From the NCBI GenBank assembly GCA_030526265.1, contig JAUNDE010000015.1, forward strand, positions 1 to 45,665: a stretch of 45,665 nucleotides of DNA. The letters run 5' to 3'. Source of the DNA: Eubacteriales bacterium (GTDB lineage Bacteria; Bacillota; Clostridia; Lachnospirales; Lachnospiraceae). The notes beneath the pieces are model-generated. The model did no database searches and had not been told where the DNA came from. It saw only the letters and a list, made by a program, of their open reading frames with translations. The position numbers and the translations under genes are program-made. This document shows, piece by piece, positions 1 through 45,665 of the stretch (the first letter of the stretch is position 1; each line of letters starts with the position of its first letter).

Positions 1-606
1 TTCCATAACTGTATCTGGGTTGCAGTCGTAATCAAGTTTGTTGTTTTTACCTTTACCGATTACTTCTACATTAAGTCCCATAGCTTTTGCAAAGCTGTAC
101 AAGTGCATTACAGCACCTGGCTCGTCTCCGTCTGAACCAGAATAGATAACGCCTTCTTTAGCAGCAAGATCTCTTAAGTATGGTCCAATAACGATGTCTG
201 TTTCTACGTTAAGCATGATAACATGTTTTTTGTTTCTCATTGCATCTGTAGAGATTTTTGCTCCAACATCCGGTACACCTGTAGCGTCGATTACACACTC
301 TACAAGGTTAGCCTGAGATACGAAGTTAGCATCTTCACAAGCTACATATTTTCCTGCTTCCATTGCTGCATTAGCTTCTTCCAAAGTTTTTGCTCTAACA
401 ATGTCTTCATCTGCTACGTTAGCATATTTAAATGCGTTAACTGCATTTTCAATTTTGATGTCAGAAACGATCGCTGGCTGCATACCTTTCATAAGAACCA
501 TCTGGGTAACCATTCCACGACCCATCTGGCCGGCACCTACGATACCAACACGGATGATTTTGCCTTCTTCTTCTCTTTTGATCAATTTCTTATCCAAATT
601 AAGCAT
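1..606 (-). CDS. NAD(P)-binding oxidoreductase, homoserine-dehydrogenase-like (COG4091 type), 3' part outside window
   Basis: The frame is open from the ATG at 606 to the window edge (202 codons), so this is the N-terminal part only. An AGGAGAA ribosome site lies about 8 bases before the ATG. The protein starts with a Rossmann turn (GIVGAGQMGRGM, about residues 20-31), and later shows a DATGVPDVGA stretch and GSDGDEPGAV. That pattern fits the predicted homoserine-dehydrogenase/SAF-domain family often found in Firmicute glucitol PTS operons; the SAF domain would be in the missing part. It lies 38 bases behind srlB on the same strand and is probably the operon's last visible gene. By context it may be a dehydrogenase acting on the phosphorylated polyol or its product, but the reaction is not established by sequence. 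Confidence 0.75.
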   Translation of the reverse strand, partial: MLNLDKKLIKREEEGKIIRVGIVGAGQMGRGMVTQMVLMKGMQPAIVSDIKIENAVNAFKYANVADEDIVRAKTLEEANAAMEAGKYVACEDANFVSQANLVECVIDATGVPDVGAKISTDAMRNKKHVIMLNVETDIVIGPYLRDLAAKEGVIYSGSDGDEPGAVMHLYSFAKAMGLNVEVIGKGKNNKLDYDCNPDTVME

Positions 607-644
607 AATCTAATTCTCCTTACTTACTACAAAAACATAATAAA

Positions 645-1016
645 TTAATAAATAGAAACCTCTGTACCTTCTACAAGGTCAGATGCAACCACTTTTTCAC
701 AGCCTTCCAGCATGATACATCCCGGAAGAGCAGCCTCTGATCCACCGGCGAAATTAATCGTACAATGTCCAAGAGACTTCAAAGTGATCGGCGCCTCAAT
801 ACCAACTGCAGTGATGATAAACTCTTTTTTACCAATCTTCATTGTGTCGCCAACCATCGGTTCTTCGTAGATCTCTGATTTTGTGTGCAACACAGAGATA
901 TCTGCGAGCTCTGCCGGCGCATCCTCATTAAAGAGGATGAAAAAACTGTTATCCGGATCATCCAGAAACATCAAAGCTTCCGGACCGTGTCCTACAATTT
1001 TTACCTGAAATTTCAT
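645..1016 (-). CDS. srlB: PTS glucitol/sorbitol IIA component
   Basis: The 123-residue protein has exactly the usual length of the glucitol-family IIA, the cytoplasmic phosphocarrier that passes phosphate from HPr to IIB. It opens with MKFQVKIVGHGPEA, contains the LGHCTINF stretch near residues 82-89 expected of this small beta-rich family, and ends with VEGTEVSIY. An AGGAGAAT ribosome site precedes the ATG. It follows the IIB/C1 gene after a 125-bp gap that holds a perfect hairpin and a 17-bp direct repeat, so its expression relative to the membrane genes may be set by RNA processing. Family and role are firm from sequence plus neighbours; sorbitol as substrate is inferred from the family. 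Confidence 0.92.
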   Translation of the reverse strand: MKFQVKIVGHGPEALMFLDDPDNSFFILFNEDAPAELADISVLHTKSEIYEEPMVGDTMKIGKKEFIITAVGIEAPITLKSLGHCTINFAGGSEAALPGCIMLEGCEKVVASDLVEGTEVSIY

Positions 1017-1039
1017 TGCAATTCTCCTTCTATTCTAGT

Positions 1040-1084
1040 GATTCTGTCGAATCCAGCGTATTAAACAGATTCTGTCTAATACAG
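1040..1084. repeat. Two near-identical 17-bp direct repeats upstream of srlB
   Basis: GATTCTGTCGAATCCAG at 1040-1056 and GATTCTGTCTAATACAG at 1068-1084 differ at two positions and are 28 bp apart. They lie in the srlE-srlB gap beside the hairpin. They may be a protein or RNA binding pair; function unknown. Confidence 0.6.
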
Positions 1085-1087
1085 TTT

Positions 1088-1116
1088 CTTTGCCGGTTCA
1101 TAACAAACCGGCAAAG
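1088..1116 (-). other. Perfect 11-bp hairpin between srlE and srlB
   Basis: CTTTGCCGGTT at 1088-1098 pairs perfectly with AACCGGCAAAG at 1106-1116 around a 7-base loop. No U-run follows on the minus strand, so it is a poor intrinsic terminator. A 3'-end-stabilising or processing hairpin inside the operon mRNA is more likely. Confidence 0.7.
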
Positions 1117-1141
1117 ACTTAAAAACTAAAATACTTATATT

Positions 1142-2137
1142 TTAGAACATTCCAATACTGAATACGAATGCAAGCAATACTGAAATAGGTCCTGTGATCA
1201 TACGCTCGAAAAGAACTGCAGGAACACCGAGCTCGATTGTCTCTGGCTCTGCATCTCCGAGAGAAAGTCCTACAGGAACGAAGTCTCCACCAACCTGAGC
1301 GTCAATTGCGAACAATGCACAAAGAGCGTATTTTGCAGGAATTGCTCCTGTTGCGAACTGAGCACCAAGGAGTGTACCTACAACCTGTGCGATAACAGCA
1401 CCAGGTCCAAGGATTGGTGAAAGGAACGGAAGACCGCAGATGAATGAGATAGCGATCATTCCTGGAAGTGTACTACAAATTGGAGCAACTGTGTTAGCGA
1501 TAACATCACCAAGGCCAGATGCACTGATGATACCAAGCAATGTAGCTGTAAATGCCATGAATGGTAAGATGTTTCTGATTACCATATCGATTGTTTCACG
1601 ACCAGCAGCAAAGAATTTGTTAACTACGTTACCAACAGCTTTACCGATACGAACAACGATACCCTGTTTCTGTCCAGCCTGAGCTGCTGCTACTTCCTCT
1701 TTAGCCTGTGCTTTTGTCTTTGGAGCATCAGCCTTTGGAGCTGCCTTTGCAGCTGCAGCAACATCTGCTTCGTCAGCATAAGATACGCAATCTTCTGTTA
1801 CAGCTGAAACATAGATATCAGGTGTAATGTACTGAGCGAGAGGTCCTGACTGTCCAACCGGTGTCAGGTTAACAGTAAAGATACCTTTCTTAGGATATAC
1901 TCCACAACGAGCTGTTCCGCCACAGTCTACTACTGCAAGGCAAACTTCGTCATCTGGACATCCTGTCTTGAATCCGTCAACAACTTCACAGCCTGTCATA
2001 TCAGCGATGTACTGTGAAAGAGGAACGATTCCGCCACCAGTTACGTTCAAGATCTTGTGGCATTTTTCAGTTGGAGTGATAGTTAATGGGCCACCCCATC
2101 CGCCCTGTCCTGCTTTAATTGTAATTGACTTATACAT
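1142..2137 (-). CDS. srlE: PTS glucitol/sorbitol IIB-C1 component
   Basis: The 331-residue protein is the IIB domain fused to half of the membrane domain, as in SrlE/GutE. The IIB part covers roughly residues 1-120 and contains GGWGGPL and a CPDDEVCLAVVDCGG stretch with candidate phosphocysteines. An Ala/Lys-rich linker (about 130-155) leads to the membrane part, with hydrophobic segments around 190-225, 230-260 and 300-330 and the conserved FVPVGLSLGDAEPETIELG loop. It phosphorylates the polyol during import together with SrlA. It starts 23 bases behind srlA in the same operon. Length and order match the enteric srlA-srlE-srlB arrangement. Confidence 0.94.
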   Translation of the reverse strand: MYKSITIKAGQGGWGGPLTITPTEKCHKILNVTGGGIVPLSQYIADMTGCEVVDGFKTGCPDDEVCLAVVDCGGTARCGVYPKKGIFTVNLTPVGQSGPLAQYITPDIYVSAVTEDCVSYADEADVAAAAKAAPKADAPKTKAQAKEEVAAAQAGQKQGIVVRIGKAVGNVVNKFFAAGRETIDMVIRNILPFMAFTATLLGIISASGLGDVIANTVAPICSTLPGMIAISFICGLPFLSPILGPGAVIAQVVGTLLGAQFATGAIPAKYALCALFAIDAQVGGDFVPVGLSLGDAEPETIELGVPAVLFERMITGPISVLLAFVFSIGMF

Positions 2138-2160
2138 ATTCGATATCCTCCTTTACCAAA

Positions 2161-2676
2161 TTAAGCTTTCTTTGCCATTGCAGCGTAGATCTTCTCACAG
2201 AGAATACCACGAATCAAAATAACTACCAAACCGCAAAGGAAGTATCTTACAGCAAGACCTGCTGTTGCATATCCAGCTTCTGCAACACCTGCAGAGATAC
2301 CTGTCCATACGAACAACTCACCAGCATTTGCATGTGGGAAAAGTCCTGTAATAGGATGAACGAACGAAACTGCTGCATCGTAGAATGCAGGTTTGTGTTC
2401 CTCTTTACAGAAACGTCCAAATGTGTAACATGCCGGGTTTGCAAGGAAGAATACAGCTAACATAGGAAGCAAAGAATATCTGAGTACTGTATACTTTGTG
2501 ATCTTCTGAGCAAAGCTTTCTACTTTGTCTGTACCAACGATTTTGATGATTGAGTTAACGAATGTCATCAAACATACTACAAGCGGGATAATACCTGTAA
2601 CCCATCCCATAAAGGTTGCTCCACCTGCGTTAAAAAGGCTAATAAACGCTTCCGCAGCTTTAGAAATAATTTCCAT
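2161..2676 (-). CDS. srlA: PTS glucitol/sorbitol IIC2 component
   Basis: This 171-residue membrane protein is the second half of the glucitol permease. It has hydrophobic segments near residues 20-45, 68-90 and 135-165, and the family stretches GWVTGIIPLVVCLMTFVNS and LLPMLAVFFLANPACYTFG. A GGAGGAGA ribosome site precedes the ATG at 2676. As the promoter-proximal gene it heads srlA-srlE-srlB-oxidoreductase. The family normally has about 180 residues, so it looks complete. Confidence 0.93.
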   Translation of the reverse strand: MEIISKAAEAFISLFNAGGATFMGWVTGIIPLVVCLMTFVNSIIKIVGTDKVESFAQKITKYTVLRYSLLPMLAVFFLANPACYTFGRFCKEEHKPAFYDAAVSFVHPITGLFPHANAGELFVWTGISAGVAEAGYATAGLAVRYFLCGLVVILIRGILCEKIYAAMAKKA

Positions 2677-2697
2677 AGTCTCTCCTCCATTTTACTC

Positions 2698-2727
2698 ATT
2701 ATAAGTATCCTATATATATAACGCCAA
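2698..2727 (-). promoter_or_regulatory. Predicted sigma-A promoter of the glucitol PTS operon
   Basis: On the minus strand TTGGCG (2727-2722), an 18-bp spacer and TATAAT (2703-2698) form a good sigma-A promoter. The leader would be only about 15 nt before the srlA ATG at 2676. Confidence 0.6.
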
Positions 2728-2823
2728 TGACTTTCTGAGCATCTCTGTTCCGCCTGGGCCCTTGGTTTCCCAAAGATTTTCTCCTGTCATTATGCCAATT
2801 ATATATCTACATTGATTAAGGTC

Positions 2824-3789
2824 TCAAAGTAAAAGCTCTGCAGCATCAACATTTGTAACGAGAATGTTGATAAATCCCCCCCTGATTGCTCCCTTGATTG
2901 CCTCAGCACGCGCTGTTCCTCCGGCGATTCCGATTCGGTTTCTCACTTTCCTGATCGCCTCCGGTCTCATCCCGGCAACACGGTCGTTGAATTCGCTGAA
3001 CTTGCCAGTATTACCTTCTTCATCATAAAAATGAAGTACAATATCTCCTACCGCTCCGTCTTCGACAATCTGCTCGATTTCCCTTTTCGTGATGTAACCT
3101 GCACTGATCAGTGTGGACTCCATCCCTTTCGGTGTTCCGATTCCCATCACCACCGTATCCAGCTTTTTGAAATCATCGTAAATATAACTTACAGACTTCT
3201 CCTTCAGGAAATATTCCATTACCTTTTTCTCCGAAAAAACTGCCGGCGAAAGAAACTGTGTATATGTACCGCCGAACTTCCTGGAAAAATCCTGAACAAT
3301 ACGATTACTCTGGATATCGACTTTATCCATCGTTCCCTGGCTGATTCCTCCGGTGATAGGAACAAACATCAGATTTTTATCTTTTTCAAATACTCTTCTT
3401 GTTCTTCCCACCCCATGAAGTGTATGCCCCATGGAGACACCGATATAATCTCCATCTTTAAAAAACTGTGACAGATAAAGGGCCGCTCTCTCGTACAGAC
3501 GGGATGCTGATTCTTTCTTTGTGTCAAGCACATTGCCTTCCACCACGATCACATCTTTCAGTCCGTACTTGCGCTCCAACGCTTTTTCCAATTTGTTATA
3601 CGAGAATTCCACCGGATTGATCACCTCAATGCGAACAATTCCACTCTCCTTGCCAAGCTGAAGCATTCTTGAAACTGTCGCTCTTGAAATCCCCAGATAA
3701 TCGCTGACTTCCTGCTGACGCATATCATCTTCATAATAGAGGCTGCATACTTTATAAACCAAACGCCAATCATCAACAATTTTCTTCAT
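2824..3789 (-). CDS. SorC/DeoR-type sugar-binding transcriptional regulator
   Basis: From the ATG at 3789 the protein has 321 residues, the normal SorC size. A G-rich ribosome site (GGGGGGA) precedes it; an upstream in-frame ATG at 3846 has no such site. The N-terminus has a helix-turn-helix (QQEVSDYLGISRATVSRML, about residues 25-45). The rest is the phosphosugar-binding domain, with SMGHTLHG, PITGGISQGT, VMGIGTP and VGDIVLHFYD motifs. It sits directly upstream of, and parallel to, the glucitol PTS operon, so it is the likely regulator, responding to the phosphorylated polyol. The family and context are clear; activator versus repressor is not visible. Confidence 0.88.
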   Translation of the reverse strand: MKKIVDDWRLVYKVCSLYYEDDMRQQEVSDYLGISRATVSRMLQLGKESGIVRIEVINPVEFSYNKLEKALERKYGLKDVIVVEGNVLDTKKESASRLYERAALYLSQFFKDGDYIGVSMGHTLHGVGRTRRVFEKDKNLMFVPITGGISQGTMDKVDIQSNRIVQDFSRKFGGTYTQFLSPAVFSEKKVMEYFLKEKSVSYIYDDFKKLDTVVMGIGTPKGMESTLISAGYITKREIEQIVEDGAVGDIVLHFYDEEGNTGKFSEFNDRVAGMRPEAIRKVRNRIGIAGGTARAEAIKGAIRGGFINILVTNVDAAELLL

Positions 3790-3851
3790 AAGGAATCCCC
3801 CCGACCTCTTATCAAAAATTTTACTAGAATCAAAAAACAGAATCAATATTG

Positions 3852-3866
3852 AAAAGTTGAACTTTT
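3852..3866. promoter_or_regulatory. 15-bp palindrome, possible operator upstream of the SorC-type gene
   Basis: AAAAGTT-G-AACTTTT is a perfect palindrome about 63 bp upstream of the SorC-type start codon. Autoregulation is an inference from position only. Confidence 0.4.
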
Positions 3867-3978
3867 GTCTAAGTCGCTGTATTTTCGTTTCGCATTTTTA
3901 CATTTGTTCAATACTTTTGTATAAATCGATATTTTTTTAACAAAGTCATCAGATTCGCACAATAGTATCTTTATTTTT

Positions 3979-3995
3979 TTGTGAATTTTTCACAA
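3979..3995. promoter_or_regulatory. 17-bp palindrome resembling a Rex or CRP-type site
   Basis: TTGTGAATTTTTCACAA is a perfect palindrome just past the tsaD stop. Its arms match Rex half-sites (TTGTGAA/TTCACAA), but with 3 bases between them rather than 4. No U-run follows on either strand, so it is not an intrinsic terminator. It may control the downstream SorC-type gene. Confidence 0.35.
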
Positions 3996-4017
3996 TATAA
4001 TCGACTATAATCGCCTT

Positions 4018-5046
4018 CTATCTCTCCCCAAGCTTCAGATTCGGGATCGCATTCAAGTCCCATCCATGTCTTGTCCCTTTCATATACTCGTAATAGGCTG
4101 CTACTCCGATCATCGCTGCATTATCCGTACAGTAAACAGGGGACGGATGATAAAACTCGATCTGATTCTTTTCGCAGGCATCTTTCATTGCAGCGCGAAG
4201 CGAACTGTTGGATGCCACACCCCCCGCTATCGCCAGTTTTTTTAATCCGTACTCATCAACTGCATGCATTGCATTCTCTACCAGAACATCTGTAACTGCC
4301 TTCTGGAAAGAGGCAGCAACATCCGCCTGACTGAACGTTTCTCCTTTCATCTGACATCCGTTGATATAATTCAAAACCGCCGATTTCACTCCACTGAAGC
4401 TAAAATCATAAGGAGCATCTTCCACATGTGCCCTCGGGAATACGATTGCTTCCGGATTTCCTTCTTTTGATACTTTATCAATCTTCGGTCCTCCCGGATA
4501 GCCAAGACCGATCGCCCTCGCCACTTTATCAAAGGCTTCTCCGGCAGCATCATCTCTTGTCCGTCCAATGATCTCGAATTTTCCGTAATCTTTCACGCAG
4601 ACTAGGTGAGTGTGTCCACCTGATACCACGAGGCAAAGGAATGGTGGTTCCAGCTCTTTATTCTCAATAAAGTTTGCAGCAATATGTCCTTCAATATGAT
4701 GCACTCCAACGAGCGGTTTCTTCGCCGCATATGCAATCGCCTTCGCCTCTGCAACTCCGACAAGCAGTGCTCCCACAAGACCCGGTCCATACGTCACGCC
4801 GATCGCATCGATCTCATCGAGTGTCACCTCTGCCTCTGTCAGCGCTGTCTCTATTACCTGATTTATTTTTTCAATATGTTTTCTGGAGGCAATCTCCGGG
4901 ACAACTCCCCCATACAGTGTATGCAGTGCGATCTGGGAAGATATTACATTCGACAAAACTTCTCTTCCGTTTTTCACGACCGCAGCAGCGGTCTCGTCGC
5001 AGGAACTCTCAATTGCCAGAATCAATACATCATTTTTCTCACTCAT
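4018..5046 (-). CDS. tsaD: tRNA N6-adenosine threonylcarbamoyltransferase TsaD
   Basis: TsaD transfers the threonylcarbamoyl group to A37 of ANN-decoding tRNAs, working with TsaB and TsaE, both encoded in this operon. From the ATG at 5046 it has 342 residues, the family length. It shows AIESSCDET at 11-19, the metal-binding HHIEGH at 116-121, SGGHTHLV, and a C-terminal CTDNAAMIG. An upstream in-frame ATG at 5064 would add six residues (GRRRK-containing) that are simply the translation of the GGGGAGG ribosome site, so 5046 is preferred. With that start it begins 4 bases after the rnz stop. It is the last gene of the operon. Confidence 0.96.
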
Positions 5047-5050
5047 TTTC

Positions 5051-5962
5051 CTACGCCTCCCCAAATGTCAATTCTACTGTCTGACCATCTTTTGCAGCCA
5101 CTGCATTTCCAAAGATCTTACGGACATCTTTTATATATTCTTCCGGATAATTCAGAGACGGGCTGTAATGTGTCAGCCACATTTCTTTCACCTCAGCTTC
5201 TCTTGCGAGCTCTGCCGCCTCGTAAAAAGTCATGTGTTTATACTCTTTTGCTTTTTTAAGCTTATCCTTCTCGCCATACATTCCTTCGCAGATAAAGAGA
5301 TCCGAATGTTTCGCATTTACACGGATCGACTCTGTCGGTCTCGTATCTGTCGCATAGGTGATCTTCAGTCCTTTTCTCGCCGGACCAAGCACCATATCCG
5401 GAGTATAGACCTTTCCATCTTCCTCCACTGTTTCTCCCTTCTGCAGAACGCCCCAGAACTTCTTCGGGATCCCGAACGATATGGCACGTTCCACATCAAA
5501 CCTGCCGGCACGATCAACTTCCAGGGAATATCCATAGCACAGAACATTATGATTCACACGGAATGCCTTCAGGCGATATCCATTCATTTCAAAAGTCTGT
5601 TCCGGTTCTGTAATCTCAATACAGTTAATTCGAAATGGCAGCTCCGGCGCTATGACACGCAGGGCACCTACAACACGCTCCAGACCTTTTGGTCCGATCA
5701 GCGTAAGGGGTTCTGTCCGGTCAGCGTTTCCCATTGTGAGAAGCATTCCCGGAAGACCGCTGATGTGATCCCCGTGATAATGGGTAAAACAGATCACATC
5801 AATCGGCTTAAAACTCCATCCTTTTTCTTTTAACGCAATCTGCGTTCCCTCTCCACAGTCAATCAAAAGACTGCTCCCATTATACCTTACCATAAGCGAT
5901 GTAAGCCATCTGTAAGGGAGCGGCATCATACCTCCGGTTCCCAATAAACTGACATCTAACAT
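5051..5962 (-). CDS. rnz: Ribonuclease Z (tRNA 3' endonuclease)
   Basis: The 303-residue metallo-beta-lactamase-fold protein has the RNase Z signature HYHGDH at residues 61-66, followed by a DTRPTESI stretch near 208 and the late LTHYSPS near 263. The N-terminus [11 protein letters not shown] is typical. The enzyme removes 3' trailers from tRNA precursors. It sits between the zinc-ribbon gene (1 base away) and tsaD, giving an operon devoted to tRNA maturation. Length matches bacterial short-form RNase Z. Confidence 0.95.
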
Positions 5963-5963
5963 A

Positions 5964-6197
5964 TTATCCTCTACTTTCTACTGGAATTGAGAATGATGAA
6001 ACAAACTCATCATAACATTTCTCGCATAGATCAAACTGATCAGTGCGATTATCCTTTCCCGAGAAATACCCCCATTGTTTTTCTACCGACAGTACATCCT
6101 CCCGGATAATCCCATTCCTCACATCAATCTCTTTCCCACATTTATTACATATGATCTTTTTAATTTCTTTTGTCTTTATTTCTTTGTATTGACGCAT
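5964..6197 (-). CDS. Small zinc-ribbon protein, unknown function
   Basis: The 77-residue protein has a first CNKCGKEI knuckle (residues 18-25) and a second CEKCYDEF knuckle (about 58-65), a likely four-cysteine zinc site. The N-terminus is lysine/isoleucine rich. Between the knuckles lies a GYFSGKDNRTDQFDLC stretch typical of small uncharacterised clostridial zinc ribbons. It is placed directly before rnz and about 100 bp after rimI inside the t6A operon. I do not recognise a function; nucleic-acid binding is only a guess from the fold and neighbours. Confidence 0.75.
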   Translation of the reverse strand: MRQYKEIKTKEIKKIICNKCGKEIDVRNGIIREDVLSVEKQWGYFSGKDNRTDQFDLCEKCYDEFVSSFSIPVESRG

Positions 6198-6298
6198 ACA
6201 TTTCCTCCTGCAAAATCCCGATCAGGGTTCTTGTAACGCCTTCATTATATCTTTCACGCAGTCGCTTTCCTAGTGGAAATTGATTCCGAAACTGTCAA

Positions 6299-6742
6299 TC
6301 ACCCGCCAAGCGGCACACTCATAAGAACGGCATTTTCCACCGGATTTGTATAGTAATCCTTTCGTATCCCATCCACTTCAAATCCCTGTCTCACATAAAA
6401 TGCCTTAGCCGGCTCATTGCTTTCTCTGACATCAAGCATCAGCCTGTTCACGCCATTTTCACGGCACAACAGTGCAAGTTCCCGGAGCATCTTACCCGCA
6501 ACCCCTTTCCTGCGGTATTCATCCGCAACTGCGATCCGGGCAATCTCTCCATCTTCCAGGACAAAATACAATATAAGATATCCGATGATCTTTCTATCCT
6601 CAAGAGCTATTAAAAGCATTGTCTGACGCTGCTTCCACGTCTCAAGGATCGCATTCTCGCTCCATGCATCAGGAAATATCTTTTTCTCTAATTCAGCGAC
6701 CTCCGCAACATCTTCTCTTCGCATTTTTCGGATGCTAAACAT
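6299..6742 (-). CDS. rimI: Ribosomal protein S18-alanine N-acetyltransferase
   Basis: The 147-residue GNAT protein has the acetyl-CoA loop RRKGVAGKML at residues 77-86, an ARIAVADEYRR strand before it and LDVRESNEPAKAFYVRQGF after it, which is the RimI pattern. It lies 20 bases behind tsaB; the tsaB-rimI-tsaD order is widespread in Firmicutes. It would acetylate the N-terminal alanine of S18 and perhaps other proteins. The length is the family norm. Confidence 0.92.
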   Translation of the reverse strand: MFSIRKMRREDVAEVAELEKKIFPDAWSENAILETWKQRQTMLLIALEDRKIIGYLILYFVLEDGEIARIAVADEYRRKGVAGKMLRELALLCRENGVNRLMLDVRESNEPAKAFYVRQGFEVDGIRKDYYTNPVENAVLMSVPLGG

Positions 6743-6762
6743 ACGAACCCTCCCAACACATT

Positions 6763-7494
6763 TTAGTTCTTCTTCGCAGCTTCTCTTTCTGCCCTTTCTC
6801 TTTCAGCCTGAGACACTCTTAAGTAATCCGGTTCATGGTCTGCCGCACTCACGATCTTTCCTTCTTCATAATACCTGATCGCACATGTTCCGACACTTGC
6901 CGCACGCTGACGATTCATATTTGCAGCAGCAAATGTTATGTCGCAGTCTTTCATCAGTTCATTTACAAGAACTTCTCTGTGAACCGGTACGCCGTCACCA
7001 AGGAACACCACTTTCCGATCATAGTTCTTCAGCTTCTCAGCAAGTTCTTCGATTCCGATCGCCATCTGATCCTCGATCACAACAAGAGAATCCCCTTTAA
7101 ACTCATAAAGACCTGTGTACACCTGTTTCCTTCTCGCATCCATAATCGGACATACAAGCATGTCCGTCCCGACCATATTGTAGGCGAGTCCCTCCAGTGT
7201 CGGCACATGGATCAATGGTTTTCCGAGCGCAAATCCAAGGCCCTTTGCAGTAGCAGATCCGATGCGAAGTCCGGTAAATGACCCCGGGCCGCCTGCTACT
7301 GCTATCACATCAATCGTAGACAGATCAAGTTCTGTCATCTTCACAACTTCATCTAACATAGGAAGCAGTGTCTGCGAATGGGTTTTCTTATAATTCACCG
7401 TATACTCCGCTATCGTCTGTGCATCGCTCCCATCCGACTCGATGACTGCAACACTTGCCACGAGTCCGGAGCTGTCTAATGCTAATATTCGCAT
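6763..7494 (-). CDS. tsaB: tRNA threonylcarbamoyladenosine biosynthesis protein TsaB
   Basis: The 243-residue ASKHA-fold protein opens with MRILALDSSG and has AGGPGSFTGLRIG (about residues 67-79) and CPIMDARRKQVYTGLYE (about 116-132), all hallmarks of TsaB. It is the scaffold partner of TsaD in t6A37 synthesis. Its start overlaps the tsaE stop by 13 bases, so the two are translationally coupled. The C-terminal tail is rich in Arg, Glu and Ala and ends in KKN. Confidence 0.95.
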   Translation of the reverse strand: MRILALDSSGLVASVAVIESDGSDAQTIAEYTVNYKKTHSQTLLPMLDEVVKMTELDLSTIDVIAVAGGPGSFTGLRIGSATAKGLGFALGKPLIHVPTLEGLAYNMVGTDMLVCPIMDARRKQVYTGLYEFKGDSLVVIEDQMAIGIEELAEKLKNYDRKVVFLGDGVPVHREVLVNELMKDCDITFAAANMNRQRAASVGTCAIRYYEEGKIVSAADHEPDYLRVSQAERERAEREAAKKN

Positions 7495-7916
7495 ATACTA
7501 ATCCTCCGATAATCAAATCCTTTTTCCAAATCTTTCTCTATCAAAATTTTTGTATAATGATCCGGCAATATTTCCTCGATGAGATTTGCCCACTCAATCA
7601 GCGATACCCCGTCTCCATATACATAATCTTCATATCCGATCTCATCCATTTCTTCCACATCACCAATTCGATATACGTCAAAGTGATAAAACGGAAGCCT
7701 TCCTTCGTCATAAACCTGTACGATGGTAAATGTAGGACTGCTGACAGGTTCTGTGATATCAAGACCTGCTGCCAGGCCTTTTGTAAATACTGTCTTGCCG
7801 ACACCCAGATCTCCGATCAGCGTAAAGACATCTCCAGGCTTTGCCTGTCTCCCGATACGCTCTCCCAGCTCCCATGTTTCTTTTTCATGATTCGTCTCTA
7901 TGATTTCTTTTATCAT
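7482..7916 (-). CDS. tsaE: tRNA threonylcarbamoyladenosine ATPase TsaE
   Basis: From the ATG at 7916 the protein has 144 residues and the Walker A GDLGVGKT at 35-42, followed by SSPTFTIVQVY and FHFDVYRI-like residues (YHFDVYRIGD) and LIEWANLIEEILP, the standard TsaE order. The open frame runs 69 bases further to 7985, but that segment (KKLCYNVRIKIW) is not family-like and begins upstream of the predicted promoter, so the shorter start is chosen. The ribosome site is weak. It heads the tsaE-tsaB-rimI-zinc ribbon-rnz-tsaD operon. Confidence 0.93.
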   Translation of the reverse strand: MIKEIIETNHEKETWELGERIGRQAKPGDVFTLIGDLGVGKTVFTKGLAAGLDITEPVSSPTFTIVQVYDEGRLPFYHFDVYRIGDVEEMDEIGYEDYVYGDGVSLIEWANLIEEILPDHYTKILIEKDLEKGFDYRRISICEY

Positions 7917-7955
7917 AACTATACAACACTCTCTGATCCATATTTTTATTCGAAC

Positions 7956-7964
7956 ATTATAACA
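7956..7964 (-). promoter_or_regulatory. Extended -10 promoter of the t6A operon
   Basis: On the minus strand TGTTATAAT gives an extended -10 (TATAAT at 7961-7956). The matching -35 is poor (TGGCGC at 17 bp). It supports the tsaE start at 7916. Confidence 0.5.
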
Positions 7965-8045
7965 TAACTTTTTTGCGTGCGCCACTATCCGAATAAGACT
8001 GTATGAAATATCACATACAGCCCAGCTGGACTATGACATAGAACA

Positions 8046-8101
8046 AAAAACTCTCTATACCTATACCATTCAAATACACGGCACTGGTTATAGAGAGTTT
8101 T
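8046..8101 (-). terminator. Intrinsic terminator after the DUF1292 gene
   Basis: AAAACTCTCTATA (8047-8059) pairs with TATAGAGAGTTTT (8089-8101), a 13-bp stem. On the minus strand the 3' arm runs into GTTTTTTG. It closes the DUF1292 transcript before the t6A operon promoter. Confidence 0.8.
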
Positions 8102-8155
8102 ATTTCATTTTTCGATATTCACATTCATGCAGATCATTCTGCACACAGGAATACC

Positions 8156-8458
8156 CTACTCTTCGTACTGAAGGTCTTCTTCCAGTCTCTGCATGAATAT
8201 TTCGAATACTGCCTGAAGCTCTTCCTCGCTCTTTGGGCTTACATAATCGTCATCTTCACCTTCTGCATTCTCGATGATCTTAAGAATGGTCACTTCGCCT
8301 TCTTCGCTTTCAGGCTCGATCAGCACAACATACTCCTCACCCTCATACTCAATGTAGTCAAGAAGTTCAAATTCGACATCGTTCCCTTCCGGGTCAGTCA
8401 ATGTGACGATCTCAACCATTTCTTCTTCCTGCTGATTGATTTTATCTTTTTCACTCAT
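8156..8458 (-). CDS. DUF1292 family acidic protein
   Basis: From the ATG at 8458, preceded by an AAAGGAAC ribosome site, the protein has 100 residues. It is strongly acidic, with the core ITLTDPEGNDVEFELLDYIE-like segment, then EYVVLIEPESEEGEV and a C-terminal SEEELQAVFEIF helix, the DUF1292 (YrzB-like) pattern. Function is unknown in the family. In many Firmicutes such genes sit with yrzL/ruvX; here the neighbour is ribU. The longer frame to 8497 adds 13 residues without a better ribosome site. Confidence 0.85.
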   Translation of the reverse strand: MSEKDKINQQEEEMVEIVTLTDPEGNDVEFELLDYIEYEGEEYVVLIEPESEEGEVTILKIIENAEGEDDDYVSPKSEEELQAVFEIFMQRLEEDLQYEE

Positions 8459-8556
8459 AATACTGTTCCTTTCATAAAAATACTGTCTTTTCTTCATCTT
8501 ATTATAAAATACACAAAAGGAAAAGCTCTATTTTTATCGGCAGGCAATTCTCTTCA

Positions 8557-9177
8557 TTACATAGAGAAGATTGGTCTTACTTTCTTGTAGATCAGGAATA
8601 CGATAATGGAATCAAGTACTCCTTTCAGAATATTAAATGGCGCTACTGCAAATGCAATGAACGTGAACAGGCTTGTAATATTTGCATTGACAGCTGTTCC
8701 CATGCTCACGAGTGCCTCGATCGGCATTCCAAATGCCTTTCCGTATGCAGGAAGCAGAACATATGCATTGAGGAAGCATCCGGCAAATGTCATAAGAACT
8801 GTTCCGACGAGCATTCCGATGATCGCACCTTTTCTTGTGTGATTTTTTCTGTAGATCATTCCTGCAGGAACTACAAATGACACACCGAGAATAAAGTTCG
8901 CCAATTCTCCGACACCTGCTGTAACGGTACCATTGATCACAAAGTTCAGAAGGATCTTGATGAATTCAATCGCAACACCCGCAACCGGTCCCATCACGAA
9001 ACATCCGAGAAGTACAGGAACTTCACTGAAGTCGATCTCATAAAATGAAGGTGCAAACGGGAGCGGAACTTCAAAAAGCATTAATACTACGGCGATTGCT
9101 CCAAGCATACCGATCTGTGCGATCATTTTCACCTTTGAATTTGTGTTTGTTGTCTTTGCTGCTGTCTGTGTACTCAT
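8557..9177 (-). CDS. ribU: ECF transporter substrate-binding subunit for riboflavin
   Basis: The 206-residue protein has about six hydrophobic segments and the S-component traits of RibU: MIAQIGMLGAIAVVLM near the start, then PFAPSFYEIDFSEVPVLLG and the PVAGVAIEFIKILLNF segment. It binds riboflavin and works with a shared ECF energising module encoded elsewhere. An AGGAGACAAAGAA ribosome site precedes the ATG. The upstream FMN riboswitch and terminator confirm the substrate. No other gene follows closely on the strand before the DUF1292 gene 100 bp on. Confidence 0.95.
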   Translation of the reverse strand: MSTQTAAKTTNTNSKVKMIAQIGMLGAIAVVLMLFEVPLPFAPSFYEIDFSEVPVLLGCFVMGPVAGVAIEFIKILLNFVINGTVTAGVGELANFILGVSFVVPAGMIYRKNHTRKGAIIGMLVGTVLMTFAGCFLNAYVLLPAYGKAFGMPIEALVSMGTAVNANITSLFTFIAFAVAPFNILKGVLDSIIVFLIYKKVRPIFSM

Positions 9178-9248
9178 TTCTTTGTCTCCTTTTATAAAAA
9201 AATTTTATACAAGGAAAAGTTCTTCTGAAAAAACATTTCATGTGGCAG

Positions 9249-9280
9249 AAAAAGACCCCGATACATCTGTACCGGGGTCT
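9249..9280 (-). terminator. Riboswitch expression-platform terminator before ribU
   Basis: GACCCCG/CGGGGTC arms (9254-9260 and 9273-9279) form a strong hairpin followed on the minus strand by a U-run (positions 9253-9249). It lies between the FMN aptamer and ribU, so FMN binding would end transcription here. Confidence 0.88.
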
Positions 9281-9305
9281 GAGTATACATCTGTCTGTCG
9301 CACAA

Positions 9306-9424
9306 TTCTTCTCTCATCCAGACTTTACTGTCGGTTCTGGAGTTTCACCAGATCAGCCATCATACATCGTATGACAGGTCGCGGACTATACCGCCGGTTG
9401 GGACTTGCACCCGACCCCGAAGAA
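9306..9424 (-). promoter_or_regulatory. FMN riboswitch (RFN element) controlling ribU
   Basis: Read on the minus strand the block shows the conserved RFN pieces in order: TTCGGGGTCGGGTGCAAGTC, then CCAACCGGCGGTATAGTCCG, a variable hairpin (9344-9380 region), GGTGAAACTCCAGAACCGAC, and the closing AGTAAAGTCTGGATGAGAGA. The two ends pair (CTTC/GAAG). It binds FMN and, with the downstream terminator, turns off ribU when FMN is plentiful. All core segments are intact. Confidence 0.96.
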
Positions 9425-9446
9425 TCAATTCCTTATTACGGAAGTT

Positions 9447-9475
9447 ATTATACTCCATACTTTTCTGTTTTTCAA
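9447..9475 (-). promoter_or_regulatory. Sigma-A promoter of the riboswitch-ribU unit
   Basis: TTGAAA (9475-9470), a 17-bp spacer and TATAAT (9452-9447) lie about 20 bp upstream of the aptamer on the minus strand. Confidence 0.85.
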
Positions 9476-9487
9476 CACAATTTATTT

Positions 9488-9525
9488 TTTCAAGTCAAAC
9501 GCATGTGAAACTTGACGCACGATTC
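9488..9525. repeat. Dispersed ~32-bp element, copy A
   Basis: TTCAAGTCAAACGCATGTGA followed by AACTTGACGCACG resembles the segment at 15486-15518 (TTCAAGTCGAACGCACGTGA followed by GATTTGGCTCGCG), with about 26 of 33 bases equal. Both lie just past the 3' end of minus-strand genes (here the aldo/keto reductase) and both can pair CAAGT with RYTTG. Confidence 0.55.
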
Positions 9526-9589
9526 TGGTCAGCTTAAGCTGACATCTTTCTTCTCGGAATCGCTGCGCATCCATGACACTCTGAGCACT

Positions 9590-10771
9590 TTACCAGAACA
9601 GATGCAGTTTCCCGAGTATCTTCAGGCCGATCTTATAATAGAACGGCAAAAGCACGCCGTCTGCCTCCTGCAGTTTCTCCCGGATATTCAGATGCTGCGG
9701 GCAGTGACGCTCGCATTTCCCGCATCTTACGCAGGCACTGACCGGGACGAAATCTTTCTGCAAACATACAGTCTGCAGATATTCATGTCTTCCGTCGCCT
9801 TTTTTCTCTGTATACATATGATTGTAACAGCGAAATGCGGCAGGAATGTCAATTCCCTTCGGGCACGGCATACAATATCCACATCCGGTACAGCCTACTT
9901 TCAGCGTTCTCTGAATCTCCTCTTTGACCTTTTCGATCATCGCAAAATCTTCTTCCCGGAGCGCCCCTTCCTTCACATCGGATGCGATCCGCATGTTTTC
10001 CTCTACCATCTCCGAAGAATTCATACCGGAAAGCACACAGGTCACTTCCGGCTGATCCCACAGCCAGCGAAATGCCCACTCTGCCGCGCTGTATCCTCTC
10101 TCATTCTCCGCGATCAGCTTCTTCGCCTGCTCCGGTAAGAGATCCACAAGCTTGCCGCCGCGAAGAGGCTCCATAATGATAACAGGAATACCTTTCTTCG
10201 CTGCCGCTTCCAGTCCTTTTCTTCCCGCCTGCGTGTGCTCATCCATGTAATTATACTGGATCTGGCAGAAATCCCAGTCATATGCATCCAGAATCTGAAG
10301 AAACATCTCTGTATTTCCGTGGAAAGAAAATCCGATATTCCGGATCTTACCTTCCTTTTTCTTCTGGTCGATCCACTCTTCGATTCCAAGTTCCTTTAAT
10401 TTATTCCACGCGCCGATATCGGTCAGCATATGCATCAGATAATAATCGATATAATCGGTGCGGAGACGGTGCAGCTGCTCATTGAAATATTTTTCGATCG
10501 CACCTTTCGTCTTGATCAGATACTGCGGAAGCTTCGTCGCAATATTCACGTCCTTCCGGCACTGGTTTCTCTCAAATATTTCTCCGACTGCCACTTCACT
10601 TCCCGGGTAAATGTATGCCGTATCAAAATAGTTCACACCGCCTCTCACTGCCTGCATCAGCTCTTTTTCTGCCTTGTCGAGATCGATATTGTTTCCGTTC
10701 TTCGTAAACCTCATACAGCCATATCCAAGTAATGAGATCGGTTCTCCATGTCTGTCATTTCTATACTGCAT
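9590..10771 (-). CDS. Aldo/keto reductase with C-terminal 4Fe-4S domain
   Basis: The 393-residue protein has an N-terminal aldo/keto reductase barrel: catalytic Asp50 and Tyr53 in NYFDTAYIYPG, Lys80 in NIATKLP. The last ~100 residues carry cysteine clusters, CTGCGYCMPCPKG (about 296-308) and CVRCGKCERHCPQHL (about 350-364), of the ferredoxin type. Such fused reductases are common in clostridia and reduce unknown carbonyls with electrons from the clusters. It starts 1 base after the tex stop, so it is in the tex operon. Substrate unknown. Confidence 0.9.
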   Translation of the reverse strand: MQYRNDRHGEPISLLGYGCMRFTKNGNNIDLDKAEKELMQAVRGGVNYFDTAYIYPGSEVAVGEIFERNQCRKDVNIATKLPQYLIKTKGAIEKYFNEQLHRLRTDYIDYYLMHMLTDIGAWNKLKELGIEEWIDQKKKEGKIRNIGFSFHGNTEMFLQILDAYDWDFCQIQYNYMDEHTQAGRKGLEAAAKKGIPVIIMEPLRGGKLVDLLPEQAKKLIAENERGYSAAEWAFRWLWDQPEVTCVLSGMNSSEMVEENMRIASDVKEGALREEDFAMIEKVKEEIQRTLKVGCTGCGYCMPCPKGIDIPAAFRCYNHMYTEKKGDGRHEYLQTVCLQKDFVPVSACVRCGKCERHCPQHLNIREKLQEADGVLLPFYYKIGLKILGKLHLFW

Positions 10772-10772
10772 T

Positions 10773-12929
10773 TTATGAAATTCCTTTCATCGTAAGCGCA
10801 ATTCTCTTTTTCTTCATATCCACACTCAGGACTTTGACATCCACGATATCGCCGACACTTACAACTTCCAGTGGGTGCTTGACAAATTTCTTATCTGACA
10901 GCTCGGAAATATGTACGAGTCCGTCCTGATGCACACCAATGTCAACAAACACACCGAAATCGATAACATTTCTGACGGTTCCCTTTAAGATCATGCCTTC
11001 TGTCAGATCTTTCATATCAAGCACATCCGTGCGCAGGATCGGCTTCGGCATTTCATCTCGAGGGTCACGTCCCGGTTTTTCCAGTTCTTTTACGATATCG
11101 CGGAGTGTGATCTCGCCGACCCCGAGCTCTTTCGCAAGCTTATTGTAATCTTTGATCGTAAGAGAAAGTCCGACAAGCTTGCCGCCGTGAATATCTTCGA
11201 GTTTGAATCCCTGTTTTTCAAGAAGCTTCCCGGCCGCTTCATAAGACTCCGGATGCACACTCGTTCCGTCAAGCGGATTGTCCCCGCCATTGATCCTCAT
11301 AAATCCGGCACACTGTTCAAACGCTTTCGGTCCAAGCTTCGCAACTTTCAGAAGCTGCTTTCTGTTTGTGAAGCTTCCGTTTTCCTCCCGGTATGCAACA
11401 ATATTTTTCGCGATCGTTCCGGAAATGCCGGAAATATACGAAAGGAGCGGTGCAGACGCCGTATTCAGATCGACACCGACCTTATTTACACAATCTTCCA
11501 CAACACCGGTCAGAGCTTCACTCAGCTTCTTCTGATTCATATCATGCTGGTACTGACCGACGCCGATCGACTTCGGATCGATCTTTACAAGTTCTGCAAG
11601 TGGGTCCTGCAGTCTTCTTGCAATCGAGGTCGCACTTCTCTGCCCCACATCAAACTTCGGAAATTCTTCCGTCGCAAGCTTGCTTGCCGAATAGACAGAA
11701 GCTCCCGCTTCATTCACGATCACGTACTGAACCTTTTCCGGGATCTCCTTCAAAAGATCGACGATGACCTGCTCTGACTCTCTGGAAGCAGTTCCGTTTC
11801 CAAGTGAGATCAGGGTGATATTGTATTTCTTTATGATCTTCTTTAACAGATCCTTTGAAGCCTGGATCTTCTGTGGTGTCGTCGGCGCTGTTGGATAGAT
11901 GACTGTCGTTCCGATCACCTTACCCGTCGGATCTACCACTGCAAGTTTACATCCGGTACGGAATGCCGGATCCCATCCAAGGACTGTCTGCCCCACGATC
12001 GGCGGCTGCATCAGAAGCTGCTCAAGATTCTTTCCAAACACAGCGATCGCACCATCCTCAGCCTTTTCAGTGAGGTCGTTTCGGATCTCACGCTCAATCG
12101 CAGGCATAATCAGACGACGGTAGCCGTCCTCGATCGCTTCCCTGAGGACCGGTGTCGTAAATTCATTCTTTTTGTGAATAATCTGCTTCTCCATATAACG
12201 AAGGATCTCCTCTTCCGGAGCCTCCACCTTCACCGTCAGGAATTTCTCTTTCTCCCCACGGTTCAGCGCAAGGATCCTGTGACCGACAAGTTTCCTGACC
12301 GGCTCCTCAAAATCGTAGTACATCTCGTATACCGATTCTGCCTCTTCATCTTTTGCCTTGGAGACGATTTTCCCGAGTTCTGTTGTCCTCTTACGGATCC
12401 AGCTTCTGAAATCCGCATTATCAGATACACCCTCAGCGATAATATCCATCGCTCCCGCGATCGCGTCTTTCACAGATCCGACTTCTTTCTCCGGATCCAC
12501 ATAGTCTGCGGCGAGCTCCTCGACCGGAGCTTTCGCATTCTGAAGCAGGATCAGTGATGCAAGCGGCTCCAGACCGCGTTCTTTCGCGATCATCGCCCTC
12601 GTTCTCCTCTTCGGGCGATACGGCCGGTACAGATCCTCAACGACCACCTGTGTCTGTGCCGCAAGGATCTGCTCTTTCAGTTCTTCTGTCATCTTCCCCT
12701 GCTCGGTAATGCTCGCAATGACCTGTTCTTTCTTTTCTTCAAGGTTTCGAAGGTATGTAAGTCTCTCTGCCAGTTTTCTGAGCTGTTCGTCATCCAGTGT
12801 TCCATGCGCTTCTTTACGATATCGAGCGATAAATGGAATCGTATTTCCTTCATCGATCAGCTGCACAGCAGCATCCACCTGCCACTGATGAACGCCCAGT
12901 TCCTCTGCTATTTTCTTATTAATATCCAT
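10773..12929 (-). CDS. tex: Tex-family RNA-binding transcription accessory protein
   Basis: The 718-residue protein has the full Tex layout: N-terminal helical region, YqgF-like RNase H fold (LGWDPAFRTGCKLAVVDPTG, about 320-340), helix-hairpin-helix region (LLSYISGISGTIAKNIVAYR, about 500-520) and a C-terminal S1 domain (TVRNVIDFGVFVDIGVHQDG, about 654-673). It is cytoplasmic and interacts with RNA and transcription complexes. Its promoter lies in the gap shared with the divergent TetR gene. The aldo/keto reductase follows immediately. Confidence 0.96.
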   Translation of the reverse strand: MDINKKIAEELGVHQWQVDAAVQLIDEGNTIPFIARYRKEAHGTLDDEQLRKLAERLTYLRNLEEKKEQVIASITEQGKMTEELKEQILAAQTQVVVEDLYRPYRPKRRTRAMIAKERGLEPLASLILLQNAKAPVEELAADYVDPEKEVGSVKDAIAGAMDIIAEGVSDNADFRSWIRKRTTELGKIVSKAKDEEAESVYEMYYDFEEPVRKLVGHRILALNRGEKEKFLTVKVEAPEEEILRYMEKQIIHKKNEFTTPVLREAIEDGYRRLIMPAIEREIRNDLTEKAEDGAIAVFGKNLEQLLMQPPIVGQTVLGWDPAFRTGCKLAVVDPTGKVIGTTVIYPTAPTTPQKIQASKDLLKKIIKKYNITLISLGNGTASRESEQVIVDLLKEIPEKVQYVIVNEAGASVYSASKLATEEFPKFDVGQRSATSIARRLQDPLAELVKIDPKSIGVGQYQHDMNQKKLSEALTGVVEDCVNKVGVDLNTASAPLLSYISGISGTIAKNIVAYREENGSFTNRKQLLKVAKLGPKAFEQCAGFMRINGGDNPLDGTSVHPESYEAAGKLLEKQGFKLEDIHGGKLVGLSLTIKDYNKLAKELGVGEITLRDIVKELEKPGRDPRDEMPKPILRTDVLDMKDLTEGMILKGTVRNVIDFGVFVDIGVHQDGLVHISELSDKKFVKHPLEVVSVGDIVDVKVLSVDMKKKRIALTMKGIS

Positions 12930-12989
12930 CTCTCTGATTTCTTTACAGGATCATGATGATCCCTGTCCTTTCTTTCATTAACATCATAC

Positions 12990-13018
12990 AGTATACCTTT
13001 TTCACATCTGTATTACAA
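12990..13018 (-). promoter_or_regulatory. Sigma-A promoter of tex
   Basis: TTGTAA (13018-13013), 17-bp spacer and TATACT (12995-12990) on the minus strand. The leader is about 55 nt and contains a GGATCATGATGATCC palindrome. Confidence 0.75.
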
Positions 13019-13061
13019 ACATTTTTCATTACAATCCATTTACAGAGTCTGCTCTGTTTTC

Positions 13062-13090
13062 TTGAAACCATCCGTCATTTGTGTTACAAT
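13062..13090 (+). promoter_or_regulatory. Sigma-A promoter of the TetR regulator gene
   Basis: TTGAAA (13062-13067), 17-bp spacer and TACAAT (13085-13090). It leaves an approximately 125-nt leader with two small hairpins (CTGAGG/CCTCAG at 13100-13144, and GTTGGG/CCCAAC at about 13152-13173). Confidence 0.75.
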
Positions 13091-13182
13091 TAACAATATG
13101 CTGAGGTGTATTGCAAACCAGATTTTCAGAAAACATTCCTCAGTTATCATAGTTGGGGGCTTTCGATCCCAACATCATTATG

Positions 13183-13200
13183 TTTTGATTTTTATCAAAA
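13183..13200. promoter_or_regulatory. 18-bp palindrome with FNR-box form before the TetR gene
   Basis: TTTTGAT-TTTT-ATCAAAA contains a perfect TTGAT-N4-ATCAA, the FNR consensus of proteobacteria. It lies about 90 bp downstream of the promoter start and 22 bp before the ATG, so a protein bound here would repress. TetR self-repression or an FNR/CRP-family protein are both possible. Confidence 0.5.
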
Positions 13201-13222
13201 GTAGTAAAGGAGATCATTCTCA

Positions 13223-13825
13223 ATGATAAACACACAGGAATTATCTAAACAGCAGCAGAAATCCAAAGAAACAAAAGGCCGGATTTTCCACGCTGCGAAA
13301 ACGATTTTACAGCAAAAAGGTTACGAGGCTCTCTCGATCAAAAACATATGCGAGGAAGCCGGCGTTTCGAACGGAAGCTTTTATCATCATTTCAAAACAA
13401 AAGATGACCTGCTTTCATATTATATTGAAGAAAATCCAAGCATCAATCCGGATCTTCTCGCGCTCCCGTCGAATGCAGAAGAAGCGAAAACGACCATCGT
13501 TCATGTCTATCTGAACTATGTCCAGTACTGCCGCGAGCTCGGAGTATCCTTCATGGCAAATTATTACACACCAAAGAATCAGTCCTTAAATCCGGACACA
13601 CGTACTGAGCGTCCTTACCCGATCGTAACGGTATCGAGCTATCTGCAGAAATCGATCGAGGCAGGTACAATTTCTTTGAAACATTCACTGGAAGATGTCA
13701 GCACCGATATTCGAATGATCGTGATCGGAAACGTTTTCGAATGGTGTCTGAAAAGCGGAGATGCCGACTTCGAAACGAATATGCGGCGTTCTCTGGAAAG
13801 TTATCTGGACGGAGTGATCGAATAG
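13223..13825 (+). CDS. TetR/AcrR family transcriptional regulator
   Basis: The 200-residue protein has the TetR DNA-binding head at about residues 17-65: GRIFHAAKTILQQKGYEALS then IKNICEEAGVSNGSFYHHFK, with the conserved YHHF-K end. The C-terminal ligand domain is not recognisable by sequence. A AAAGGAGA ribosome site precedes the ATG. It lies 88 bp upstream of hydG on the same strand, with a separate promoter and an inverted pair of sequence arms between them, so it probably regulates itself and hydG. The ligand is unknown. Confidence 0.9.
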   Translation: MINTQELSKQQQKSKETKGRIFHAAKTILQQKGYEALSIKNICEEAGVSNGSFYHHFKTKDDLLSYYIEENPSINPDLLALPSNAEEAKTTIVHVYLNYVQYCRELGVSFMANYYTPKNQSLNPDTRTERPYPIVTVSSYLQKSIEAGTISLKHSLEDVSTDIRMIVIGNVFEWCLKSGDADFETNMRRSLESYLDGVIE

Positions 13826-13830
13826 CGATT

Positions 13831-13894
13831 TTGTCTATTAATAAACGATGATTGTACAAAAAATTCTCTGGTGCTATGATATTTATTAAGACAA
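13831..13894. promoter_or_regulatory. hydG promoter flanked by inverted arms
   Basis: The promoter TTGTAC (13852-13857), 17-bp spacer, TATGAT (13875-13880) is bracketed by TTGTCTATTAATAAA (13831-13845) and its near-complement TTTATTAAGACAA (13882-13894). The arms sit just before the -35 and just after the -10, a layout fitting an operator pair for the adjacent TetR protein. Confidence 0.6.
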
Positions 13895-13913
13895 GATAGA
13901 AAAGGAGCTTCAA

Positions 13914-15338
13914 ATGATGTATGACGTAAATTCAAAAATCGCTGATGAATTTATCAATCACGACGAAATATTAGACACTCTCGCCTATGCAGATGAGAAT
14001 AAAGACAACCTGGATTTGATCGAGAAATTAATCGAGAAGGCTGCCTTGAGAAAGGGCTTGTCGCACAGAGAGGCATCGGTTCTTCTGGCATGTACCGATG
14101 CAGAGATGAACGAAAAGATTTTTAAACTGGCAGAACAGATCAAAAAGGATTTCTACGGAAACCGTATTGTCATGTTTGCCCCGCTTTATCTGTCAAATTA
14201 CTGTATCAACGGATGTACGTACTGTCCTTACCACGCAAAGAACAAACACATCGCGAGAAAGCAGCTGACGCAGGAAGAGATCCGAAAAGAAGTCATCGCA
14301 CTTCAGGACATGGGACATAAGCGTCTCGCTCTGGAGGCCGGCGAACATCCAACGAAAAATACGATGGATTACTACCTCAAATCAATCGACACGATCTACA
14401 GCATCAAACACAAAAACGGTGCGATCCGACGTGTGAATATTAATATTGCAGCGACAACGGTCGATAATTACCGTCTGTTGAAGGAAGCCGGAATCGGAAC
14501 ATATATCCTGTTCCAGGAGACCTACCACAAGGAAAGCTACAAGATGCTCCACCCGACAGGTCCGAAGAGTGATTACGATTATCACACAACTGCCATGGAC
14601 CGTGCAATGGAGGGCGGCATCGACGATGTCGGTATCGGCGTATTGTTTGGACTTGACAAATACCGCTATGAATTCGCAGGACTTCTGATGCACGCAGAGC
14701 ATCTGGAAGCAGCATTTGGCGTCGGCCCTCACACGATCAGTGTCCCAAGACTTCGCAATGCGGATGATATCGATGCGTCTTCATTCAAAAACGGAATCGA
14801 CGATGACACATTCGCAAAGATCGTTGCCTGCATCCGAATCGCTGTTCCTTATACCGGAATGATCATCTCCACAAGAGAGAGCCAGAAGGTGCGTGAACGC
14901 GTGCTTCACTTAGGTGTCTCTCAGATCAGCGGAGGATCAAAGACTTCTGTCGGCGGATATGCCGAGCCGGAGCTGGAAGATGAGAAGTCTGAGCAGTTCG
15001 ATGTCATTGACAACCGGACGCTCGACGAAGTCGTTCGCTGGCTTATGGAGATGGATTACATACCAAGCTTCTGTACCGCATGCTACAGAGAAGGACGTAC
15101 CGGAGACCGCTTCATGTCTCTCTGCAAGAGCGGGCAGATCCAGAACTGCTGCCATCCGAATGCACTGATGACACTTCAGGAGTACCTGATGGATTACGCT
15201 TCTCCTGAGACAAGAGCGATCGGCGACCGGATCATCGACAGAGAGATCCTCAATGTACCGAATCCGAAAGCAAGAGCGATCGTAACAGAGAATCTTCGGT
15301 TGATCCGCGAGAACAACCGGCGTGATTTCAGATTCTAG
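13914..15338 (+). CDS. hydG: [FeFe]-hydrogenase maturase HydG (radical SAM tyrosine lyase)
   Basis: The 474-residue protein matches HydG in size and layout. The radical-SAM cluster motif CX3CX2C is C97-ING-C101-TY-C104. The second cluster motif CX2CX22C, which separates HydG from ThiH, is C387, C390 and C413. HydG cleaves tyrosine to make CO and cyanide for the H-cluster. AAAAGGAGC precedes the ATG at 13914. hydE, hydF and the hydrogenase are not nearby; only the TetR gene is. A bidirectional terminator follows. Identification is firm because both motifs are present. Confidence 0.95.
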   Translation: MMYDVNSKIADEFINHDEILDTLAYADENKDNLDLIEKLIEKAALRKGLSHREASVLLACTDAEMNEKIFKLAEQIKKDFYGNRIVMFAPLYLSNYCINGCTYCPYHAKNKHIARKQLTQEEIRKEVIALQDMGHKRLALEAGEHPTKNTMDYYLKSIDTIYSIKHKNGAIRRVNINIAATTVDNYRLLKEAGIGTYILFQETYHKESYKMLHPTGPKSDYDYHTTAMDRAMEGGIDDVGIGVLFGLDKYRYEFAGLLMHAEHLEAAFGVGPHTISVPRLRNADDIDASSFKNGIDDDTFAKIVACIRIAVPYTGMIISTRESQKVRERVLHLGVSQISGGSKTSVGGYAEPELEDEKSEQFDVIDNRTLDEVVRWLMEMDYIPSFCTACYREGRTGDRFMSLCKSGQIQNCCHPNALMTLQEYLMDYASPETRAIGDRIIDREILNVPNPKARAIVTENLRLIRENNRRDFRF

Positions 15339-15390
15339 TTTCCAATGATCTGCTCATGCTTATAAGGTTCTCTTTGAACATATACAAGCA

Positions 15391-15440
15391 AAAAGGCTGG
15401 GGAATCTGTGATTTACTCACTTGATTCCTCAGCCTCTTTT
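15391..15440. terminator. Bidirectional terminator between hydG and glpK
   Basis: GGCTGGGGAATC (15395-15406) pairs with GATTCCTCAGCC (15423-15434) with one wobble. TCTTTT follows on plus, and a TTTTTGC run on minus. It can end both hydG and glpK transcripts. Confidence 0.85.
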
Positions 15441-15485
15441 ATGTGAAAAATATATTAGAAAACTCCTTGTGAATTTCCTTTATAC

Positions 15486-15521
15486 TTCAAGTCGAACGCA
15501 CGTGAGATTTGGCTCGCGAAA
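15486..15521. repeat. Dispersed ~32-bp element, copy B
   Basis: Copy of the element at 9488-9525 (TTCAAGTCGAACGCACGTGA then GATTTGGCTCGCG), here about 15 bp beyond the glpK stop. CAAGTC can pair with GATTTG using one wobble. Confidence 0.55.
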
Positions 15522-15536
15522 AGGAAAATTCTGCGT

Positions 15537-17117
<1,581 letters not shown>

Positions 17118-17156
17118 TTATTTTAACCCGAAGCGTTACATTTGTCCCGCAAAATA

Positions 17157-17525
17157 TTAATTGTCTGTGTAAATATTCTTTGTTGCGATGACATTTACAC
17201 CCGTATCCGCAACATTTTCAAGTACGATCTGACCGATCGATACCGGAGCCGTAAGCTCCACTTCTCTGAGTGCCTTTACGCAGTCAAATATTTTCCCCTT
17301 CGGAATATCTGACTCTGTCTTTACAGAGACACTCGCCAGATGACCTCCCGTCACTTTCACAGATGATGTCACGATACGCCTTGGGTCTGTCATCTCTTTC
17401 CTTGCATAATCCGCTCCGCGCGGGCATGTATTTCCTGTGACACTGATCGTCTTATCATCCTCAATCGTTACGTTCAAATTACAGCCCAAAGGGCATCCGA
17501 TACATACCAACTGTTTCATTTCCAT
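17157..17525 (-). CDS. DUF1667 iron-sulfur protein, likely subunit of a glycerol-3-phosphate dehydrogenase
   Basis: The 122-residue protein has four N-terminal cysteines, C8, C11, C15 (CIGCPLGC) and C34 (CPRG), which would hold an Fe-S cluster. The family is found almost always next to the two FAD enzymes encoded just upstream. The three probably form a GlpABC-like complex. It begins 12 bases behind the FAD oxidoreductase gene. The role in electron transfer is inferred. Confidence 0.85.
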   Translation of the reverse strand: MEMKQLVCIGCPLGCNLNVTIEDDKTISVTGNTCPRGADYARKEMTDPRRIVTSSVKVTGGHLASVSVKTESDIPKGKIFDCVKALREVELTAPVSIGQIVLENVADTGVNVIATKNIYTDN

Positions 17526-17537
17526 TTTTTTGCCCTC

Positions 17538-18800
17538 CTATGCTTCCTCTAATCGAATCGTGATACGTTCGAGGTCACCGTGCTCTTCTAATTTAGACTT
17601 CAGCAGGATAACCTGCTCCATCTCGCCTGGTGCCATCACACGTTTTTTCTTTCTGCTGATGCATTCGTCATTGTAGTAGATGCAGAGATATTTATCCTTG
17701 TACACATTGCCGACACGGAAACGGACAACCTGCTTCTCTTCCATTCTTCCCACATCGATCGAACAAGGAACGGTATAGCGCACACCATTTTCACCTTTGA
17801 GCGGAATCTGTCTTCGATTTTCTTTCAATGATCCCTGTACATAAGCGGCTGCATTCTCACCGGCTTTCTTCGCTTCTTCCGAAACATAGTCAACGAGATC
17901 ATGCACATGAAGGACATTTCCACACGCGAACACACCTTCTACATTTGTCTCGAGACTTTCATTTACGACAGGGCCTGATGTGACAGGATTCAGTTCCACT
18001 CCCATCTGGGAAGAAATCTCATTCTCTGGGATCAGTCCACATGAAAGGAGAAGAGTATCGCATTCATAGAACTCTTCCGTGCCCGGAATCGGTCTGCGGT
18101 TCTCATCAACCTTCGCAAGTGTGACTCCTTCCACACGCTTCTTACCTTTGATATCAACGACCGTATGGCTCAGTTTGAGCGGAATACCAAAATCATCCAG
18201 ACACTGAACGATATTTCTCTTTAAACCTCCTGAATACGGCATCAGTTCCGCAACGACTTTCACCTCTGCACCTTCGAGTGTCATTCTTCTTGCCATGATC
18301 AGTCCGATATCACCGGAACCAAGGATCACAACCTTTCTTCCCGGCATTCTTCCTTCCATGTTGACGTATCTCTGTGCAGTACCTGAGGAATAAATTCCGG
18401 CAGGTCGGTAACCCGGAATGTTAAGCGCTCCCCTCGAACGCTCTCTGCATCCCATCGCAAGGATCACTGCTTTCGCCTCGATCTGGAACATTCCCTGTTC
18501 TTTGTTCATAACTGTAATGACCTTGTTATCTGCAATGTCGATTACGATCGTATGTAACAGGTATGGGATCTCCATTTCCTTTACTTTCTCAATATATCTT
18601 CCGGCATATTCCGGACCTGTAAGCTCTTCCTTAAATGTATGAAGACCGAATCCATTGTGAATACACTGATTTAAGATTCCGCCAAGTTCATTATCTCTTT
18701 CAATGATAAGTATATTCTGCACACCTTCTTCTCTTGCGGCAACTGCTGCTGCGAGACCGGCCGGGCCTCCTCCGATGATTGCGATATCTACGATCTTCAT
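17538..18800 (-). CDS. NAD(P)/FAD-dependent oxidoreductase, partner of the GlpA-like enzyme
   Basis: The 420-residue protein has an N-terminal FAD-binding GGGPAGLAAA (residues 9-18), a CGL/CGN pair late in the sequence (SCGLIPEN, FACGNVLHVHD, the FAD-closing motif) and a central NAD-binding ILGSGDIGLIMARR (about 160-173). It belongs to the class II pyridine nucleotide-disulfide oxidoreductase superfamily but shows no CxxC redox pair in the FAD domain. It lies 1 base after the GlpA-like gene and just before DUF1667. A role in passing electrons from glycerol-3-phosphate to NAD or another carrier is inferred from this conserved trio. Confidence 0.88.
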   Translation of the reverse strand: MKIVDIAIIGGGPAGLAAAVAAREEGVQNILIIERDNELGGILNQCIHNGFGLHTFKEELTGPEYAGRYIEKVKEMEIPYLLHTIVIDIADNKVITVMNKEQGMFQIEAKAVILAMGCRERSRGALNIPGYRPAGIYSSGTAQRYVNMEGRMPGRKVVILGSGDIGLIMARRMTLEGAEVKVVAELMPYSGGLKRNIVQCLDDFGIPLKLSHTVVDIKGKKRVEGVTLAKVDENRRPIPGTEEFYECDTLLLSCGLIPENEISSQMGVELNPVTSGPVVNESLETNVEGVFACGNVLHVHDLVDYVSEEAKKAGENAAAYVQGSLKENRRQIPLKGENGVRYTVPCSIDVGRMEEKQVVRFRVGNVYKDKYLCIYYNDECISRKKKRVMAPGEMEQVILLKSKLEEHGDLERITIRLEEA

Positions 18801-18801
18801 T

Positions 18802-20238
18802 TTACAAATCCTCCTTATTGTATCCTGTCAGATAATTGGAACCTTCGCCTGATTTTGTGATCTCAGACACGTCTTTGCCAAGTTCTCTCGCAAGAATCTC
18901 GACTGTCTTAGGTGCACAGAAGCCCGCCTGACAGCGTCCCATTCCTGCTCGTGTTCTACGTTTCACACCATCGACGGTCGTTGCGCCGAGTGGTCTGTGG
19001 ATTGCATCCATGATCTCGCCTTCTGTGACAACTTCGCACCTGCAGATCACATTTGCATAGGCAGGATTCTTCCTGATCAGCTCCTGACGCTCTTCAAATG
19101 ATGCTTCCGCCACATTCGGGATTCCTTTTCTTGTTGCCTTGAAGTTTTCCTTCTTTCCCATAGGCATGATTCCCTGTACAAGCTCTGCCACATACTCTCC
19201 GATCGCAGGTGCACTTGTAAGTCCCGGTGACTCAATACCTGCCACATCGATAAATCCCGGCGCTTCCTCCACTTCTTTGATCAGGAATTCATGCTCGGTC
19301 CAGTGTGCGCGAAGACCTGTAAATGAAGTGATCGTCTGTCTGAGTGGGATACCCGGTGTGCTGATCTGCACTTTCTTCATCAGCTCTGCAAGTCCATCAC
19401 CTGTTGTCTGTGTATTTTCTTTATCCTCAATATCAACCGCTGTAGGGCCTGCAAGGAGATTGCCGTGAACAGTAGGTGTGACAAGCACGCCTTTGCCGTA
19501 AATCGTCGGGAGCTGGAAGATCGTACTGTTCACAAACGTTCCAACCTTCTTATCCATCAGGCAGTATTCCCCTTTTCTCGGGATGATCTCCATCTTGTCA
19601 TCACTGACCATGTTATGGAATCTGTCTGCATACACACCTGCCGCATTGATTACGATCTTTGTCTCGATCTCACCTCTGTCTGTCTCAAGCACATAAGAAT
19701 CGTCTCTTCGAACAACATTGTTTACTTCTGTATTTAACTGGAACTGTACACCATTTTCACATGCATTTTCCGCCATCGCGATAGTCAGACCGAACGGACA
19801 GACAATACCGCCTGTCGGAGCAAAAAGCGCTGCTGCCATATCATCGGTCAGATTCGGCTCCATCTCTTTTGCCTCCTCTTTCGAAAGAATACGAAGACCC
19901 GGCACGCCGTTTTTCTTTCCTTTTTCAAGCAGTGCTTCCAGTTTACCGAGATCGTTCTCGTCGAAGCAAAGAACCATAGACCCGTTTCTTCTGAATGAGA
20001 AGTCGAGATCTTTTGACAGCTGCTCCATCATCTGATTTCCGCGAACATTCATTCTCGCCATCATAGAACCCGGTTTCGCATCGAAACCTGCATGGACGAT
20101 TCCACTGTTTGCCTTTGATGTTCCCTCACATACGTCACTGTTCTTTTCAAGAACAAGTACATTATATTCATATTTTGATAATTCTCTGGCAATTGCACTT
20201 CCTGTTACTCCTGCACCGATCACTGTTACGTCATACAT
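18802..20238 (-). CDS. FAD-dependent glycerol-3-phosphate dehydrogenase-like protein with BFD-type [2Fe-2S] domain
   Basis: From the ATG at 20238 (after AAAGGAAAGGG) the protein has 478 residues. It begins MYDVTVIGAGVTGSAIAREL, the GlpA/GlpO FAD motif, followed by SGIVHAGFDAKPGS. The last ~80 residues hold a BFD-like cluster domain with CRCE and CQAGFC cysteines. It would oxidise glycerol-3-phosphate to dihydroxyacetone phosphate. It heads the three-gene set and is preceded by a 200-nt leader with a terminator of the GlpP-controlled type, which supports the substrate. The in-frame ATG at 20265 has a poorer ribosome site. Confidence 0.88.
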   Translation of the reverse strand: MYDVTVIGAGVTGSAIARELSKYEYNVLVLEKNSDVCEGTSKANSGIVHAGFDAKPGSMMARMNVRGNQMMEQLSKDLDFSFRRNGSMVLCFDENDLGKLEALLEKGKKNGVPGLRILSKEEAKEMEPNLTDDMAAALFAPTGGIVCPFGLTIAMAENACENGVQFQLNTEVNNVVRRDDSYVLETDRGEIETKIVINAAGVYADRFHNMVSDDKMEIIPRKGEYCLMDKKVGTFVNSTIFQLPTIYGKGVLVTPTVHGNLLAGPTAVDIEDKENTQTTGDGLAELMKKVQISTPGIPLRQTITSFTGLRAHWTEHEFLIKEVEEAPGFIDVAGIESPGLTSAPAIGEYVAELVQGIMPMGKKENFKATRKGIPNVAEASFEERQELIRKNPAYANVICRCEVVTEGEIMDAIHRPLGATTVDGVKRRTRAGMGRCQAGFCAPKTVEILARELGKDVSEITKSGEGSNYLTGYNKEDL

Positions 20239-20364
20239 GTTACTTACCCTTTCCTTTTTCATCATTCTACAGAGACGAGATACGCTCTGCGATTCTCTCT
20301 GATTAGCAGTTCATCAAATATTCATTCGAGCGAATACAATATCTATATCCCTCGCCTCAGAGAC

Positions 20365-20414
20365 GAAAAAAGAGTACAAAAACAATACAGCCTGCGCTGC
20401 ATATTTTTGTACTC
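20365..20414 (-). terminator. GlpP-type leader terminator in the glycerol-3-phosphate dehydrogenase mRNA
   Basis: On the minus strand GAGTACAAAAATAT (from 20414) pairs with the arm ending TTTTTGTACTC (20382-20372), followed by TTTTTTC. It lies about 25 nt into the transcript and 130 nt before the start codon. An intrinsic terminator this early, beside glpP, matches antitermination by GlpP-glycerol-3-phosphate known in Bacillus glpD. Confidence 0.85.
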
Positions 20415-20445
20415 CAATTCTCCAAATCAATATTTAACTGCCTTG

Positions 20446-20474
20446 ATGATAGCACGAATGAATCATATATGCAA
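20446..20474 (-). promoter_or_regulatory. Promoter of the glycerol-3-phosphate dehydrogenase operon
   Basis: TTGCAT (20474-20469), 17-bp spacer and TATCAT (20451-20446) on the minus strand, directly upstream of the leader terminator. Confidence 0.7.
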
Positions 20475-20490
20475 GATAATTTCTGATTTT

Positions 20491-20544
20491 TTTCTCAGTT
20501 TATTTGACCAATAATATTTTGTGATCTCTTTCTCAGTTTTATTT
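20491..20544. repeat. Direct repeat TTTCTCAGTTTATT upstream of the glp promoter
   Basis: TTTCTCAGTTTATTT at 20491-20505 and TTTCTCAGTTTTATTT at 20529-20544 lie on the upstream side of the promoter at about -50 to -100. They could be activator sites or a duplicated end of the glpP gene region. Confidence 0.45.
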
Positions 20545-20574
20545 TTGCCGTCATATGCTCTTAGATCGTTTTCA

Positions 20575-21141
20575 TCAGGCATCCCACAGTTCCTGCCTTG
20601 TTGTCGAAATGGCAGTTGCGCCTGCCTTCAGAGCCAGCACGACATCTTCCTTGTCAGCGATCAAACCTCCTGCAATGATCGGAACGTGGTGCTGCGTCGC
20701 AACCTTTGAGATGATCTTCGGCATCACTCCCGGAAGGATCTCGATGCAGTCCGGTCTTGTGACCATGCACTGCTTTCTCATATTTTCAAGCGATCTTGAA
20801 TCCAGAACAAAGAAACGATGCACCGTATAAAGTCCCAGTTCCTTTGCACGATTGATCTGCGAGGTCTTTGTCGAGATGATCCCGTCTGCCTTTGTCATAT
20901 TCTTAATGTAATCCACAGACACATCCTTTGCATCCAGCCCTGCGACCAGATCCAGATGGACCATTGCGATCCGGTTCTCTTTCTTTACCTTCTCCACGAT
21001 GGCTGCGATACTGCACACGTCCCCATAGAGCAGGAACACGATACTGCTGTCTGTCTTCAGCGCCTGCTCAAGATCATCATCATTTTTTGCAGTTGCAATG
21101 ACCGGACAGTCCTCCAGTATTTCACGAAATGGCTCTCTCAT
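20575..21141 (-). CDS. glpP: Glycerol-3-phosphate responsive antiterminator
   Basis: The 188-residue protein matches GlpP in length. It has FLLYGDVCSIAAIVEKVK (about 36-53), VHLDLVAGLDAKDVSVDYI (about 60-78), IISTKTSQINRAKELG and the C-terminal IIAGGLIADKEDVVLALKAG with a TIM-barrel-like phosphate site. GlpP binds glycerol-3-phosphate and lets transcription pass leader terminators. A suitable terminator is found in the next operon downstream. Its ATG overlaps the stop of the Nif11-like gene by 4 bases (ATGA), indicating translational coupling. Confidence 0.95.
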   Translation of the reverse strand: MREPFREILEDCPVIATAKNDDDLEQALKTDSSIVFLLYGDVCSIAAIVEKVKKENRIAMVHLDLVAGLDAKDVSVDYIKNMTKADGIISTKTSQINRAKELGLYTVHRFFVLDSRSLENMRKQCMVTRPDCIEILPGVMPKIISKVATQHHVPIIAGGLIADKEDVVLALKAGATAISTTRQELWDA

Positions 21142-21434
21142 CTTCCGCTCCTCTCCAGCTGTGCAAAGAACAATTCATAGAAATCATCCTCTCCCTCCAA
21201 AAGCGGTGAATTCTCTCCGCCGCCGTTCGTGCTTCTTCTCATCGTCGCATAGAATTCTTCCCCTGCGACGATCATATCCATCTCATAGATATCATAGCCA
21301 AGCTCACGGCATGCTTTACAAAATGCAGACAACGGATCTTCTGCATTTCTCGTTGCAAGAAGCTTTTGTCTCCACGCTTCATTTTTTCCTGCCTTATGCT
21401 GCAGTTCATCCAGCATTTCAACGATCTCTGCCAT
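21138..21434 (-). CDS. Nif11-like small protein, unknown function
   Basis: The 98-residue protein has an N-terminal helix (MAEIVEMLDELQHKAG), then RQKLLATRNAEDPLSAFCKA and CRELGYDIYEMDM (about 22-53), which resembles the Nif11 domain found in RiPP leader peptides and some nitrogen-fixation clusters. A glycine-rich NGGGENS stretch (about 70-76) is followed by an acidic tail. There is no modification enzyme nearby and the tail lacks Cys and is not Ser/Thr rich, so a peptide natural product is unlikely. It lies between nth (2 bases away) and glpP (4-base overlap). Function unknown; a GlpP partner is a guess. Confidence 0.7.
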   Translation of the reverse strand: MAEIVEMLDELQHKAGKNEAWRQKLLATRNAEDPLSAFCKACRELGYDIYEMDMIVAGEEFYATMRRSTNGGGENSPLLEGEDDFYELFFAQLERSGR

Positions 21435-21436
21435 AA

Positions 21437-22078
21437 TTATACACCAACCTTTTTACAAATATCAGAGAGGCAGCATCTGTCACAGTACGGCTTTGTCCTT
21501 GCCGTACAGACTGCACGCCCGTGGTCCACGAGACGATGACAGAAATCATTGCCCTCTTCCGGCGGAATGATCTTCCAGAGCGCCATCTCCACTTTCTTTG
21601 GCTCTTTGATCCCATCGACAAGTCCCATACGATTCACAAGACGGATACAGTGTGTGTCCGTGACGATCGCCGGCTTTCCAAATACATCTCCCATGATGAG
21701 GTTCGCACTCTTTCTTCCAACGCCCGGAAGCTTCATAAGCTTATCAAAGTCATCCGGAACATTTCCATCGTATTCATCTCTCAGTATCTTCATACATGCG
21801 CTGATATCTCTCGCCTTGCTTTTGCCGAGCCCGCATGGTTTTACGATCGCTTCGATCTGTTCCGGTGTCGCTTCTGCGAGCGCATTCACATCCGGAAACT
21901 CTTTGTACAAGTCCTCCACGACAACATTCACCCTTGCATCTGTGCACTGAGCTGCGAGGCGGACGCTCACAAGAAGCTTCCATGCCTGATCATAATCCAA
22001 TGTACAGTCCGAATCCGGATATTCTTCTTTCAGTCTCTCAATGATGAGCTTTGCACGTTCCTTCTTTCTCATTTGCAC
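21437..22078 (-). CDS. nth: Endonuclease III (DNA glycosylase/AP lyase)
   Basis: The 213-residue protein has the helix-hairpin-helix LPGVGRKSA (117-125) with catalytic Lys123, and Asp141 in VTDTHCIRL. The C-terminal [4Fe-4S] cysteines are C191, C199, C202 and C208, one residue more in the first gap than the usual C-X6-C. It removes oxidised pyrimidines. It heads the nth-Nif11-like-glpP operon. Confidence 0.95.
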   Translation of the reverse strand: MQMRKKERAKLIIERLKEEYPDSDCTLDYDQAWKLLVSVRLAAQCTDARVNVVVEDLYKEFPDVNALAEATPEQIEAIVKPCGLGKSKARDISACMKILRDEYDGNVPDDFDKLMKLPGVGRKSANLIMGDVFGKPAIVTDTHCIRLVNRMGLVDGIKEPKKVEMALWKIIPPEEGNDFCHRLVDHGRAVCTARTKPYCDRCCLSDICKKVGV

Positions 22079-22104
22079 ATCCTCTTTTCTGACATTTCTT
22101 TTGC

Positions 22105-22113
22105 ATTATAACA
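22105..22113 (-). promoter_or_regulatory. Extended -10 promoter of nth
   Basis: TGTTATAAT on the minus strand (TATAAT at 22110-22105), with no good -35. Immediately upstream lies a CAAGGGGGCTC/GAGTCTCCTTG hairpin (22113-22140) that pairs fully only on the minus strand, through two G-U pairs. Confidence 0.45.
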
Positions 22114-22160
22114 CAAGGAGACTCAAAAAGAGCCCCCTTGCCGGAAATTACTTTATTTTT

Positions 22161-23264
22161 TTAATGATGGAACAGACGGATTCCGGTAAATGCCATTACC
22201 ATATCGTACTTGTTACATGTCTCGATGACATTGTCATCTCTTACAGATCCGCCCGGCTGAGCGATATATTTGACTCCGCTCTTATGTGCTCTCTCGATAT
22301 TGTCTCCAAACGGGAAGAACGCATCCGAACCAAGTGATACATCTGTAAGCGTGTCAAGCCATGCGCGTTTCTCTTCTCTTGTGAATACATCAGGCTTCTC
22401 TGAGAAAATATTTGGCCATGCTTCATCATTTAACACATCCATATATTCATCGCCGATATAAAGGTCGATCGCATTGTCGCGGTCTGCGCGGCGGATACCC
22501 TCTTTGAATGGAAGGTTCAATACCTTTGGACACTGTCTTAACCACCAGTTATCTGCCTTCTGTCCGGCAAGTCTTGTGCAGTGAATACGCGACTGCTGTC
22601 CGGCTCCGATACCGATTGCCTGTCCGTCCTTTACATAGCAAACAGAGTTAGACTGTGTGTATTTCAATGTGATCATGGAAATCGCAAGATCAATCTTTGC
22701 CTGCTCTGTCATTTCCTTATTATCTGTAACGATCTCATTGAAGAAGTCTTCATCGATCTTCAGTTCATTTCTTCCCTGCTCGAAGGTAATGCCGAATACT
22801 TCTTTGTGCTCGATCTCAGCCGGAACATAGTCCGGATCGATCTGAATGACATTGTAATTGCCGTTTTTCTTCTGCTTCAGGATCTCAAGTGCTTCCGGTT
22901 CATATCCAGGAGCGATCACGCCGTCAGAAACTTCTCTCTTGATCAGTCTTGCCGTGTCTACATCACAGACATCAGAAAGTGAGATGAAATCGCCGAAAGA
23001 AGACATTCTGTCTGCGCCTCTTGCTCTCGCATATGCACACGCAAGCGGAGACAGCTCACCAAGGTCATCTACCCAGTAGATCTTCGCAAGTGTGTCTGAA
23101 AGCGGAAGTCCGACTGCGGCACCTGCAGGTGAAACATGTTTGAATGAAGTAGCTGCCGGAAGTCCAGTCGCTTTCTTCAGTTCTCTTACGAGCTGCCAGC
23201 CATTGAACGCATCAAGGAAGTTGATGTATCCCGGACGTCCGGAAAGTACCTGGATCGGAAGATC
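22161..23264 (-). pseudogene. 5'-truncated second copy of AICAR transformylase
   Basis: This segment encodes residues 26-392 of the same protein as the intact gene at 30712-31890, apparently without any difference. The first ~25 codons, including the conserved KYGCNPNQ motif, are missing. In their place the frame runs into the first part of an exported-protein gene. The open frame could start at an ATG at 23285 (MSPANIK then DLPIQVLSG), but that ATG lies inside the foreign segment and has no clear ribosome site. It is the left copy of a 1104-bp direct repeat. It is probably inactive. Confidence 0.85.
22161..23264. repeat. Direct repeat copy 1 (1104 bp, AICAR transformylase sequence)
   Basis: Matches 30712-31815 at a constant offset of 8551. 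All stretches compared by eye are identical, and open frames in all six frames coincide, so identity is at or very near 100%. The left boundary is exactly the TAA stop codon; the right boundary is GATC at 23261-23264. Confidence 0.92.
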
Positions 23265-23425
23265 CTTAATGTTTGCTGGAGACATTCAATTCCCTGACCA
23301 CTAAGTACCACATACCCTTTTCCCTGTTTCAGGGCGGTTACATCTGCGGCATAAGATGTCATCGGTACACTGCATGTTACGATTGCTGAAAGCATGACTG
23401 CTGTTACGAAAGTTTTCTTCATCAT
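23265..23425 (-). pseudogene. 5' fragment of an exported-protein gene fused to the AICAR transformylase copy
   Basis: The ATG at 23425 (ATGATG after AAGGAGGTAACG) opens a clear signal peptide: MMKKTFVTAV then MLSAIVTCSVPMTSYAAD, with a likely AYA-type cleavage (SYA-AD). About 25 mature residues follow ([20 protein letters not shown]). The frame then meets the truncated AICAR transformylase sequence out of frame and ends at 23186. The native 3' part of this gene is absent. I do not recognise the family. Confidence 0.7.
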
Positions 23426-23523
23426 CGTTACCTCCTTGAACTTTTCGTTTGTGTTGTACCCAAGTTACAAGGAGCATGTTAACAAAGAATATGTGAAATT
23501 TCTACAAGCAAGTATTTCCAAAA

Positions 23524-23569
23524 GAGCGGATTCCACAAAAGTCATTTATGACTTTTGTGGAATCCGCTC
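23524..23569 (-). terminator. 46-bp perfect palindrome after the zinc alcohol dehydrogenase gene
   Basis: A 22-base arm beginning GAGCGGATTCCACAAAAGTC is followed by two bases and its exact complement. On the minus strand the hairpin ends in CTCTTTTGG, 21 bases past the stop at 23590, so it fits a terminator of the island operon, although the U-run is short. Confidence 0.65.
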
Positions 23570-23589
23570 CATGCACTTCATTATAAATT

Positions 23590-24645
23590 CTATGGTTTTA
23601 ATACTACTTTAATGCTTTCATGCTGCCTTGCTAGCTCATACCCTTTCTTCCACTCTTTTAATGGAAGTACATGGCTAATCATACTCTCTGCATCAATCAG
23701 ACCATATCTTAATAGTCTCAGTGCTTTATCCCAGGCTTCTGGCGTTGTACTTTTTACACCTCTCAATGTAAGTTCCTTAGAATACATAATTTTTCCAAGA
23801 GTCATTTCAATCATATCTAAGGAAACACCTATAAGAATCATCTGACCTCTCTTTTTCAAAACATCAAATCCGGTTTTTATTGCCTGCACCGATCCTGCGC
23901 ATTCATAATATGCATCACAGCCTCTTCCATCAGTCAGATCCATAATATATTCTTTTAAATCTGTTTTCTTTATATCCACCGTATGTTGAATTCCCAAAAT
24001 ATCCTTTGCAAAATTCATCCGTTTTTGACTTGACGTTCTTCCTGTCAGAACTACTACACAACCGCTGGCCTTTGCAACTTGAGACGCGTATAGACCTATC
24101 GGTCCGGGACCTGATACAATTACTACATTTCCGGGCTGAACTTTTGATTGATTCAATACCCCATGGACAGCACAAGCAAGCGGCTCTGTAGGTGCTGCGG
24201 CCTCATAGCTTAAGTTATCTGGTATTTTATGCACACTTCTTTCTGGCACAACCACATATTCTGCAAAAAAACCGCCAATGCCAGACCCCAGCCCTACTCT
24301 TTTTTCGCAACAGTTGAAATAAGATTCATAGCAGTTTTCACACTGCATGCAACTCTCATAAGTTGTTTCAGCAACTACTCTGTCACCGACCTTATAGTTT
24401 TTAACGCCCTCACCGACTTCAACGATTTCTCCGCTTCCTTCATGTCCCAGTATGACAGGCATTCTATAACGGTTATCCACCTGCATATTATCATACAAAA
24501 CATGTACATCTGAACCACAGATTGAACTCGCATGAACTTTAATTTTCACCTGTCCGTATTGAGCATTCGGCTCTGGAATATCCTCCCTGTATATGGTTCC
24601 ATTTACACCAAACTTTTCTTTTACAATACCTTTCATAAAACTCAT
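23590..24645 (-). CDS. Zinc-dependent alcohol dehydrogenase (sorbitol/galactitol-phosphate dehydrogenase type), second copy
   Basis: The 351-residue MDR protein has catalytic-zinc residues in SICGSDVH and GHEGSGEIVEVGEGV (about 69-83), the structural-zinc cysteines CMQCENCYESYFNCC (about 100-114), and a Rossmann VIVSGPGPIGLYASQVA. It begins on the stop codon of the IIC gene (TAATG overlap), so it is tightly coupled to the transporter. Together with the other zinc enzyme of the island it would oxidise a polyol phosphate to a ketose phosphate. Galactitol-1-phosphate dehydrogenase (GatD) is the nearest familiar role; substrate not proven. Confidence 0.88.
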   Translation of the reverse strand: MSFMKGIVKEKFGVNGTIYREDIPEPNAQYGQVKIKVHASSICGSDVHVLYDNMQVDNRYRMPVILGHEGSGEIVEVGEGVKNYKVGDRVVAETTYESCMQCENCYESYFNCCEKRVGLGSGIGGFFAEYVVVPERSVHKIPDNLSYEAAAPTEPLACAVHGVLNQSKVQPGNVVIVSGPGPIGLYASQVAKASGCVVVLTGRTSSQKRMNFAKDILGIQHTVDIKKTDLKEYIMDLTDGRGCDAYYECAGSVQAIKTGFDVLKKRGQMILIGVSLDMIEMTLGKIMYSKELTLRGVKSTTPEAWDKALRLLRYGLIDAESMISHVLPLKEWKKGYELARQHESIKVVLKP

Positions 24646-25898
24646 TATGCAAAGATTGATAATATCTTAGCCACAATCCACGCAATCAGTTCTCCGCCAC
24701 CAGATAATGCTGAAACAGAGCCTGCACTGGCATCAATCAGTCCACTGCTCAGCCCGACCTGAGTAAAGAGAGGCGCCAAATCGGTAGCAATAAACAACAT
24801 ACCGCAAATCACAACGATGCCAATGAGCAGCGAACGGAATGAATTCCTCTTTCCTGCCATTACAGGTGCTACCATAAAGTATGTCATTGCAGGCAAATCT
24901 GTAAATGGTAATAACTTATTATATGGAAGAACGATTGCAAGCAGCAGTGTAATTGGAACCATGATCATGGACATAGTAATTACTTCTTTATCTCCTAAGA
25001 GAACTGCCAAATCCATACCAATATTCATCTTTCTTCCAGGGAACTTCTTACTCATGAATTCCTGTGCAGCATTAGAGAGGGGGCTTAATCCTTCCATCAG
25101 GATTTTAACCATTCTAGGAAGAATAAACATAACAGCAGCCATACCAATACCTGCAGTCAATGCAGCTTCCCAGCCTGTCCCTGCAAGCAATGATAATACA
25201 AACCCAAGGATAAAGCCAAGGAATAGCGGTTCACCCAAAAAAGCAACCTTCGGGTTCATAGATGTCAAACTAAACTTAACCTTCCTCAGTCCCGGTATAT
25301 GATCAATCACCCAATCCAGTCCCATACAGATATACATTGTTAACGGAAAGCTCTGAGTTGTAATCGTGACACCTGGATATCCCAAAAACTCTGCAATCCT
25401 TTCTGCATGCTTATCAGCAAGCAGCAGAACAACCCCACCATAGATTCCTCCGGCTACGCATCCAACAATCATGTTTCCTGTCATTGCATATGCCAAAGAA
25501 CCTCCCATGATAAAATGCCAGTAATTCCAAATATCAACGTTTAATGTATCTGTCCATTTCAAAATAAGTAATACAATGTTAACGCCAATCAATACCGCAA
25601 ACATAGCTACCACAAAACTTCCATTGGAAAAGGCAATACCACTGGACACTGGCCAGCCCATATCATATGTATCAAGAGACATATGCCATTTTGCCTGAAG
25701 CCCCTCAATAATAGGGGACATGAATCCTCCCATCTGTCCTGTGATTAAGTTGATACCAATAAAGCCCACTCCAACAGTAAATCCCGAACGCAGCGCTTTG
25801 ATTGGCTTCATGCCAACAATCAAACCAATGATAAAGATAATAATCGGCATCATCACCGATGCTCCAAGTCCCAAAATTGTGTTAATAAATCCTAGCAT
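24645..25898 (-). CDS. PTS galactitol-family IIC membrane component
   Basis: The 417-residue protein has many hydrophobic segments and the GatC family run: GFTVGVGFIGINLITGQMGG (about 39-58), then YDMGWPVSSGIAFSNGSF (about 78-95), LLLADKHAERIAEFLGYPGV and the GIGMAAVMFILPRMVKILME region. It is the channel through which the polyol enters while being phosphorylated by IIB. The gene order IIA-IIB-IIC is compact (24-bp and 15-bp gaps). The galactitol family also carries pentitols and other polyols, so the substrate is open. Confidence 0.92.
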   Translation of the reverse strand: MLGFINTILGLGASVMMPIIIFIIGLIVGMKPIKALRSGFTVGVGFIGINLITGQMGGFMSPIIEGLQAKWHMSLDTYDMGWPVSSGIAFSNGSFVVAMFAVLIGVNIVLLILKWTDTLNVDIWNYWHFIMGGSLAYAMTGNMIVGCVAGGIYGGVVLLLADKHAERIAEFLGYPGVTITTQSFPLTMYICMGLDWVIDHIPGLRKVKFSLTSMNPKVAFLGEPLFLGFILGFVLSLLAGTGWEAALTAGIGMAAVMFILPRMVKILMEGLSPLSNAAQEFMSKKFPGRKMNIGMDLAVLLGDKEVITMSMIMVPITLLLAIVLPYNKLLPFTDLPAMTYFMVAPVMAGKRNSFRSLLIGIVVICGMLFIATDLAPLFTQVGLSSGLIDASAGSVSALSGGGELIAWIVAKILSIFA

Positions 25899-25921
25899 AC
25901 TTTTACTCCTTCCATTTTATG

Positions 25922-26221
25922 TCATTTGATTCCTTTTAAGTAATCTGCAATTTCTTTGTATAAAGCTCCTGCATTTAAGTTCAGAAGAATTGGCATAGCT
26001 CCAAACGCCTTGACCCCCTTCAAATCCACACTTTCCAGAGAAGTTGTATGAATAATCACATCCGGCGGATTATTCTCAATTAATCCACCCGCTTCAGAAA
26101 CATTGGCTTCTGTTATAGATATATCTGTAATTCCATGTTCTTCAAGACCATCCTTCAGGCGACTCGCCACCAGAGTTGATGTTGCTATTCCGCTTCCGCA
26201 AATCGACAGTATTTTATACAT
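25922..26221 (-). CDS. PTS galactitol-family IIB component
   Basis: The 99-residue protein has the phosphocysteine loop ICGSGIATSTLVASRLKDGL near residues 6-25 (Cys7), the GatB/lactose-IIB-like fold size, and ends in YLKGIK. It takes phosphate from IIA and phosphorylates the incoming polyol. It is followed by the IIC gene 23 bases on. Confidence 0.92.
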   Translation of the reverse strand: MYKILSICGSGIATSTLVASRLKDGLEEHGITDISITEANVSEAGGLIENNPPDVIIHTTSLESVDLKGVKAFGAMPILLNLNAGALYKEIADYLKGIK

Positions 26222-26235
26222 AATTTTTCTCCTCT

Positions 26236-26688
26236 CTACTCCGAAATATATTTCTTTACAATTGCATATATGCTCTCTTTGTCCACTGCATTCATCAATT
26301 TTTCCATGTCATCTTCATCCTGAGCCAGCGTAATAACGCTTGATAATAATGGCAATTGTTTCCTTCCATCCGTAAATACTAATCCAAATACATATGCTGC
26401 ATCAACATAATTTTCTGGATTCGCCATTTCCTTAAATTTTACAGTGTTTTTAAGTTGAAAGATAATCACGCACGGCTTTATAACATGACAGGGGTCCGTA
26501 TGTGGAATTGCAATTGATCTGGGGATGATAGGCAGCCCCGTCGGGCTTTTCTCTTCTCTTTCCATAAGAGCATCCGTGTAGGTATCCTTCACATACCCTT
26601 TCTCCTGCAAAATACTGCCGATTTTCCTTAATACTTCCTTATAGTCGGCTGCCTCTACATCTAAATAAATGTTATCTAATTCAATCAC
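26236..26688 (-). CDS. PTS IIA component, fructose/mannitol-galactitol type
   Basis: The 150-residue protein has the phosphohistidine motif SIAIPHTDPCHV (about 58-69; His63), preceded by REEKSPTGLPIIPR, as in EIIA-2 domains of GatA type. It carries phosphate from HPr to the IIB encoded next. It starts 63 bases after the iron alcohol dehydrogenase stop. Confidence 0.92.
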   Translation of the reverse strand: MIELDNIYLDVEAADYKEVLRKIGSILQEKGYVKDTYTDALMEREEKSPTGLPIIPRSIAIPHTDPCHVIKPCVIIFQLKNTVKFKEMANPENYVDAAYVFGLVFTDGRKQLPLLSSVITLAQDEDDMEKLMNAVDKESIYAIVKKYISE

Positions 26689-26751
26689 TGTTTACCCCTT
26701 TCTCAGAAGATATCCTCCGTATGAATAAATATATGTCCAGATTATTATATC

Positions 26752-27924
26752 TTAATAGCAGCTCTTAAGCACCTCTATAATATGATCTTTTTCAAATACA
26801 TAAGTCTCCGGAGCATCCAGCACACATTCAGCAATCTCATCAAACATCTCTTCTTTTACTCCCAACTCTCTCAAGGTGGTAGGGAGTCCCCATGATTTGA
26901 ATTTATCTTTCAAAGCTTTCAATCCAAGCTTTCCGTATTCGACATCACTCATGCCCTCTTTTCGCTCTATTCCAAAAACTCTCTGCGTAAACTGAACAAA
27001 TTTTTCAGGGTTCTTTTCATTTTCAAATTCAAGCCACGCCGGATTAATTACTGCAAGCCCTTCGCCATGAGAGGAATCTGTCATTGCTCCAACAGCATGC
27101 TGTATCCAGTGGGCCGGAAAGCCTGCATTTGATCTTCCGCAATCCTGAAGACCACTCATAGCTAATGTCGCCGCCCAGCTCAACGCCCCACGTTTCGATG
27201 TGTTGCCCAAATCTTCTAACACTCCATCGCTCTCCAACACAGTCATGACGATTCCTTCTCCAATTCTGTCTGAAACAGGATTATCAGGGACACCATCAAA
27301 ATACCCTTCTATCACATGTGAGATAGTATCTGCCATTCCTGCCGCCGTTAATCTTTTTGGAACCGTCTTCAGCAAATCAGGATCAATAATTGCCGTTTTC
27401 GGAAACGCAAAGGAATCATGAACAGCCCATTTCTGCCATTTAGTACAATCCTCGCTTCTGTCATTCGTGACAACACAGTGGCAGCTTGTCTCAGCGCCAG
27501 TGGCAGAAATCGTTGACACTGCTATGACCGGAAGTGATTTTTCTATCTGTCTTTTTCTCTCAAAAAAGTCCCAAACATCCGTATCTACAGGAGCACCAAA
27601 AGCGATGGCTTTCGCTGTATCTATGGAACTTCCTCCTCCAACGGCAACGATAACTTCAATCTTATTTTCCTTTACAAACTGAATTCCCTCTTCAATTTTT
27701 GAAAGCTTTGGATTGCTTGTAATTCCTTTTAATTCAAATACGTTTACACCACAGCTTTCCATATAATCTATGGCCTGTCTAAACACACCCATTTCTTCCA
27801 ATGGCCCCTCCTGCTCTATTAAAAGAGCAGAAGATCCATACATTTTTACTTCACTTCCAAGCTGCTTATACTCACCAATTCCAAAAACAACTTTTGTCGG
27901 ATTAAAATACTGAAAATTATTCAT
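26752..27924 (-). CDS. Iron-containing alcohol dehydrogenase
   Basis: From the ATG at 27924 the protein has 390 residues, the family length. It shows IVAVGGGSSIDTAKAIAFGA (about 88-107), the metal-ligand segments MADTISHVIEGYF and DSSHGEGLAVINPAWLEF, and an N-terminal FNPTKVVFG. It is of the butanol/lactaldehyde dehydrogenase group, which usually reduces short aldehydes with NAD(P)H. The ATG is 1 base after the aldolase stop, with GGAGG inside the aldolase 3' end as ribosome site; the upstream in-frame ATG at 27996 overlaps the aldolase and is rejected. In context it may reduce the aldehyde released by the aldolase. Confidence 0.9.
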   Translation of the reverse strand: MNNFQYFNPTKVVFGIGEYKQLGSEVKMYGSSALLIEQEGPLEEMGVFRQAIDYMESCGVNVFELKGITSNPKLSKIEEGIQFVKENKIEVIVAVGGGSSIDTAKAIAFGAPVDTDVWDFFERKRQIEKSLPVIAVSTISATGAETSCHCVVTNDRSEDCTKWQKWAVHDSFAFPKTAIIDPDLLKTVPKRLTAAGMADTISHVIEGYFDGVPDNPVSDRIGEGIVMTVLESDGVLEDLGNTSKRGALSWAATLAMSGLQDCGRSNAGFPAHWIQHAVGAMTDSSHGEGLAVINPAWLEFENEKNPEKFVQFTQRVFGIERKEGMSDVEYGKLGLKALKDKFKSWGLPTTLRELGVKEEMFDEIAECVLDAPETYVFEKDHIIEVLKSCY

Positions 27925-27925
27925 A

Positions 27926-28570
27926 TTATACCGCTCCGCCTCCTTTTGCAGCCGCGTGAATTGCCAGAGCAGACTCTTCCGGAATAAATTCATCAAATCC
28001 TGCTGCTATTGCATAGTAAGCAACCTGCGCACATTCTTCTGTGTATACAGCGCAAGTCATAGCCGCGTCCATATCGCCTCCCGTAGCTATAAGACCATGA
28101 TTTTTAAGAAGTGTAACATCTCCTTCCTTTCCGATAGCTCTTACAGCAGAATCTGCCAGTTCCTCAGAACCAGGAAGTGCAAAACAGTCTGTCGTTGGAA
28201 TCGGATAATACATATTAGACGGAACTGTTGCTGTCGGTAAATTCTTTCCCTTCATAGACATAACCGTAGCAAATAAAGAATGTGTGTGCACTACCGCTTT
28301 TACGTCCGGACGTGCTCTCATGATTGCAGTATGCATTGGTGTTTCGGAAGAAGGTTTATATTTTCCTTCTATCATATTTCCATTTAAGTCTACCAGACAG
28401 ATATCCTCCGCAGTCATAGTCTCGTACTCTACTCCACTTGGTGTGATTGCAACAACATCATCTTTTTCATCTCTCATCGAAATATTGCCACTTGTTCCAT
28501 GAATAAGTCCAAGTGCATTTGATTTTTTTGCAGCTTCTACTACTATTTCCCTAATCTTCTGATATTTCAT
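27926..28570 (-). CDS. Class II aldolase/adducin family, L-fuculose-phosphate aldolase type
   Basis: The 214-residue protein matches FucA in length. It has GLIHGTSGNISMR (about 21-33), the catalytic glutamate in SSETPMH (about 74-80), zinc histidines in VVHTHS (about 92-97) and LLKNHGL (about 153-159). FucA-type enzymes split L-fuculose-1-phosphate into DHAP and lactaldehyde; L-ribulose-5-phosphate 4-epimerases share the fold and cannot be fully excluded, but the motif around the glutamate and the adjacent aldehyde-reducing enzyme favour an aldolase. Confidence 0.85.
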   Translation of the reverse strand: MKYQKIREIVVEAAKKSNALGLIHGTSGNISMRDEKDDVVAITPSGVEYETMTAEDICLVDLNGNMIEGKYKPSSETPMHTAIMRARPDVKAVVHTHSLFATVMSMKGKNLPTATVPSNMYYPIPTTDCFALPGSEELADSAVRAIGKEGDVTLLKNHGLIATGGDMDAAMTCAVYTEECAQVAYYAIAAGFDEFIPEESALAIHAAAKGGGAV

Positions 28571-28585
28571 TTTTAATCTTTTCTC

Positions 28586-29620
28586 CTATCCTATTTTAAT
28601 TTCATTCTTTATAGATTCACCCTTTGCATGAGACAGCAATGCATCCAACGCATGGTCAAGTGAAAATGTTTTATTTACCATCAATTCCTCTGGAAATTCT
28701 CCTCGTTTCAGCAATTCAAAAGCAATACCCACATGTCTTGGTGTTGTGTGGTAAACACCTTTAATTGTAAGCTGAGAATAATGGAGTAATTTTGTGTCTA
28801 TAGTGATAGATGTTCCCGGCTTACAGCCACCAAACTCCATAACCATTCCACCTTTTCTTGCCATCAGAATATTTTTCTCCCACACCTCAGGAACACCGGT
28901 AGCTTCTATTGCAACATCGACGCCTCTTCCATTAGGAGTTAAGCCCCTTACTGCTTCCACCTGATCTTCCACTTTCTTCAAGTCAACAATCATATCAGCA
29001 CCCAGCTGTTTTGCAGTCTCCAATCTCAGATCTGTAAAATCACAGGCAATAACTTTTGCTCCCTGCAATTTTGCACAATGCAACATCATTAAGCCAATAG
29101 GACCACATCCATTCACCACTACCAGATCTCCAAGTTTGATATCACACAAATCCACACCATATACCGCGCATGATAAAGGCTCCAATAAAGATGCTGTTTT
29201 GTGTGTCATGTTTTCTGGCATATGGAAGATAGTTTCTTTAACTAAGGCCGCCGGAATTTTAACATATTCAGCCCAGGTACCTCTCATCTGCTGCAAATCA
29301 TCACACATGCTATAATCGCCAATCTGGCAGGAATAACAAGAATGACATGGTGCTGTATTGTGCGCTGCAATTCTATCGCCAACTTTAAACTTTGTAACGC
29401 CTTCTCCTACCTCATAGACAATTCCACTTCCCTCATGCCCGAATGCCACATGGTTCGCACCGAATGGAATTGTCGGATGTCCACGTCTGAATGTTTTCAC
29501 ATCCGTACCACAAGTGGTGGCGCTCATCACCTTCATAATAATTTCTCCCGGACCTGCCTTTGGCATAGGTAAATCCATGATTCTCAAATCCTCTGCCTGG
29601 TTTAATACTGCTGCTTTCAC
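28586..29620 (-). CDS. Zinc-dependent alcohol dehydrogenase, first enzyme gene of the island
   Basis: A GTG at 29620, 8 bases after GAGGAGG, is the best start (344 residues). The protein has TTCGTDVKTFRRGHP (catalytic-zinc Cys, about 35-49), GHEGSGIVYEVGEGV, the structural-zinc cysteines CHSCYSCQIGDYSMC (about 92-106) and VVVNGCGPIGLMML for NAD binding. It resembles sorbitol, threonine or arabitol-phosphate dehydrogenases. It is the first gene after the DeoR regulator. Having two distinct zinc enzymes suggests two oxidations or two substrates. Confidence 0.88.
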   Translation of the reverse strand: MKAAVLNQAEDLRIMDLPMPKAGPGEIIMKVMSATTCGTDVKTFRRGHPTIPFGANHVAFGHEGSGIVYEVGEGVTKFKVGDRIAAHNTAPCHSCYSCQIGDYSMCDDLQQMRGTWAEYVKIPAALVKETIFHMPENMTHKTASLLEPLSCAVYGVDLCDIKLGDLVVVNGCGPIGLMMLHCAKLQGAKVIACDFTDLRLETAKQLGADMIVDLKKVEDQVEAVRGLTPNGRGVDVAIEATGVPEVWEKNILMARKGGMVMEFGGCKPGTSITIDTKLLHYSQLTIKGVYHTTPRHVGIAFELLKRGEFPEELMVNKTFSLDHALDALLSHAKGESIKNEIKIG

Positions 29621-29653
29621 TAAAGTCAACCTCCTCTTTTCCTATTTTTGGGT

Positions 29654-29729
29654 ATAAAAATAACACTCTTGCAAAATTTCTTTTCGCAAAGTGATTATTT
29701 TCCATATTTAAAACAATTGCTCTCTCCAT
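29654..29729 (-). promoter_or_regulatory. Intergenic control region before the island's structural genes
   Basis: The 109-bp gap between the DeoR-type stop and the dehydrogenase start holds TTGCGAAAAGAAATTTTGCAA, a near-palindrome of TTGC(G)AAAA and TTTTGCAA (about 29671-29691 on minus), which could be an operator. A weak promoter (TTGCGA, 18 bp, TGTTAT) overlaps it. Confidence 0.35.
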
Positions 29730-30509
29730 CTACCCGACTCTAACTACTTCTGTTCCCTGCTTCTTAATTCTCTGGAAAATATCCAATGGCAGATATTTAT
29801 CGGTTATGAAATAGTCTATATCGTCAAAACGTATACATTTCATTTTGTTCCAGCTTTTTATCTTGCTTGAATCAGAACACAAAATAACCGTATTACTACA
29901 TTTAACAAGTTTGCTTTTATACATTTTTTCGTTATAAGTATCCACAAGAACACCATAATCAAAATCTATATAAGCACTGGATAAAAATACTTTGTCAAAG
30001 TACAATCCATCAATTTCATTGATTGTTTGTATTCCCATTATTGTTGAATGATTTTTAAGGAGTTTTCCTGAAACAACATTCACCTCAAAATCATAATCAT
30101 TGTTAACCATTTCCAGTATGATTGAAACAGAATTTGTAAATACCACGATGTCCTTTGCTTTAATATATTTCAGCATATAATTAATCGTCGAACCAGCATC
30201 CAGAAAAATGACATCTCCATCACAAATCATTTCAGCCGCTTTTTTGGCAATAACTTCCTTTGCTTCCCTGCTTACCTTCGCCCTCTGCTGAAAAGATGGC
30301 AGGTCTGTTTGTGACTCAACTAAGAATACACCTCCATATACTCTTTTCACCTTTCCCTGGGTTTCCATCAAATCCAAATCTCTTTTTATCGTAGATTCTG
30401 AAACTTTAAACCTTGCCATCAAATCATGAACAGAACAATATTGTTTTTTTGCTATCTCATCACAGATAGCTTCTCTTCGTATATTTCTTTTATTAAGTCT
30501 CTCTGTCAT
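29730..30509 (-). CDS. DeoR/GlpR family transcriptional regulator
   Basis: From the ATG at 30509 (5 bases after GAGG) the protein has 259 residues. The N-terminal DeoR helix-turn-helix is VHDLMARFKVSESTIKRDLD (about 28-47), and the sugar-phosphate sensing domain shows DAGSTINYMLKYI and LCSDSSKIKSWNKMKCIRF. Repressors of this family usually respond to a phosphorylated intermediate. As first gene of the island cluster it is the likely local regulator. Confidence 0.9.
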   Translation of the reverse strand: MTERLNKRNIRREAICDEIAKKQYCSVHDLMARFKVSESTIKRDLDLMETQGKVKRVYGGVFLVESQTDLPSFQQRAKVSREAKEVIAKKAAEMICDGDVIFLDAGSTINYMLKYIKAKDIVVFTNSVSIILEMVNNDYDFEVNVVSGKLLKNHSTIMGIQTINEIDGLYFDKVFLSSAYIDFDYGVLVDTYNEKMYKSKLVKCSNTVILCSDSSKIKSWNKMKCIRFDDIDYFITDKYLPLDIFQRIKKQGTEVVRVG

Positions 30510-30559
30510 ATCATCCTCATCTTTCAAGATTGATTTTGAATATCTTCAACTAAAACATA

Positions 30560-30590
30560 TGCCATTTTTTGATTGTTTTCAACCATATTT
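30560..30590 (-). promoter_or_regulatory. Predicted promoter of the DeoR-type gene
   Basis: TTGAAA, a 17-bp spacer and TATGTT lie on the minus strand about 50 bp before the start at 30509. The -10 is imperfect. Confidence 0.45.
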
Positions 30591-30603
30591 TTTTAATTAA
30601 ATG

Positions 30604-30651
30604 TAAAAAAGGCGAAAATCATTCTTTTTTATGAATGTTTTCGCTTTTTTT
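30604..30651. terminator. Intrinsic terminator between the intact AICAR transformylase and the island
   Basis: GCGAAAATCATTC pairs with GAATGTTTTCGC around a TTTTTTAT loop, with T-runs on both strands. On the minus strand it ends the purine transcript 60 bp past its stop and separates it from the DeoR promoter. Confidence 0.75.
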
Positions 30652-30711
30652 GAACGACTTTATTCTTTTTTATTCAAACCCTGCTTTTGTCTTATTTTTC
30701 ACTACAATTTC

Positions 30712-31815
30712 TTAATGATGGAACAGACGGATTCCGGTAAATGCCATTACCATATCGTACTTGTTACATGTCTCGATGACATTGTCATCTCTTACAGATC
30801 CGCCCGGCTGAGCGATATATTTGACTCCGCTCTTATGTGCTCTCTCGATATTGTCTCCAAACGGGAAGAACGCATCCGAACCAAGTGATACATCTGTAAG
30901 CGTGTCAAGCCATGCGCGTTTCTCTTCTCTTGTGAATACATCAGGCTTCTCTGAGAAAATATTTGGCCATGCTTCATCATTTAACACATCCATATATTCA
31001 TCGCCGATATAAAGGTCGATCGCATTGTCGCGGTCTGCGCGGCGGATACCCTCTTTGAATGGAAGGTTCAATACCTTTGGACACTGTCTTAACCACCAGT
31101 TATCTGCCTTCTGTCCGGCAAGTCTTGTGCAGTGAATACGCGACTGCTGTCCGGCTCCGATACCGATTGCCTGTCCGTCCTTTACATAGCAAACAGAGTT
31201 AGACTGTGTGTATTTCAATGTGATCATGGAAATCGCAAGATCAATCTTTGCCTGCTCTGTCATTTCCTTATTATCTGTAACGATCTCATTGAAGAAGTCT
31301 TCATCGATCTTCAGTTCATTTCTTCCCTGCTCGAAGGTAATGCCGAATACTTCTTTGTGCTCGATCTCAGCCGGAACATAGTCCGGATCGATCTGAATGA
31401 CATTGTAATTGCCGTTTTTCTTCTGCTTCAGGATCTCAAGTGCTTCCGGTTCATATCCAGGAGCGATCACGCCGTCAGAAACTTCTCTCTTGATCAGTCT
31501 TGCCGTGTCTACATCACAGACATCAGAAAGTGAGATGAAATCGCCGAAAGAAGACATTCTGTCTGCGCCTCTTGCTCTCGCATATGCACACGCAAGCGGA
31601 GACAGCTCACCAAGGTCATCTACCCAGTAGATCTTCGCAAGTGTGTCTGAAAGCGGAAGTCCGACTGCGGCACCTGCAGGTGAAACATGTTTGAATGAAG
31701 TAGCTGCCGGAAGTCCAGTCGCTTTCTTCAGTTCTCTTACGAGCTGCCAGCCATTGAACGCATCAAGGAAGTTGATGTATCCCGGACGTCCGGAAAGTAC
31801 CTGGATCGGAAGATC
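30712..31815. repeat. Direct repeat copy 2 (1104 bp, AICAR transformylase sequence)
   Basis: Partner of the repeat at 22161-23264. It covers codon 26 to the stop of the intact gene. Flanking bases on both sides differ at once from copy 1 (C rather than T before the stop codon; TCTT rather than CTTA after GATC). Confidence 0.92.
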
Positions 31816-31890
31816 TCTTCCATCTGCAACGTAAATCTTAGAAGGTTTCTGATTCGGATTACATCCATATTTCAATTCTAATTCTTTCAC
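30712..31890 (-). CDS. AICAR transformylase, stand-alone (phosphoribosylaminoimidazolecarboxamide formyltransferase)
   Basis: The 392-residue protein is the transformylase half of PurH without the IMP cyclohydrolase half. It has KYGCNPNQ (7-14), [15 protein letters not shown] (the catalytic KH pair), and [20 protein letters not shown] (about 234-253). It formylates AICAR to FAICAR, the penultimate step to IMP. The missing ring-closing activity is supplied by the purO-like gene 12 bp upstream on the same strand. Its own sequence is duplicated 8.5 kb away without the first 26 codons. Confidence 0.93.
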   Translation of the reverse strand: MKELELKYGCNPNQKPSKIYVADGRDLPIQVLSGRPGYINFLDAFNGWQLVRELKKATGLPAATSFKHVSPAGAAVGLPLSDTLAKIYWVDDLGELSPLACAYARARGADRMSSFGDFISLSDVCDVDTARLIKREVSDGVIAPGYEPEALEILKQKKNGNYNVIQIDPDYVPAEIEHKEVFGITFEQGRNELKIDEDFFNEIVTDNKEMTEQAKIDLAISMITLKYTQSNSVCYVKDGQAIGIGAGQQSRIHCTRLAGQKADNWWLRQCPKVLNLPFKEGIRRADRDNAIDLYIGDEYMDVLNDEAWPNIFSEKPDVFTREEKRAWLDTLTDVSLGSDAFFPFGDNIERAHKSGVKYIAQPGGSVRDDNVIETCNKYDMVMAFTGIRLFHH

Positions 31891-31902
31891 GATATCTGCT
31901 CC

Positions 31903-32616
31903 TTATTTATTCTTATTCACAATCTTTGATTCGTATTTTCCAGTTTCAATATCGATATAGCGAACAAAAAGCGATACTTTATTGTCCGCATTCAGACTGT
32001 TCCAGAGAAGCTCCACGAAGCTGTCCATGTCATCCGGAATCTCAACAAGCTTTGGCTCTCCCTCGAAGCTTGGAAGCGGATTGCCATCATGCATATAGGT
32101 GTGGATGAAACGTCCCTCACCTGCTTTTGCATTCTCATACGCGAATGTGTAGCGATTGCAGCTTGACGGATCACCGTTGTTGCTCTTAAGGATTGACATT
32201 GCATAGCTGTATTTTCCACTTTCTACATGCATAACACCGGAAATACGAGGTGTGTAGTTCGGAGCATCCGGCTCGAACTCTCTGCATCTGAGTGACTGCT
32301 CAAATGTGAGCTGTCTGTCCATTCCTTCGTAAATTGTATCTGTCTGATCACCATTTGTGACAATCGTCTTATTTCCAAGAACTCTTACAGGTGCATAGAT
32401 GATAAGACTCGGATCTGTGAGCTTAGACTCATCAAATGCCTGTGTGCGGATACCCTCGCCGTCTTCCACAAAGATACGGTTACGGCTGTTCTCGCTTCTT
32501 CCCATGATGAAGTAAGCTGTTACCGCTTTTGTGCCATCTGCACTTCTTCCAATGATAATACCTCTGCCAGGGTATGCGTTTTCCTTCAACTCTTTTTCAA
32601 TAGAAATTGGTTTCAT
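31903..32616 (-). CDS. purO: Archaeal-type IMP cyclohydrolase
   Basis: From the ATG at 32616, just after AAAGGAGAT, the protein has 237 residues. It has NAYPGRGIIIGRSADGTK (about 12-29), AYFIMGRSENSRNRIF, NGDQTDTI and NRYTFAYENAKAGEGRFIHT, the PurO pattern of an N-terminal-nucleophile-like hydrolase fold unrelated to the PurH cyclohydrolase. It closes FAICAR to IMP. The in-frame ATG at 32733 adds 39 low-complexity residues with no ribosome site and is rejected. Confidence 0.9.
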   Translation of the reverse strand: MKPISIEKELKENAYPGRGIIIGRSADGTKAVTAYFIMGRSENSRNRIFVEDGEGIRTQAFDESKLTDPSLIIYAPVRVLGNKTIVTNGDQTDTIYEGMDRQLTFEQSLRCREFEPDAPNYTPRISGVMHVESGKYSYAMSILKSNNGDPSSCNRYTFAYENAKAGEGRFIHTYMHDGNPLPSFEGEPKLVEIPDDMDSFVELLWNSLNADNKVSLFVRYIDIETGKYESKIVNKNK

Positions 32617-32757
32617 AAAATTATCTCCTTTATGAATTGCACGTTTCTTATGTTCCTTTTCATTATATAAAAAAGAAGATTTCTTTTCCATACGATTATC
32701 TATTATATTATTTTTTGCAGTTTCATAACTCACGCTTATAGAACAGGGTCGGATTTA

Positions 32758-33498
32758 TTAGTCTTCTTCGAGTTCCATCTCATGCGCATACAGAGTTTCC
32801 TTATCATTGATGATGATCGTTCCGACACCCGCAACACTGAAAAATTCTACCAGAAGTGCATGCCGGATCCTTCCGTCAAGGATATGGACACGGTTCACTC
32901 CCTGTTCCACCGCCTTAAATCCGCGTTCCACACGGGATAGAACACCTTCCGTTACCTTTCCTGCCTCTAAAAGCTCTTTTACCTCTTCCACCGTAAGTCT
33001 CGGATATACTTTTGTTCGTTCTTCATCTTTCCATATACCTCTGTGCGATGACAGAAATACAAGCTTATCCGCTTTCATCTTCACTGCGATCTCAAGTGCT
33101 GTATCCTTCGGATCGATCAGTTCATTCTCATTGTCGATATCATTTGGGACGATGACCGGTATGTATCCGTTTTCGATCGTCATTTTCAATGTGTGTGTAT
33201 CGACACCGCAGATCCCGATTGCCTTTTCGCCGCACAGCTCGATCAGCTTCGCGATACGCTTGTTCTCGCGGAATTTATCAACTCCCATCGGCGTATCATG
33301 CACAACGACCGGTATCATTCCTACTGTTTTCAAAAGTGCGATATCCTGCATGATCTCCTGCTCATCGATCGGACGCAGATACTTTCTGCACCCGTATTCG
33401 ATCACAACGATCTTCTGATTAAAATCCCTGATATAAGGAAGTGCTTTTACCAGGATTTCCGCCTTTGGCTCAATCTGTTCATACAATTTCTGATCCAT
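32758..33498 (-). CDS. Acetylglutamate kinase-like protein of the amino-acid kinase family, key lysines lost
   Basis: The 246-residue protein is shorter than ArgB (about 290). It keeps the ArgB frame: YIRDFNQKIVVIEYG (about 22-36), PVVVHDTPMGV, IGICGVDTHTLKM, then GYIPVIVP, KLVFLSSHRGIW, LTVEEVKELLEAGKV and the C-terminal NRVHILDGRIRHALLVEFFS. The catalytic lysine of the first loop (KxGG in ArgB) is replaced by IEYGC, and the second lysine region (PKVEAA) reads LSRVERG. It may be a catalytically dead or changed-specificity paralogue. It lies between greA and purO, not with arg genes. GGAGGAAAAA precedes the ATG. Confidence 0.75.
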   Translation of the reverse strand: MDQKLYEQIEPKAEILVKALPYIRDFNQKIVVIEYGCRKYLRPIDEQEIMQDIALLKTVGMIPVVVHDTPMGVDKFRENKRIAKLIELCGEKAIGICGVDTHTLKMTIENGYIPVIVPNDIDNENELIDPKDTALEIAVKMKADKLVFLSSHRGIWKDEERTKVYPRLTVEEVKELLEAGKVTEGVLSRVERGFKAVEQGVNRVHILDGRIRHALLVEFFSVAGVGTIIINDKETLYAHEMELEED

Positions 33499-33528
33499 TT
33501 TTTCCTCCTGAGAATGTACTCTGTACCC

Positions 33529-34032
33529 TTAAAATTTCCGAATCAGATCCTCTTCTGATTCTCCTGTATTTTGGATGGATTTGATCTCCACATAGTATCC
33601 TGCATTCTGGCCCACCTCGATATACACACGGTCTCCCACCTTATGTCCGAGAAGTGCTTTTCCCATCGGCGACTCGATACTGATCCGTCCGCTCAGAGAA
33701 TTTCCTCTTACCGATGTGACGATCTTATATACTTCGGTCTCATCATCCTCTTCGAAATACACTTCAACCGTCTTGTTGATTCCGACCTCATCTGCCGCAG
33801 ATTCATCGGATACGACAGTCGCTGTCTTAAGCATTCTCTCCAGATAACGGATACGGCTTTCATTTTGATTCTTGTCTTTTTTCGCGGCATGATACTCAAA
33901 GTTTTCGCTGAGATCACCGTGGGCTCTCGCCTCTTTTACCGCCTCGATCGCCTCTTTTCTCACGACAAGCTTTCGATATTCTATCTCTTCTTTTATCTTA
34001 TCAACATCACCTTGTGTCAGCTGTTCTCTCAA
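33529..34032 (-). CDS. greA: Transcription elongation factor GreA/GreB family
   Basis: The start appears to be TTG at 34032 (no ATG or GTG in frame nearby); 167 residues. The N-terminal coiled coil has GDLSENFEY (39-47), the acidic tip that stimulates RNA polymerase cleavage of backtracked RNA. The C-terminal FKBP-like domain shows SPMGKALLGHKVGDRVYIEV. GreA rescues stalled transcription. Its promoter overlaps the terminator of the small RNA upstream. Confidence 0.9.
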   Translation of the reverse strand: MREQLTQGDVDKIKEEIEYRKLVVRKEAIEAVKEARAHGDLSENFEYHAAKKDKNQNESRIRYLERMLKTATVVSDESAADEVGINKTVEVYFEEDDETEVYKIVTSVRGNSLSGRISIESPMGKALLGHKVGDRVYIEVGQNAGYYVEIKSIQNTGESEEDLIRKF

Positions 34033-34068
34033 AATACCACACGTCCCTTCTGACCTATCATAGAGATG

Positions 34069-34097
34069 AGTATAACATAAAAAAATCTCTGTGACAA
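34069..34097 (-). promoter_or_regulatory. greA promoter embedded in the upstream terminator
   Basis: TTGTCA (34097-34092), 17-bp spacer and TATACT (34074-34069, extended by TG) on the minus strand. The -35 box forms the loop and closing pairs of the hairpin at 34082-34112, and the spacer contains its U-run. Confidence 0.75.
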
Positions 34098-34112
34098 TTC
34101 ACAGAGATTTTC
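34076..34112 (-). terminator. Intrinsic terminator of the small RNA upstream of greA
   Basis: AAAATCTCTGTGA (34082-34094) pairs with TCACAGAGATTTT (34100-34112); on the minus strand the hairpin ends in ATTTTTTTATG. Confidence 0.88.
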
Positions 34113-34299
34113 TATATCATGCAGTATCACCCCGGCTAATCCTGACGAACAGGGACAATCGAACACTTCAAGCCGGTCTACTGCATCCAGGAGGAAGTTA
34201 AGACCCGTTGAACCGCTCTAAGTGTCATTGGTATACGTGTGCGTGTAGGTGTCTGCAAAAATATCATATGATTTACGATTACCTGATAAAAGGTGTATC
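34076..34299 (-). ncRNA. Candidate ~220-nt structured small RNA upstream of greA
   Basis: A strong promoter (TTGACG 34334-34329, 17-bp spacer, TATACT 34311-34306) and a strong terminator (34082-34112) bound a stretch with no credible reading frame. The RNA can fold into a rod: ACACTT/AAGTGT, TTCAA/TTGAA and GGTCT/AGACC (34201-34228 with 34160-34180). The apical loop contains UUCCUCCU (34196-34189), complementary to Shine-Dalgarno sequences. An alternative long helix pairs GCAGTA and CCGGCT with AGCCGG and TACTGC. I do not recognise a known class; 6S RNA was considered but the bubble signature was not evident. It could instead be a regulatory leader. Confidence 0.6.
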
Positions 34300-34305
34300 A
34301 ATTTC

Positions 34306-34334
34306 AGTATACACAGTTTGTCTGTATACGTCAA
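34306..34334 (-). promoter_or_regulatory. Promoter of the candidate small RNA
   Basis: TTGACG, 17 bp, TATACT: near-consensus sigma-A promoter with no coding start behind it for over 260 bp. Confidence 0.8.
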
Positions 34335-34498
34335 GCAAAATGCATTGTATATCTGTGCAATTCTTATATATGTGTATAGTAAAATAAGGTATATCAAAAA
34401 ACCGCACAGAATTGTGCATCCAGACGCATCAGCGAATGATTATTACTTCGCATAATATATTCTACCACACCAAATATAAAAAAGAGAGGGTGATTTTC
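34335..34498. other. AT-rich divergent region before the XRE gene
   Basis: About 160 bp with several TATA-rich stretches (TATATATGTGTATAGT near 34366-34381). It should hold the XRE promoter, but no single -35/-10 pair stands out. No RNA or protein gene seen. Confidence 0.4.
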
Positions 34499-34807
34499 GT
34501 GGAAAGAGATGATTTTGCAAGACGACTGTCCAGCCTTCGGGAATCCAAAGGTGTCTCTGCACGTGAAATGAGTTTGTCTATGGGACAAAGTCCAAACTAC
34601 ATCAACGGTTTAGAAAATCAGAAGAATTTCCCATCGATGAAACATTTCTTCGATATCTGCGAATATCTTGAGATCACGCCTGGACAGTTCTTTGATTTTC
34701 AGGTCAGCAATCCTCTTAAGACTGCTGAACTTATCGAAGTTACAAAAGGATTGAATACGGACAGTATAAACATGCTGATCAATATAGCAAAACAATTCAA
34801 AAAATAA
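34499..34807 (+). CDS. XRE-family helix-turn-helix regulator
   Basis: The best start is GTG at 34499, preceded by AGAGAGGGTG; this gives 102 residues beginning VERDDFARRLSSLRESKGVS. The Cro/C1 helix-turn-helix covers about residues 7-60 (SAREMSLSMGQSPNYINGLE). A short helical tail follows (SINMLINIAKQFKK). A longer frame from 34412 begins in an AT-rich non-coding stretch. It stands alone on plus, ended by a convergent terminator, divergent from the small RNA. Targets unknown. Confidence 0.85.
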   Translation: MERDDFARRLSSLRESKGVSAREMSLSMGQSPNYINGLENQKNFPSMKHFFDICEYLEITPGQFFDFQVSNPLKTAELIEVTKGLNTDSINMLINIAKQFKK

Positions 34808-34810
34808 TGT

Positions 34811-34865
34811 AAAAGGGCATTCCCGGATCACCATACATGAATGATCAGAGGATGCCCCTTTTTTC
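34811..34865. terminator. Bidirectional terminator between the XRE gene and the ABC permease
   Basis: AAGGGCATTCC (34813-34823) pairs with GGATGCCCCTT (34850-34860), with TTTTTT on plus and a shorter T-rich run on minus. Confidence 0.8.
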
Positions 34866-34871
34866 AGCTCT

Positions 34872-36278
34872 TTATTCTGTTTTTATCGCTGCCAGAGGAC
34901 TCAGCCGCATCGCGCGCAGTGCCGGAAAATAGCCCGCCACTGTTCCCACGAACATGGCAAATCCCATCGCTGCCAGCACGAGCCATACCGGAATGCAGGA
35001 AATATCCCCTTCGATCCCCATCGCCGCTCCGTGACCGGTCAGCATATTGATCACTGCTGACAGGCAAAAACTCAGGATCATACCCGCAAAACCTCCGATC
35101 AGTCCGATAAACGCCGCTTCCAGAAGAAACATCTGCTTAATATTTTTCAGGCTGCAGCCGAGCACCTTCATGATTCCGATCTCCTTTGTCCGTTCATAGA
35201 TGGACATCATCATCGTATTTGCAATGCCGATTGCGGCGACGAGGAGAGATACTGCTCCGATTCCGCCAAGGACTGCCTGGATCATTGCCATCTGTTTTTT
35301 TGCACTCTCCATATATTCCGCATTTGTACTTGCATTATAACCCATACTGCGGATTTCCGATACGATCTGATCGACCATATCCTTGTCATCTATCTTCAGA
35401 TCCACTGATGTATAAGAGAAATCCTTATATGGCTTGCCTTTTTCCGTCGTTGGCTGTCCCGGGATCACTCTGCCGCTGAATTCCTTTTTCAAAACCTGCT
35501 TCAGTGTATCCAGATCACAGTAGACGTTATAATATCCTGTTTTCCATGTATCCACATCGCCTGATACAACACCGCATGACCTCACCGCATGTTTCTGCAC
35601 TTTCCCCGCATTGCTCTGAGACCCTTCTGCGTCTTCCTGATCACCAAAAGAAGGGGCTTCTTTTGAAGCGTAGTAACCATCCTGATCAAGGATCAGAAAC
35701 ATCGAATCTTTTTTCAGATCAATGTCCGGCACTTCTCCTGTTTCGTAATATCCCTTCCCACTCCCTTTCTCGTAGAAATTAGTAAGGATTCCATTTCCGT
35801 ACACAAGCTCAAGATTCCCGGCTCCGGGCTCAGGATATCTTCCTCCCTCTATAAGATCAAGGTGGAGGGCTTCCATCCCTTCCGGGGGAAGTGCAACAAG
35901 CTCAGCCCATCCTTCATATCCACCCTTCAGCAGCATGACCGACATCTCATACTTCGGTATCACACTCTCCACATGTTCCATTTTAGAAAGTTCCTGAACC
36001 GCTGAATCCGTCAGCCTTTTATCCGATTCTTCTTCTGACTCATTGCCATGATAGATCATGCTGCTGCCGGAAGAAGCACCGGTCACAAAGACTGTGTTCA
36101 ATCCTCCGTTCATCTCAACCTGCTTCATCATGGACGCTTCAAGTCCCAGCCCGAGAGAGATCATTACGACAATGGATGTCGTTCCGATCATCACTCCCAG
36201 AACAGTGAGGAACGTACGGAGCTTTCTTCGCTTTAAGTTATTGCTGCTCATCCTCAGAAGATCCATCCAGTTCATCAA
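34872..36278 (-). CDS. MacB/FtsX-type ABC transporter permease
   Basis: The 468-residue protein has one membrane helix at about 20-45 (FLTVLGVMIGTTSIVVMISL), a large extracytoplasmic domain (about 50-340), and three helices at the C-terminus (IGAVSLLVAAIGIANTMMMS with ERTKEIGIMKVLG after it; LLEAAFIGLIGGFAGMILSF; GFAMFVGTVAGYFPALRAMR). This is the type VII (mechanotransmission) ABC layout. Its start overlaps the CARDB-like gene by 41 bases. With the ATPase upstream it forms a three-gene unit. Such systems export peptides or act on envelope proteins; cargo unknown. Confidence 0.9.
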   Translation of the reverse strand: MMNWMDLLRMSSNNLKRRKLRTFLTVLGVMIGTTSIVVMISLGLGLEASMMKQVEMNGGLNTVFVTGASSGSSMIYHGNESEEESDKRLTDSAVQELSKMEHVESVIPKYEMSVMLLKGGYEGWAELVALPPEGMEALHLDLIEGGRYPEPGAGNLELVYGNGILTNFYEKGSGKGYYETGEVPDIDLKKDSMFLILDQDGYYASKEAPSFGDQEDAEGSQSNAGKVQKHAVRSCGVVSGDVDTWKTGYYNVYCDLDTLKQVLKKEFSGRVIPGQPTTEKGKPYKDFSYTSVDLKIDDKDMVDQIVSEIRSMGYNASTNAEYMESAKKQMAMIQAVLGGIGAVSLLVAAIGIANTMMMSIYERTKEIGIMKVLGCSLKNIKQMFLLEAAFIGLIGGFAGMILSFCLSAVINMLTGHGAAMGIEGDISCIPVWLVLAAMGFAMFVGTVAGYFPALRAMRLSPLAAIKTE

Positions 36279-37746
36279 GCAACTCCTCCTCTTCCTCTGC
36301 TAATTTACGTGCGCTCCTTTTCTTCATCGCTATCACAGCGATCACAATTCCAGCCACCACAAGAACTGCGACAATAACAGGAATCACCGGAAGTTTCATT
36401 CCCTCCGTTTTTTCTTCATTCACCTCTGTCATCATCACATCTTCAGAAGCTTCGTTCACCGGAAGCTGAAAACGTTCCTCTGTTACAGACAGTGTTCCTG
36501 CTTCATCCTCGTATGAAAGCGTCATCTTCACCGTACTGTCTCCGGCGGAAACCTTTTTCCCCTCCAGCATCACATCGATTGCGGTGCTGCTTCCAGGCTC
36601 CAGATTGCCAAGAAATGTCTCCTCTTTTTCAATGTGCGCTCCCTCGAAAACTGCTTTCACATTGTACAGTTTGATTCTTCCCAGATTGTAAAGATTGCAA
36701 GACACATTCGCTTCTTCTCCCACCTCAATACTCTCCGGAGTAATTTCAAATTCACTGAATTCAAATCTGGCATTCTGTTTCACAGGAATAGACAGACTCG
36801 CCTCTGCATCGATCTGATTTGCCTGACTGTCTTCATATTTCATCGTAAGGTTGATCCCGTAAGGTTTCTGTACAAGGTCAGCCTTCGCATTCAGCTTCAT
36901 GGAAATATCCGCAGTTCCATTTGCCTTGATTCCTTCCAGATAAATGGAGTTTGATCCGGAAGTCGAAAGAAATGCCGGTGCCGTTGTCTGCTCATCTGAA
37001 CCTTCAGCAGGTGCCTGCAATTCAAAAAGCATATTGCTGACCCTTGTTGTTTTGGATGTATTCTTCAGGTGGATCGTCAAGGTAAAGTCGCTTCCCGCCT
37101 TTACCTCTGCCGGATTTGTCGAAAATCCGGTTACGATCACTCTTGGCAGAGAACTGTTGCCGGAAGAACCACCACTGTATGCTGCCGCTCCATTATCAAA
37201 TCCACCGGCATCAGCCATACTCTCTGATGTACCCGAACTGCCGACATTTTGTTTTTCCTCCGTTTTATTATCATTTTTTTCCTCCGGCTTCGCTGTCGTA
37301 TTAACATAGAAAGAGCGTTCATCTACAACGACCTGCTGCCCGTTTTCATCCTCCGCTGTAATCTCGAATGTCAGCAAATATCGCTTGTCACCTGCATTAT
37401 CCCGCTCTGTGAAGGCAAAGCTGACACTTCCCTTTTCTCCGGCTTTCAGAAGATCCAGTGATGCCTCATAGCTCTGATACTCCGTCTTAAACGGCCATTC
37501 TGCACCCTGTTCTTTAAGCTTTGGCGATACTTTGATATTCTTAAGATCCACCTCGCCTGTATTTGTAATATTCAGCACAAAGTTCTGCTCTTTCTGATAT
37601 TGATAGGTGATCACCTTATTATCCGGCGTCTCCACACGAAGTGCCGGAGACGCTGCCAGCACCGGGATCATCTCGACAATTCCAGACAAAAGCGCTGCAA
37701 TACATATTCCTGCCACCCATTTACTGATTTTTTTTATTTGTTTCAT
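36238..37746 (-). CDS. Membrane-anchored CARDB/NEW3-like protein of the ABC unit
   Basis: From the ATG at 37746 (9 bases after GGGGAGG; another ATG lies 6 bases before) the protein has 502 residues. It has a signal peptide (WVAGICIAALLSGIVEMIPV then LAAS), two to three beta-sandwich repeats of CARDB/NEW3 (COG1361) type (for example FVLNITNTGEVDLKNIKV; DFTLTIHLKNTSKTTRVSNM; NVSCNLYNLGRIKLYNVKAV), a Gly/Ser/Asn linker near 180-200, a C-terminal membrane helix (VIPVIVAVLVVAGIVIAVIA) and an acidic tail. It lies between ATPase and permease and overlaps both neighbours. It probably presents or shields the substrate outside the cell; role inferred. Confidence 0.82.
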   Translation of the reverse strand: MKQIKKISKWVAGICIAALLSGIVEMIPVLAASPALRVETPDNKVITYQYQKEQNFVLNITNTGEVDLKNIKVSPKLKEQGAEWPFKTEYQSYEASLDLLKAGEKGSVSFAFTERDNAGDKRYLLTFEITAEDENGQQVVVDERSFYVNTTAKPEEKNDNKTEEKQNVGSSGTSESMADAGGFDNGAAAYSGGSSGNSSLPRVIVTGFSTNPAEVKAGSDFTLTIHLKNTSKTTRVSNMLFELQAPAEGSDEQTTAPAFLSTSGSNSIYLEGIKANGTADISMKLNAKADLVQKPYGINLTMKYEDSQANQIDAEASLSIPVKQNARFEFSEFEITPESIEVGEEANVSCNLYNLGRIKLYNVKAVFEGAHIEKEETFLGNLEPGSSTAIDVMLEGKKVSAGDSTVKMTLSYEDEAGTLSVTEERFQLPVNEASEDVMMTEVNEEKTEGMKLPVIPVIVAVLVVAGIVIAVIAMKKRSARKLAEEEEELLDELDGSSEDEQQ

Positions 37747-38485
37747 TTTCATCTTCCTCCCCATCTTCTCTCTGTACAATTCCTTTCAGTTTCTGTTCGC
37801 GCCTGTCTTCAATCCTTACAATTTTACCGTCAATGATATGAAACACTCTGTCTGCATAGGATGCCAGATGATTATCATGCGTCACCATCACGAGTGTCAT
37901 ATTCTGTTCCCTTACGATCTGCTTCATCAGCTGCATGACTTCTTCCGATGTATGAGAATCCAGGTTACCGGTTGGTTCATCTGCAAATATAATATCCGGT
38001 TCCACCACCAGTGCTCTTGCCACGCCTACTCTCTGCTGCTGACCGCCGGACATCTGAGTCGGCAGATGTTTCGCATGCTTCTCCAGCTTAACAAGCTTCA
38101 GCATTTTCTCTGCTTTTTCCATCCGCTTTGCCTTTTGCATACCCTGAAAGCTTAACGGAAGCGCAATATTTTCCAGTGCATTCATCGTCCCAAGCAAATG
38201 AAAGGACTGAAAAACGAATCCCACATGCTCCCGCCTGAATGTCACAAGCTGTTCCTCGCTCAGCTTTTCAATATGTTGTCCGCTGATCACAATCTCTCCC
38301 CTGGTGGGTCTTTCCAGACCTGCCAGCATATTCAAAAGTGTTGATTTCCCCGAACCGGAAGTCCCTACAATGGCACAGAACTCCCCTTCATATATCGTAA
38401 AATCCACACCATCCAACGCCCGAACAGCTTCCTCTCCCAGACGGTACAGCTTATACAGGTTCTTTACCTCGATTACTTTCTTCAT
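37721..38485 (-). CDS. ABC transporter ATPase, MacB/LolD type
   Basis: The 254-residue protein has Walker A GTSGSGKST (41-49), signature SGGQQQRVGVARAL, Walker B IIFADEPTGNLD and a switch histidine in LVMVTHDNHLA. The basic/acidic tail past residue 225 is beyond the nucleotide-binding fold. It powers the permease encoded downstream. A AAAGGAGG ribosome site precedes the ATG. The three genes are ATPase, accessory protein, permease, all overlapping. Confidence 0.93.
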   Translation of the reverse strand: MKKVIEVKNLYKLYRLGEEAVRALDGVDFTIYEGEFCAIVGTSGSGKSTLLNMLAGLERPTRGEIVISGQHIEKLSEEQLVTFRREHVGFVFQSFHLLGTMNALENIALPLSFQGMQKAKRMEKAEKMLKLVKLEKHAKHLPTQMSGGQQQRVGVARALVVEPDIIFADEPTGNLDSHTSEEVMQLMKQIVREQNMTLVMVTHDNHLASYADRVFHIIDGKIVRIEDRREQKLKGIVQREDGEEDENETNKKNQ

Positions 38486-38527
38486 GGCAGCCTCCTTTCA
38501 TCTACAGTGTATTTTATAAAACGAAAG

Positions 38528-38576
38528 AAAAGAGGCAGTAATCATTAAGATTGTCTTAATAATCACTGCCTCTTTT
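38528..38576. terminator. Terminator after the MFS transporter gene
   Basis: AAAAGAGGCAGT (38528-38539) pairs with ACTGCCTCTTTT (38565-38576), plus an inner ATTAAGA/TCTTAAT helix. On minus it ends the MFS transcript just before the ABC unit starts. Confidence 0.85.
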
Positions 38577-38614
38577 ATTCATATCAGTTTTCTTTCTGAA
38601 AATATTCCTGCTTA

Positions 38615-39808
38615 TTACGAAAACAAACGTGTCACTTTATTCATGATCAGCAGCACCAAAAGCACGGCTGCGTAGAACACAAAACACGTAACCATCGCAT
38701 CATGGATCCGGTCAATTCCACTCAGGAAAACCGGTGTCAGCGATGCTCCAAGATTACAGCCAACAAGCGTTGCTGCATTGACGGTGTCAAGTGCTCCCTT
38801 CGGGGCACACTCTGAAACAAAATGGAATCCATAAGAAAGGATTGACGGAAGAAAGAATCCGCACAATACTGCTCCTGCTGCAATCATCACAAGATTTGCA
38901 CACGCTGCGATCATGCAAAGTCCTGCCACAACCATTGCAAAGAAAAACGTCAGTGCATGCCGCTTCAGAAAGTCCATCATTTTCCCAAATACCATGCCTC
39001 CCCCAAATCCGGCTATGATCGAAAGTGTAAGAACCGTTGCGCTGTCAGATGCACTTCCAAAATTCATGTCCACGATCAGATTCGGCACACGAAGAGAGAT
39101 CACTGTCGTTGTAGATACCGCCAGACCGTTCAGAAAGACAAAGCAAAGTACCTTTTTCCATTCTTTTGCAGATATTTTGTTAGCAGAAGCTGCACTCGCT
39201 TCCTCTGTGCCAGAATCGACTGCATCAACAGAAGGATGATTTCCATCAATCTGTTCATCACGGACAAATGCCAGATATGTAATCAAAATAAAGAATGCTG
39301 CAACATAGACAAGAAATGCACGATTCCACCCTGACACGAGAAGTAGGCCTGCGATATATGTCATTGCAGCCTGTCCCAGACCTTCCATAGACAATCGGAT
39401 TCCCATAAGTTTGACCTTCTGTCTGCCATCAAACCGTTCCCCGATCAGGCTCACTGCTCTCGTGTTGACAAGACCGATTCCTGCTCCGAGCAGCATACGT
39501 GAGATCATCACGATCGGAAATTCGGTCACAAAAACCGGGATCACGCCTGCGATACCGATCAGCACGAGTCCGGTGCAGATGATGATTTTCTCATGCACCA
39601 GCCTGCCGATGATCGGTGACATTGCAATCATAACCACCATTACCATCGATGGGATGGATACGAGCATTTCAACACTTGCTCTCCTGTAACCGCTGTAATA
39701 TTTCAACATATCCGGCAGGCATGCCGATACACTGAACGTTGATACAAGAATCAACGACAGTGACAGTATGCCGACCACTTCTCTTGTATTTTTCTTTTTT
39801 GAATTCAT
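38615..39808 (-). CDS. Major facilitator superfamily transporter
   Basis: The 397-residue protein has about 12 hydrophobic segments. The loop after helix 2 (SPIIGRLVHEKIIICTG) and LLGAGIGLVNTRAVSLIGERFDGR in helices 4-5 are MFS-like. The central cytoplasmic loop (EQIDGNHPSVDAVDSGTEEA) divides two six-helix halves. Drug/metabolite efflux is possible, but no substrate can be read from the sequence. It stands alone, divergent from nhaC. Confidence 0.88.
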   Translation of the reverse strand: MNSKKKNTREVVGILSLSLILVSTFSVSACLPDMLKYYSGYRRASVEMLVSIPSMVMVVMIAMSPIIGRLVHEKIIICTGLVLIGIAGVIPVFVTEFPIVMISRMLLGAGIGLVNTRAVSLIGERFDGRQKVKLMGIRLSMEGLGQAAMTYIAGLLLVSGWNRAFLVYVAAFFILITYLAFVRDEQIDGNHPSVDAVDSGTEEASAASANKISAKEWKKVLCFVFLNGLAVSTTTVISLRVPNLIVDMNFGSASDSATVLTLSIIAGFGGGMVFGKMMDFLKRHALTFFFAMVVAGLCMIAACANLVMIAAGAVLCGFFLPSILSYGFHFVSECAPKGALDTVNAATLVGCNLGASLTPVFLSGIDRIHDAMVTCFVFYAAVLLVLLIMNKVTRLFS

Positions 39809-39872
39809 TCTGTTTTTCTCTTCTCCTGCTCTTTTTTACATACTATTTTCTCTGTTTCATACTACTTTTTCT

Positions 39873-39901
39873 ATTATATATGAAACCTTTGCCTAATTCA
39901 A
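39873..39901 (-). promoter_or_regulatory. Promoter of the MFS transporter gene
   Basis: TTGAAT (39901-39896), 17-bp spacer, TATAAT (39878-39873) on minus. Confidence 0.8.
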
Positions 39902-39966
39902 AATCTATTTCTTCTGATCCTGTAAAATGCAGCTCATAGAGCTTGTAAAATACGATTCGCTCCGCC

Positions 39967-39995
39967 TTGTCTTTATTATATCATTTTAGTATAAT
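39967..39995 (+). promoter_or_regulatory. Promoter of nhaC
   Basis: TTGTCT (39967-39972), 17-bp spacer, TATAAT (39990-39995). The predicted transcript start near 40002 rules out coding starts upstream and supports the TTG start at 40036. Confidence 0.8.
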
Positions 39996-40035
39996 ATATA
40001 TGATTATATCACTTTATCAGTTAGGAGGTTTTCAT

Positions 40036-41460
40036 TTGAAACCAACGAAAGAAAAACAACCCAGACAACCGAAAACAGTTCATGCGCTGATTGTGTTTGC
40101 TGTTTTAATCTTTTGTATGGCGATCGGAATCATCAAATATGATGCCGGTGTTCACATCTCCATGTTTATCGGAGTGTGTGCAGCAGCAGCCATGGCATTA
40201 TACCTTGGATTCAGCTGGAAATTCATCGAAGATGCAATGCGTGAAGGCATATTGAATGCTCTTCAGGCAGTGATCATACTCATGATCGTCGGAATCCTTG
40301 TCGGAATATGGATCTTAAGCGGTGTCGTTCCAACCATGATCTATTACGGAATGAAATTACTGTCTCCAAGCATTTTCCTTGTCGCTTCGGTTCTGATCTG
40401 TTCGATCACCTCTCTTGCAACCGGTACCTCATGGGGTACGATGGGTACAATGGGACTCGCACTGATCGGTATTGCGACAGGCCTTGGAATCCCAACACCG
40501 GTGGCAGCAGGTGCAGTCATCTCAGGTGCTTACTTTGGAGACAAAATGTCGCCGCTCTCAGACACGACGAATCTAGCTCCTGCAATGGCCGGAACAGATA
40601 TTTTTACACATATCAAATTCATGATGCTCCCAACCGGTATCGCCTATGCGATCACACTCGCAATATTCGGCATACTCGGACTTCAATACGGACATGGTGG
40701 TTCTGTCGATATGAGTGCTGTTACCGCAATGAATGAAGGAATCACTTCGGTTTTCAATATTTCACCGGTACTCCTGCTCCCACCCGTCATCGTTATCGTT
40801 CTTGTAGCATGTAAAGTACCTGCGATTCCAGGAATCACGATCGGAATCTTTGCCGGAGCGATCCTTGGTTTTATCACTCAGCCGGGGATCAATTTCGGTG
40901 ACATTCTCGTCGCGGGAATGAACGGTTTCACATGCGAGTCAGGTGTAGAGACTCTGGACAACCTGCTCAGTACAGGCGGCATCGAAAATATGCTGTTTTC
41001 CGTTTCACTCACACTGATCGCGATGATGTTCGGCGGAATCATGGAAAAAACAGGTATGTTAAATGCAGTAGTAAGCAAGATCATCCATCTCGCAAAACGT
41101 CCTGCAACTCTTGTTCTCACAACTGAGATCACATGCATTCTCAGTAACATTACGATGCCGGAGCAGTATATCTCTGTTGTCGTTCCGGGTCGTATGTATG
41201 CGGATGCCTACCGGGAGATGAATCTTCATCCAAAGACATTATCCAATGCACTGGAAAGCGCCGGAACTGTTACTTCAGCATTGATCCCGTGGAATACATG
41301 CGGTGTATACATCTACGGTGTTCTTGGTGTATCGGCATTTGCGTACTTCCCGTATGCGATCTTTAATATCATAACACCGATCATCACGGTCATTCTGGCA
41401 TTTGCCGGAATCGCGATTGCAAAGCAGGACAGCACTGATCAGGCTGACAGAGCAGTTTAG
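40036..41460 (+). CDS. nhaC: Na+/H+ antiporter NhaC
   Basis: A TTG at 40036, 7 bases after TTAGGAGG, is taken as start (474 residues); the longer frame from 39967 begins on the -35 box of the promoter. The protein has about 11-12 membrane segments and the family core SLATGTSWGTMGTMGLALIG followed by GAYFGDKMSPLSDTTNLAPA. It exchanges sodium for protons at the cell membrane; related NhaC proteins also exchange organic acids. It is monocistronic. Confidence 0.92.
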   Translation: MKPTKEKQPRQPKTVHALIVFAVLIFCMAIGIIKYDAGVHISMFIGVCAAAAMALYLGFSWKFIEDAMREGILNALQAVIILMIVGILVGIWILSGVVPTMIYYGMKLLSPSIFLVASVLICSITSLATGTSWGTMGTMGLALIGIATGLGIPTPVAAGAVISGAYFGDKMSPLSDTTNLAPAMAGTDIFTHIKFMMLPTGIAYAITLAIFGILGLQYGHGGSVDMSAVTAMNEGITSVFNISPVLLLPPVIVIVLVACKVPAIPGITIGIFAGAILGFITQPGINFGDILVAGMNGFTCESGVETLDNLLSTGGIENMLFSVSLTLIAMMFGGIMEKTGMLNAVVSKIIHLAKRPATLVLTTEITCILSNITMPEQYISVVVPGRMYADAYREMNLHPKTLSNALESAGTVTSALIPWNTCGVYIYGVLGVSAFAYFPYAIFNIITPIITVILAFAGIAIAKQDSTDQADRAV

Positions 41461-41660
41461 CAAAAGAAGTGTAATGGTATAAATGATTATGATCTGAATA
41501 TTGTTTTTTATGCCTCTTTCATCAGTGGAAAACCAACCCGGACAGTGTGAATTTGCTGCAAGTCGATTGCTAATTTCTATATACAATCATTTTTCAGCAT
41601 ATTATAATGAAAGCAGAAATGATATGTACGAACAATTCAAATCAAGAAAGAGGTGTTATC

Positions 41661-42587
41661 ATGTTACATGAAGTAAAATTCCCATCTTTTAACGAGCGGG
41701 ATGAAGTCTACGGCTGGATCTACGTACCTGCCGCAAAGCCAAAGGGAATCGTTCAGATCATCCACGGATTCGGCGAACATTCCAGAAGATATCTGCATAT
41801 GATCGTAAAATTTCTGGATGCAGGATATATCGTGGCTGCCGACGACCATGTGGGTCACGGAAAAACTGCCCTGGAGAATGACACATGGGGAGACTGGGGA
41901 GACAAAGGCCCTCATACCATGATGGAAGACGAGCATACCCTGAAGGAACTGGTATGCGAAAAGTATCCGGATCTTCCATATTTTCTTTTCGGACACAGTA
42001 TGGGATCTTTTATCGTAAGAGATTATATTTCCAAATACGGCGACGAACTTTCCGGTGCTACGATCTGCGGAACGACAGGCGTGTTCCGGGGTGCGGCCGA
42101 TTGCATGAAAGCGCTTGAGAAAGCTGTTGCTGAAGGCAGAGGAAAAGAGTCTGATCCTGAACTTGTGGGCGGACTTCTTGGCTGGATGTGCGAACGCTGC
42201 GGTGATGTGACACTTGGAAATGAGTGGATCTGCAGCGATCCATACGTACAGCGCGATCATGCCGAAGACCCGTTTGACGCTTTCACCAGACCAACCAACA
42301 ACCAGTCCATCCTTTATTTCACACAGATGATGGAATTCATTCGCGGAACCGAATGGGCAGGAAAAGTTCCGACCACACTTCCGATCTATAATATCGCCGG
42401 CGATCAGGATCCTGTCGGCGAGTACGGCTTTGGTGTATGTCAGGTAACGAACTGGCTCGTCGAAACCGGGCACAGCGTGAAAACAAAACTTTATTCCGGA
42501 TATCGCCATGAAATACATAACTATGCAGATATCAAAGACGAGGTAGAAGAAGGAATTATTGCCTTCATGGATGGTATTGTAGAATAA
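41661..42587 (+). CDS. Alpha/beta hydrolase, monoacylglycerol-lipase-like
   Basis: From the ATG at 41661 (after AAGAGGTG) the protein has 308 residues. It has the oxyanion HGFGEHSRRY (35-44), nucleophile Ser113 in GHSMGS, acid Asp in IAGDQDPVG (about 259-267) and a final His in GYRHEIHNY (about 290-298). This is the lysophospholipase/monoglyceride lipase (COG2267) pattern; it would cleave short acyl esters in the cytoplasm. It is monocistronic with a weak TATAAT at about 41604-41609. Confidence 0.9.
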   Translation: MLHEVKFPSFNERDEVYGWIYVPAAKPKGIVQIIHGFGEHSRRYLHMIVKFLDAGYIVAADDHVGHGKTALENDTWGDWGDKGPHTMMEDEHTLKELVCEKYPDLPYFLFGHSMGSFIVRDYISKYGDELSGATICGTTGVFRGAADCMKALEKAVAEGRGKESDPELVGGLLGWMCERCGDVTLGNEWICSDPYVQRDHAEDPFDAFTRPTNNQSILYFTQMMEFIRGTEWAGKVPTTLPIYNIAGDQDPVGEYGFGVCQVTNWLVETGHSVKTKLYSGYRHEIHNYADIKDEVEEGIIAFMDGIVE

Positions 42588-42634
42588 ATAATTCCGCAAA
42601 CCGGATATATTCGATAACAAAAATTAAACACTTT

Positions 42635-42690
42635 AAAAATTGGCCCGAGGCAGCAGAACAATAAATTCTGTCGTCCCGGGCCGGATTTTT
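42635..42690. terminator. Bidirectional terminator between the hydrolase and the degraded ABC operon
   Basis: GGCCCG (42642-42647) pairs with CGGGCC (42677-42682), with an inner CAGAA/TTCTG helix, and T-runs on both strands. Confidence 0.88.
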
Positions 42691-42699
42691 GTCCATCAT

Positions 42700-43200
42700 C
42701 TATTTCAGCAGTTTTTCGTAAGTGAATTTATTTGCTGCCCCTCTCATAAGCAGTACATCGAGTGCCGCCAAAATGATCCCCATTCCTAAAAGAAGCACTG
42801 GATTCACCAGAATAACGCCTGTGAACTGTCCTATGACAAGTGCAAGAATCGGGAAAATCAGGAATACGGCACGCTGCTGTGCTTCTTCGATTGTTTGTGC
42901 CTTTGCGGAACCCCGCACAGTTACTGCGATAGCAACAAGCGAGATCGCCGGTGCAATAAGCAGCATAACACCTAAAATCATCTGTTTCTGATTGTATTCC
43001 CCGGCCGAAACCGGAAGCATAGCAAGCAATTTTTGAAAATCTGAAGTCGATTCCGGGACCAACACTGTAACAAAAGCCATAATAGACGGCAGTATGATAG
43101 TAAGTGCAAGCGGTACAATAAGCATAACCATGAGCACCTGTTTATTTGATGTAATACTCCGAATATCTTTTTTTATAAGGGCAAGTTGTTCTGCATTCAT
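42700..43200 (-). pseudogene. ABC-2 type permease with a large internal deletion
   Basis: The 166-residue frame has a typical permease N-terminus (IKKDIRSITSNKQVLMVMLI) and C-terminus (TVRGSAKAQTIEEAQQRAVF then LIFPILALVIGQFTGV). The middle of the family, with the ADSFAGEKE-like coupling loop and two or more helices (roughly 75-100 residues), is missing: EYNQKQMILG is joined in frame to the late MLLIAPAISL helix. The ATG overlaps the ATPase stop by 4 bases. It is unlikely to work as a transporter. Confidence 0.8.
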
Positions 43201-43964
43201 TTATTATCACACTCCATTTCTGCATGATTCCTGTCAATAAGTGAAAAATAGATTTCCTCTAATGACATCTGCTCTTCCGAAACATAATAGACACCACCGC
43301 CTGCATCTACGATTCTTTTTACAATAAGAGGTATTTCCTGTTCAGAATTCACATCTATATCATAGATGTTCTCTGCGACCTTTCGGCATTCGATGTCTCC
43401 TGGTATATAGCTTGCTTTCACTCGCACTTTCCTATAATTGGAAACCATAGAGCGAAGCTTCTCGATATCTCCCGCGGCAAATAAGCTGCCCTTATTCATC
43501 AGTCCGTATGTGGTGCAGATTTCCTGCGCATAGCGCAATTGGTGGGTACACAGGAAAACAGCTGTTCCTTCTAAAGCCAGTTCCCGAATCAGAGTATTAA
43601 CATTTTGTGCACTTTCAGGGTCAAGTCCCGAAGTTGGTTCATCCAGAAACAGAATCTCAGGACTGTGCATCATCGCTCTGGCAAGCGAAAGACGCTGTCG
43701 CATGCCCGTAGAATAGGCAGACAGCTTACGATGTGCTGCATCTGACAGATTCAGCCGCTCCAAAAGAGCCTTTGCTCTGTTTTCACAATCAGACCGATTC
43801 ATACCAAACAATGTACCATAAAAGATAAGATTATCCATTCCCGTCAGATGGTTATACATTTGTGCCTGTTCTGTGATCACGCCTGACATTTGATGAAGCT
43901 TTTCCGGATTTCGGAACGGATCAATACCAAACACTCTGCAGCTTCCACTTGAAGGGGCCAGCAT
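43197..43964 (-). pseudogene. ABC transporter ATPase lacking its N-terminus and Walker A
   Basis: The frame from 43964 has the signature (SAYSTGMRQRLSLARAM) and Walker B (ILFLDEPTSGLDP), but starts at MLAPSSGS. Reading upstream in frame gives ATIKLLCG, the residues that normally follow the Walker A GKTT, and then unrelated sequence. So about 40 N-terminal residues including the ATP loop were removed. The break joins it to the tail of the regulator gene next door. It is inactive as an ATPase. Confidence 0.85.
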
Positions 43965-43978
43965 ACCACAAAGCAGTT

Positions 43979-44728
43979 TAATCGTCGCGTGGAAGGGTAT
44001 CTCCCAAGTCCAACGTTTCTATCCATTCTTCAAGCAAATTGAAATAACCATCCCCCCTTAATCTTAAGCGGATAGATATCTCCTGTAACAAGTGAAGCAT
44101 AGTTTTCAAGGATTTCAAGCGACTTATTTGTATTTCCCGCTACTGAATATCCCTGGGCACTGATGATCTTGTTACTTGTTCCCTCAAGGATCTCTATCAC
44201 TTCTTCCGGCCTTCCCAGTGTCAAGGCACAGAATGCCTCCATATTAAGTGCAAGTCGGCAAAGCTCAGCATCCTCACTTTCTTTTTTTACGCGGACAAAC
44301 AGTTCTTTAGCCTCCTCAATGGCCGTCATACTCCTGTCTCTATCACCCGATTCCATACTGTTATTCACGATCAAAGTACCTATTTGAAATAGTAACGGGA
44401 AACAAGAAAAATACTTCTTTGTAATTTCACGGCACTCCTCCATTACTTCTTCAAAAGGCTTTATCGTAAAATCTCTGGACAGTCTCCGATATAATTTGCG
44501 GATGTCTTCTTTGCTCATCTGCGGTTCGTACCCTATCAAATCATCTATACTGATATTGAAAAAGCTGGCAAGCCTTGGAAGAATTGTAATATCAGGATAG
44601 CTTTGCCCGATCTCCCATTTTGAAACAGCAGCTTTGGAAACACCAATATACCCTGCAAGCTCGTCCTGCGTCAGTCCTTTTTCTTTACGTTTGTTTAAAA
44701 TTGTTCGAGCAATATTGATTTCTTTCAC
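43979..44728 (-). pseudogene. XRE-family regulator with TPR-like domain, deleted and frameshifted
   Basis: A GTG at 44728 after AGAGGTG gives the best start. The helix-turn-helix is intact (LTQDELAGYIGVSKAAVSKW, about 20-39). The C-terminal helical domain is shortened: LEGTSNKII joins ISAQGYSVAG, skipping about 60-70 residues usual in this family. The frame then ends at 44030 after KIKGGWLFQFA. Dropping one G from the GGGGGG run at about 44050-44055 restores the family sequence DGYFNLLEEWIETLDLGDTL then PRDD, where the ATPase gene begins. It is regulator of the ABC operon by origin. Confidence 0.75.
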
Positions 44729-44883
44729 ATCTATCACCTCTGCTACCATTGTAACAGTAGACAAAATCAACCAACAGTATTTCCGGGTCACTGACTTCGT
44801 CGTATCCAATCACAGCTGTGCACAGCTCTTCACAGCCAGGTATCAGATGTCGTCTGGCTCTTTGTAGTATGCAATAAACGAAA

Positions 44884-44913
44884 AACCTCCCAGAACAAAT
44901 ATCCCGGGAGGTT
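44884..44913 (-). terminator. Terminator after the MDR oxidoreductase gene
   Basis: CCTCCC (44886-44891) pairs with GGGAGG (44906-44911); on minus it ends in GGTTTTTCG. Confidence 0.8.
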
Positions 44914-44982
44914 GTAAAACGTCCTGTGACGTTCTTCAGCGTATAAAATAAGGCTCTGCGGATATGTGTGCTGCATACCCAT

Positions 44983-45665
44983 TTACGATATTTTCAGGAT
45001 CGTCTTACCCTTTGAACCGCCGGAAGCCACTTTCTTCATTGCCATATTGACATCATCCAGGCTGAACACTTCATCCACGGATGCCTCAAGGTGAGTATCC
45101 TTTAAGATCTCCGTGATCCTATCAAGTCCCGCTCCATCTTCATGGACAAAAATGAAGAAATACTTCTGTCCTTTTGCGGCAGCCATCTTATCGTATTTAC
45201 TGCCTGCCAGCTTAAACATCATACGCTTGATAAATGACATCCCGCTGCGTGCAGCAAATTCTCCATTCGGCAGCCCTCTTAAGGACACAAGGCTTCCACC
45301 TTGCTTCAGAACAGCAAACTCCTTAGGGAGCTCACGTTCTCCCAGTGTATCCAGAACATAATCAACATCTGAAAGCACTTCCGAATAATCTTCCTTCCTA
45401 TAGTCGATAAAGCGGTCTGCTCCAAGCTTCTTTACACGCTCTTCACTTGCACCGTTCCCGTTTGTAATTACGGTAAGACCAAAGCTCTTTGCAACCGGAA
45501 TCGCCATAGCACCAAGACTTCCCGTGCCACCGGAAATAAAAACAGTCTCTCCCTTTTTCAGACGCATCAGTTCAAAAGCCTGTAACGCCGTAAGTGCTGT
45601 AAGAGGAACACAGGCGGCTTCTTCATCGGAAAGATACTCCGGCACCTTTGCAATCGCACTTTGGT
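44983..45665 (-). CDS. Zinc-free MDR NADP-dependent oxidoreductase (quinone oxidoreductase-like), 5' part outside window
   Basis: The frame is open to the window edge, so the N-terminal part (about 100 residues) is missing; the GTG at 45645 is an internal valine, since AKVPEYLSDEEAACVPLTAL continues a normal MDR sequence. The NAD(P)-binding loop GGTGSLGAMAIPVAKSFGLT and the Rossmann pattern follow. No zinc ligands are visible. The C-terminus SGGSKGKTILKIS is typical. It probably reduces quinones or enals. A terminator follows. Confidence 0.85.
   Translation of the reverse strand, partial: QSAIAKVPEYLSDEEAACVPLTALTALQAFELMRLKKGETVFISGGTGSLGAMAIPVAKSFGLTVITNGNGASEERVKKLGADRFIDYRKEDYSEVLSDVDYVLDTLGERELPKEFAVLKQGGSLVSLRGLPNGEFAARSGMSFIKRMMFKLAGSKYDKMAAAKGQKYFFIFVHEDGAGLDRITEILKDTHLEASVDEVFSLDDVNMAMKKVASGGSKGKTILKIS

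Follow-up and report, generated by a model that had tools for sequence, protein, structure and literature searches.

How did a purine gene come to stand twice in one assembled contig of a gut bacterium of the Lachnospiraceae, once whole and once cut, with a sugar-alcohol operon between the two copies? We addressed this question in a window of 45,665 nucleotides (contig JAUNDE010000015.1), which is one whole contig in a draft assembly of 107 contigs (the genome under study, G000). The island appears to be a 7.4-kb sugar-alcohol gene set gained by ordinary homologous recombination in the AICAR formyltransferase gene (FT).

A purine gene duplicated around an operon

The FT copies and their neighbours, all on the minus strand, are as follows.

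21437..22078, minus: nth (endonuclease III), native neighbour downstream of FT, adjacent to FT in congener G008
22161..23264, minus: copy A, FT codons 26 to stop, 5′-truncated, with nth downstream; identical to 30712-31815; N-terminal block absent
30712..31815, minus: 1104-bp direct repeat, the copy within intact FT; identical to 22161-23264
30712..31890, minus: copy B, intact FT, 392 aa; PRK07106 741 bits; full length against relatives
31903..32733, minus: IMP cyclohydrolase (purO-like), native neighbour upstream of FT; Pfam IMP_cyclohyd; beside FT in relatives' loci

FT was assigned by NCBIfam PRK07106 (AICAR formyltransferase, 741 bits against a cut-off of 415). Direct sequence comparison showed that 22161-23264 and 30712-31815 agree at every base of 1104 bp, at an offset of 8551 and with 7447 bp between the FT copies, bearing out the perfect direct repeats around a 7.4-kb island described in the initial annotation. 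Read in gene direction, the repeat opens with the first base of FT codon 26 and closes with the final base of the stop codon; the first mismatches are at 22160 and 23265. Both edges given in the initial annotation hold base by base. No other pair of long direct repeats occurs within the window, and the two FT copies found in the genome both lie inside it.

One copy had been called intact and the other cut at its 5′ end, and this also stands: copy B is full length, and copy A lacks codons 1-25, including the conserved block LKYGCNPNQKP. Across 109 relatives' loci every position of that block is invariant apart from C, which is kept in 108, counts to be read with the partial overlap of these loci and with the placement of one of six search patterns inside the block. 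Copy A can be given a false start, an in-frame ATG in the flanking DNA that adds seven codons (MSPANIK).

G000 is probably a short-read MAG, judging from its 107 contigs, the window being a whole contig, and the lack of a 16S match, a weak sign given that the same search was positive in only 9 of 14 control genomes. If the contig was built from short reads, the assembler may have imposed part of the exact repeat identity; the identity of the two FT copies may be recent, converted or assembly-imposed. Moreover, an integrated island and an empty chromosome with an 8551-bp circle would give the same contig, because both follow from a graph walk over the exact repeat. It is rather unlikely, in our estimate, that the integrated island is an assembly effect, in which a single pass through the loop was written out as an insertion while the cell population in fact holds either an empty purO-FT-nth chromosome beside a free circle of 8551 bp or more than one strain. 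The signs of a short-read MAG speak for such an effect, as reads of that kind cannot cross 1104 identical bases; however, both unusual junctions must be physical unless they derive from chimeric reads, and the eight island genes include none for replication or mobilisation, which makes a stable free circle unlikely.

Two further points weigh against the circle-and-crossover account favoured below: the integration is itself assembler-inferred, and linear DNA with one homologous end gives an equal anatomy.

Cargo and composition of the island

The FT copies enclose a DeoR regulator and a galactitol-type PTS/polyol operon.

23265..23425, minus: 5′ part of a signal-peptide-like ORF, cut at the junction with FT codon 26
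23524..23569, minus: 46-bp hairpin with two fully complementary 22-base arms, 3′ of the last operon gene (z -9.5); likely a terminator
23590..24645, minus: zinc polyol/threonine-type dehydrogenase (Pfam ADH_N, ADH_zinc_N)
24645..25898, minus: galactitol-type PTS EIIC (Pfam EIIC-GAT, 229 bits)
25922..26221, minus: PTS EIIB (Pfam PTS_IIB)
26236..26688, minus: PTS EIIA (Pfam PTS_EIIA_2)
26752..27996, minus: iron-containing alcohol dehydrogenase (Pfam Fe-ADH)
27926..28570, minus: class II aldolase, ribulose-/fuculose-phosphate type (Pfam Aldolase_II)
28586..29629, minus: second zinc polyol-type dehydrogenase (Pfam ADH_N, ADH_zinc_N)
29730..30527, minus: DeoR-family regulator (Pfam HTH_DeoR, DeoRC)
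30528..30711, minus: spacer from FT stop to deoR, with a hairpin that is likely the FT terminator; aligns with congener G004 to about 15 bp from the FT stop

Against TIGR00827 the EIIC scored 351 bits, under that model's cut-off of 542. The listed start of the Fe-ADH gene overlaps the aldolase gene, and its true start may lie later. A check of composition had been proposed for the island, and GC3 does differ: 0.34 in its eight genes against 0.47 in 23 others (Mann-Whitney p 5e-5). Among 60 relatives, with the best four candidates per genome scored, matches to island DNA were short stretches only, at 66-93% identity.

At the far end, the signal-peptide-like ORF meets FT codon 26 at AAG|GATC and runs out of frame into FT, forming a 79-aa ORF; a search for the whole gene in the genomes of 20 relatives gave nothing closely related (best E 0.008). 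The GATC suggests sticky-end joining, an unproven hint: GATC begins at 0.8% of window positions, and the DpnII family (PF04556) was absent from G000 and nine congeners in a search whose control was positive in only 1 of 14 genomes, a 33-position partial match occurring in G001 only.

Search for mobile-element features

No integrase had been visible in the initial annotation, and none was found by Pfam, nor any transposase, in 46 window ORFs (8 island genes and 38 others; outside the scan fell small ORFs, the signal-peptide ORF and the ORF at the window edge, 1-606). ARAGORN found no tRNA in the window. Within 250 bp at each island end, terminal inverted repeats did not exceed chance, the best alignment being equalled in 38 of 200 shuffles, and the longest exact match in direct order, as for a short att repeat, was at most 7 bases.

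An integrase island or ICE was rejected on finding no tyrosine or serine recombinase among the eight island genes and the 38 other ORFs, a flanking repeat of 1104 bp and no tRNA, and a composite transposon or IS-flanked island on the 46 ORFs without transposase and the lack of terminal inverted repeats beyond chance. Plasmid origin was likewise rejected, with EIIC identity of at most 41.4% in the best ten of 437 plasmid records and below 60% in all 437, as was phage origin: the whole region was unmatched in phages by megablast. The junction 35-mer was absent from viral contigs.

The locus in relatives

An empty site, purO-FT-nth, is present in congener G008, which is not of the same species; there nth adjoins an intact transformylase gene, the arrangement that the initial annotation had proposed to look for. 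G008 and the window are collinear between 13.2 kb and purO. The duplication is not general among relatives, as it would be in the refuting case named in the initial annotation: none of 29 other FT-bearing genomes has two copies, each showing a single FT, although most of these genomes are drafts and might hide a long repeat, and other genomes with two matches in that survey carry two pieces of a distantly related PurH. FT matches occurred in 338 of 397 family genomes, and two per genome in four (G000, G181, G233 and G388). A recurrent FT duplication in the family was considered and set aside, as G181, G233 and G388 score lower in their best matches and probably represent genes broken across contigs.

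Identities of FT and purO to relatives resemble those of nth and the glycerol genes, from which we take FT to be native; a foreign donor of FT itself is rejected on this agreement with adjoining genes. What follows FT varies in the genus: across nine loci the downstream neighbour is a ~475-aa gene family in six, nth in one, HicAB in one and an unrelated ORF in one, so a repeat edge at the stop codon fits acquisition from a donor in which FT precedes the operon. No strain with FT followed directly by the operon, and with no second copy, was found.

A trace of such a neighbourhood exists in a second species. In congener G004, the 5′ end of this rare DeoR gene and its upstream region persist as a remnant 1.2 kb away from FT. 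The remnant is 71% identical over 31 residues and its upstream DNA is homologous, the upstream part alone being borderline (score reached in 1 of 200 shuffles), whereas other best DeoR matches in the genus reach at most 31% identity over most of the protein. At E<=1e-40 the regulator occurs in G000 only among 397 family genomes; from the genus, G000 and G007 are among the matches listed. Because this otherwise rare regulator has left a remnant near FT in G004, FT and DeoR were linked outside G000 too. In G004 a HicAB pair lies between FT and the remnant, and nothing else of the island is left.

The remnant also speaks for an old duplication that predated the G000/G004 split, was held identical by gene conversion, and was lost from G008 by precise excision. 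Four-fold sites in FT and purO are far diverged between species (identity 0.31-0.43 for G000 against G008 and G004), so an FT pair of that age could look identical by conversion only. Yet G004 has no second FT copy and carries nth elsewhere, behind another gene, and repeats of 1.1 kb with 7.4 kb between them would be likely to undergo deletion over so long a period; we regard this history as improbable.

It is very improbable that the island arose by illegitimate insertion with a 1104-bp target duplication, in which incoming DNA free of FT would have been joined at one end to the FT stop of one sister chromatid and at the other end to codon 26 of the second. This would give perfect identity and a sharp stop-codon edge without any donor FT, but at the price of two independent illegitimate joints in one gene, and it leaves the FT-DeoR neighbourhood in G004 unexplained.

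Routes to the duplication

The anatomy is X-R-I-R-Y: direct repeats of target homology flank the insert, one whole and one 5′-cut. The account that we favour, at roughly an even chance of being correct, is that donor FT codons 26 to stop and the operon circularised and then entered resident FT by one crossover. Into a cell with the ancestral order purO-FT-nth, DNA would recently have come from a donor of the same strain, or of one nearly identical to it, whose FT had the deoR-PTS-polyol operon behind it. The donor piece would have reached from FT codon 26 across the operon into the first part of the signal-peptide gene, and its ends would have been joined at AAG|GATC to form a circle of 8551 bp unable to replicate. 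A single RecA crossover in the 1104-bp homology would place the circle in resident FT, rebuilding an intact FT beside the operon and leaving a 5′-cut FT before nth; the reverse crossover would restore purO-FT-nth with an intact gene. PMC3240628 reports that linear DNA in E. coli can become ligated into circles that enter by single crossover, and that partial degradation, ligation and single crossover together are 10 times commoner than homology-facilitated illegitimate recombination.

The latter process is a close rival, which we nonetheless consider unlikely. Linear donor DNA, comprising the FT 3′ end, the operon and the signal-peptide gene start, would have paired with FT at one end and formed an illegitimate joint at codon 26, upstream of the anchor, duplicating the intervening segment. 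The same product results and no circle is needed; the codon-26 joint lies within two unrelated reading frames, which is also compatible with end-joining of a circle. Such recombination has been reported in naturally competent bacteria, according to PMC3240628, and has been proposed for displaced immunity genes at Vibrio T6SS loci in PMC5361080. It is rare, however, at 3e-10 per recipient in E. coli conjugation, and in the cases discussed in PMC3240628 insertion was coupled with deletion, not duplication.

The initial annotation had proposed a circle carrying a 3′ gene fragment and a single crossover. That proposal explains the anatomy and remains our preferred reading, but it overlooked both the draft state of the assembly, where a free 8551-bp circle beside an empty chromosome yields an identical contig, and homology-facilitated illegitimate recombination without a circle.

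A broader and doubtful extension of the circle-and-crossover reading, suggested by the one remnant in G004, is that the deoR-PTS operon may travel with the FT 3′ part as homology arm among Mediterraneibacter-like species, landing repeatedly at FT and leaving precisely without a recombinase; G000 would then be integrated, G008 empty, and G004 a decayed former integration.

Relation to known systems

Islands formed by plain homologous recombination bring no integrase and easily escape notice. The present one retains both junctions, while a congener has the empty site and a second species a trace of the neighbourhood; it thus makes testable a route by which gut Lachnospiraceae could gain sugar operons without mobile-element machinery.

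ICEs and integrase islands in the 3′ end of a housekeeping gene leave an intact gene at one end and a fragment at the other; here, in contrast, no integrase was found and the repeat is 1104 bp instead of a short att site. The microcin H47 island of E. coli, described in PMC3191183, is similarly small (13 kb), lacks recombination genes of its own and is flanked by extensive direct repeats, but those repeats are imperfect, and experiments have demonstrated that it excises and integrates, including when homologous recombination is not at work. In Vibrio T6SS immunity arrays and Rhs displaced ends, as PMC5361080 presents them, newly acquired DNA likewise has its anchor in the region where an older gene part stays behind it; in those systems, however, the incoming gene is unlike the old one, whereas here both copies match exactly and a catabolic operon forms the cargo. 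A likeness also exists to Campbell-type (insertion-duplication) integration of a non-replicating circle by single crossover, in which direct homology copies flank the insert, one whole and one cut, reversibly and without a recombinase. Set against that type, the present case is natural, its cargo is a metabolic operon and its circle is inferred; the island is probably a naturally occurring example of a kind of insertion familiar from laboratory work.

Results

The AICAR formyltransferase gene (FT) occurs twice, once intact and once 5′-cut (FT′), on either side of a 7,447-bp island. Read along the minus strand, the features run as follows:

greA
amino-acid kinase gene, which we take to be argB-like
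purO, IMP cyclohydrolase gene
30712-31890 (-), FT, intact
deoR
zinc dehydrogenase gene
class II aldolase gene
iron alcohol dehydrogenase gene
EIIA, EIIB and EIIC genes
zinc dehydrogenase gene
23265-23425, truncated signal-peptide-like ORF (close relative absent in 20 relatives' genomes)
22161-23264 (-), FT′
nth, endonuclease III gene
glycerol genes

The perfect direct repeat described in the initial annotation was recovered in both extent and position: FT and FT′ are identical over 1104 bases, a stretch that opens at position 1 of codon 26 and closes at position 3 of the stop codon. Intact FT matches NCBIfam PRK07106 far above cut-off. FT′ lacks the block LKYGCNPNQKP, whose residues are all invariant across 109 relatives' loci, apart from the C (108 of 109), and whose counterpart in the best solved relative is LRYGANPHQKP; in the human and avian enzymes this stretch presumably aids substrate binding. 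Because the conserved block is missing, FT′ is probably inactive, despite an in-frame ATG supplied by flanking DNA.

Judged by annotation, the eight island genes, which encode a galactitol-type PTS, two polyol(-phosphate) dehydrogenases, an aldolase, an alcohol dehydrogenase and a DeoR regulator, look like a complete polyol route under DeoR, in which the alcohol dehydrogenase could reduce the aldehyde. No island gene exceeded its NCBIfam cut-off among the matches listed. Base composition, flagged initially as a point for comparison, does set the island apart (GC3 of 0.34 across 8 genes vs 0.47 across 23 genes, p 5e-5). Across 60 relatives, island DNA matched in short stretches only (best four candidates per genome); among 397 family genomes, the top EIIC identity beyond this genome (G000) was 48%, and the single DeoR match at E<=1e-40 was G000 itself. 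A strong hairpin follows the last island gene and a second lies between FT and deoR, so FT transcription would probably stop short of the operon. No inverted or direct repeats common to both island ends were found beyond chance.

G000 has two more galactitol-type PTS gene sets, L223 (G000:C4) and L224 (G000:C1), which makes the island's the third; one of the two also includes a related dehydrogenase (50%) and a related aldolase (37%). Elsewhere in the window, 645-3846 encodes a glucitol/sorbitol PTS together with a sugar-binding regulator, and an FMN riboswitch (9302-9428, -) precedes the gene (8557-9177) for the substrate-binding component of an ECF transporter; the two are probably a routine unit for riboflavin uptake.

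When G000 and 60 relatives were searched, 53 of the 61 genomes gave a match: FT was present, as a single copy, in 29 besides G000, and the others held distant PurH only. At E<=1e-40, 338 of 397 family genomes matched, four of them twice, G000 included; these counts come mostly from drafts, where a second identical copy could get lost. The other three two-match genomes have weaker best scores and look like split genes. In the congener G008, nth directly follows an intact FT, the configuration that the initial annotation had proposed seeking, and the same glycerol genes come next; on gene order, this is the empty site. As G008 has FT-nth and G000 has FT′ beside nth, the adjacency seems most likely to be inherited from the ancestor of a group that would comprise these two and congeners G004 and G001. 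In gene identities, G008, G004 and G001 are nearer to each other than to G000 (for G001, nth and the antiterminator only). A different gene precedes nth in G004, where it is a weak MmcB-like match, and in G001.

In G004, the start of the same DeoR lies ~1.2 kb downstream of FT, beyond a HicAB pair, with 71% identity over residues 6-36. Upstream DNA is homologous too and, projected onto the window, comes within ~15 bp of the stop codon of FT; this part alone scores a borderline 39, reached by 1 of 200 mononucleotide shuffles (maximum 42), and the score is 90 with the coding part. G004 yielded no match to the remainder of this DeoR, and its galactitol-type operon is a 40% paralogue. Since chance placement so near FT is estimated, roughly, at <0.001 (2.4 kb of 4.2 Mb), FT and this DeoR were neighbors in a second species as well, via shared ancestry or repeated landing. 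At this locus (L153, G004:C33), the HicA/HicB toxin-antitoxin pair (910-1544) lies directly 3′ of FT, and the remnant (1-430) is interrupted near the contig end by repeated words such as GGTGGCTCCCAAGC, presumably an insertion sequence end.

Discussion

The feature is real. Its contig (G000:C78, 45665 bp), which the window covers in full, belongs to a draft of 2.23 Mb, 107 contigs and 93% completeness, whose FT protein has its nearest named matches in Mediterraneibacter and other Lachnospiraceae. This 107-contig draft, in which no 16S match was found, is probably a short-read MAG, the missing match being a weak point as the same search was positive in no more than 9 of 14 controls. Since 1104 identical bases exceed the reach of short reads, integration and exact identity are those of the assembly; small differences between copies can be flattened by an assembler. 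An empty chromosome plus a separate 8551-bp circle would give the same contig, as an assembler resolving a simple loop outputs one product for both states; we consider this unlikely. No further strains of the species were found in whole-genome collections, which hold one genome per species.

Any account of origin must yield one intact and one 5′-cut FT copy with native flanks outside. We favor, with moderate confidence, a circle carrying FT codons 26 to stop plus the operon, which entered resident FT by a single crossover. Donor DNA would have started at codon 26, taken in the operon and ended inside the gene beyond it; its ends would have been joined, and one crossover of the circle into the resident locus would give exactly the observed anatomy. 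A donor and recipient differing right after FT would leave a sharp repeat edge at the stop codon, and the downstream neighbor does vary (of 9 genus loci, 6 have one ~475 aa family and 3 have other neighbors). The junction AAG/GATC may be a trace of sticky-end ligation; GATC is a common sequence, and a search of G000 for a DpnII-family nuclease was negative. The main biological rival, homology-facilitated illegitimate recombination, has been proposed, in a study of Vibrio T6SS loci, for displaced immunity genes (PMC5361080); here it seems rather unlikely. Work in E. coli reports that linear DNA which is not broken down can undergo ligation and integrate via a single crossover; partial degradation followed by these two steps was 10x commoner than that rival (PMC3240628). 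A bolder reading, suggested by the G004 remnant, is that a segment of FT travels with the operon as its homology arm and brings it to FT repeatedly; we consider this unlikely. The island is most likely a natural insertion-duplication through homologous recombination, a fresh example of an already known kind.
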